IMG/VR virus record: IMGVR_UViG_3300025896_003791
Coordinates: 1 to 29,483 of that record
DNA length: 29,483 nt
DNA from: a virus
Strand: one strand, 5' to 3'
In this document: positions 1 to 29,483 of the stretch, piece by piece
Numbering within the stretch: position 1 is the stretch's first letter
Layout: each line of letters starts with the position of its first letter
Made by a program: the position numbers and the translations under genes
The notes under the pieces: generated by a model
Databases searched by the model: none
Seen by the model: the letters and a program-made list of their open reading frames with translations, nothing else
Told to the model about the DNA's origin: nothing

Positions 1-1236
1 CCCTACGCACGTAATGCCCGAACCCACAGCGATGCCCAAGTGGCACAGATCGCGGCCTCGATCACCGAGTTCGGCTGGACCAACCCGATCCTCACAGACG
101 GTGCCAAGGGTTTGATTGCTGGCCATGGTCGCTTGATGGCCGCGCGCAAGCTCGGACTCAAGGATGTGCCGGTCATTGAGCTGGGGCACCTGACGCCCGA
201 GCAAAAGAAGGCCTACATCCTGGCCGACAACCGGTTGGCCGAGAACGCTGGCTGGGATGACGAGCTCTTGAAACTCGAGTTGGCCGAGCTCAAAGCGGCC
301 GACTTCGATCTGGACCTGATGGGTTTCACCGACAAGGAGCTCGAAGAGCTGCTCAACGGCGACGAGTCAGGCGGTGGTTTGACTGAGGATGATGCAATCC
401 CAGAAGCACCAGTAGATCCTGTTTCCAGACCTGGGGACTTGTGGATTCTCGGCAACCACCGCCTCCTTTGTGGCGACTCAACGATCCTGTCGGATGTCGA
501 GCGCCTCATGGGCGGTCAACTTGCAGACATGACCTTCACCGATCCACCCTACAACGTGGACTACGGCAACAGCGCCAAGGACAAGATGCGCGGCAAAGAC
601 CGACGCATCATGAACGACGACTTGGGCGATGGGTTCTTCCAGTTCCTGTACGACGCCTGCCTGAACCTGCTCCTGGTCACCAAGGGCGCCTGCTACGTGT
701 GCATGAGCTCATCGGAGCTGCACACCTTGCAAAAAGCCTGGATCAAGGCAGGGGGCAAGTGGTCCACGTTCATCATCTGGTCCAAGAACACCTTCACGCT
801 TGGTCGCGCGGATTACCAGCGCCAGTACGAGCCGATCCTGTACGGTTGGAAGCAGGGTTCGGACCACTTCTGGTGCGGCGATCGCGATCAGTCAGACATC
901 TGGAACTACAACAAGCCACGGGTCAATGACTTGCACCCGACCATGAAACCTGTCGAACTGGTCGAGCGGGCCATCAAGAATTCATCCAAGAGCAGAGACA
1001 TCGTGCTGGACCTGTTTGGAGGTTCGGGCACCACCCTGATCGCCAGTGAAAAGACCGGGCGTCAGGCTCGACTCATTGAGCTCGATCCCAAGTTCGTGGA
1101 TGTGATCATCAAACGCTGGGAGGACTACACCGGCCAGCAGGCGGTGCGCGAGGACGATGGCGTGAAATTCGGTGAGCTGGCCATCAGTGCAGCTATTGCA
1201 CAGGGGCAGGATGGCCCTGCGGTGGCTAGTGCCTGA
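1..1236 (+). CDS. ParB-like N-terminal domain fused to DNA methyltransferase (5' end outside window)
   Basis: The reading frame is open from base 1, and the residues before the GTG at 40 (YARNARTHSDAQ) already fit the start of a ParB/Srx-like domain, so the true start lies upstream. The ParB-like part runs to about base 400 and includes the GHGR motif typical of this domain. The second half is an N4-cytosine/N6-adenine methyltransferase: the catalytic DPPY motif is at 541-552 and the SAM-binding FGGSG motif at about 1015-1029. DPPY preceding FGGSG is the beta-class order. ParB-methyltransferase fusions are common in siphophages just before the terminase region, where they probably methylate phage DNA against host restriction. 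The target base and sequence cannot be told. Family call is firm. Confidence 0.93.
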   Translation, partial: PYARNARTHSDAQVAQIAASITEFGWTNPILTDGAKGLIAGHGRLMAARKLGLKDVPVIELGHLTPEQKKAYILADNRLAENAGWDDELLKLELAELKAADFDLDLMGFTDKELEELLNGDESGGGLTEDDAIPEAPVDPVSRPGDLWILGNHRLLCGDSTILSDVERLMGGQLADMTFTDPPYNVDYGNSAKDKMRGKDRRIMNDDLGDGFFQFLYDACLNLLLVTKGACYVCMSSSELHTLQKAWIKAGGKWSTFIIWSKNTFTLGRADYQRQYEPILYGWKQGSDHFWCGDRDQSDIWNYNKPRVNDLHPTMKPVELVERAIKNSSKSRDIVLDLFGGSGTTLIASEKTGRQARLIELDPKFVDVIIKRWEDYTGQQAVREDDGVKFGELAISAAIAQGQDGPAVASA

Positions 1237-1238
1237 TC

Positions 1239-1445
1239 TCAGTTGCCCGAGAAATTCGGGTACAGGTCGCCACTCGTGATGTCGGCGTTGTAGGTGAGCT
1301 TGTCAAACTCGCCGCGCTCGTCAGCCAGGTACACGCCCCCGACCGATTGAATGGCCACCCCGTATTTGCGGGTGAGGGCGGTCAGTTCGGCGATGAAGCG
1401 GTCGTAGTTATTTTCGACTTGCGTTGTCGTGTTGATGGCTGCCAT
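1239..1445 (-). CDS. Small hypothetical phage protein (68 aa)
   Basis: The start is supported by an AAGGAG ribosome-binding site just upstream on the minus strand (about 1452-1457). The stop lies two bases beyond the convergent methyltransferase stop. The product is acidic to neutral, with no membrane segment or cysteine, and reads as a compact alpha/beta protein. I do not recognise a named family. It is the last of four minus-strand genes between the methyltransferase and the HNH endonuclease, separated from the next one by about 100 bases. Confidence 0.7.
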   Translation of the reverse strand: MAAINTTTQVENNYDRFIAELTALTRKYGVAIQSVGGVYLADERGEFDKLTYNADITSGDLYPNFSGN

Positions 1446-1544
1446 TTGGTTCTCCTTGTTGCGATGACTGTATGAACGCTCTACTTGCGTGATAAGTAAA
1501 GCGATTCATCCAATCTTTCTAATCAGTTGCTTATTTGTGACTGA

Positions 1545-1904
1545 TCAGCCCAAACGCGCGAGGTAGCGAACGCTGTCTCCTCCGGATGGATCGATGAACA
1601 AGTAGGGGCGACCAGGTGCGTGCACCATCACGCATAACCGGCCATCCCAGTAATCGCCTCCCTTGCCTTTGAGCCAGTCGCGAGACTTGCCAAGGTTCAA
1701 TTTGAAGCCATCAAATTCTTCGGGGTCCATCTCCCGGATCTCGGTCACGTAGACCGCCTCGACGCCGCAAGCGGCAATGTCGGAGATGTCTGTCGGCTTG
1801 CGGCCAAAGGGCAGCGGGATGCTGAGCTTTTGAACCTGCAATTCGCGGCCATCGAAGTTGATGGTCGTGGGCTTGGATTCGATGGTGATAGTGATGGGGT
1901 TCAT
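1545..1904 (-). CDS. Hypothetical phage protein (119 aa)
   Basis: An upstream extension of the frame to 2003 exists, but it would overlap the next gene by about 90 bases. The ATG at 1904 has a GAGG ribosome-binding site and follows the upstream stop by 7 bases, so the protein starting MNPITITIES is preferred. It looks like a small soluble protein with beta strands at the N terminus and contains two cysteines. No family is recognised. It is likely cotranscribed with the DUF3489 and DUF6900 genes upstream and may act on host or replication functions, but nothing in the sequence says so. Confidence 0.72.
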   Translation of the reverse strand: MNPITITIESKPTTINFDGRELQVQKLSIPLPFGRKPTDISDIAACGVEAVYVTEIREMDPEEFDGFKLNLGKSRDWLKGKGGDYWDGRLCVMVHAPGRPYLFIDPSGGDSVRYLARLG

Positions 1905-1911
1905 GAGGTCC

Positions 1912-2355
1912 TCAAACGGTTGTGGTGGTGATTCGGTAGACGCGGTCTGTGCCGGTCTGCTTCTCTGAGGTGATCTCCAGCCCCAGCTTCTTTTTGAGTG
2001 CACCTGCCATCGCGCCGCGCACGGTGTGAACCTGCCAGCCTGTGGCCTCGGTCATCTGCGGCAGCGTGGCGCCCTCGGCGCGGCTGAGCAACTCGATCAG
2101 CACGGCTTGCTTGGTGCTTTCGCGTGTTGTGCGTGGTGGCTGAGTGGTGATGCCGATCTCTTGCAACCCTGTGGCTGTGGCCACGTACACCTCGGGCTCT
2201 GAAGCGCTGGCCTCAATCAGCTGCGCGTTGCGCATGGCCGTGAGCACCTTGATGCGTGCACCACCCTTGAGGGTGTCGGGGAAGTTGGTCAGTTTCTTTT
2301 GAGGATGCTGCGCAGCGGCTTCAAGCAGCGCGCGTTGGGTGTCCGTGAGTTTCAT
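1912..2355 (-). CDS. DUF3489 family protein (147 aa), probable winged-helix
   Basis: The C-terminal half (about residues 80-145) matches DUF3489 as I know it: TKQAVLIELLSRAEGATL, then WQVHTVRGAMAGALKKKLGL, ending RVYRI. This reads as a helix-turn-helix/winged-helix fold. The N-terminal half also looks like a small helical DNA-binding-type domain. The start overlaps the upstream stop by ATGA, so translation is coupled. DUF3489 proteins are frequent in proteobacterial phages and mobile elements and are presumed DNA-binding, but no defined role is known to me. It could regulate this minus-strand operon. Confidence 0.8.
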   Translation of the reverse strand: MKLTDTQRALLEAAAQHPQKKLTNFPDTLKGGARIKVLTAMRNAQLIEASASEPEVYVATATGLQEIGITTQPPRTTRESTKQAVLIELLSRAEGATLPQMTEATGWQVHTVRGAMAGALKKKLGLEITSEKQTGTDRVYRITTTTV

Positions 2356-2558
2356 TGTTTGCCTTTCGATGTTGTTGATGTGTTTTTTGCTGCTTCGATC
2401 CCTGCGGCGTAAGCAGCCTCCAGTGCGCCCTTGATAGACCAGACTGCGACGTCGTGAAAGTCCAGGCGATCGCGGTGCTGGGTCTCCAGTGTTTCGATGA
2501 ACAAGTGCTCTTTGGCGATCTGCTCCAGCAGCTTGTTCAGGTCTTTGTTTTGTTTCAT
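2352..2558 (-). CDS. DUF6900-like protein (68 aa)
   Basis: The frame can be extended to 2609, but the ATG at 2558 has an AAAGGA ribosome-binding site about 8 bases upstream and gives the usual family start (MKQNKDLNKLLEQIAKEHL). The segment ETLETQHRDRLDFHDVAVW followed by an Ala-rich helix resembles DUF6900, a short all-helical family often found beside DUF3489-type genes in phages. Function unknown. It is the first gene of the minus-strand group, and its stop overlaps the DUF3489 start. Confidence 0.72.
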   Translation of the reverse strand: MKQNKDLNKLLEQIAKEHLFIETLETQHRDRLDFHDVAVWSIKGALEAAYAAGIEAAKNTSTTSKGKQ

Positions 2559-2576
2559 TGCTTGATTCCTTTCGTT

Positions 2577-2594
2577 AATCCAATGTGATGGATT
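2577..2594. promoter_or_regulatory. Inverted repeat, possible operator of the divergent intergenic region
   Basis: AATCCA and TGGATT form 6-bp arms around a 6-base spacer. They lie 19 bases upstream of the minus-strand DUF6900 start and 70 bases upstream of the HNH gene, in a 106-base divergent intergenic region. The position suits a repressor site, but the arms are short and no convincing -10/-35 pair could be fixed. Confidence 0.25.
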
Positions 2595-2664
2595 GACGCT
2601 CTGAATCAAGATGAAGCCAAGTCAATTTTTCGAGCTGTCGCTTAATTCTTGAAAGCCGATTGAG

Positions 2665-3045
2665 ATGCCGCGAAGTGCGCCCACTCCTTGCCGATACCCG
2701 GGTTGCGCGCAGGTGCTGAACGTGCCTGGCTACTGCAGCAATCACCAGCCTCAAGTGCACCGTGAGTACGGGCGTGCGCGGCGTGGGTTCGACACCGAGC
2801 TGGGCTTCTATCAATTGGCTAGGTGGCGCAACACACGTGCAGCGGTGCTACGGGATAACCCGCTTTGCTGCAGGTGCCAGGCCAAGGGCTTGTTGCAACC
2901 AGCCAAGGTGGTCGATCACATCGTTCCAGTCAAACAAGGCGGTGAGCGCTTTGAGCGAGCGAACCTGCAAAGCCTGTGCGTGCCCTGTCACAACGCCAAG
3001 ACCGCCTCAGAGACGGCATCCCTGCGCAACCAGGCCCCGTCCTGA
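2665..3045 (+). CDS. HNH endonuclease (packaging-associated)
   Basis: This 126-aa protein has an N-terminal Cys pair (CRYPGC) and a later CCRC pair typical of the zinc-binding frame of HNH nucleases. The core is VVDHIVPVKQGG followed by NLQSLCVPCHNAKTA, which supplies the HNH catalytic residues (DH, then N, then H). In HK97-like cos phages an HNH protein encoded directly upstream of the terminase works with the large terminase in cos cleavage. The location before the terminase genes fits that role. Upstream Shine-Dalgarno is weak. A homing endonuclease is less likely because the gene stands alone at the canonical position. Confidence 0.92.
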   Translation: MPRSAPTPCRYPGCAQVLNVPGYCSNHQPQVHREYGRARRGFDTELGFYQLARWRNTRAAVLRDNPLCCRCQAKGLLQPAKVVDHIVPVKQGGERFERANLQSLCVPCHNAKTASETASLRNQAPS

Positions 3046-3120
3046 GGGGGTAGGGGGTCTGAATCTCTACAGACTGGCGCCCAAGATGCGTGCGCTTGCG
3101 CAAATTTTTGTGCGTGCAAA
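3042..3120. other. Candidate cos / packaging region
   Basis: Just after the HNH gene there are two G runs (GGGGGTAGGGGG), then a hairpin with arms GTCTG (3057-3061) and CAGAC (3070-3074) around AATCTCTA, then the palindrome GGCGCC, then an inverted repeat around TGCGCTTGCGCA and a repeated GCAAATT. G-rich tracts followed by an AATCTCTA-type segment between HNH and terminase genes are what I recall from cos regions of HK97-like phages. The cut position cannot be fixed. Confidence 0.35.
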
Positions 3121-3137
3121 TTGAACAAGGGGGGATA

Positions 3138-3410
3138 TCAGGACTCCCAGGTGCCTACAGGGCTCCCATCGCTATCCCACTCAACAATTAATTTGGCGGG
3201 AAAGTTAAGGCGGGTTTCTTTCAATATTTCTATTACTCGTAGGCACTCAACCCATCGCCTGACCTCGGCTGAAGGCTCAAAAGTGATGTCGAAAGAATTT
3301 CCATTCAATGTGGTCAGAACGTATTTTTGTCGGCCAAGTCGATGCCCGGGTTCATCTTTAACTGTGTCGACGAGATATGTACCGGGCGGCAATCGTTTCA
3401 ACTTACTCAT
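3138..3410 (-). CDS. Small minus-strand protein (90 aa) inserted between HNH and terminase
   Basis: A longer minus-strand frame continues to 4052, but the part beyond 3410 lies opposite the terminase genes and is a shadow. The ATG at 3410 has a GGAGAT ribosome-binding site and gives a sensible globular sequence (MSKLKRLPPGTYLVDTVKDE, later RRWVECLRVIEILKETRLNF). The region is richer in A/T than its neighbours. No plus-strand gene competes for it. No family is recognised. Its start and the small-terminase start are only 15 bases apart and face opposite ways. It is probably a moron or late insertion. Confidence 0.6.
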   Translation of the reverse strand: MSKLKRLPPGTYLVDTVKDEPGHRLGRQKYVLTTLNGNSFDITFEPSAEVRRWVECLRVIEILKETRLNFPAKLIVEWDSDGSPVGTWES

Positions 3411-3425
3411 GGAAATCTCCGAGCT

Positions 3426-3887
3426 ATGGCTGGCCGCAAACCTGTACCTACAAGCATAAAGCAGCTCAAAGGCACGTTGCAGCCATGCCGGACCAATTAC
3501 CACGAGCCCGTCCCAGAAGGCTTGCTGGTTGAGCCTCCGGACTACATGCCAGAAGGAGCCAAAGCCGCCTGGCGTTACGCGCTTGAATGTGCCCCGCCCA
3601 CGCTGATTCGCAAGCTGGACATGTCCGTGCTGGAGATCTGGGCCTGTGCGGCAGATCTGTACCGACAGGCCCAGACGGGCATCGGCAAAACGGGGCTCTT
3701 GGTGAAGGCACCCCATAGCGGTGTGCCCATGCAATCGCCGTACTTGGCCATTGCCAACAAGCAGGCCCAGATCATGACCAAGGCTGCGATCGAGATGGGG
3801 TTCACCCCAGCGTCTCGCTCGCGCATCTCCATTCCAAACGAACGCCCGGGCGAGGAGCTCGATCTCTGGGAGGACATCGTGGGTTGA
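3426..3887 (+). CDS. terS: Terminase small subunit, P27 family
   Basis: The 153-aa product begins MAGRKPVPTSIKQLKGT, the characteristic start of P27-family small terminases. Residues about 35-75 (PEGAKAAWRYALECAP, then VLEIWACAADLYRQAQ) are the helical oligomerisation region. The ATG at 3426 is chosen because the upstream extension in this frame lies over the minus-strand 90-aa gene and shows no homology-like character. The ribosome-binding site is weak. The protein recognises phage DNA at cos and delivers it to the large subunit encoded 16 bases downstream. Confidence 0.9.
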   Translation: MAGRKPVPTSIKQLKGTLQPCRTNYHEPVPEGLLVEPPDYMPEGAKAAWRYALECAPPTLIRKLDMSVLEIWACAADLYRQAQTGIGKTGLLVKAPHSGVPMQSPYLAIANKQAQIMTKAAIEMGFTPASRSRISIPNERPGEELDLWEDIVG

Positions 3888-3903
3888 CCCAAAGGGACAC
3901 AGG

Positions 3904-5610
3904 ATGAGCACATACGCTGCGAGCGCCAAACAATATGCTGAGCGCGTTGTCTCCCACGAGATCCTGACCTGCGAGTGGGTCCAGAAAGCCTGCAAACGCC
4001 AGCTTGATGACCTGGTCCGCTTCAAGCGCAAGAGCAGCCTGTACCAGTTCAATCCGGAACTGCTTGACCGTTATGGCAGACCCTACAGGCCAGCGGACAA
4101 CCTGTGCGCCTTCATTGAGCGACTGCCCCACGTCAAAGGCCCACTGGCCAGCAAGATGATCGTTCTGGAGCCCTGGCAGGTGTTCATCCTGTCCACGGTC
4201 TTCGGATGGGTCAAATCAGACGGCAAGCGCCGCTTCAGACGCTCCTACATCGAGGTGCCTCGGGGCAACGCCAAGTCCACCCTGTCCTCGGCAGTGGGCC
4301 TGTACATGCTGGCAGCCGACCGCGAGGGCGGCGCTGAGGTGTATTCGCTGGCCACCACGCGGGATCAGGCACGCATTGTCTTTGGCGATGCCCAGACCAT
4401 GGCACGCCTGAGCCCGGGATTTCGGAACCGCTTTGCCGTGAACGTCGGGGCACACAACATGCATGTGCTCCAGACCGGCTCCAAGTTCGAGGCGCTCTCG
4501 GCAGAGGGCTCCACGCTCGACGGCTTGAACATTCACTTCGGCTGCATCGACGAGTTGCACGCCCACAAGACCCGAACGGTCTATGACGTGGTGGAAACCG
4601 GTACCGGCAAGCGGGACAACTCACTGCTGTGGGTGATCACCACGGCTGGCAGCAACCGATCGGGCATTTGCTACGAGGTGCGAAGTTTTGTCACTAAGTT
4701 GCTCAACCGGGTCTTCGAAGACGACTCCCAGTTCGGAATCATCTACGGGCTCGATGAAGGTGATGACTGGGCGGCCAAGGACTCGCTCATCAAAGCCAAC
4801 CCCAACTGGGGAATCTCGGTGCGCGAAGAGATTCTGGTGCCCCTGCAGGCCAAGGCCATGCAGTTGCCCAGCGCGGTCAACAACTTCAAGACCAAGCATC
4901 TCAATGAGTGGGTGAGTGCAGACACGGCCTGGATGGACATGCGGTCCTGGGATGCCAGTGCCAACCCCGATCTTGAGCTCGATCAGTTCCTGGGCCAGCC
5001 CTGCTGGCTCGGTCTGGACCTGGCCAGCAAGACGGATATCGCGGCGCTCGTCATGGTGTTCGAGCACCCTGACACACCAGACGCATATGCGGTGTTTGGC
5101 AAGTACTACCTGCCCGAGGACACGGTTCAGGCGGCGGGCAACAGCCAATACGAGGGCTGGGCCCATACAGGACGCCTTTCGGTGACGCCGGGCAACGTGA
5201 TTGACTTCAGCTGGATTGAAGCCGATTTGCTGGACATCTCGTCGCGGTTTTCTGTCCAAGCCGTGGCCTTTGACCCGTTCCAGGCCACGCAGCTGTCCAC
5301 GCGGATGTTGTCCGAGGGCTTGCCCATGATCGAAGTGCGCCCCACGGTGCTGAATTTCAGCGAACCGATGAAGACGCTTGAAGCACTGGTTCTTCAAAAG
5401 AAGCTCGTCCATGACGGTGACCCGGTCCTCGCCTGGATGGCCAGCAACGTGGTGGCCCACACGGACGTCAAAGACAACATCTATCCAAGGAAGGAAAGAC
5501 CAGAAAACAAGATAGACGGCATCGTGGCACTGATCATGGCCCTCTCACGGGCGATCAAACCGGGAGAATCGGTGGTGCTGGGATCCGACTATGAGTTGAT
5601 GGTGCTCTGA
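3904..5610 (+). CDS. terL: Terminase large subunit (Terminase_1 family)
   Basis: 568 aa, a normal length for HK97-type large terminases. The adenine-binding region is LEPWQ (about residues 88-92), Walker A is VPRGNAKST (118-126), Walker B is CIDE (214-217) and the coupling motif is TTAGS (246-250). The C-terminal RNase H-like nuclease begins at LGLDLASKTDIAAL with its first acidic residue, continues through VAFDPFQA and ends near KIDGIVALIMA. An AAAGGGA/AGG ribosome-binding site precedes the ATG. It pumps DNA into the prohead and cuts the concatemer. Complete and intact. Confidence 0.97.
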   Translation: MSTYAASAKQYAERVVSHEILTCEWVQKACKRQLDDLVRFKRKSSLYQFNPELLDRYGRPYRPADNLCAFIERLPHVKGPLASKMIVLEPWQVFILSTVFGWVKSDGKRRFRRSYIEVPRGNAKSTLSSAVGLYMLAADREGGAEVYSLATTRDQARIVFGDAQTMARLSPGFRNRFAVNVGAHNMHVLQTGSKFEALSAEGSTLDGLNIHFGCIDELHAHKTRTVYDVVETGTGKRDNSLLWVITTAGSNRSGICYEVRSFVTKLLNRVFEDDSQFGIIYGLDEGDDWAAKDSLIKANPNWGISVREEILVPLQAKAMQLPSAVNNFKTKHLNEWVSADTAWMDMRSWDASANPDLELDQFLGQPCWLGLDLASKTDIAALVMVFEHPDTPDAYAVFGKYYLPEDTVQAAGNSQYEGWAHTGRLSVTPGNVIDFSWIEADLLDISSRFSVQAVAFDPFQATQLSTRMLSEGLPMIEVRPTVLNFSEPMKTLEALVLQKKLVHDGDPVLAWMASNVVAHTDVKDNIYPRKERPENKIDGIVALIMALSRAIKPGESVVLGSDYELMVL

Positions 5611-5614
5611 CGTC

Positions 5615-7111
5615 ATGGGTATTTTCAATTTCTTTGACCGCTTCAGAGCTTCCAGGATTGGAGTCCAAAGTGATCGCTCACCCTGGGGAGACTTTTACTT
5701 TGAGCCAGTCTCGGCTCGAAGCATCTCCGGCATGCGTGTCTCGGCCGATTCGGCCATGCGCCTGGCGGCGGTCTACGCTTGCGTGCGCATTCTCTCGGAG
5801 ACCATGGCGTCGCTCCCCCTGGTGGTCTACCGACCTCGCAAGGACGGTGGCAAGGACCGGGTGACAGACCACTGGCTCTACCAGTTGCTGGGCAAACGGC
5901 CCAACCGTTACCAGAACCCATTCGAGTGGCGCGAAATGCTGCAGGGTCATCTGGCCTTGAGGGGTAATGCCTTCTGTCAGATCCTGGCCAACACCCGGGG
6001 AGAGATCACCGAGCTGATCCCGATTCACCCTGACCGGGTGCGCATGGAGTTGCTCCCATCGGGCGATTACAGATACCGCATCCGGGATCAGGCAGGCTCC
6101 GAGATCGTCCTACCTCGTGGGGAGGTCTGGCATCTGAGGGGCCTGTCTTCGGACGGGCTGATTGGCTTGAGCCCCATTGAGCTCTCGCGAGAAAGCCTGG
6201 GTATGGCGCTGGCCGCGCAGGACTACGGGGCTCGGTTCTTCTCCAACGATGCTAAACCCACAGGGGGCTGGATCGAGTTCCCAGGCAACTTCAAGGACCC
6301 GGAGGCCAAGCGGGTGTTTCGGGAGTCCTATCAGGCGGCACAGTCTGGCTCGAACCGGGGCAAGGTCCTGGTGCTCGAGAACGGCATGAAGTTTCACGAG
6401 GTGGGCGTCACGAACAAGGACGCCCAGTTCCTGGAGCTGCGCAAATTCCAGATCACGGACATCGCCCGATTGTTCAGAGTGCCGCCACACATGATTGCGG
6501 ATCTGGACCGGGCAACGTTTTCCAACATCGAGCAGCAAAGCCTGGAATTCGTCATGCACACCATGACGCCCTGGGCAGAGCGCTGGGAAGCATCCATCGA
6601 ATCTGACCTACTCCCAGATGGAGACGCCCTGGAGATCGAGTTTGACTTTGCCAATCTGATGCGAGGGGATGCGGCCAGCCGCTCGGCGTACTACCAAAGC
6701 GGCATCCAGAACGGCTGGCTCACCCGCAACGAGGCCCGCATCTCGGAAAACCTCAACCCGATCGCAGGGCTCGATCAACCGCTGCGGCCGCTGAACATGG
6801 TGGAAGAAGAGGATGCAGAGGATGCGGAAATCGAATCTCAGGATGCCGACACCGATGACAGTCCTGAATCAGACCAGCAATTGAGCCTGCGCCTGCGAAA
6901 GCTGGTTGAGTCCAACGCCCAGAGACTGGCCCGTCGCATCTGCAAAAAAGGTGCTCTGGGCACCAACGAAATCAACCTGATTGCCCAGACCTTCAGCCTG
7001 CCTCCATCGGCAGTAGAGGACTGGGCGCAGGGGGCTCCATCACTCGAGGATGAACCGGCGCTGTTCCGGTCCCTCACTCAATTGGGTATTCACACAGGAA
7101 AAGACACATGA
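5615..7111 (+). CDS. Portal protein, HK97 family
   Basis: 498 aa. The core has the family's typical segments: AVYACVRILSETMASLPLVV near residue 60, then WREMLQGHLALRGNAF, GLIGLSPI, and FRVPPHMIADLDRATFSNIE with EQQSLEFV following. The C terminus carries a strongly acidic stretch (about residues 397-425) that may be a flexible tail facing the capsid interior. The start lies 4 bases after the terminase stop with little Shine-Dalgarno, so translation is probably coupled. The dodecameric portal forms the DNA channel at the capsid vertex. Confidence 0.96.
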   Translation: MGIFNFFDRFRASRIGVQSDRSPWGDFYFEPVSARSISGMRVSADSAMRLAAVYACVRILSETMASLPLVVYRPRKDGGKDRVTDHWLYQLLGKRPNRYQNPFEWREMLQGHLALRGNAFCQILANTRGEITELIPIHPDRVRMELLPSGDYRYRIRDQAGSEIVLPRGEVWHLRGLSSDGLIGLSPIELSRESLGMALAAQDYGARFFSNDAKPTGGWIEFPGNFKDPEAKRVFRESYQAAQSGSNRGKVLVLENGMKFHEVGVTNKDAQFLELRKFQITDIARLFRVPPHMIADLDRATFSNIEQQSLEFVMHTMTPWAERWEASIESDLLPDGDALEIEFDFANLMRGDAASRSAYYQSGIQNGWLTRNEARISENLNPIAGLDQPLRPLNMVEEEDAEDAEIESQDADTDDSPESDQQLSLRLRKLVESNAQRLARRICKKGALGTNEINLIAQTFSLPPSAVEDWAQGAPSLEDEPALFRSLTQLGIHTGKDT

Positions 7112-8049
7112 ACAGACAACTTCTGCTCTCCGAATTTTTGACCACCCCGTGGGCCCTGATGCCCGAGCGGCTGCAGGCCATGGCCGGGGTCTTGACCCGC
7201 TGGTCGGCGGGCGAGCCTCCAACTGATGAGGCCATGTTCCAGATCCAGTCGGAGCGGGTGCTGCGCGATACCCGCAAACAGATGGCTGCAGCCAATGCGG
7301 GCTCTGGCATTGCCGTGCTGCCTCTGTACGGCGTGGTCACCCAGCGGGGCAACATGGTCGATGACATCTCCGGACCCGGCAGCACCAGCACCCAGCAATT
7401 CACCTCGGCCTTGCGCCAGGTCCTGGCCGACGACACGGTGGGCCAGATTCTGATCGACATCGACAGCCCCGGTGGCAGCGTGTATGGCGTTGCCGAACTC
7501 GCCTCGGAGATCGTCAAGGCCCGAGCCCAGAAACCCGTGGTGGCCGTGGCCAACAGCCTGTCTGCCTCGGCGGCTTACTGGATTGGCTGCTCGGCCAGTG
7601 AGTTCTACGTGACCCCTGGCGGTGAGGTGGGCTCCATTGGCGTGTGGCAGGCGCACTTTGACTATTCGAAAGCGCTGGAAGAAGAGGGCGTCAAAACCAC
7701 CCTGGTCTCGGCTGGCAAGTTCAAGGTCGAGGGCAACCCTTATGTGCCGCTCGACCCTGAGGCTCAGGCCTTCATGCAGTCTCGTGTGGACGACTACTAC
7801 AACGCCTTCATCCAGGCTGTGGCTGTTGGCCGGGGCGTGTCGGTCGACGATGTCCGAAACGGCATGGGCGAAGGCCGGGTGCTCGGAGCTGATGCTGCCT
7901 TGGCGCAACGCATGGTCGATGGCATCGCGTCCTTTGACGACGTTCTGGCCCGCATGCAGGCCAAGGTCACAGGCAAGGCCGTTCGCAGTCAGCCTCAGAA
8001 AAGCCATTCCCGACTGAAACAGGCGCGAGACGCTCTCGCACTGGTTTGA
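7108..8049 (+). CDS. Prohead maturation protease, S49 (SppA-like) family
   Basis: 313 aa. The ClpP/crotonase-type core includes IDIDSPGGSVYGV (about 116-128) and NSLSASAAYWIG (149-160), where the Ser aligned with the SppA nucleophile is residue 154. AGKFK (202-206) supplies the catalytic Lys. EVGSIGV lies between them. The gene overlaps the portal stop by ATGA and sits directly before the capsid gene, the normal place for a protease that cleaves the capsid delta domain. The last 40 residues are basic and may be a scaffold or capsid-binding tail. Confidence 0.94.
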   Translation: MNRQLLLSEFLTTPWALMPERLQAMAGVLTRWSAGEPPTDEAMFQIQSERVLRDTRKQMAAANAGSGIAVLPLYGVVTQRGNMVDDISGPGSTSTQQFTSALRQVLADDTVGQILIDIDSPGGSVYGVAELASEIVKARAQKPVVAVANSLSASAAYWIGCSASEFYVTPGGEVGSIGVWQAHFDYSKALEEEGVKTTLVSAGKFKVEGNPYVPLDPEAQAFMQSRVDDYYNAFIQAVAVGRGVSVDDVRNGMGEGRVLGADAALAQRMVDGIASFDDVLARMQAKVTGKAVRSQPQKSHSRLKQARDALALV

Positions 8050-8133
8050 TGCTGGTCTGATTTCAACCCTTTCCCTTGCAGTCCTCCGTTGAGGGCTGCG
8101 CCCCCCTGCGACCCGTTGGTCGTGATCCCTGTC

Positions 8134-8167
8134 GCCGCCTTGAGTCATTTCGACCAGGCGGCTTTTT
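8134..8167 (+). terminator. Terminator-like hairpin between protease and capsid genes
   Basis: GCCGCCT (8134-8140) pairs with AGGCGGC (8156-8162), with a 15-base loop, followed at once by five T residues. It ends 19 bases before the capsid ATG, just before the GGAGAT ribosome-binding site. As a late-operon element it would work as a regulated or partial terminator, or as an mRNA processing or stability structure for the abundant capsid message. Confidence 0.55.
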
Positions 8168-8186
8168 CATTTCTGGAGATAAACCA

Positions 8187-9503
8187 ATGAGCAAGCAATT
8201 GCGTGAGCTTCAGTCTCGCAAAGCCACCCTGGTCAAGGACGCACGTGCCCTGACCGATATCGCTGCCGCTGAGCAGCGCGACATGAACGACGAAGAAGTC
8301 GTAGCCTTCGAAGCCCTCAAGGCCAAGATCGAAGCAACTTCAGCCGCCATTGACCGTGAAGCTGCCCTGATTGCCGAAGAGGCGCAGATGAACCATCCCT
8401 CTCAACTGACCACGGCCTCCGTGATCACGGTGGTGGACAACGCCGCCGCTGATCCCAAGCACGGCTTCAAGAGCGTGGGCGACTTCCTCAAGACCGTGCG
8501 CCAGGCGCAAAACCCCGGCGCTTCCATTGATGAGCGTCTGTTGATCGGCTCGGGCCGAAACGCCGTGGCGCCTGCCACCTTCGGTAGCGAAGGCTCCGCC
8601 CAGGACGGCGGCTTTCTGGTTCCGCCTCAGTTCGCCCAGGAAATCTTCCAGTTGTCTCTGGGCGAGGACTCCCTGCTGCCCATGACCGACAACGTGGAGA
8701 TCACGGGCAACACCATGGCCTTCCCCAAGGATGAGAGCACGCCCTGGGGCACCAACGGCATCCGTGCCTACTGGCAAGGTGAGGCCGCTTCGGCCAACGG
8801 TACCAAGCCGGTGCTTGGCCTGTCGACCCTGCGCCTCAAAAAGCTCATGGCCTTGGTGCCAGTGACCGACGAGTTGCTGGACGACACCAATGCCCTGTCG
8901 ACCTACCTGCCCGACAAGATCGCCACTTCCATTCGCTGGAAGACCAACGAGTCGATCCTGTTCGGCTCGGGCACTGGCCTGCCGGTGGGTTGCATGAGCA
9001 ACGCCACCACGGTGACCGTGGCCAAGGAATCGGGTCAGGCCACGCAGACGCTGCTGGCGCAGAACCTGGCCAAGATGATCTCGCGCCTGCCACCCGGCTC
9101 GTTTGGCAAGTCGGTCTGGATCGTCAACAACGACGTGCTCCCGGCGCTCTTCACGCTAACCCTGGGCAACTACCCGATCTATCTGCCCACCGGCATGAAC
9201 CCGGGTGGCATTCAGGTCTCGCCCTACGGAACGCTGCTCGGTCGCCCGGTGATCGTCTCCCAGCACGCCAACACCTTCTCCTCTGCGGGCGATGTGCTCC
9301 TGGCGGACCTGTCGTACTACCAGACCATCACCAAGGCGGGTGGCATGCAGACGGCCACTTCCATGCACCTGTATTTCGATGCGGACCTCACGGCATTCCG
9401 CACCACGTTCCGCATGGATGGCCAATCCAAGATCGCCGCGCCGATCACCCCCGCTAAGGGCAGCACGACCATGTCGCCCTTTGTCCAACTGGGCGCTCGC
9501 TGA
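8187..9503 (+). CDS. Major capsid protein, HK97 fold
   Basis: 438 aa from the ATG at 8187, chosen for its GGAGAT ribosome-binding site; an upstream frame extension to 8076 runs through the hairpin and is rejected. Residues 1 to about 90 are charged and helical, as in the cleavable delta/scaffold domain. The mature part starts around the GSEGSAQDGGFLVPPQFAQE segment (about residues 130-150), typical of the family, and continues with LVPVTDELLDD and the P-domain helix region. The C-terminal segment FDADLTAFRTTFRMDG is the usual terminal strand. It forms the icosahedral shell after protease maturation. Confidence 0.97.
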   Translation: MSKQLRELQSRKATLVKDARALTDIAAAEQRDMNDEEVVAFEALKAKIEATSAAIDREAALIAEEAQMNHPSQLTTASVITVVDNAAADPKHGFKSVGDFLKTVRQAQNPGASIDERLLIGSGRNAVAPATFGSEGSAQDGGFLVPPQFAQEIFQLSLGEDSLLPMTDNVEITGNTMAFPKDESTPWGTNGIRAYWQGEAASANGTKPVLGLSTLRLKKLMALVPVTDELLDDTNALSTYLPDKIATSIRWKTNESILFGSGTGLPVGCMSNATTVTVAKESGQATQTLLAQNLAKMISRLPPGSFGKSVWIVNNDVLPALFTLTLGNYPIYLPTGMNPGGIQVSPYGTLLGRPVIVSQHANTFSSAGDVLLADLSYYQTITKAGGMQTATSMHLYFDADLTAFRTTFRMDGQSKIAAPITPAKGSTTMSPFVQLGAR

Positions 9504-9532
9504 TCAGGCGCCTGACCATCAAGGAGAATTAC

Positions 9533-9982
9533 ATGTTTCCCAATGCAAAAGGCAGCGAGCTGTTCTCGGTTCTGGCCACCATCGACCCGGCCAGCCAGGC
9601 CGTCGGTACCACCTCTACCGGCTGGATCTCGGCCGGTAACCACCACAACCTGCTGGCGTTCATCCAAAGCGGCGCTTTGGGTACCAACGCCACGCTGGAT
9701 GCCAAGCTCCAGCAGGCACAGGATGCCTCGGGCACCGGTGCCAAGGACCTGACGGGCAAGGCCATCACGCAGCTCACTCAGGCTGCCAGTGGCTCGGCCA
9801 AGCAGGCGCTGATCAACCTGCGTCCGGATGAGCTGGATGTGACCAACGGATATGCCTTCGTGCGTCTGTCGGTGACCGTGGGCGTGGCCGCCAGTCTGAC
9901 GGCAGCCCAGGTGCTTGGCGTCAACCCCCGGTTTGCGCCTGGCGACGCCAATAACCAGGCCGCTGTGGTCCAGGTGGTCTAA
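9533..9982 (+). CDS. Conserved capsid-adjacent phage protein, possible decoration protein
   Basis: 149 aa, ATG preceded by AAGGAG at good spacing. The sequence is rich in Ala, Thr and Gly with no charge clusters or membrane segment, suggesting a beta-rich virion protein. It sits 29 bases after the capsid gene in the slot used by head-decoration or capsid-stabilising proteins in related phages. I do not recognise a defined family, so the role is inferred from position only. Confidence 0.75.
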   Translation: MFPNAKGSELFSVLATIDPASQAVGTTSTGWISAGNHHNLLAFIQSGALGTNATLDAKLQQAQDASGTGAKDLTGKAITQLTQAASGSAKQALINLRPDELDVTNGYAFVRLSVTVGVAASLTAAQVLGVNPRFAPGDANNQAAVVQVV

Positions 9983-10002
9983 GGCATCGAGGAGAGCAAT
10001 GC

Positions 10003-10626
10003 ATGCCTATGCAGTTGATCACCCCGCCTGCAGGAGAGCCGGTTTCGCTTGCTGAAGCCAAGCTCCACCTGCGGGTGGACTTCGATGACGACGACAGCCT
10101 GATTCAGGTCCTGATCTCGGCCGCCCGACAGGCCGCTGAGACGCTGACCAATCGGCAACTCGTCACGGCGCGCTGGCGGATGGTGCTCGACAGCTTTCCC
10201 GGACCCAGCCTGATGGGTGTGCCCGCAGGGCAGACCTTCACGCTGCCCGGGCACGCTGTTTTGCTGCCCAAATCGCCCGTGCAATCGGTGGTGGAAATCC
10301 GCTATCTGGACATGGCGGGTGCCTGGCAGGTCATGCCAGCAGCGAACTACACCGTTGACAGTGCCTGCGAGCCTGCCCGCATCACCCCCGTGTTCGGGCA
10401 GATCTGGCCAATTCCCTTGCCTCAGATCGGGGCCGCGAGCGTGATCTTTGATGCCGGATATGGCGACGCTTCGGCGGTGCCTGAGGGCATCAAGACCTGG
10501 ATCAAGCTGCGCTTGGGCTCTCTGTACGTCCACCGCGAGGAGGTGGCATCGATGACGCGAGGGCGTATTGACCCCTTGCCCTTCATCGATGGCCTGCTCG
10601 ATCCCTACAAGGTACCTTTGATATGA
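10003..10626 (+). CDS. Head-tail connector, phiE125 gp8 / HK97 gp6-like
   Basis: 207 aa. Residues 1-110 read as the gp6-like connector: PVSLAEAKLHLRVDFDDDD then LIQVLISAARQAAETLTNRQ, then RWRMVLDSFPG and later VVEIRYLDMAG. The start at 10003 follows GGAGAG by 7 bases; another ATG at 9999 is out of frame. These proteins form a ring below the portal and bind the head-closure protein. Family call is confident. Confidence 0.9.
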   Translation: MPMQLITPPAGEPVSLAEAKLHLRVDFDDDDSLIQVLISAARQAAETLTNRQLVTARWRMVLDSFPGPSLMGVPAGQTFTLPGHAVLLPKSPVQSVVEIRYLDMAGAWQVMPAANYTVDSACEPARITPVFGQIWPIPLPQIGAASVIFDAGYGDASAVPEGIKTWIKLRLGSLYVHREEVASMTRGRIDPLPFIDGLLDPYKVPLI

Positions 10627-10633
10627 GGCCTCT

Positions 10634-10984
10634 ATGAACCCGATCGGAGCCGGAACGCTGGGCCGCCGTATCAAGATCCAGCGCCCCAGTACCGTCAAAG
10701 ACAGCTTAGGCGCGCCCAGCCGCACATGGATCGATGTGGCCACGGTGTGGGCAGACATCCAGCCTTTGTCTGGACGAGAAGCTGTGATCGCCAGCCGGAT
10801 CTCGGCCGAACTCACGCATCAGATCACGGTGCGTTACCAGAGCATTTTTGACAACCCGCAGTTGGTGGCCCAGTACAGGGTGCTCTACAGGGCGAGGATC
10901 TTCAACATTCATTCTGCCTTGAACGAGGACGAGAAACGTGTCCTGGTCATCCTGCTGGCCAGGGAAGGTTTGGACGATGGCTAA
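10634..10984 (+). CDS. Head closure / head-tail adaptor (SPP1 gp16-like, Phage_H_T_join)
   Basis: 116 aa. The pattern GTLGRRIKIQRPS at the start, then VWADIQPLSGRE, THQITVRY, RARIFNI and a C-terminal LLAREG matches the small beta-barrel head-tail joining family. It closes the DNA channel below the connector and provides the docking surface for the tail. The gene lies 7 bases after the connector stop and overlaps the next gene by 8 bases. Confidence 0.92.
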   Translation: MNPIGAGTLGRRIKIQRPSTVKDSLGAPSRTWIDVATVWADIQPLSGREAVIASRISAELTHQITVRYQSIFDNPQLVAQYRVLYRARIFNIHSALNEDEKRVLVILLAREGLDDG

Positions 10985-11477
10985 ACATGAACGCTTCAAG
11001 GTCGAGGGCTTGGCTGAATTGGCCAAAGCCCTGCGCGAATTGCCCGATCGAGTGGCCAAGAACGGCCTGCGCGTCTCGGTCTATGCCGGGGCCAAGGTCA
11101 TCCGCGATGAAGCCCGCATGCGTGCGCCCAAAGCGGCCGAAGTCCTGGGACCGAATCAGCCGCCACCGGGCACGCTCAAGCGCTCGGTGATCATGAAACA
11201 GATCCCTGAGCTCTCCAGCCTCACGCGCCAGACCTTCTTTGTGACGGTGCGACATGGCAAGAAGTACCGCAAGCAAGGCAAGAAGGGCAACCTCTCGCAA
11301 GATGCCTGGTACTGGCGTTTCGTGGAGTTTGGCACCCGAAAAATGCGCGCGCGGCCATTTCTGAGGCCTGCCCTGGAAGCCAAGCGGCGTGAAGCGGTGC
11401 AGGCGATGAAGGACCGATTGAGTGAGCGCATCGAGATGGAAGCCAAGAGCCTTTTCAGAGGTCAGCAGAGGAAGTAG
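10977..11477 (+). CDS. HK97 gp10-like tail completion / neck protein
   Basis: 166 aa from the ATG at 10977, preceded by GGAAGG; the longer frame start at 10938 would lie entirely over the upstream gene. The motifs are GLAELAKALRELPDRVAKNGLR at the N terminus, VIRDEARMRAPK, and WRFVEFGTRKMRARPFLRPALE toward the C terminus, which define the HK97-gp10 family. Basic residues are abundant. The protein sits at the head-tail interface, and its overlap with the head-closure gene fits coupled synthesis. Confidence 0.92.
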   Translation: MAKHERFKVEGLAELAKALRELPDRVAKNGLRVSVYAGAKVIRDEARMRAPKAAEVLGPNQPPPGTLKRSVIMKQIPELSSLTRQTFFVTVRHGKKYRKQGKKGNLSQDAWYWRFVEFGTRKMRARPFLRPALEAKRREAVQAMKDRLSERIEMEAKSLFRGQQRK

Positions 11478-11479
11478 CC

Positions 11480-11830
11480 GTGCAGGATTTCTTTGACGCA
11501 ATCAAGGATTTGGCTGGTGGTGAGGTCTACGCGCTTGTCGCTGCAGAAAACACCCAGTACCCGGCCATCGTCTACACGCCCATCGTGCAGGAGTACATCT
11601 TCGGGATCGATGGACCGCACGGCCTGCAGCGCGTGCGCGTGCAGGTCGACACCTACGCCAGAACGTACCAGGAGGTCTTGCACCTGCAAGACCAGGTCCT
11701 GGCTGCGCTGCTGGCGGACAAGAGCGCCGTCGCCGATGTGCGCATGGGGCTCAGTGAATTTGAAGATCAGGCCCGGCTGTACCGGGTGAGCGTGGACTAC
11801 ACCTACCACCGGCCGGTGGGTTCACCGTGA
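11480..11830 (+). CDS. DUF3168-type tail completion protein (SPP1 gp17-like)
   Basis: 116 aa beginning at a GTG at 11480, two bases after the gp10-like stop, with AGAGGAAG as ribosome-binding site. The sequence has the family layout: YPAIVYTPI, then LQRVRVQVDTYARTYQEV, a helix rich in Leu and Gln, and a final strand YRVSVDYTYH. DUF3168 proteins cap the tail tube end that joins the head. No anomalies. Confidence 0.88.
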   Translation: MQDFFDAIKDLAGGEVYALVAAENTQYPAIVYTPIVQEYIFGIDGPHGLQRVRVQVDTYARTYQEVLHLQDQVLAALLADKSAVADVRMGLSEFEDQARLYRVSVDYTYHRPVGSP

Positions 11831-11846
11831 AACAAGGAGCATCTGC

Positions 11847-12257
11847 ATGAGCAGCACCGCAATCACCGCGCAGGGCATTGCCATTGCCCGGTTTGGCACC
11901 ACCGCCTTTGAAACCATCCCCAACGTGGTCTCGTTTCAAGGCCCTGGTGGGCAGGCCGCCGTGATCGACGTCACCAATCTGGCGTCCACCGCCAAGGAAA
12001 AGCGCGTAGGTCTGCGCGACGAGGGGCAGTTGTCCTTGACCCTGCACTACAACCCCGACGATCTGGTGCATCAGGGCCTGAGAACCGACCGGGCCAACCG
12101 GGTGCGCCGCCAGTTCAAGATCACTTTTACCGACACCAACCCTGCCACCTGGACCTTCTACGGCTATGTCACGCACTTCAGCGTGCAAGGCGGTGTGGAT
12201 GCGGTCGTGCAGGCCTCCGTGACCATCGAAATCGATGGCGACATCACCGAAACTTAA
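11847..12257 (+). CDS. Major tail tube protein
   Basis: 136 aa with a strong AAGGAG ribosome-binding site. It lies directly before the G/GT chaperone genes, the fixed place of the tail tube gene in lambda-like phages. The sequence reads as a single beta-sandwich domain (VISFQGP-type strand near residue 30, ID(V)TNLAS, LRDEGQLSLTLHYNP, FKITFTD, and a C-terminal strand ASVTIEID). No extra Ig-like C-terminal domain of the lambda gpV type is present, so this is the short form. Confidence 0.9.
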   Translation: MSSTAITAQGIAIARFGTTAFETIPNVVSFQGPGGQAAVIDVTNLASTAKEKRVGLRDEGQLSLTLHYNPDDLVHQGLRTDRANRVRRQFKITFTDTNPATWTFYGYVTHFSVQGGVDAVVQASVTIEIDGDITET

Positions 12258-12271
12258 AGAGAGACACCCCC

Positions 12272-12610
12272 ATGTTGACCCGTGAACAAATCCTGCAGAG
12301 CGACGATCTGCCCCGTGAAACTGTCCAAGTCCCGGAGTGGGGCGGTGAGGTGCAGGTGCGCACCATGACCGGTACCGACCGTGATGCCTTTGAGGCCAGC
12401 TTGATTGGCAAGGAAGGCCGCCTTGAGAACGTCCGTGCCCGCCTGGTCTCGCTCACCTTGTGTGATGAGACAGGCAACCGTCTTTTCAGCGATGGTGACA
12501 TCACGGCGCTCGGTGGCAAGAGCGCCAAGGCACTGGACCGTGTGTTTGCCGTGTCCCAGCGTCTGAACGGCATTGGCGCTGATCAGGTGGACGCCGCAAA
12601 AAACGCCTGA
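12272..12610 (+). CDS. Tail assembly chaperone, gpG-like (unshifted product)
   Basis: 112 aa. Acidic, soluble protein starting MLTREQILQSDDLPRETV and containing VRTMTGTDRDAFEASL, a pattern common in siphophage tail chaperones. It is the gpG counterpart: placed between tail tube and tape measure, with a slippery heptamer two codons before its stop that produces the GT fusion. It coats the tape measure protein during tail assembly and is absent from the finished virion. Confidence 0.88.
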   Translation: MLTREQILQSDDLPRETVQVPEWGGEVQVRTMTGTDRDAFEASLIGKEGRLENVRARLVSLTLCDETGNRLFSDGDITALGGKSAKALDRVFAVSQRLNGIGADQVDAAKNA

Positions 12611-12951
12611 TCGCCCATCCTTCGCGGCGCTTTGTGTTTCGGCTGGCGCTGGCTTTGGGCCTGCCGGTGCGCGAGATGCTCGCATCGATGGGATCGGATG
12701 AGTTGACCGAGTGGATGGCGTACTACCAACTCGAGCCCTTTGGGGACTACCGGGCCGATTACAGATCCGGCGTGGTGGCCTCCACCTTTGCCAATGCCCA
12801 CCGGGCCAAGGATGCGGGGCCGTTTCGGCCAGAGGACTTCATGCCCTTCCTCGAAAAACCGCAACCCACCCAACCTCAAGACGAAACACAACTCAATGTG
12901 GCCCGGTTCAAGGCCATGTTCGCGCACAAGGTAGGCAAGCAACATGGCTGA
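12272..12951 (+). CDS. Tail assembly chaperone GT fusion made by -1 frameshift
   Basis: Reading 12272-12604 and then slipping one base back at A-AAA-AAC continues in the -1 frame through RLIAHPSRR and on to the stop at 12949-12951, giving about 226 aa. The T part includes REMLASMGSDELTEWMAYYQLEP, a typical T-domain signature that binds the tail tube protein. The T frame alone offers only a poor GTG at 12634 without a ribosome-binding site, so a separate T start is unlikely. The end overlaps the tape-measure start by 8 bases. Confidence 0.88.
12598..12604 (+). promoter_or_regulatory. -1 ribosomal frameshift site (A AAA AAC)
   Basis: In the G frame the codons are GCA AAA AAC GCC TGA, so AAAAAAC is in the correct X-XXY-YYZ phase. 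An AGGTGG element at 12585-12590 resembles a Shine-Dalgarno stimulator. A downstream stem is possible but I could not define a convincing one by eye. Confidence 0.9.
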
Positions 12952-15388
12952 TATCGGCTCCCTGGTGATCAAACTCGCAGCGGAAACGGCCGAGTTCCGC
13001 GAAGACCTGGGCAAGAGTGCGCTGCTGTTGGAGCGCCACGCCGAATCCATGCGTGGTTCCTTGGAGAAGGTAGCCGAGGTCGCAAAGACCACCTTTGCCA
13101 TCGCCATTGGCGTCGAATCGGTTGGTGCACTCAAGGAGTTGGTGGCCCACACACTGGAAACGGTGGCCGCACTGCAGGATCTGGCCGAGCAGACCGGGGC
13201 GAGTGCCACGGCTCTGTCTGGCTTTGCGCCGGTGGCCACCATTTCAGGTGTGGCCATGGAGCAAATCGGCGTGGGCCTGACCAAGCTCTCCAAAGGGCTG
13301 GCAGGAGTCGATGATGAAACCAAGGGGGCCTCACAGGCCCTGCAGTATTTGGGCGTGAAGGCCAAGGATGCGGGGGGCAACCTGCGTGATCCAGCTGAGG
13401 TCATGAACGACATTGCCCTCAAGCTCTCGAACTTCGAGGACGGGGCGGGCAAGACGGCCATTGCGCTTGAACTGTTCGGCAAGTCTGGAGCTGGGCTGCT
13501 GCCCTTCCTCAAGGACCTGGCTGCCAACCAGGATCTGAACATCCGGCTCACTGAAGCAGAGATCGAATCTGCTGAAAAAGCCTCGAAGGCGCTGGGCCGC
13601 ATGCGGGCCGAGCACAACTTCGTCGCCCAGACCATCGTCACGGCCGCGCTTCCTGCCCTCGAAGAGCTGGTGGGTGAGCTCAAGGCCGTGATGCTGGGCA
13701 CGCACAACACGGCTGAGGCCATGGTCAAGCTGCGAGACGACGGCACGCTCAAGACCTGGGCGCAGGACACGGCCTATGGCATTGCCATCGTGATCGATGC
13801 GCTGCGCGGTGTGATCCAGATGGCCAAGGCGGTGATGGGCAGCTTCGAGGCGGTCTGGGCCGATATTGAGTTGCTTGGCACTTTCCTCGCTGGTGGCAAG
13901 GGGCTGAACCCGTTTTCCGAGGAGAACCAGGCCACCCTCAAGACCGCACTGGAAAAACGCAACGCGATCGTCGAAAAGGCCAATCAGACCTACGTTGACC
14001 TCTGGAAAATGCCGCTTCTGGCCGATGCGGTCAAGGAGCGTTTCGATGCGATCAACAAGGGGGAAACCGAGGCTGCGTCTGAAGCCAAAAAACCCAAGCT
14101 GAACTACAACTCGGCCACTGGTGCGCTCACCGCAGCGGCCATGGCCAAGATCGAAAGCGACATCAAGCAGTTGCAGGGGTTGACCGATGTGGAAACGGGC
14201 CTTCTGAAGGACCGCCAAAAGATCATCGACCTTTACGAGGGGCAGGGGTACATCAGTTACAAGAATGCCAGTGAGGCCCGGCTGAACGCCCAGCAGGAAT
14301 TCACAGATCGCCTGGGTGCGTTGTATGCGCAGGAAGAGTCCATCTTAAAGCGTGGCCTGGCCACCGTGGCCAAGACAGCCCAGGACAAACTCAAGCTGCA
14401 AGACAAACTCTCGGAAATCACCCTGCGCCGAGAAAAGCTCGAGCGTGAAGCTCAGCAGTCCAACCTCGAGCGCGAAATCAAGCTTCCGGGTGAAACACTC
14501 AAAGACCTGCAAGAGCAGGTGGCCAGGAGCCAGGGTCAGCTGCGATCGACTGAAGAGCAAATCAAGGTCCTTCGTGAAACCGGATCGATCAGCGAGATCG
14601 ATGCGCTCAAACGTCTGTCCGCTGCCAGGCGCTCCAGCGCCGATGAGTTGGCGGATTTCGCGGCCAAGGCCAGAGAGCTGGTGGAGGCCACGCCTGGCAA
14701 CGACAAGTTGGCCGAATCGTTTCGGCGCATCGAGGAAGCGGCCCGTCAGGCAGCCGATGGAGCGACCTTGTTGGGGCAACGGGCCCTTGAGTTGTCAGAC
14801 CCCGGCGCGGGATTCTCCAAGGCGTTGCGCACCCTGGGTGAAGAAACCGAGCAGGTGGGCAAGCAGATGGAGGCGGTGACCACCAAGGCGTTCAATGGGA
14901 TGACGGATGCGCTCACCAACTTCGTGATGACGGGCAAGCTCGACTTCAAGTCGCTGGCCACCTCCATCATCTCTGACCTGATCCGCATTCAGATCCAGCG
15001 GGCCATCACGCTGCCCATGGCCAAGGCGCTGGGCAGCATGTTCGGGTTTGCCGATGGCGGAATCATGACCTCATCGGGCCCCTTGCCGCTGCGAGCGTAT
15101 GCAAGTGGCGGGGTGGCCACCACGCCTCAGTTGGCGGTCTTTGGCGAGGGTTCCATGGCCGAGGCCTATGTGCCGTTGCCTGATGGTCGCTCGATCCCCG
15201 TCACGATGAACCAGTCCTCGTCCGGGGGCGGTGATGTATTCAACATCTCGGTCAATGTGGCCGAGGGTGGGGTGACCAGCAGCGCAGGGCAGGGCAAAGA
15301 CCTGGGGCGGGCGATTTCCAGCGCGGTGCGCCAGGAGCTGCTCAACCAAAAGCGGGCCGGAGGTCTGCTGGACCTGCGTCGGCAGTGA
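12944..15388 (+). CDS. Tail tape measure protein (lambda gpH-like)
   Basis: 814 aa, by far the longest head-to-J gene. The N terminus (MADIGSLVIKLAAETAEFRE) is typical of tape measures. The middle is Ala/Leu-rich, with long charged helical and coiled-coil stretches at about residues 400-640. The C terminus has the lambda-type segment: GFADGGIMTSSGPLPLRAYA, then GGVATTPQLAVFGEGSMAEA, YVPLPDGRSIPV, and a Gly-rich tail ending QKRAGGLLDLR. At roughly 0.15 nm per residue the tail would be about 120 nm. It sets tail length and helps DNA injection. Its start overlaps the T domain end. Confidence 0.96.
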   Translation: MADIGSLVIKLAAETAEFREDLGKSALLLERHAESMRGSLEKVAEVAKTTFAIAIGVESVGALKELVAHTLETVAALQDLAEQTGASATALSGFAPVATISGVAMEQIGVGLTKLSKGLAGVDDETKGASQALQYLGVKAKDAGGNLRDPAEVMNDIALKLSNFEDGAGKTAIALELFGKSGAGLLPFLKDLAANQDLNIRLTEAEIESAEKASKALGRMRAEHNFVAQTIVTAALPALEELVGELKAVMLGTHNTAEAMVKLRDDGTLKTWAQDTAYGIAIVIDALRGVIQMAKAVMGSFEAVWADIELLGTFLAGGKGLNPFSEENQATLKTALEKRNAIVEKANQTYVDLWKMPLLADAVKERFDAINKGETEAASEAKKPKLNYNSATGALTAAAMAKIESDIKQLQGLTDVETGLLKDRQKIIDLYEGQGYISYKNASEARLNAQQEFTDRLGALYAQEESILKRGLATVAKTAQDKLKLQDKLSEITLRREKLEREAQQSNLEREIKLPGETLKDLQEQVARSQGQLRSTEEQIKVLRETGSISEIDALKRLSAARRSSADELADFAAKARELVEATPGNDKLAESFRRIEEAARQAADGATLLGQRALELSDPGAGFSKALRTLGEETEQVGKQMEAVTTKAFNGMTDALTNFVMTGKLDFKSLATSIISDLIRIQIQRAITLPMAKALGSMFGFADGGIMTSSGPLPLRAYASGGVATTPQLAVFGEGSMAEAYVPLPDGRSIPVTMNQSSSGGGDVFNISVNVAEGGVTSSAGQGKDLGRAISSAVRQELLNQKRAGGLLDLRRQ

Positions 15389-15405
15389 TGTATTGAAGGA
15401 TTTTC

Positions 15406-15744
15406 ATGGCGACATTTACATGGATCGCCTCGATTGGGGCGTCCCTCACCCTCAAACCCAATGTCCGCAAGGTCTCCTTTGGAGACGGGTATGAGCAGCG
15501 CCTTGCCTACGGCATCAACACCCAGCCCGAGGTCTGGTCGCTGGAGTTCCGGGGCAAGTCCACGGCAGACGCTGCAGCGATCGACAACTTTCTGCGCGCA
15601 CGGGGCGCGGTGCAGTCCTTTGACTGGACCACCCCGAGCGGCATTGTGGGCAAGTTCCTCTGTGAGGAATGGAGCCGCAGCATCGAAGAACCCAATTTGG
15701 AAAACATCCACGCCACCTTTCGGCAGGTGTTTGATCTGTCATGA
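15406..15744 (+). CDS. Minor tail protein, lambda gpM-like
   Basis: 112 aa with a GAAGGA ribosome-binding site. The signature KVSFGDGYEQRLAYGIN (about residues 23-39), followed by WSLEFRGKS and FDWTTPSG, identifies the phage minor tail family (PF05939). It belongs to the tail-tip assembly complex and is encoded immediately before the gpL homologue, with a stop/start overlap (ATGA). Confidence 0.94.
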   Translation: MATFTWIASIGASLTLKPNVRKVSFGDGYEQRLAYGINTQPEVWSLEFRGKSTADAAAIDNFLRARGAVQSFDWTTPSGIVGKFLCEEWSRSIEEPNLENIHATFRQVFDLS

Positions 15745-16445
15745 CCAGCCAAGCGATCACCTCAGAAATTCAGAAGCTGGCCCCGAGCGCGGTCATCGAG
15801 CTCTTTGTGCTGGACCTGTCTCTCTTCAACGAGGGGGTGGTTCGGTTTCACGCGGGTACCAATGAGCTGCGCCGTCAGGTGGTCTGGCAGGGCAACACCT
15901 ACGAGCCGTTTCCCATTCAAGCCGAAGGCTTCGAGTTCAACGGCAACGGTCAGGTGCCGCGCCCCAAGCTCAAGGTGGCCAACGTCACAGGCAGCATCAC
16001 CGCGCTCATCCTGTCCTACCAGGACCTCGTGGGGGCCAAAGTCACCAGAAAGCGCACGCTCCTGAAGTACCTGGATGCGGTGAACTTTGCCTCTGGGGCC
16101 AACCCGACAGCGGACGCCACGGCTGAATTCGCCGACGATGTGTATTTCATTGACCGCAAGTCGCGTGAAACCCGCGATGTGGTCGAGTTCGAGTTAGCCG
16201 CTGCCTTTGATTTGGAAGGGGTATCTCTGCCCCGGCGGCAGATCGTGCAAAACGTCTGTCCCTGGCAGTACCGGGGTGCTGAGTGCGGTTACACCGGCAC
16301 TGCGTACTTCAACGCCAATGACGAAACCGTGAGCTCACGAGCGCAGGATGCCTGCGGCAAACGCCTGGTGTCCTGTCAGAAGCGCTTTGGCGTGAACGCC
16401 GAGCTGCCCTTTGGCGGGTTTCCTGCAGCGGGGTTGATCCGGTAA
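15741..16445 (+). CDS. Minor tail protein, lambda gpL-like, with four Cys for a predicted Fe-S cluster
   Basis: 234 aa. The N-terminal two thirds is the beta-rich tail-hub domain (LFVLDLSLFNEGVVRFHAG, YEPFPIQAEGFEFNG). The C-terminal domain contains Cys 173, 182, 205 and 212 in the settings NVCPWQYRGAECGY and DACGKRLVSCQKRFG. Lambda gpL carries a [4Fe-4S] cluster in this domain, and all four ligand positions appear kept here. It forms part of the tail tip below the tube. The stop overlaps the next start as TAATG. Confidence 0.94.
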   Translation: MTSQAITSEIQKLAPSAVIELFVLDLSLFNEGVVRFHAGTNELRRQVVWQGNTYEPFPIQAEGFEFNGNGQVPRPKLKVANVTGSITALILSYQDLVGAKVTRKRTLLKYLDAVNFASGANPTADATAEFADDVYFIDRKSRETRDVVEFELAAAFDLEGVSLPRRQIVQNVCPWQYRGAECGYTGTAYFNANDETVSSRAQDACGKRLVSCQKRFGVNAELPFGGFPAAGLIR

Positions 16446-17173
16446 TGCTCGAGACCAACCAGACGCTGGCGCTGGCCCATGCTGCTCGGGAGTTTCCCCG
16501 CGAAGCCTGTGGCTTGCTCGTCATTCACAAGGGCCGGGAGTCCTATGTCCCATGCCGCAATATCGGCGTGGGCACCGACCAGTTTGTGATCCACCCCGAG
16601 GACTATGTGCGCGCCGACCAGCTCGGCGAAATCGTGGGGGTGTTTCACTCTCACCCCAACTTGAGCCCTGAGCCCAGCCAGGCGGACCGTGTGGCCTGCG
16701 AGGCCACGGCGCTGCCCTGGTTCATCGCGAGTTTCCCGGCGGGGCAGTGGATTGAGCTTCGCCCGCAAGGCTACGCTGCACCCTTGGTCGGACGCGAGTG
16801 GTCGCATGGCGTGCTTGATTGCTACTCGTTGATCCGGGACTGGTACGACCAAGAGCGCGGCATCGATCTGCCGGATTTCACCCGCTTTGACGAGTGGTGG
16901 AAGCGTGGCGAAAACCTGTACCTCGACAACTTCGCTGGCGCAGGCTTTCATGTGGTGGAGCCAGGTGAAATGAATTTGGGTGATGTCCTGCTGATGCAGG
17001 TCGCATCGCCCGTACCCAACCACGCCGCAATCTACCTGGACGATGGCCTGATCCTTCATCACCTGCAGGGCAGGCTCTCCAGCCGGGATGTGTATGGCGG
17101 CTACTGGCAAAAGATCACCACCCACACCTTGAGACACGAGTTCCTGCATGGTCACGATCCTTCTTCTCGGTGA
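16445..17173 (+). CDS. Tail tip peptidase, lambda gpK-like (JAMM + NlpC/P60)
   Basis: 242 aa with two domains. Residues 1-115 form an MPN/JAMM domain with the zinc motif HSHP (68-71), Ser 78 and Asp 81, and an upstream Glu 20 in REACG. Residues about 118-235 form an NlpC/P60 domain, with nucleophile Cys 126 (GVLDCYSLIRDWY) and His 193 (PNHAAIYLDDG). Both catalytic sets look intact. The protein probably processes tail-tip components and may cut peptidoglycan during entry. It overlaps the gpI homologue by 26 bases. Confidence 0.95.
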   Translation: MLETNQTLALAHAAREFPREACGLLVIHKGRESYVPCRNIGVGTDQFVIHPEDYVRADQLGEIVGVFHSHPNLSPEPSQADRVACEATALPWFIASFPAGQWIELRPQGYAAPLVGREWSHGVLDCYSLIRDWYDQERGIDLPDFTRFDEWWKRGENLYLDNFAGAGFHVVEPGEMNLGDVLLMQVASPVPNHAAIYLDDGLILHHLQGRLSSRDVYGGYWQKITTHTLRHEFLHGHDPSSR

Positions 17174-17741
17174 ACTGGGCAAGCGCTTCGGGCGACGCCA
17201 CAGGATGGCGGTGGCTTCAGCGGCTGAGGCCGTGCGCGCTTTGTGCGCCAACTTTCCCAGATTCGAGCGGGAGCTGGTGGCCTCGGGTGAGCGCGGGGTG
17301 GGCTACCGGGTGCTGGCTGGGCGTGACGCCTTGAGCCTGGACCGGTTGCACGAGCCCAGTGGCCAGCAACGCATCACTATCGCGCCGGTAGTATCTGGGG
17401 CAGGAGGTAACGGTCTGGGTCAGATCCTCTTGGGCGCTGCCTTGATCGCGGTGTCCTGGTGGAACCCGATGGGCTGGGCTGCAGCGGGCACTTTCCTGTC
17501 CCAGGCCACTTTGTATTCGGTGGGCACATCCATGATTTTGGGAGGTGTGGCCCAGATGATTGCTCCAACGGCCAAGGCGCAGGATCCGTCCGAGCGACCT
17601 GAGAACCAGCCCAGTTATGTCTTCAACGGGGCGGTCAACACCACGGCGCAGGGTCATCCCGTACCCGTGGGTTACGGCCGCCTCATCGTCGGTTCGGCCG
17701 TGATCAGCGCGGGAATTGATGTGGACGAGATCGCAGTATGA
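17148..17741 (+). CDS. Tail assembly protein, lambda gpI-like
   Basis: 197 aa. The N-terminal region (TILLLGELGKRFGRRHRMAV) is the ubiquitin-like fold of the lambda tail assembly I family. A Gly/Ala-rich hydrophobic middle (about residues 85-145) and a C-terminal segment YVFNGAVNTTAQGHPVPVGY with GRLIVGS follow, the same order as in lambda gpI. It is required for tail-tip assembly with K, L and J. The start lies inside the gpK gene and the stop overlaps the J start by ATGA. Confidence 0.93.
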   Translation: MVTILLLGELGKRFGRRHRMAVASAAEAVRALCANFPRFERELVASGERGVGYRVLAGRDALSLDRLHEPSGQQRITIAPVVSGAGGNGLGQILLGAALIAVSWWNPMGWAAAGTFLSQATLYSVGTSMILGGVAQMIAPTAKAQDPSERPENQPSYVFNGAVNTTAQGHPVPVGYGRLIVGSAVISAGIDVDEIAV

Positions 17742-20700
17742 ACACCCCTGAGTCTGGATTGATCATTGGCGCAGGCGGTGGCGGCAAGGGTGGAGGCGGC
17801 AGCGCCCGTGTGGCGCAAGAAGCGCCGGACAGCCTGCGCTCCAAGGCCTACGCCCGGGTGGTGGATCTGGTCTGCGAAGGTGAGATCGAAGGGTTGGCTG
17901 CTGGCCTGCACTCGGTGTACCTCGATGACACCCCGATCCAGAATCCCGATGGGAGCTACAACTTCACGGGGGTCACGCTCGAAACCCGACCCGGCACCCA
18001 GCAGCAAAGCTACGTCCCCGGCTTTTCTTCGGTAGAAAACGAGGTGGCCGTGGGCGTGGAGTGCAAGGCCAACCAGCCGGTGGTGCGAACCATCAACGAC
18101 CCTGATGTGGATGCCGTGCGCATCAAGGTCAGCATCCCAACCCTGACGCTCCAAGACACCACGAACGGAGACCTCAACGGAACCTCTGTCAGCTATGCGA
18201 TCGACGTGCAGGCGCGCGGAGCCGGGTATGTGCAGGTTCTGGCCGACACGGTGTCCGGCAAGACCACCTCACGCTACCAGCGCAGTTACTACATCCCTTT
18301 GACTGGCACCGGTCCCTGGGATGTGCGCCTGCGCCGCATCACTGCCGATTCGACCCAGACCAGCCTACAGAACAAGACGTTTCTGGAGTCCTACACCGAG
18401 GTCATCGAGAGCAAGCTGCGCTACCCCAACAGCGCCCTGATGGCACTGCGGGTGGATGCCTCTCAGTTCACCTCAATTCCTCGGCGCAGCTATGACCTCA
18501 AACTCCTGCGTGTTCGGATCCCCTCGAACTACTTTCCCGAGACCCGGTCGTACACCGGGGTTTGGGACGGGACCTTCAAGGTGGCCTGGACGGACAACCC
18601 AGCCTGGTGCTTTTATGACCTGGTGACAAATACCCGCTACGGACTGGGCAGTTTCATTCCCGAGTCGCAAGTGGACAAGTGGGCGCTGTACCGGGTGGCC
18701 CGCTACTGTGACGAGCTTGTGCCGAATGGCCTGGGCGGCTATGAGCCGCGCTTCACCTGCAACCTGTACCTGCAAAGCCGCGAGCAGGCCTACAAGGTGG
18801 TGCAAGACATGGCTTCGATCTTTCGGGGCATGGCTTATTGGTCCGGCGGTGCCATCACGGTCACGCAGGATGCGCCCCAGGATCCTGTCTACCAATTCAC
18901 GGCTGCCAATGTCCTGGGTGGCGAGTTCGCCTACCAAGGATCGTCCGCCAAGGCTAGGCACACCGTGGCTCTGGTCAGTTGGGTGGATCCTGATGATTTC
19001 TACCGCCAGAAGGTGGAATACGTCGAGGACATAGCGGGCATTGCACGCTATGGTGTGGTGCAGGCCGATGTGGTGGCCATGGGCTGCACCTCTCGTGGCC
19101 AGGCCAACCGGGTGGGCAAGTGGCTGCTGTACTCCGAGCAGTCTGAATCGGAAATCATCACTTTCCGCACGGGGCTGGAAGGCGCTGTTGTTCGTCCCGG
19201 CGATGTCATCAAGGTTGCAGACAGCAGCCGGGGTGGCCTGCGCTTGGGGGGACGCATCGTTGCGGCAACCACGGTAAGCGTCACGCTGGATCAGGACCTT
19301 CCCGCCGGATCTTGGCGCATCTCTGTGCTGCTGCCCACGGGAGCGGTGGAGGAACGCCAAGTCGGATCCCTGTCTGGCCGCACAGTCGGTGTGACCAGCG
19401 CATTCTCTACGGCACCTCAGGTGGGTGCCATCTGGGTGCTGGCCTCCACCCAAGTGGAGACGCAACTGTTCAGGGTGGTGCAGATCGCGGAGAGCGAACC
19501 AGGCATCCATGAGGTCACGGCACTGGCACACAACCCGAGCAAGTACGATGCCATCGAGCGGGGGCTGGCACTGCAGCCGCGCGACATCACGGTGCTTTCA
19601 ACTACGCCGGTGGCCCCTACGGGTCTCACGGTCACTGAGAGTCTTTACCGGGTTAAGGATCAGGCGCTGGTGCTCATTCAGGTGGGCTGGGAGCAGGTCT
19701 TCGGTGCTTTGGAGTACCAGGTGGGCTACCGGGTCAATGGTGGCAATACCATCACCTTGCCCCGCGTCTCCAGCACCTATCTGGAGATTCGTAACGCAGA
19801 GGCCGGGGACTATGTGTTCACCGTGCGGGCCGTAGGGGTGTCCGGCAAGCTTGGGGCTTCGGCCACGCTGAGTCAGGCCATCCTGGGCAAGCTGCAGCCG
19901 CCCGATGATGTGCAGGACTTTTTTGTCCTGCGCCGCACGACCGATTTGATGCTCAGTTGGAGCGCGAACACCGATGCCGACCTGGCCGGGTACGAGGTTC
20001 GCGTTGGCACGGGCTGGGATGCGGGTACTCTGGTTGGGCAGACCGCTGGCACCCAGCTCGTGCATGACCAGAGTGAATCTGGCCAGTACAACTACTTCAT
20101 CCGGGCCTTCGACACCTCGGGCAAGTACAGCCAGCACGTCACCACCTTTCTGTTGACTCTGCTGGCACCTGCTGCGGTTCGACAGTTCGATGTGGTGCAG
20201 TCTGCCAACCGGCTGGAGTTTCGGTGGCTGCCCAATGCCGAGCCCGAGGTGGTTGCCTATGAGCTGCGCGAAGGCACGGCCTGGGACACCTCGATCTTCA
20301 TTGCCGAGGTCAAGTCCAGCAGCTTCACGCTGCCCTCGGGCTTTGATGGTGAGCGCAATTTCTGGATCAAGGCGATCGCATCGCCTGGCATCTACTCTAA
20401 CGATGCCACCTTCGTCTCGACTGTTGTAGCGCAGCCTCAGAATGCCAACCTACTGGTCACCATCGATGCGCAGGCCACCCGGTTTCCCGGGGTGAAGCAT
20501 TTCGCATCGGTGGAGTCGGTCAACAGCTTGGACGTGCTACGCATGGACAGTGGCGTGGCGCAGTCTGAGTATCTGTTCGAGGTGAACCTGCCCACCAGCT
20601 ATCGGGCACAGAACACATTACTGGCCAGTATCGGAGCCACTTTGGACGACCGGGAGACTTGGTCAACGGCGAACTATGTCTGGAGCGGCAATGCGGCCAA

Positions 20701-21247
20701 ACGGCAGTGGACCTATGACGGCGCTCTCAAAAGCATCGAGGCCCGCTTCCAGATGGCGCGCGAAGACACGTTGCAGGCGGGTGAGCTGTATGGCTGGCGT
20801 CTCAATGGGGCACTGGCTGGGTATGGCAACCCCGCGAGCAGTGAAGCCGTTGGCGTGAGCTATGGCGACGGGCGCTACGGCAGCGGGGTACTCATCAAGG
20901 ACACAACACGGGTCTCCTGGGGTGTGAATATTCCGGGGGTGTTCCATGTGAGCTTTTGGTTCATCCCGAACCAGATCACCACATCGGTCATCTGGACAGC
21001 TACTGGGGCCGCAGTGAGCTTGCTTGTCGGGTTCGATGCGGCGGCAGGCAGCTTCTTTCTGGAAGACCACCTGTTCAACCGAATCGTGGTGCCATACCCC
21101 TTGAACGTGAGCGATCGAGTTTGCATTGGCGTGTGTCAGACGGCCACCGAGCGCAGGCTCTTTGTCGGAAAGATGGGCGCAGAGGTTCAAAGCGCAAGCA
21201 GCCCACTGCTTCCCACAGCCGGTTACACGGCACTCAAGCTGTACTGA
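17738..21247 (+). CDS. Central tail-tip / host specificity protein, lambda gpJ-like
   Basis: 1169 aa, close to lambda gpJ in length. It starts with a Gly-rich segment, then DSLRSKAYARVVDLVCEGEI, the standard beginning of J homologues. The hub domains occupy about residues 30-600 (VRIPSNYFP, WDGTFKVAWTDNP, WCFYDLVTNTRYGLG). Three fibronectin-III-like modules follow at about 620-710, 720-805 and 806-900. The C-terminal 150 residues (RYGSGVLI, VSFWFIPNQ, LFVGKMG) read as a LamG/concanavalin-type jelly roll that could bind surface glycans. The protein anchors the central fibre and contacts the receptor. The LamG-like end is inferred. Confidence 0.94.
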   Translation: MNTPESGLIIGAGGGGKGGGGSARVAQEAPDSLRSKAYARVVDLVCEGEIEGLAAGLHSVYLDDTPIQNPDGSYNFTGVTLETRPGTQQQSYVPGFSSVENEVAVGVECKANQPVVRTINDPDVDAVRIKVSIPTLTLQDTTNGDLNGTSVSYAIDVQARGAGYVQVLADTVSGKTTSRYQRSYYIPLTGTGPWDVRLRRITADSTQTSLQNKTFLESYTEVIESKLRYPNSALMALRVDASQFTSIPRRSYDLKLLRVRIPSNYFPETRSYTGVWDGTFKVAWTDNPAWCFYDLVTNTRYGLGSFIPESQVDKWALYRVARYCDELVPNGLGGYEPRFTCNLYLQSREQAYKVVQDMASIFRGMAYWSGGAITVTQDAPQDPVYQFTAANVLGGEFAYQGSSAKARHTVALVSWVDPDDFYRQKVEYVEDIAGIARYGVVQADVVAMGCTSRGQANRVGKWLLYSEQSESEIITFRTGLEGAVVRPGDVIKVADSSRGGLRLGGRIVAATTVSVTLDQDLPAGSWRISVLLPTGAVEERQVGSLSGRTVGVTSAFSTAPQVGAIWVLASTQVETQLFRVVQIAESEPGIHEVTALAHNPSKYDAIERGLALQPRDITVLSTTPVAPTGLTVTESLYRVKDQALVLIQVGWEQVFGALEYQVGYRVNGGNTITLPRVSSTYLEIRNAEAGDYVFTVRAVGVSGKLGASATLSQAILGKLQPPDDVQDFFVLRRTTDLMLSWSANTDADLAGYEVRVGTGWDAGTLVGQTAGTQLVHDQSESGQYNYFIRAFDTSGKYSQHVTTFLLTLLAPAAVRQFDVVQSANRLEFRWLPNAEPEVVAYELREGTAWDTSIFIAEVKSSSFTLPSGFDGERNFWIKAIASPGIYSNDATFVSTVVAQPQNANLLVTIDAQATRFPGVKHFASVESVNSLDVLRMDSGVAQSEYLFEVNLPTSYRAQNTLLASIGATLDDRETWSTANYVWSGNAAKRQWTYDGALKSIEARFQMAREDTLQAGELYGWRLNGALAGYGNPASSEAVGVSYGDGRYGSGVLIKDTTRVSWGVNIPGVFHVSFWFIPNQITTSVIWTATGAAVSLLVGFDAAAGSFFLEDHLFNRIVVPYPLNVSDRVCIGVCQTATERRLFVGKMGAEVQSASSPLLPTAGYTALKLY

Positions 21248-21279
21248 ACCTAAACCTGAATCCTCATCACCACCACGCC

Positions 21280-21316
21280 GGGCGTTGCATCGAAAGGTGC
21301 AGCGCCCGTTTTGTTT
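21280..21316 (+). terminator. Rho-independent-type terminator after J
   Basis: GGGCGTTGCA (21280-21289) pairs with TGCAGCGCCC (21298-21307), 10 pairs with one G-T, around an 8-base loop, followed by GTTTTGTTT. It lies between the J stop and the next fibre gene's start. Confidence 0.7.
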
Positions 21317-21334
21317 AAAGAAACGGAATACTCC

Positions 21335-21781
21335 ATGATTGAAGAAGGCATGAGCATCAAGGGCTCGATCACGCTGCTGCTGGCCAAGCCCACGGGCGAA
21401 GTCGAGGTGATCCACAAGGACAACATCATCGTCAACGGCGGCTTCGACTTCGTGGCCGATGCGATTGGCAATTCGGCCAGTCGCCCTGGGGTTATGGGAT
21501 GGATCGCAGTGGGTACCGGCACCACTGCTGCTGCTGCCACGCAGACTGCGATGGTCACCGAGATCAAGCGCAACGCGGCCACCTACGCCCACACTGCGGG
21601 CACCAAGGTGTTCACCTTCACAGCCAGCTACGCAGCCGGTGACGCTACTGGGGCGCTCACGGAAGCAGGTGTCTTCAATGCCGCTTCGGCGGGCATCATG
21701 TTTGACCGAGTGGTCTTCCCTGTGGTGAACAAGGGTGTGGACGACAGCCTGACTGCCGTCTTCACCTTCACCATGAGCTGA
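21335..21781 (+). CDS. Tail-fibre-associated structural protein (148 aa)
   Basis: A TTG at 21311 would extend it by 8 residues but lies inside the terminator T run, so the ATG at 21335 is used; ATG 21350 is a second option. The sequence SIKGSITLLLAKPTGEVEVI, then KDNIIVNGGFDFVADAIGN and GWIAVGTGTTAAA, resembles a small family of phage tail-fibre or baseplate-type proteins found downstream of J in betaproteobacterial prophages. It is beta-rich with no membrane segment. It is probably an adaptor or accessory fibre protein. Confidence 0.75.
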   Translation: MIEEGMSIKGSITLLLAKPTGEVEVIHKDNIIVNGGFDFVADAIGNSASRPGVMGWIAVGTGTTAAAATQTAMVTEIKRNAATYAHTAGTKVFTFTASYAAGDATGALTEAGVFNAASAGIMFDRVVFPVVNKGVDDSLTAVFTFTMS

Positions 21782-21794
21782 TCGGGCATTTGAG

Positions 21795-22985
21795 ATGGCC
21801 GAGACCGTCAACGTTTCCAGTTCTCCAGGGGCGAACTACACCTGGACGTCCGGCAAGTTCGCCTGGAGCAGCGCCACGGCAGGCAAGAACTGGTCATCGG
21901 CTTACCCTGCTGTGTATGCCCTGAGCGTGGCCACGGATCTGAGCTTTGCCGAGTTGGTCCAGAAACTGGGCATCAAGCGCAGTTCCGAAAACCTGACGTT
22001 CTCGGAAAAGCCCAGCCGCACTGTGGCGCTCAACAAGTTCGAGACCCTGAACTTCGTGGAGACCTACACCGACCTGATCGCCTTTGTCCTGCGCTTCGTC
22101 GAGTCGCTGACCTTCTCGGAAAAGTACGCCCGCTCTGGCAGCAAGGCCGTGTTCGAGGTGTTTCAGGTGGGGGAGGGATTGGCGCGGCAGCTGGTATGGC
22201 GCAAATACGAGACGCTGGCGCTGGCCGAGACCTACACCGACCTCATTGCGTTCATCCTGAGGGTCTCCGAGAGTTTCAGCCTGGCCGAGAAACCCGCCAA
22301 GGGGATGACCAAGGCTCAGGCTGAGAGCTTTGGCATGAGCGACACGCTGGCCAAGTCTCAGGTCAAACGCATCTCGGAAGCGGTCAGCTTTGCCGAAGCG
22401 CTGGGGCGTACCGTCGCATATCGGCGGTCCATCAATGAAGGCTTTGCGATTGGCGAGGCACTCAAGCGTGCCCAGACGCTCAAACTCAGTGAAGTCTTTG
22501 GCTTGGCCGAGCAGTACCGTCGCCGGGCCAACGGTGTCATTAGCGACATGATCGTTGCCAGCACCGAGATCACCGAGCAGGACTTCATGGACATCCTGGA
22601 GTCCGGTCATCCCCCCGGGTACTCCAACTTCCGGGATTTCATCCAGGGCGACTACACCTACCAGCGGGCGCTTTTCAGGGCGATCCTGACTTCCAGCAAT
22701 GCCGACCGTGGCTACATCGATGGCTTGAGGGTGACGGTGGACGTTCCCGATGTCTTTGATCGGGGCACGGCGCAGGTGGTCACAGCCGCCAATGGCGTGA
22801 CCGTGGTGTTCACCAGGCAGTTCCGCGTGGCACCTGAAGTCACGCTGACCTTCAAAGGCGGCACCACGGTATCCGTCCCCCGAATCCTGGGTTCAGTCAC
22901 CACCACCGGCTTTACCGCTGTCCTTGAAAACACCTCTGGTACGCGAGTGACCGGGGCCATCTCCTGGGTCGCACAGGGTTACTGA
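21795..22985 (+). CDS. Repeat-containing tail fibre protein (396 aa)
   Basis: Residues about 45-245 consist of degenerate 18-19-residue units with the pattern E-(S/T)-L-x-(F/L)-x-E followed by a basic stretch. Two successive 56-residue super-repeats (81-136 and 137-192) share KxETL and ETYTDLIAF. This reads as a fibre shaft. The C-terminal 80 residues (FDRGTAQVVTAANGVTVVF, FRVAPEVTLTFKGG, ending AISWVAQGY) form a beta-sandwich typical of tail-fibre tips that contact carbohydrate. It sits 13 bases after the previous gene. The tip function is inferred. Confidence 0.8.
   Translation: MAETVNVSSSPGANYTWTSGKFAWSSATAGKNWSSAYPAVYALSVATDLSFAELVQKLGIKRSSENLTFSEKPSRTVALNKFETLNFVETYTDLIAFVLRFVESLTFSEKYARSGSKAVFEVFQVGEGLARQLVWRKYETLALAETYTDLIAFILRVSESFSLAEKPAKGMTKAQAESFGMSDTLAKSQVKRISEAVSFAEALGRTVAYRRSINEGFAIGEALKRAQTLKLSEVFGLAEQYRRRANGVISDMIVASTEITEQDFMDILESGHPPGYSNFRDFIQGDYTYQRALFRAILTSSNADRGYIDGLRVTVDVPDVFDRGTAQVVTAANGVTVVFTRQFRVAPEVTLTFKGGTTVSVPRILGSVTTTGFTAVLENTSGTRVTGAISWVAQGY
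22059..22260 (+). repeat. Direct repeat within fibre gene (56-codon period)
   Basis: The ETYTDLIAF coding stretch at 22059 recurs with near-identical DNA at 22227, exactly 168 bases later. This marks a recent duplication within an older, diverged protein repeat. Confidence 0.75.
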
Positions 22986-22996
22986 AGAGAAACCAA

Positions 22997-23923
22997 ATGC
23001 AGAACTACACCGAAATCCCATCCTCCACGACGCTCTCGGATTCCTTGTCCCAGATCCTGAACAACGACAAGACGGCGCTCTCACTCTCCAGTGGCACTTC
23101 CTTTCCGACGGTGAACCTACAGCAAGGCATGCCGTGTTTCAGGACCGATGAGCAAAAGCTCTACGTCCTCACCGTGGTCAGCCCCGCCACTTGGAAGATG
23201 GTCATTGACCTGTCGGCCACAGTGGGCAAGGTGGCCAATGCAGACCTGCTCGATGGCATTGACTCGACAGGCTTCGCGCTGGCTGGGCATAACCACGATG
23301 CTGCCTATGCCGCGCTGGGACACAACCACAACGCTGCGTACCTGGGCATCACGGCCAAGGCAGCCGACGCCGATAAGCTCGATGGCTACGACTCCACAGC
23401 CTTTGTGCGCTCGGTCAACGGCTATGGGCCGGATGTGAATGGAAATTCCACCGTGCCGATCGACCTGTCCAGCCGCGTGGCCAAATCCGGAGACACCATG
23501 TCCGGCACGCTGACGGTGCCACGCCTGCAGATCTCCAGTACGGCCAATTACCTGGACATGGTGGACCAGGACTGGGGTACTCGCTTCTTGCACCACAACC
23601 AGGGACTCATGGGATTTCTGAAATCCGATGGCAACTGGGACATGTACATGAACAACAGTGGCCAGATGTGGACCGCCAATTACGGCTGGCTGCACGACTA
23701 TTTTTTCAGTGCAGTCAGCAACTGCTTTCGGAGTTCAAACCCGAGCGCAGGTTGGCAAGGAGCACCGAATTGCACGGCCAATACCGGTGACTACTACAAC
23801 TGCGGCGACTTTGCCCCCTATTCCGGCATCTACATGCTTCGACTCGTTGACGGTGGTTCAACGATCAGCTTTGGATCACAAACCACTCGCTACAACTGCA
23901 ATTGCGATTGCAACTGCTGCTGA
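22997..23923 (+). CDS. Tail fibre protein with Cys-rich C-terminal tail (NCNCDCNCC)
   Basis: 308 aa. The N terminus (MQNYTEIPSSTTLSDSLSQI) is an attachment-type segment. The middle has two shaft repeats, NADLLDGIDSTGF and DADKLDGYDSTAF, separated by GHNHDAAYAALGHNHNAAY, as in many phage tail fibres. AKSGDTMSGTLTVP (162-175) is a standard fibre collar motif. The C-terminal domain from about 176 contains Cys 243, 259 and 269. The last nine residues (300-308) alternate Asn/Asp with Cys and end in Cys-Cys. The stop codon overlaps the next gene's GGAGG ribosome-binding site, linking it to the maturase operon. The tail is probably metal-binding or the substrate of downstream modifying enzymes. Confidence 0.88.
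   Translation: MQNYTEIPSSTTLSDSLSQILNNDKTALSLSSGTSFPTVNLQQGMPCFRTDEQKLYVLTVVSPATWKMVIDLSATVGKVANADLLDGIDSTGFALAGHNHDAAYAALGHNHNAAYLGITAKAADADKLDGYDSTAFVRSVNGYGPDVNGNSTVPIDLSSRVAKSGDTMSGTLTVPRLQISSTANYLDMVDQDWGTRFLHHNQGLMGFLKSDGNWDMYMNNSGQMWTANYGWLHDYFFSAVSNCFRSSNPSAGWQGAPNCTANTGDYYNCGDFAPYSGIYMLRLVDGGSTISFGSQTTRYNCNCDCNCC
23894..23920 (+). other. Candidate modification core: NCNCDCNCC at fibre C terminus
   Basis: Nine codons (AAC TGC AAT TGC GAT TGC AAC TGC TGC) end directly at the stop. Five cysteines in nine residues, alternating with Asn/Asp, are unlike the rest of the fibre and resemble a RiPP core peptide. It lies upstream of a radical SAM/SPASM gene in the same transcript. Role inferred from context. 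Confidence 0.6.
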
Positions 23924-23932
23924 GGAGGGAAT

Positions 23933-24790
23933 ATGAAGCTCTATATCGGCAACAAAAATCCCCCGTTCGCACTGGATGTGGGGTTGGATGGATCAAGTCT
24001 TTCCTTCTGTGTTCGCGCCATCATGCAACGTGAGTTTATAGGTGATCCAGCGAAAGACCACGCTAATGGTGGCAAGTTTTTTGACCAATCATTGATCTCC
24101 GAATGGCGCGGTGACTTCGGGGTATTTGGGGAACCGATTTGTCAACGGACCTTGGATCTGAACTCGCTGCGGCAGCATGCAGAGTTTTCGGATCACGCCA
24201 GTTTCATGCTTTATGCACCAGTCGGCGTCATGGAGCGGTACGGAACGCCAGCGGGGTTTTTCCAGCAGACGTCCAATCTTTATGCGGCTACTTTGGCGTC
24301 CAAGATGGATGCACAGGCTTATCACGCAACGGTACTGCAGACTCATCCGTTGGGACACATTCTGGTGCCATTCAAGTCCTCTCCGCTTGAGGACTGGACT
24401 CTCGGATTCAACGTGTTTTCTCCCGAGTTGATCAAAGCCGGGCGGGACATCGAGGTTGTCCCAGCGATCACGCTGGCGTTGGTGCGCGAGGAAACGCTGC
24501 CTGTTGTGCGGTTCGTAGGGGGCAGCTCGGTCAATGCCGAGGTCAATTCCGAGGTCTTCATTGAATTCAGGTTGGAGACGCCAGATGGTGTGCCCATCAT
24601 GGACAGGGATGCCGAGGTGTACTTGGAGGCTACTTCGGGGTATCTGGTAAACCGACGTATCAAAACTGTGGGTGGGCAGGGTGCCACCAGTTTCCGACCT
24701 GACGGTATGACTTCGGGAGACAGCTCGAAGATCAAGGTCGGCTTCAAGTATTTCTCCGGTACCGATGACCTGATGGTGAATGTCCTATGA
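23933..24790 (+). CDS. Unknown protein of the fibre-modification operon (285 aa)
   Basis: The ATG follows GAGGAGG, which overlaps the fibre stop. Residues 1 to about 185 are not recognised: a beta-rich start (MKLYIGNKNPPFALDVGLDG), then helical and aromatic stretches with several His and only two Cys (26 and 70). Residues about 190-285 look like an Ig-like/Big_1-type beta-sandwich (VNSEVFIEFRLETPDGVPI, EVYLEATSGYLVNRR, ending IKVGFKYFSGTDDLMV). No signal peptide or membrane segment is seen. It could be a fibre chaperone, a substrate adaptor for the enzymes, or a further virion protein. It overlaps the next gene by ATGA. Confidence 0.7.
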   Translation: MKLYIGNKNPPFALDVGLDGSSLSFCVRAIMQREFIGDPAKDHANGGKFFDQSLISEWRGDFGVFGEPICQRTLDLNSLRQHAEFSDHASFMLYAPVGVMERYGTPAGFFQQTSNLYAATLASKMDAQAYHATVLQTHPLGHILVPFKSSPLEDWTLGFNVFSPELIKAGRDIEVVPAITLALVREETLPVVRFVGGSSVNAEVNSEVFIEFRLETPDGVPIMDRDAEVYLEATSGYLVNRRIKTVGGQGATSFRPDGMTSGDSSKIKVGFKYFSGTDDLMVNVL

Positions 24791-25413
24791 GGCTTGAGCT
24801 GTTTCCGACCATGGCAGGTATCTGGGCGTTGAACCTGGGCACCGAATTTGACCGATCCCTTTGCGTGGATCTGGTCCAAGTCCATTCGGACATGAATACC
24901 GGCGGTGAGATCTGGGATCGCAAGCCACACGACATATTCGATGGATCAGTAAGCCTTGCCTCCATGTTGGCCAGCGAGGCACTGCTTGTTCTGCAGCGGG
25001 ACTTCATTGGTCCGAAGGGTCGAATCATCCATCTGCAAGGCCGTGAGGTGGTTCGCACCTGTGGCGTTGAAATCATGCCGCATTCGGATGAAGACGAATG
25101 CGACTTGCAGGCGGTGTACTTCCCAAATGGCCCTGAGCTCGATCCAGGGCAGAGTCTTCACTCGCAAGTCAATCAATATGGACCGAATGCGTTTGCCATC
25201 TGCAATCCGGACTGGCGCTCATCTGGCTTTGGCAAACGCCTGATGCCCTGGGAGCAGAACGCCAAGTACTGGATCAAGCCCCACAGGGGCTTGCTGGTGG
25301 CATTTGACGCTCGGGCTGTTCATTTCCAAAAGCCGTATCCCGGCGACTCTCTCGTGGATGCACCGTTTGTGCAGGTGCTTTTGAACATCAAGGTGGAAAG
25401 ACTCAATGGCTAA
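24787..25413 (+). CDS. Probable 2-oxoglutarate/Fe(II)-type oxygenase (208 aa)
   Basis: The protein has the layout of a small double-stranded beta-helix oxygenase. A facial-triad candidate is H99-x-D101 in EIMPHSDEDECDLQAVYFPN, with a distal His 179 in GLLVAFDARAVHFQKPYPG; the loop CNPDWR (139-144) lies between them. The usual Arg that binds 2-oxoglutarate, normally about ten residues after the distal His, is not obvious in DAPFVQVLLNIKVE, so cosubstrate binding may differ. It would hydroxylate or otherwise oxidise a side chain. It overlaps both neighbours (ATGA and 8 bases), so it is made together with them. Other cupin-type functions remain possible. Confidence 0.62.
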   Translation: MRLELFPTMAGIWALNLGTEFDRSLCVDLVQVHSDMNTGGEIWDRKPHDIFDGSVSLASMLASEALLVLQRDFIGPKGRIIHLQGREVVRTCGVEIMPHSDEDECDLQAVYFPNGPELDPGQSLHSQVNQYGPNAFAICNPDWRSSGFGKRLMPWEQNAKYWIKPHRGLLVAFDARAVHFQKPYPGDSLVDAPFVQVLLNIKVERLNG

Positions 25414-26776
25414 ATTTCTGATCACTGCTTTGGATCCGCGCACAGAAGCCGTGGTGCCATTGCTATACGACAACATGGACTCGTCCCTAACGGACCTTCA
25501 AGGACGCTCTGTGGTGCAGACGGTGGACCCTTCGCTGCAGGCTACCCCGCTGGTGGCCCCAGTGACTTCCAGAGAAACACCGCTTGGGAAAATCTCTCCA
25601 CGCATCCTGAAGATTTCGCTGGGCCTGTCCTGCAACTACGCCTGCGAGTATTGCTCCCAGCGCTTCGTGGCGCGCAACGACGAGACCAACCCTGCGGATG
25701 TGACGGGCTTCATGGATTCGCTGGACAGCTGGGTTCTCTCGCCACCCGAGGCGATTGAGTTCTGGGGCGGGGAGCCACTGGTGTACATCAAGACCCTGCG
25801 GCCTTTGGCCGAGGCTCTGCGCTTGAAATTTCCGCAGGCCAGGGTTTCTGTGATCACCAATGGCTCCTTGCTGAACCCCGAAGTCAATCAGTGGCTTGAT
25901 GAGCTGGGGTTCACAGTCAGCATCTCCCATGATGGGCATGGCCAATCAGTGCGTGGTCCTGACCCCTTGGCTGACCCACGGTCCCGTCAAGCCATCCTGG
26001 CTCTTTACCAGCGCCTGGCACCTAAAGGGCGATTCAGCTTTAACGCCATGATCAACCGCTCCAACCAGTCTCGGGCTGATGTACAGGCATTCTTTGAGAA
26101 CCTCACAGGGGACTCGAAAGTCATGATTGGGGAAGGTGGGTTTGTGGATGCCTACGACGATGGAGGCCAAGCTCTATCCCTTCAACCTGAGGAATTTCAT
26201 GCATTCCGGCGATTGGCATTTCATGAAATCCGGCATGGCAAGGCAGGGCGCATCTCCAGCGTGCGGGATCGGACGATGTCCTTTGTCAATTCCATGAGGT
26301 TCAAACGCCCAGCTTCGAGCCTGGGACAAAAGTGCGGTATGGACCGTTCAGACTCCATTGCTGTGGACCTCAAAGGTAATGTCCTGACCTGCCAGAACGT
26401 CAGTGCGACTGCTGTAGCGCCAAATGGTGAGGCTCACCGCATTGGGCACATCAGTCAGATGCAGGAAGTAGCGCTCAAGACGGCAACGCACTGGTCTCAC
26501 CGACAGGAATGCCCTGGCTGCCCTGTGCTCCAGGTCTGCAAGGGTGCGTGCATGTTTCTGCAGGGGCCGCTGTGGGACGTGTCCTGCGAAAACGCCTATT
26601 CGGATGCACTGCCCATCTTTGCCGCCGGGGTTGAATTCCTCACCGGACTGGTTCCCGTTCACATTGAAGGTGAACTGCGCGATGAGCGCAAGGACATCTT
26701 CGGATTTTCTGAGCAGGTGAAACCATCTCGGGATAGACCATCCAGGAGCTTTCCGATCGCGGTCGTTGCAGCCTGA
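25406..26776 (+). CDS. Radical SAM / SPASM peptide-modifying enzyme
   Basis: 456 aa. The radical SAM cluster motif is C76-NYA-C80-EY-C83. The GGEP motif is at 121-124, and the SAM-binding strand VITNGSLL at about 149-156. The C-terminal SPASM domain carries Cys 310, 329 (in DLKGNVLTC), 369, 372, 378, 382 and 394, the seven-Cys pattern that holds two auxiliary [4Fe-4S] clusters (ECPGCPVLQVCKGACMF). This is the architecture of RiPP maturases and anaerobic sulfatase-type maturases. No clear leader-binding RRE domain is seen in the N-terminal 65 residues. It overlaps the oxygenase gene by 8 bases and is followed by a terminator. Radical SAM/SPASM identity is firm; the substrate is inferred to be the Cys-rich fibre tail. 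Confidence 0.93.
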   Translation: MAKFLITALDPRTEAVVPLLYDNMDSSLTDLQGRSVVQTVDPSLQATPLVAPVTSRETPLGKISPRILKISLGLSCNYACEYCSQRFVARNDETNPADVTGFMDSLDSWVLSPPEAIEFWGGEPLVYIKTLRPLAEALRLKFPQARVSVITNGSLLNPEVNQWLDELGFTVSISHDGHGQSVRGPDPLADPRSRQAILALYQRLAPKGRFSFNAMINRSNQSRADVQAFFENLTGDSKVMIGEGGFVDAYDDGGQALSLQPEEFHAFRRLAFHEIRHGKAGRISSVRDRTMSFVNSMRFKRPASSLGQKCGMDRSDSIAVDLKGNVLTCQNVSATAVAPNGEAHRIGHISQMQEVALKTATHWSHRQECPGCPVLQVCKGACMFLQGPLWDVSCENAYSDALPIFAAGVEFLTGLVPVHIEGELRDERKDIFGFSEQVKPSRDRPSRSFPIAVVAA

Positions 26777-26800
26777 ACTGACCGTACCGTTTTTTAAACC

Positions 26801-26832
26801 GCCGCCATGGTTCGCCCTGGCGGCTTTTTTTT
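26801..26832 (+). terminator. Terminator-like hairpin between radical SAM gene and holin
   Basis: GCCGCCA (26801-26807) pairs with TGGCGGC (26818-26824) around a 10-base loop and is followed by eight T residues. It closes the fibre-modification operon. The holin ribosome-binding site (GGAGAA) begins directly after the T run, the same layout as ahead of the capsid gene. Confidence 0.75.
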
Positions 26833-26842
26833 GGAGAAACGA

Positions 26843-27226
26843 ATGCCAGAACCTACAAGCAGTGGGGTCGCTGGAGCAGCGGTGGCCTACAAAGCATTTG
26901 GTGGAACCGCCGCAGCGGCTGCCAGTGGAGCCACCCTGGCTGCAGTGGTGGTCATGTTGATGACGCCACCTCGCAACAAACGGGAGTGGGCAGTTGGGCT
27001 GATCAGCACCGTGGTGTCCAGCATCGGTGGTGGTGCGATGACCGTCGAGCACTTTGGACTACATCACTGGGCTTTTTCAACGGTGGGGCTCTGTGCTCTT
27101 GGTGGACTGATCTTTGCCTGTGGTCTGCCAGGATGGGCGATGGTGCGCTGGACATTTGCTTTCATCGAAAAGCGCCGTGACGACTCCATTGATGAGGTGG
27201 CCAAGGACGTGAAGGAGCTTATATGA
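26843..27226 (+). CDS. Putative holin
   Basis: 127 aa from the ATG at 26843 (GGAGAA ribosome-binding site); the in-frame upstream extension lies in the terminator and is rejected. Three hydrophobic segments are visible at about residues 21-41, 49-67 and 76-102, followed by a charged C-terminal tail (EKRRDDSIDEVAKDVKEL). Its place directly before a lysin and Rz/Rz1 supports a holin that makes holes in the inner membrane to time lysis. The final codons overlap the lysin start by 4 bases. Confidence 0.82.
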   Translation: MPEPTSSGVAGAAVAYKAFGGTAAAAASGATLAAVVVMLMTPPRNKREWAVGLISTVVSSIGGGAMTVEHFGLHHWAFSTVGLCALGGLIFACGLPGWAMVRWTFAFIEKRRDDSIDEVAKDVKELI

Positions 27227-27687
27227 ATCCAAGTGAATTCATCATGCGGCTCACAACGGCCGCCGTTGCATCAGCTAAGGCTACAGGCGTTCCAGCCAGT
27301 ATCACCATTGCTCAGGCAGCACTTGAGTCAGGGTGGGGGGAGTCTGCGCTGGCCAAGACCGGCAACAACCTCTTCGGCATCAAGGCGGACAGCCTCTGGC
27401 GCGGTCAGACCCTCACCATGAACACCAAGGAGTTCATCAAGGGGCAGTGGGTGGTGGTGCCTGCTTTGTGGCGCAAGTATCCGAGCTGGCAAGCCAGTGT
27501 GGATGACCACGCTGCATTTCTTAAGCGTAACCCGCGCTACAAGATTTGCTTCACTTGCACCACGGCCCAGGCATTTGCCAAGGCGCTGGCACAGGCAGGC
27601 TATGCCACCGATCCGGCTTATTCGGACAAGGTCATTGGTCTGATCAAGCAGCACAACCTGCTGGCCTTGGATGGAGGTGCTCCGTGA
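27223..27687 (+). CDS. Endolysin, glucosaminidase (GH73 / FlgJ-like) domain
   Basis: 154 aa, a single catalytic domain without signal peptide. SITIAQAALESGWGESALA holds the catalytic Glu (residue 35), followed by TGNNLFGIKA, both typical of GH73 N-acetylglucosaminidases, and then FRKYPSW-type and YATDPAYSDKVIGLI segments seen in FlgJ-type enzymes. It cleaves peptidoglycan glycan strands after holin release. It starts by ATGA overlap with the holin gene. Confidence 0.93.
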   Translation: MNPSEFIMRLTTAAVASAKATGVPASITIAQAALESGWGESALAKTGNNLFGIKADSLWRGQTLTMNTKEFIKGQWVVVPALWRKYPSWQASVDDHAAFLKRNPRYKICFTCTTAQAFAKALAQAGYATDPAYSDKVIGLIKQHNLLALDGGAP

Positions 27688-28181
27688 GCTGGTTCAACCG
27701 ATTCTTGTTGGCCAACTGGTCACACATCCTGGATGCACTCCTGCTGCTCACAGCATTGCTGTGCGGAATGCAAATCGGGGAGTCCCGTGTTCAGATGGCC
27801 TGGGACGCTGAAAAGAATAAGTTCGCTCTGGTACAGGCCAAGCAAGAGCAACGCGTTGCTGATGTGCGTCAGTCCCAATCTCAAATCACGCAGGAGATAT
27901 CACATGAATTCTCAAAAAGGTCAAAACTTCTGGCTGATCACAAGCCTAACAATCGTGTTGGCAGGGTGTGCGACATCCCCGCAACCTGCGGCGGGGATAT
28001 GCCCTCCTTTTCCGAAGCTTCCGCCAGAGCTGCTCCAGCCCGCTCCGACCCTCTATCTGCTACCCAAAGAGATGCGAGAGAGGTGAGTTGCGAACAGTTG
28101 AGCGAGGATGCAGCCCAGACTACCTTGATGCTGCTGGAAGTTCAGCGCTGGTATCTGAAACAATCAATTGCTGACCCATAA
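27684..28181 (+). CDS. Rz: Rz-like inner-membrane spanin subunit (i-spanin)
   Basis: 165 aa from the GTG at 27684, which overlaps the lysin stop and has GGAGG upstream. One N-terminal membrane anchor (about residues 10-30, WSHILDALLLLTALLCGMQI) is followed by a charged periplasmic helix (EKNKFALVQAKQEQRVADVR), then a region with Cys pairs (VCDIPATCGGD), and a last helix with LMLLEVQRWY. This is the standard Rz layout. A separate lipoprotein gene is nested inside it in another frame. It fuses the inner and outer membranes at lysis. Confidence 0.9.
   Translation: MSWFNRFLLANWSHILDALLLLTALLCGMQIGESRVQMAWDAEKNKFALVQAKQEQRVADVRQSQSQITQEISHEFSKRSKLLADHKPNNRVGRVCDIPATCGGDMPSFSEASARAAPARSDPLSATQRDAREVSCEQLSEDAAQTTLMLLEVQRWYLKQSIADP
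27904..28086 (+). CDS. Rz1: Rz1-like outer-membrane lipoprotein (o-spanin), nested in Rz
   Basis: 60 aa in the +1 frame inside Rz, with a GGAGAT ribosome-binding site about 8 bases before the ATG. The N terminus is a lipoprotein signal (NFWLITSLTIVLAGC) with a good LAGC lipobox; the acylated Cys would be residue 22. The mature part is short and Pro-rich (PPFPKLPPELLQPAP), exactly as in Rz1 proteins. It pairs with Rz across the periplasm. Confidence 0.92.
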   Translation: MNSQKGQNFWLITSLTIVLAGCATSPQPAAGICPPFPKLPPELLQPAPTLYLLPKEMRER

Positions 28182-28189
28182 AAATAAAG

Positions 28190-28223
28190 CCCGACTTGTC
28201 TTAGTACAAGTCGGGTCTTTTTT
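28190..28223. terminator. Strong bidirectional terminator after the lysis genes
   Basis: CCCGACTTGT (28190-28199) and ACAAGTCGGG (28206-28215) form a perfect 10-bp stem with a 6-base loop, followed by T-C and six T residues. On the minus strand the stem is followed by TTTATTTTT, so it can also end the convergent minus-strand operon. It marks the end of the late transcript. Confidence 0.92.
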
Positions 28224-28261
28224 CGTGTCCGGAGTCAGGATTGTTCGGAAGAAAATTGCTT

Positions 28262-28741
28262 CTAGTCTTTCTTGTTTTTTTCGATCAAGGCAAAAAAGTT
28301 TTTCATCGCGCTAGCGTGTGCAAACCCTTCATGGATCTTGTCATCTAGGAGCTCTCTTGCAGACGGGCCGTTCTTGCAAGTCCCGCCTAATTTGATCAAT
28401 GCATCAACCATTTCTGTAACTTTGCTGTGTCTGTATAGATGTGAGTATTTGGCAATGTCCAGGGGTGTATCCCCTTCATTGTCTGGAATATTTGGATCTG
28501 CGCCGCGTTCAAGTAAAAATATGGCTAAGGCATAGTATGTTTCGTCGACAGCCATAAACAGAGCTGTGCGCCCATCTTCATCGCGGAAATTGATGTCGTG
28601 CCCTGATTCAAGCAAGTAATGAACTAACCGACCATTGCCATCGCTCGCAGCTATCACGAGCGCGTCTGGTGCGTCAAGATATGGATACTGAGATAGATCT
28701 AGTGGTTCTTCGGGATATTCTTGATCGGTGGCTTCGTTCAT
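28262..28741 (-). CDS. Ankyrin-repeat protein (159 aa)
   Basis: Residues about 23-120 hold roughly three ankyrin units, seen in DAPDALVIAASDGNGRLVHY, INFRDEDGRTALFMAV and PNIPDNEGDTPLDIAK. The protein is acidic and cytoplasmic, with no signal peptide. Ankyrin repeats mediate protein-protein contact; in prophage cargo they often occur in toxin/immunity or stress proteins, but no partner can be named. It is the last gene of a three-gene minus-strand operon and overlaps the upstream gene by ATGA. The region is lower in G+C than the phage structural genes. Confidence 0.85.
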   Translation of the reverse strand: MNEATDQEYPEEPLDLSQYPYLDAPDALVIAASDGNGRLVHYLLESGHDINFRDEDGRTALFMAVDETYYALAIFLLERGADPNIPDNEGDTPLDIAKYSHLYRHSKVTEMVDALIKLGGTCKNGPSARELLDDKIHEGFAHASAMKNFFALIEKNKKD

Positions 28742-29130
28742 TTGTCATCCGATTTTTTCATCACACTTTCATCCCACCCATCAAGAAAGCTTGTAAGTCT
28801 CTCCCGATTGGCACTGCGGGGCAGTCCTAACGTGACTCTTTCTAGGCGTATCACTCGATCATTTCGATTTATTTCGGCCTTTTCACGGGAGAGCTTGAAA
28901 CGGGTTTGAAGATCAGGGTCCGAAAAGAACGCGATGCACTCACCTTTGTTTGCAAAATGATCTAACTCGTCCTGAGTGATGCAAAGGTAGACGTTTTTCT
29001 GGCATGTCGAGCAATGCTTCACGCCTGCTTGTTCGGTGTTAGTAAGTTCGAACCAATTCTTCGGGCACTCAAACTCCATTTCACAGTTTAAGAACTGATG
29101 CTTAGGAGCGCTAGGTGTGGACGCAGGCAT
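28738..29130 (-). CDS. Cys-rich hypothetical protein, possible zinc-binding (130 aa)
   Basis: Cysteines at 16, 22, 40, 43, 50 and 65 sit in the settings FECPKNWFELT, VKHCSTCQKNVYLC and NKGECIAFF, which suggest a zinc-ribbon-type fold in the first 70 residues. The C-terminal half is charged. I have seen this pattern in unnamed proteins of Burkholderiales but know no function. It starts 2 bases after the upstream gene's stop with little Shine-Dalgarno, and overlaps the ankyrin gene, so the three are likely translated as a unit. Confidence 0.75.
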   Translation of the reverse strand: MPASTPSAPKHQFLNCEMEFECPKNWFELTNTEQAGVKHCSTCQKNVYLCITQDELDHFANKGECIAFFSDPDLQTRFKLSREKAEINRNDRVIRLERVTLGLPRSANRERLTSFLDGWDESVMKKSDDK

Positions 29131-29132
29131 GG

Positions 29133-29483
29133 TTAGAGGCTCTTTCTTGACTTGTTTGAAACGTTGCCACTCCCGCGTTGCATGACGATGCTGCCTGTAT
29201 AGATCGCATCGGCCTCGAAATACCGTGTTTGTGTGACGTTAACGGAGTCGCCATTGCCGATTGCAAGAAAGTAATTTCCAGGGCAAAGGTTCCCGAAATT
29301 CACTGCACCGCCATTGCTTCTTCTAGATTGAACAACTCGAGAGTTTCCTGGGTTGCCAGATCGAAGCTCCACCAAAACACCTTCACCAAAGGTTTGCAGC
29401 GTGATGTTGTACTCGGTGTTGCATGCCACTGCACTTCCCGCTAATCCAAGAAGAAGCAAAGCGGATATAAAAAACTTATTCAT
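29133..29483 (-). CDS. Small exported protein with signal peptide (116 aa)
   Basis: The ATG lies at the window edge (29483), so its ribosome-binding site and promoter are outside and an upstream start is possible. Residues 1-20 are a signal peptide (hydrophobic ALLLLGLAGSAVA, followed by CNTEY). The AVAC site is a poor lipobox, so signal peptidase I cleavage is more likely. The mature part is beta-rich, with two Cys (21 and 67 region) that could form a disulfide, and a basic C-terminal end. Family not recognised. First visible gene of the cargo operon. Confidence 0.75.
   Translation of the reverse strand: MNKFFISALLLLGLAGSAVACNTEYNITLQTFGEGVLVELRSGNPGNSRVVQSRRSNGGAVNFGNLCPGNYFLAIGNGDSVNVTQTRYFEADAIYTGSIVMQRGSGNVSNKSRKSL

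Follow-up and report, generated by a model that had tools for sequence, protein, structure and literature searches.

Closest described systems

QhpD bridges Cys and Asp/Glu residues of a structural subunit by thioethers, acting in complex with a hydroxylase (PMC7876137), and PapB joins Cys to the β-carbon of Asp (PMC9413430). The window analysed here, the whole 29,483-nucleotide stretch of viral DNA, is a piece of a lambda-like siphophage. It contains, 3′ of a J-type tail-tip gene, an operon for a lectin-like protein, a tail fibre, an Ig-domain protein, a 2OG-Fe(II) oxygenase, and a radical SAM/SPASM enzyme, closed by a terminator. The QhpC/QhpD/QhpG system of the quinohemoprotein amine dehydrogenase gamma subunit resembles this arrangement in that a SPASM radical SAM enzyme cross-links a structural subunit while complexed with an oxygenase that targets this subunit too. 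However, the Qhp substrate is a cellular enzyme subunit with a leader peptide, a leader protease, and export, and the Qhp oxygenase is a flavoprotein, whereas here the oxygenase is of the 2OG-Fe(II) type and the putative substrate is a phage fibre whose C terminus bears an Asn-Cys (NC) run. Ranthipeptides (PapA/PapB, freyrasin type) likewise have a repeated motif in which Cys is paired with an acidic or amide residue; unlike the alternating NC dipeptides that end an approximately 300-aa virion protein here, they have a small precursor with CX3D motifs and an N-terminal leader. Erwinia and Salmonella jumbo phages (L004 to L006) are comparable in having small Cys-repeat proteins, two radical SAM genes, and an adjacent virion structural gene, but their tails are of the CSG/CSS type rather than NC, and their radical SAM proteins reach no more than ~30% identity across a part of the domain.

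A linked ribosomal substrate with a modifiable core, as in RiPPs, is present, since NC tail and radical SAM gene predict each other in both directions. The proposed substrate is, however, a 308-aa fibre rather than a short precursor with an N-terminal leader, leader protease, and exporter, and no protease or exporter was recognised in the cassette by Pfam, NCBIfam, PHROGs, or the cassette survey. Pfam and NCBIfam found no PqqD-like RiPP recognition element in the three proteins encoded 3′ of the fibre (P0002 to P0004), although a divergent one in the N-terminal 60 residues of P0004 could escape them. As neither a separate leader peptide nor export machinery was seen, "RiPP-like" here denotes a shared logic, not class membership. 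Hint or S74 domains, found in some relatives, act C-terminally. The first-pass annotation had considered such a system undescribed, and our search of the PMC open-access literature likewise returned nothing on NC tails or on phage fibres modified by radical SAM enzymes; the enzyme superfamilies are already known, and the proposed enzyme-modified fibre tip is apparently new.

Organization of the module

The features of the region, all on the + strand, are as follows.

17738..21247, +: J-like central tail tip protein, 1169 aa, 5′ of the module (PF24801, 5.7e-46; PF13550, 3e-27)
21279..21318, +: terminator-like hairpin between the J gene and the fibre module, with a stem of 13 pairs and a T-rich tail behind it (consensus match only)
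21335..21781, +: small tail-fibre-family protein, 148 aa (phrog_5417, 1.6e-23; phrog_4176 "tail fiber protein", 6.5e-13)
21795..22985, +: tail protein with a C-terminal H-type-lectin-like domain, 396 aa (PF09458, E 2.3e-4, slightly under the cut-off)
22997..23923, +: tail fibre, 308 aa, proposed substrate (phrog_8443 tail fibre, 3.8e-6; body homologues found)
23723..23920, +: exchangeable end module of the fibre, covering its final 66 residues and containing more NC dipeptides; tracks the P0002 family and the radical SAM enzyme, not the fibre body
23894..23920, +: C-terminal Asn-Cys run NCNCDCNCC, single copy in the window, found across relatives
23933..24790, +: accessory protein P0002, 285 aa (AlphaFold pLDDT 92)
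24787..25413, +: 2OG-Fe(II) oxygenase P0003, 208 aa (invariant H99/H179; PF13759 in relatives; fold matches)
25406..26776, +: radical SAM/SPASM enzyme P0004, 456 aa, module core (PF04055, 4.1e-8; TIGR04085; phrog_1802)
26801..26832 (about), +: intrinsic terminator closing the module, GCCGCCA...TGGCGGC followed by T8
27223..27687, +: endolysin, where the lysis region begins 3′ of the module (phrog_3513, 3.4e-59)

The lectin-like protein is a frequent neighbour of the module, with homologues 5′ of the fibre in relatives. Gene junctions are as the first-pass annotation had read them: the TGA of the fibre gene (22997-23923, ending YNCNCDCNCC) falls within the GGAGG-type ribosome-binding site that serves the P0002 gene (TGAGGAGGGAATATG), the P0002 and P0003 genes are coupled by ATGA (24787-24790), and the P0003 and P0004 genes overlap by 8 bases (25406-25413). 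The terminator it had placed after the cassette is likewise present; this hairpin folds at -16.9 kcal/mol (z -2.2) and was missed by the consensus scan because scan loops were limited to 3 to 8 bases. Rfam and tRNA scans gave no matches.

The fibre and its Asn-Cys run

The protein is identified as a phage tail fibre both by its homology to phrog_8443 and by its place after the J-like protein. A fourfold N/D-C repeat within the last 12 residues arose in 0/200,000 shuffles of the fibre, which rules out a chance origin, and among the 248 open frames of the window the fibre alone contains a threefold N/D-C repeat. In relatives, the runs alternate strictly, mostly over 4 to 12 Cys; outside the runs, 170/214 cysteines (79%) are preceded by Asn, compared with a background of 8.4%. 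The run ends 0 to 7 aa from the C terminus in 47/56 representatives, is directly followed by a Hint domain in 6/56, and is directly followed by an S74 chaperone in one group (1/56). The fibre of the window has neither domain, and the isolated temperate Achromobacter phage JWF, reportedly inducible by UV (PMC3899368), has core, Hint domain, and enzyme together, its fibre reading ...NCNCDCNCNCS up to the Hint cysteine. Two tails (L039, L046) continue for 169 to 177 residues after the run with neither Hint nor S74. In known cases, S74 intramolecular chaperones and Hint (intein/hedgehog-type) domains serve trimerisation or splicing, whereas here, judging from their position, self-cleavage behind the run would leave the run as the mature C terminus and would unveil an enzyme-modified end.

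The AAY-rich codons at the fibre end might be taken for the variable repeat of a diversity-generating retroelement with the enzymes incidental, in keeping with the AAY-rich variable repeats often found at the ends of receptor-binding proteins. However, the window contains no template repeat (second copy) at up to 3 mismatches, relatives keep the Asn and Cys residues with mostly synonymous differences and no adenine-centred variation, and no reverse transcriptase occurs among the proteins identified, annotated neighbours included. With neither template repeat nor reverse transcriptase found, we rejected this reading, whose probability is next to negligible.

Enzymes and accessory protein of the cassette

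The radical SAM CX3CX2C motif of P0004 (C76, C80, C83) and seven SPASM cysteines (310, 329, 369, 372, 378, 382, 394) are shared without exception by 10 relatives; PF04055 scores above its cut-off, as does the SPASM model TIGR04085 (33.9 bits, cut-off 27), and these matches establish what had been called a radical SAM/SPASM enzyme from the letters alone. The nearest named family is PapB, the best NCBIfam match (E 5.7e-15, model rank 1), with the QhpD model ranking third (E 1.1e-12); P0004 scores far below the threshold of both families, at 55.4 bits versus the curated cut-off of 340 for PapB and 47.4 versus 453 for QhpD, and the bond type is therefore not readable from the family match. By sequence it is assigned to phrog_1802 (phage radical SAM domain-containing protein, 2e-60), a group that is catalogued without function and without a link to NC tails. 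P0004 had no match in plasmids at 1e-30. The radical SAM protein of Campylobacter phage CP220 was considered as a related system and set aside, its relationship being weak and its annotated neighbours mostly non-tail genes.

The SPASM cysteines bear on a reading in which alternate residues are inverted and the (Asn-Cys)n end forms a D/L β-helix like polytheonamide, inserted in the host membrane as a pore. Radical SAM epimerases and Asn-rich alternating β-helical peptides exist, and the strict alternation of the runs would suit such a product; however, known peptide epimerases mostly have no SPASM domain, whereas all SPASM cysteines are invariant in P0004 and its relatives, and most runs have 4 to 5 Cys, too short for a membrane span. 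We regard an epimerised pore as very unlikely.

P0003 was first noted as a probable oxygenase and can now be assigned to the 2OG-Fe(II) enzymes by family alignment and structure model, with a double-stranded β-helix fold and an HxD...H iron site. H99 and H179 are invariant in 35 relatives, and D101 is present in P0003; the protein itself has no direct Pfam match, and 24/35 family members match PF13759. Its model (pLDDT 91) resembles 3bvc and prolyl hydroxylases (Foldseek E 3e-6 to 1e-5). The P0003 family occurs in 87/149 cassettes, and in some cassettes the 2OG enzyme is absent or replaced; phages JWF and 2-1 have no annotated 2OG gene beside the radical SAM gene. The 2OG enzyme is thus not universal in the module.

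P0002, whose family occurs in 99/149 cassettes, had been listed as a 285-aa protein of unknown nature. That label needs correcting: the protein consists of an N-terminal domain of unknown fold and a C-terminal Ig-like domain, and no enzyme is recognised in it. Searches of Pfam, NCBIfam, PHROGs, and PDB sequences gave no informative match, and the fold search returned only Ig-like and uncharacterised phage proteins, the full-length matches being only to the latter. It is possibly a virion accessory protein or chaperone.

Linkage of Asn-Cys tails and radical SAM genes

The linkage count took in 87 radical SAM clusters with enough upstream DNA, and a strict NC-run ORF lies near the radical SAM gene in 82/87; the sequences are mutually related, so that these and the following counts do not represent independent events, and nominal P values make the result look more certain than it is. 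Among the five exceptions, two have tails slightly off the motif (L170, NCACACEC; L184, CNCACCGCC), in one a degenerate, Cys-rich protein lies near the enzyme (L022), the fourth is apparently truncated where the contig ends (L179), and the last has lost its tail through deletion (L026). Conversely, when NC-terminal ORF clusters were found blind to radical SAM genes, the enzyme was present at 43/46; two of the remaining three are probably spurious antisense ORFs, and the third (L040) adjoins other radical SAM-like genes. Phages with the same upstream neighbour have both tail and enzyme in 34 cases, neither in 1, and only one of the two in 0. Both are also absent from Itty13-type fibres, which share the distal body. 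In bacterial genomes, NC tails occur at 5/6 extended loci. A divergent solitary radical SAM gene (L305) has no NC tail nearby. The tails are borne by ~19 sequence groups of body. The full set of relatives numbers more than 500 at the least. The first-pass annotation had suggested asking whether the Cys tail and the SPASM gene occur independently; the survey, entered from several search points, found near-complete co-occurrence in both directions and negative controls with neither. The linkage of NC tail and radical SAM gene is near-obligate.

Morons often lie near phage tail and lysis genes, and fibre C-terminal regions are recombination hot spots; the enzymes might accordingly be cargo that modifies a host peptide or surface component, with the Cys tail a separate trait. 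However, the presence of the tail predicts that of the enzymes and vice versa, across many different carriers and in either gene order, and a phage relative with a replaced fibre has neither. Such host-directed cargo was rejected on this linkage and is strongly disfavoured, to the point of being highly improbable.

Alternating cysteines in a trimer are also an obvious metal site: an unmodified or lightly modified run could ligate Fe, Cu, Ni, or an Fe-S cluster and stabilise the trimeric tip, the enzymes tuning ligands without forming cross-links. Some phage fibre tips coordinate iron, Asn-Cys-Cys peptides bind Ni and Cu, and metal binding is compatible with modification. Nevertheless, a metal site without modification has no need of a SPASM enzyme, whereas tail and enzyme are linked almost throughout; in addition, Asn is kept before Cys even in scattered single NC dipeptides, which metal alone does not explain. 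A metal-binding tip as the full account is unlikely.

Exchange of tail and enzymes

Among fibres whose bodies are 94 to 97% identical, tail classes differ and match their enzymes; among bodies only 63 to 69% identical, tails are 83 to 89%, radical SAM proteins 76 to 77%, and P0002 proteins 75 to 81% identical. Given body identity, the partial correlation is 0.69 between tail and P0002 and 0.49 between tail and radical SAM enzyme; the last ~66 fibre residues track the enzyme genes. In the 18 fibres with body identity of at least 90%, tail and radical SAM identity are not significantly correlated (rho 0.23, P = 0.35), because radical SAM enzymes of the second tail class are fairly similar as well. 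The full set, P0002, and the two-way exchange pattern support the view that tail and enzymes move together as a module.

Proposed maturation of the fibre tip

The proposal that enzymes act on the Cys-rich end of a virion protein has gained support from co-occurrence, joint movement, Asn-Cys enrichment, and the placement of Hint/S74 after the run, and on these sequence comparisons the case for the NC tail as enzyme substrate is strong. We infer the modification itself, bond type, enzyme order, role of the Ig-domain protein, and biological function as follows. The genes at 22997-26776 would constitute a module that matures a virion protein, in which the exchangeable Asn-Cys-rich C-terminal region of the fibre, ending in the Asn/Asp-Cys run, would be the "core" and the remainder the carrier or leader. 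The radical SAM/SPASM enzyme would work on Asn-Cys units, most likely making thioether cross-links from Cys sulphur to the β-carbon of an Asn or Asp residue, in the manner of PapB and QhpD at Asp/Glu, while the oxygenase would most likely hydroxylate Asn/Asp side chains before or after cross-linking, and the Ig-domain protein would probably hold or escort the tip. The product may be a compact, covalently hardened distal fibre tip for adsorption or envelope contact. RiPP-like maturation of the virion tip, probably through Cys thioethers together with Asn/Asp hydroxylation, is the best explanation of the whole, at a probability of roughly 0.78.

Significance

The tail-enzyme pairing recurs in many phages, and these viruses therefore probably alter their tail tips chemically. 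The broader generalisation is somewhat probable, namely, that in many tailed phages a dedicated radical SAM and oxygenase module turns the Asn-Cys ends of unrelated virion proteins into cross-linked, hydroxylated tips, the end piece being swapped together with its enzymes and sometimes unveiled by Hint/S74. With such swapping and, in some lineages, self-cleavage, tail-tip chemistry would be an evolvable host-recognition trait. If this is true, phages build virion parts with RiPP-type radical chemistry, and virion protein cross-linking goes beyond self-catalysed isopeptides. It would give a function to phage radical SAM genes annotated by domain alone (phrog_1802) and a candidate role to 2OG-oxygenase genes adjoining phage tail genes, and would define a new maturase family that accepts a simple Asn-Cys core on many carriers and is useful for peptide stapling. 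It would also suggest that receptor-binding tips can bear non-proteinogenic chemistry invisible to structure prediction.

The NC tail and its operon

The alternating Asn/Asp-Cys stretch at the C terminus of the window's tail fibre (the NC run, or NC tail) is very probably (about 0.9) the substrate of the radical SAM/SPASM enzyme encoded in the same module. The genes concerned are as follows:

21795-22985, lectin-like tail protein (P0005)
22997-23923, tail fibre of 308 aa with the NC tail (P0001)
23933-24790, Ig-domain protein of 285 aa (P0002)
24787-25413, 2OG-Fe(II) oxygenase (P0003)
25406-26776, radical SAM/SPASM enzyme (P0004)

After terminase large subunit, portal, S49 protease, major head protein, and head-tail connector, the window (a virus record of 29,483 bp) encodes a tail tube of lambda type, the tape measure protein, two minor tail proteins, tail assembly protein I, and a tip protein resembling J; the module and then an endolysin follow. 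This order identifies it as a piece of a lambda-like siphophage, and the label "tail fibre" given to P0001 in the first-pass annotation is fair in the form "tail fibre at the tail tip." An N6/N4 DNA methylase gene (40-1236; PF01555, 1.3e-25) lies at the left edge of the fragment, and genes annotated without function occupy the minus strand past the lysis region (28262-29483), one of them matching phrog_9262.

The anatomy described in that annotation (a fibre ending in NCNCDCNCC, overlapping downstream genes, and a terminator) was borne out in full by the window sequence. The NC run comprises residues 300 to 308 of P0001 and is beyond chance, as none of 200,000 composition-preserving shuffles reproduced it; Asn precedes six of the nine cysteines of the protein, and Asp and Cys precede one each. 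The four module genes are tightly coupled, which is consistent with a single transcript, and hairpins at about 21279 and 26801 bound this putative unit.

P0004 contains the radical SAM motif and the full set of SPASM cysteines, all invariant among relatives, in agreement with its earlier assignment. Among named families it comes closest to the ranthipeptide maturase PapB, to viperin, and to QhpD; since these matches all fall far below the family cutoffs, P0004 is, judged by sequence, a separate family (phrog_1802). The sequence of P0003 by itself has no family match; the 2OG-Fe(II) oxygenase family PF13759 is matched by 24 of its 35 relatives, two His residues do not vary, and the fold of its AlphaFold model (pLDDT 91) matches 2OG hydroxylases, e.g., prolyl hydroxylases (E about 1e-5), so that the "probable oxygenase" can be specified as a 2OG-Fe(II) type. 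P0002 consists of an N-terminal domain of unknown fold and an Ig-like C-terminal domain, and its full-length fold matches uncharacterised phage proteins only.

Linkage of the NC tail and the radical SAM enzyme

Relatives were reached from four entry points: the P0004 enzyme, a DNA pattern for NCNC[ND]C[ND]C that is blind to any enzyme, the fibre body minus its tail, and the upstream P0005. For the enzyme and for NC-terminal genes, counts were taken after clustering at 90% identity; enzyme clusters were included only with at least 4 kb upstream, and NC-terminal gene clusters only with enough downstream DNA. The first-pass annotation had proposed a survey for independent occurrence of tail and SPASM gene, which instead revealed near-complete co-occurrence in both directions: among the matches listed, an NC-run gene lay close to the enzyme in 82/87 enzyme clusters, and the enzyme was present in 43/46 NC-terminal gene clusters. 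By inspection, the enzyme exceptions include two tails marginally outside the strict motif (L170 and L184; NCACACEC, CNCACCGCC) and a degenerate Cys-rich protein (L022); in L179 the contig apparently ends where the tail would be, and in L026 fibre and oxygenase are fused by a deletion. In this last locus, a MAG copy (6735-8008), the deletion takes out the NC tail and P0002 and is either real or an assembly error. On the NC side there are three exceptions, of which two are probably spurious ORFs in antisense; the third (L040) is an 82-aa protein beside four radical SAM-like genes.

From P0005, 34 loci had both traits, one had neither (L348, its fibre replaced), and none was discordant. Pseudomonas phage Itty13 and its relatives have a distal fibre body in common with the window type and end in a chaperone-like domain; neither NC tail nor P0004-type enzyme was detected in them. 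In a sample of 401 bacterial genomes, all from the family that includes a Comamonadaceae MAG, seven carried the enzyme; an NC tail was found in five of six extended loci (one with a self-cleaving Hint domain), and the sixth (L305) has a solitary divergent enzyme on a bacterial chromosome, without an NC tail in its surroundings.

By the sequence comparisons, the NC tail and its enzymes travel together as a module. Fibres 94 to 97% identical to the window fibre over the first ~242 residues split into two tail types: the window type is always accompanied by a P0002 homologue (60 to 80% identity), and the other (YNFNCNCNCNCDCYC type) lacks a close P0002 homologue at that site. Six fibres whose bodies are just 63 to 69% identical have tails 83 to 89%, P0002 75 to 81%, and radical SAM enzymes 76 to 77% identical. 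With fibre body controlled, tail similarity correlates with that of P0002 (0.69) and of the enzyme (0.49), p values not being literal for such related sequences. In a prophage-type record (L287, 8001-11674), a tail Cys is replaced by Arg (NCNCDRNCGC) and the enzyme gene lies in two frames, perhaps a joint decay or else a sequencing error.

NC tails occur on about 19 sequence groups of body (5 under looser linkage, the number depending on clustering), and their carriers range from 686-aa collagen-like fibres to proteins of 80 to 115 aa, sometimes three in a row. In 149 cassettes, the fibre is usually followed by the P0002 family (99 loci), then the 2OG family (87 loci), and last the radical SAM enzyme; variants contain a second radical SAM enzyme, a desaturase-like protein, or 2OG proteins of other families. 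The fatty-acid-desaturase-like proteins (L039 3886-4605, PF00487 1.5e-10; L174, L178, L179, and L185) are possibly another oxidative tailoring enzyme. Weakly Asn-synthase-like proteins adjoin the cassettes in L193 (516-1580), L069, L087, and L146.

The Asn-Cys unit and the free C terminus

Across 56 representatives, Asn (background frequency, 8.4%) stands before 170/214 of the cysteines that lie outside the run; inside runs, that place is taken mainly by Asn (241), Asp (30), or Ala (23). Such prevalence suggests recognition of, or a chemical need for, an Asn-Cys dipeptide. The run ends 0 to 7 residues ahead of the stop in 47/56 representatives, and in most of the others it immediately precedes a self-cleaving domain. 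A Hint domain, which begins with the run's final Cys or shortly past it, follows in Achromobacter phages JWF and 2-1, L099, L117, L182, L186, and L304 (PF05203, 3e-12 in JWF; other cases weaker or read by eye), and an S74 chaperone follows in L108 (PF13884, 22.5 bits versus a cutoff of 22). If these domains cleave as known ones do, the mature protein would again end with the run; the convergence of at least two unrelated cleavage devices on one end point speaks for the importance of a free NC C terminus. Unlike these cases, L039 and L046 have a different C-terminal extension past the run. In JWF, an isolated phage (L002, 5793-7244), the Hint domain lies directly behind the run; its cleavage would leave a C-terminal thioester open to capture by a thiol or amine, and an end-group modification is conceivable.

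Proposed mechanism and related systems

In the proposed mechanism, fibre, Ig protein, oxygenase, and radical SAM enzyme would be co-translated, their coupling being seen in the sequence. The radical SAM enzyme would dock on the fibre end and take a hydrogen next to Asn/Asp, and the Cys sulphur would be captured as a thioether, as the SPASM family, the nearest named relatives PapB and QhpD, and the Asn-Cys alphabet suggest. A Cys thioether of some kind is slightly favoured; a bond to the Asn/Asp C-beta specifically is rather less likely than not. From its fold, P0003 would hydroxylate a residue of the tail, Asn/Asp or another. That a radical SAM enzyme and an oxygenase can work on one and the same structural protein has a precedent in QhpC, on which QhpD and the hydroxylase QhpG act jointly (PMC7876137). 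The product would be a rigid tip serving adsorption, a step suggested by position, and its involvement in recognising the host or in contact with the envelope is reasonably probable.

In Erwinia/Salmonella jumbo phages (L004, L005, and L006, about 3100-7400), three tandem small proteins with a common N terminus have CSG/CSS-type Cys-rich tails, the third ending in HYNCNGGCSWSCSGSCSHGAGNR; a virion structural gene and a pair of radical SAM genes lie alongside, and the arrangement may be a sister system. Proteins of 67 to 82 aa with a STACNCNCNCNC-type end (L040 3120-11740, minus strand; L047, L120, and L144) lie near other, remoter radical SAM genes, of which L040 has as many as four.

A partial check of the open-access PMC literature turned up no account of NC tails, nor of virion proteins modified by radical SAM enzymes; radical SAM gene cassettes near tail fibres, in the host-recognition cluster of SAR11 phages, have been reported without explanation (PMC7029224). 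The enzyme superfamilies are already known; a virion-tip maturation module that is exchanged together with its substrate region appears to be previously undescribed.
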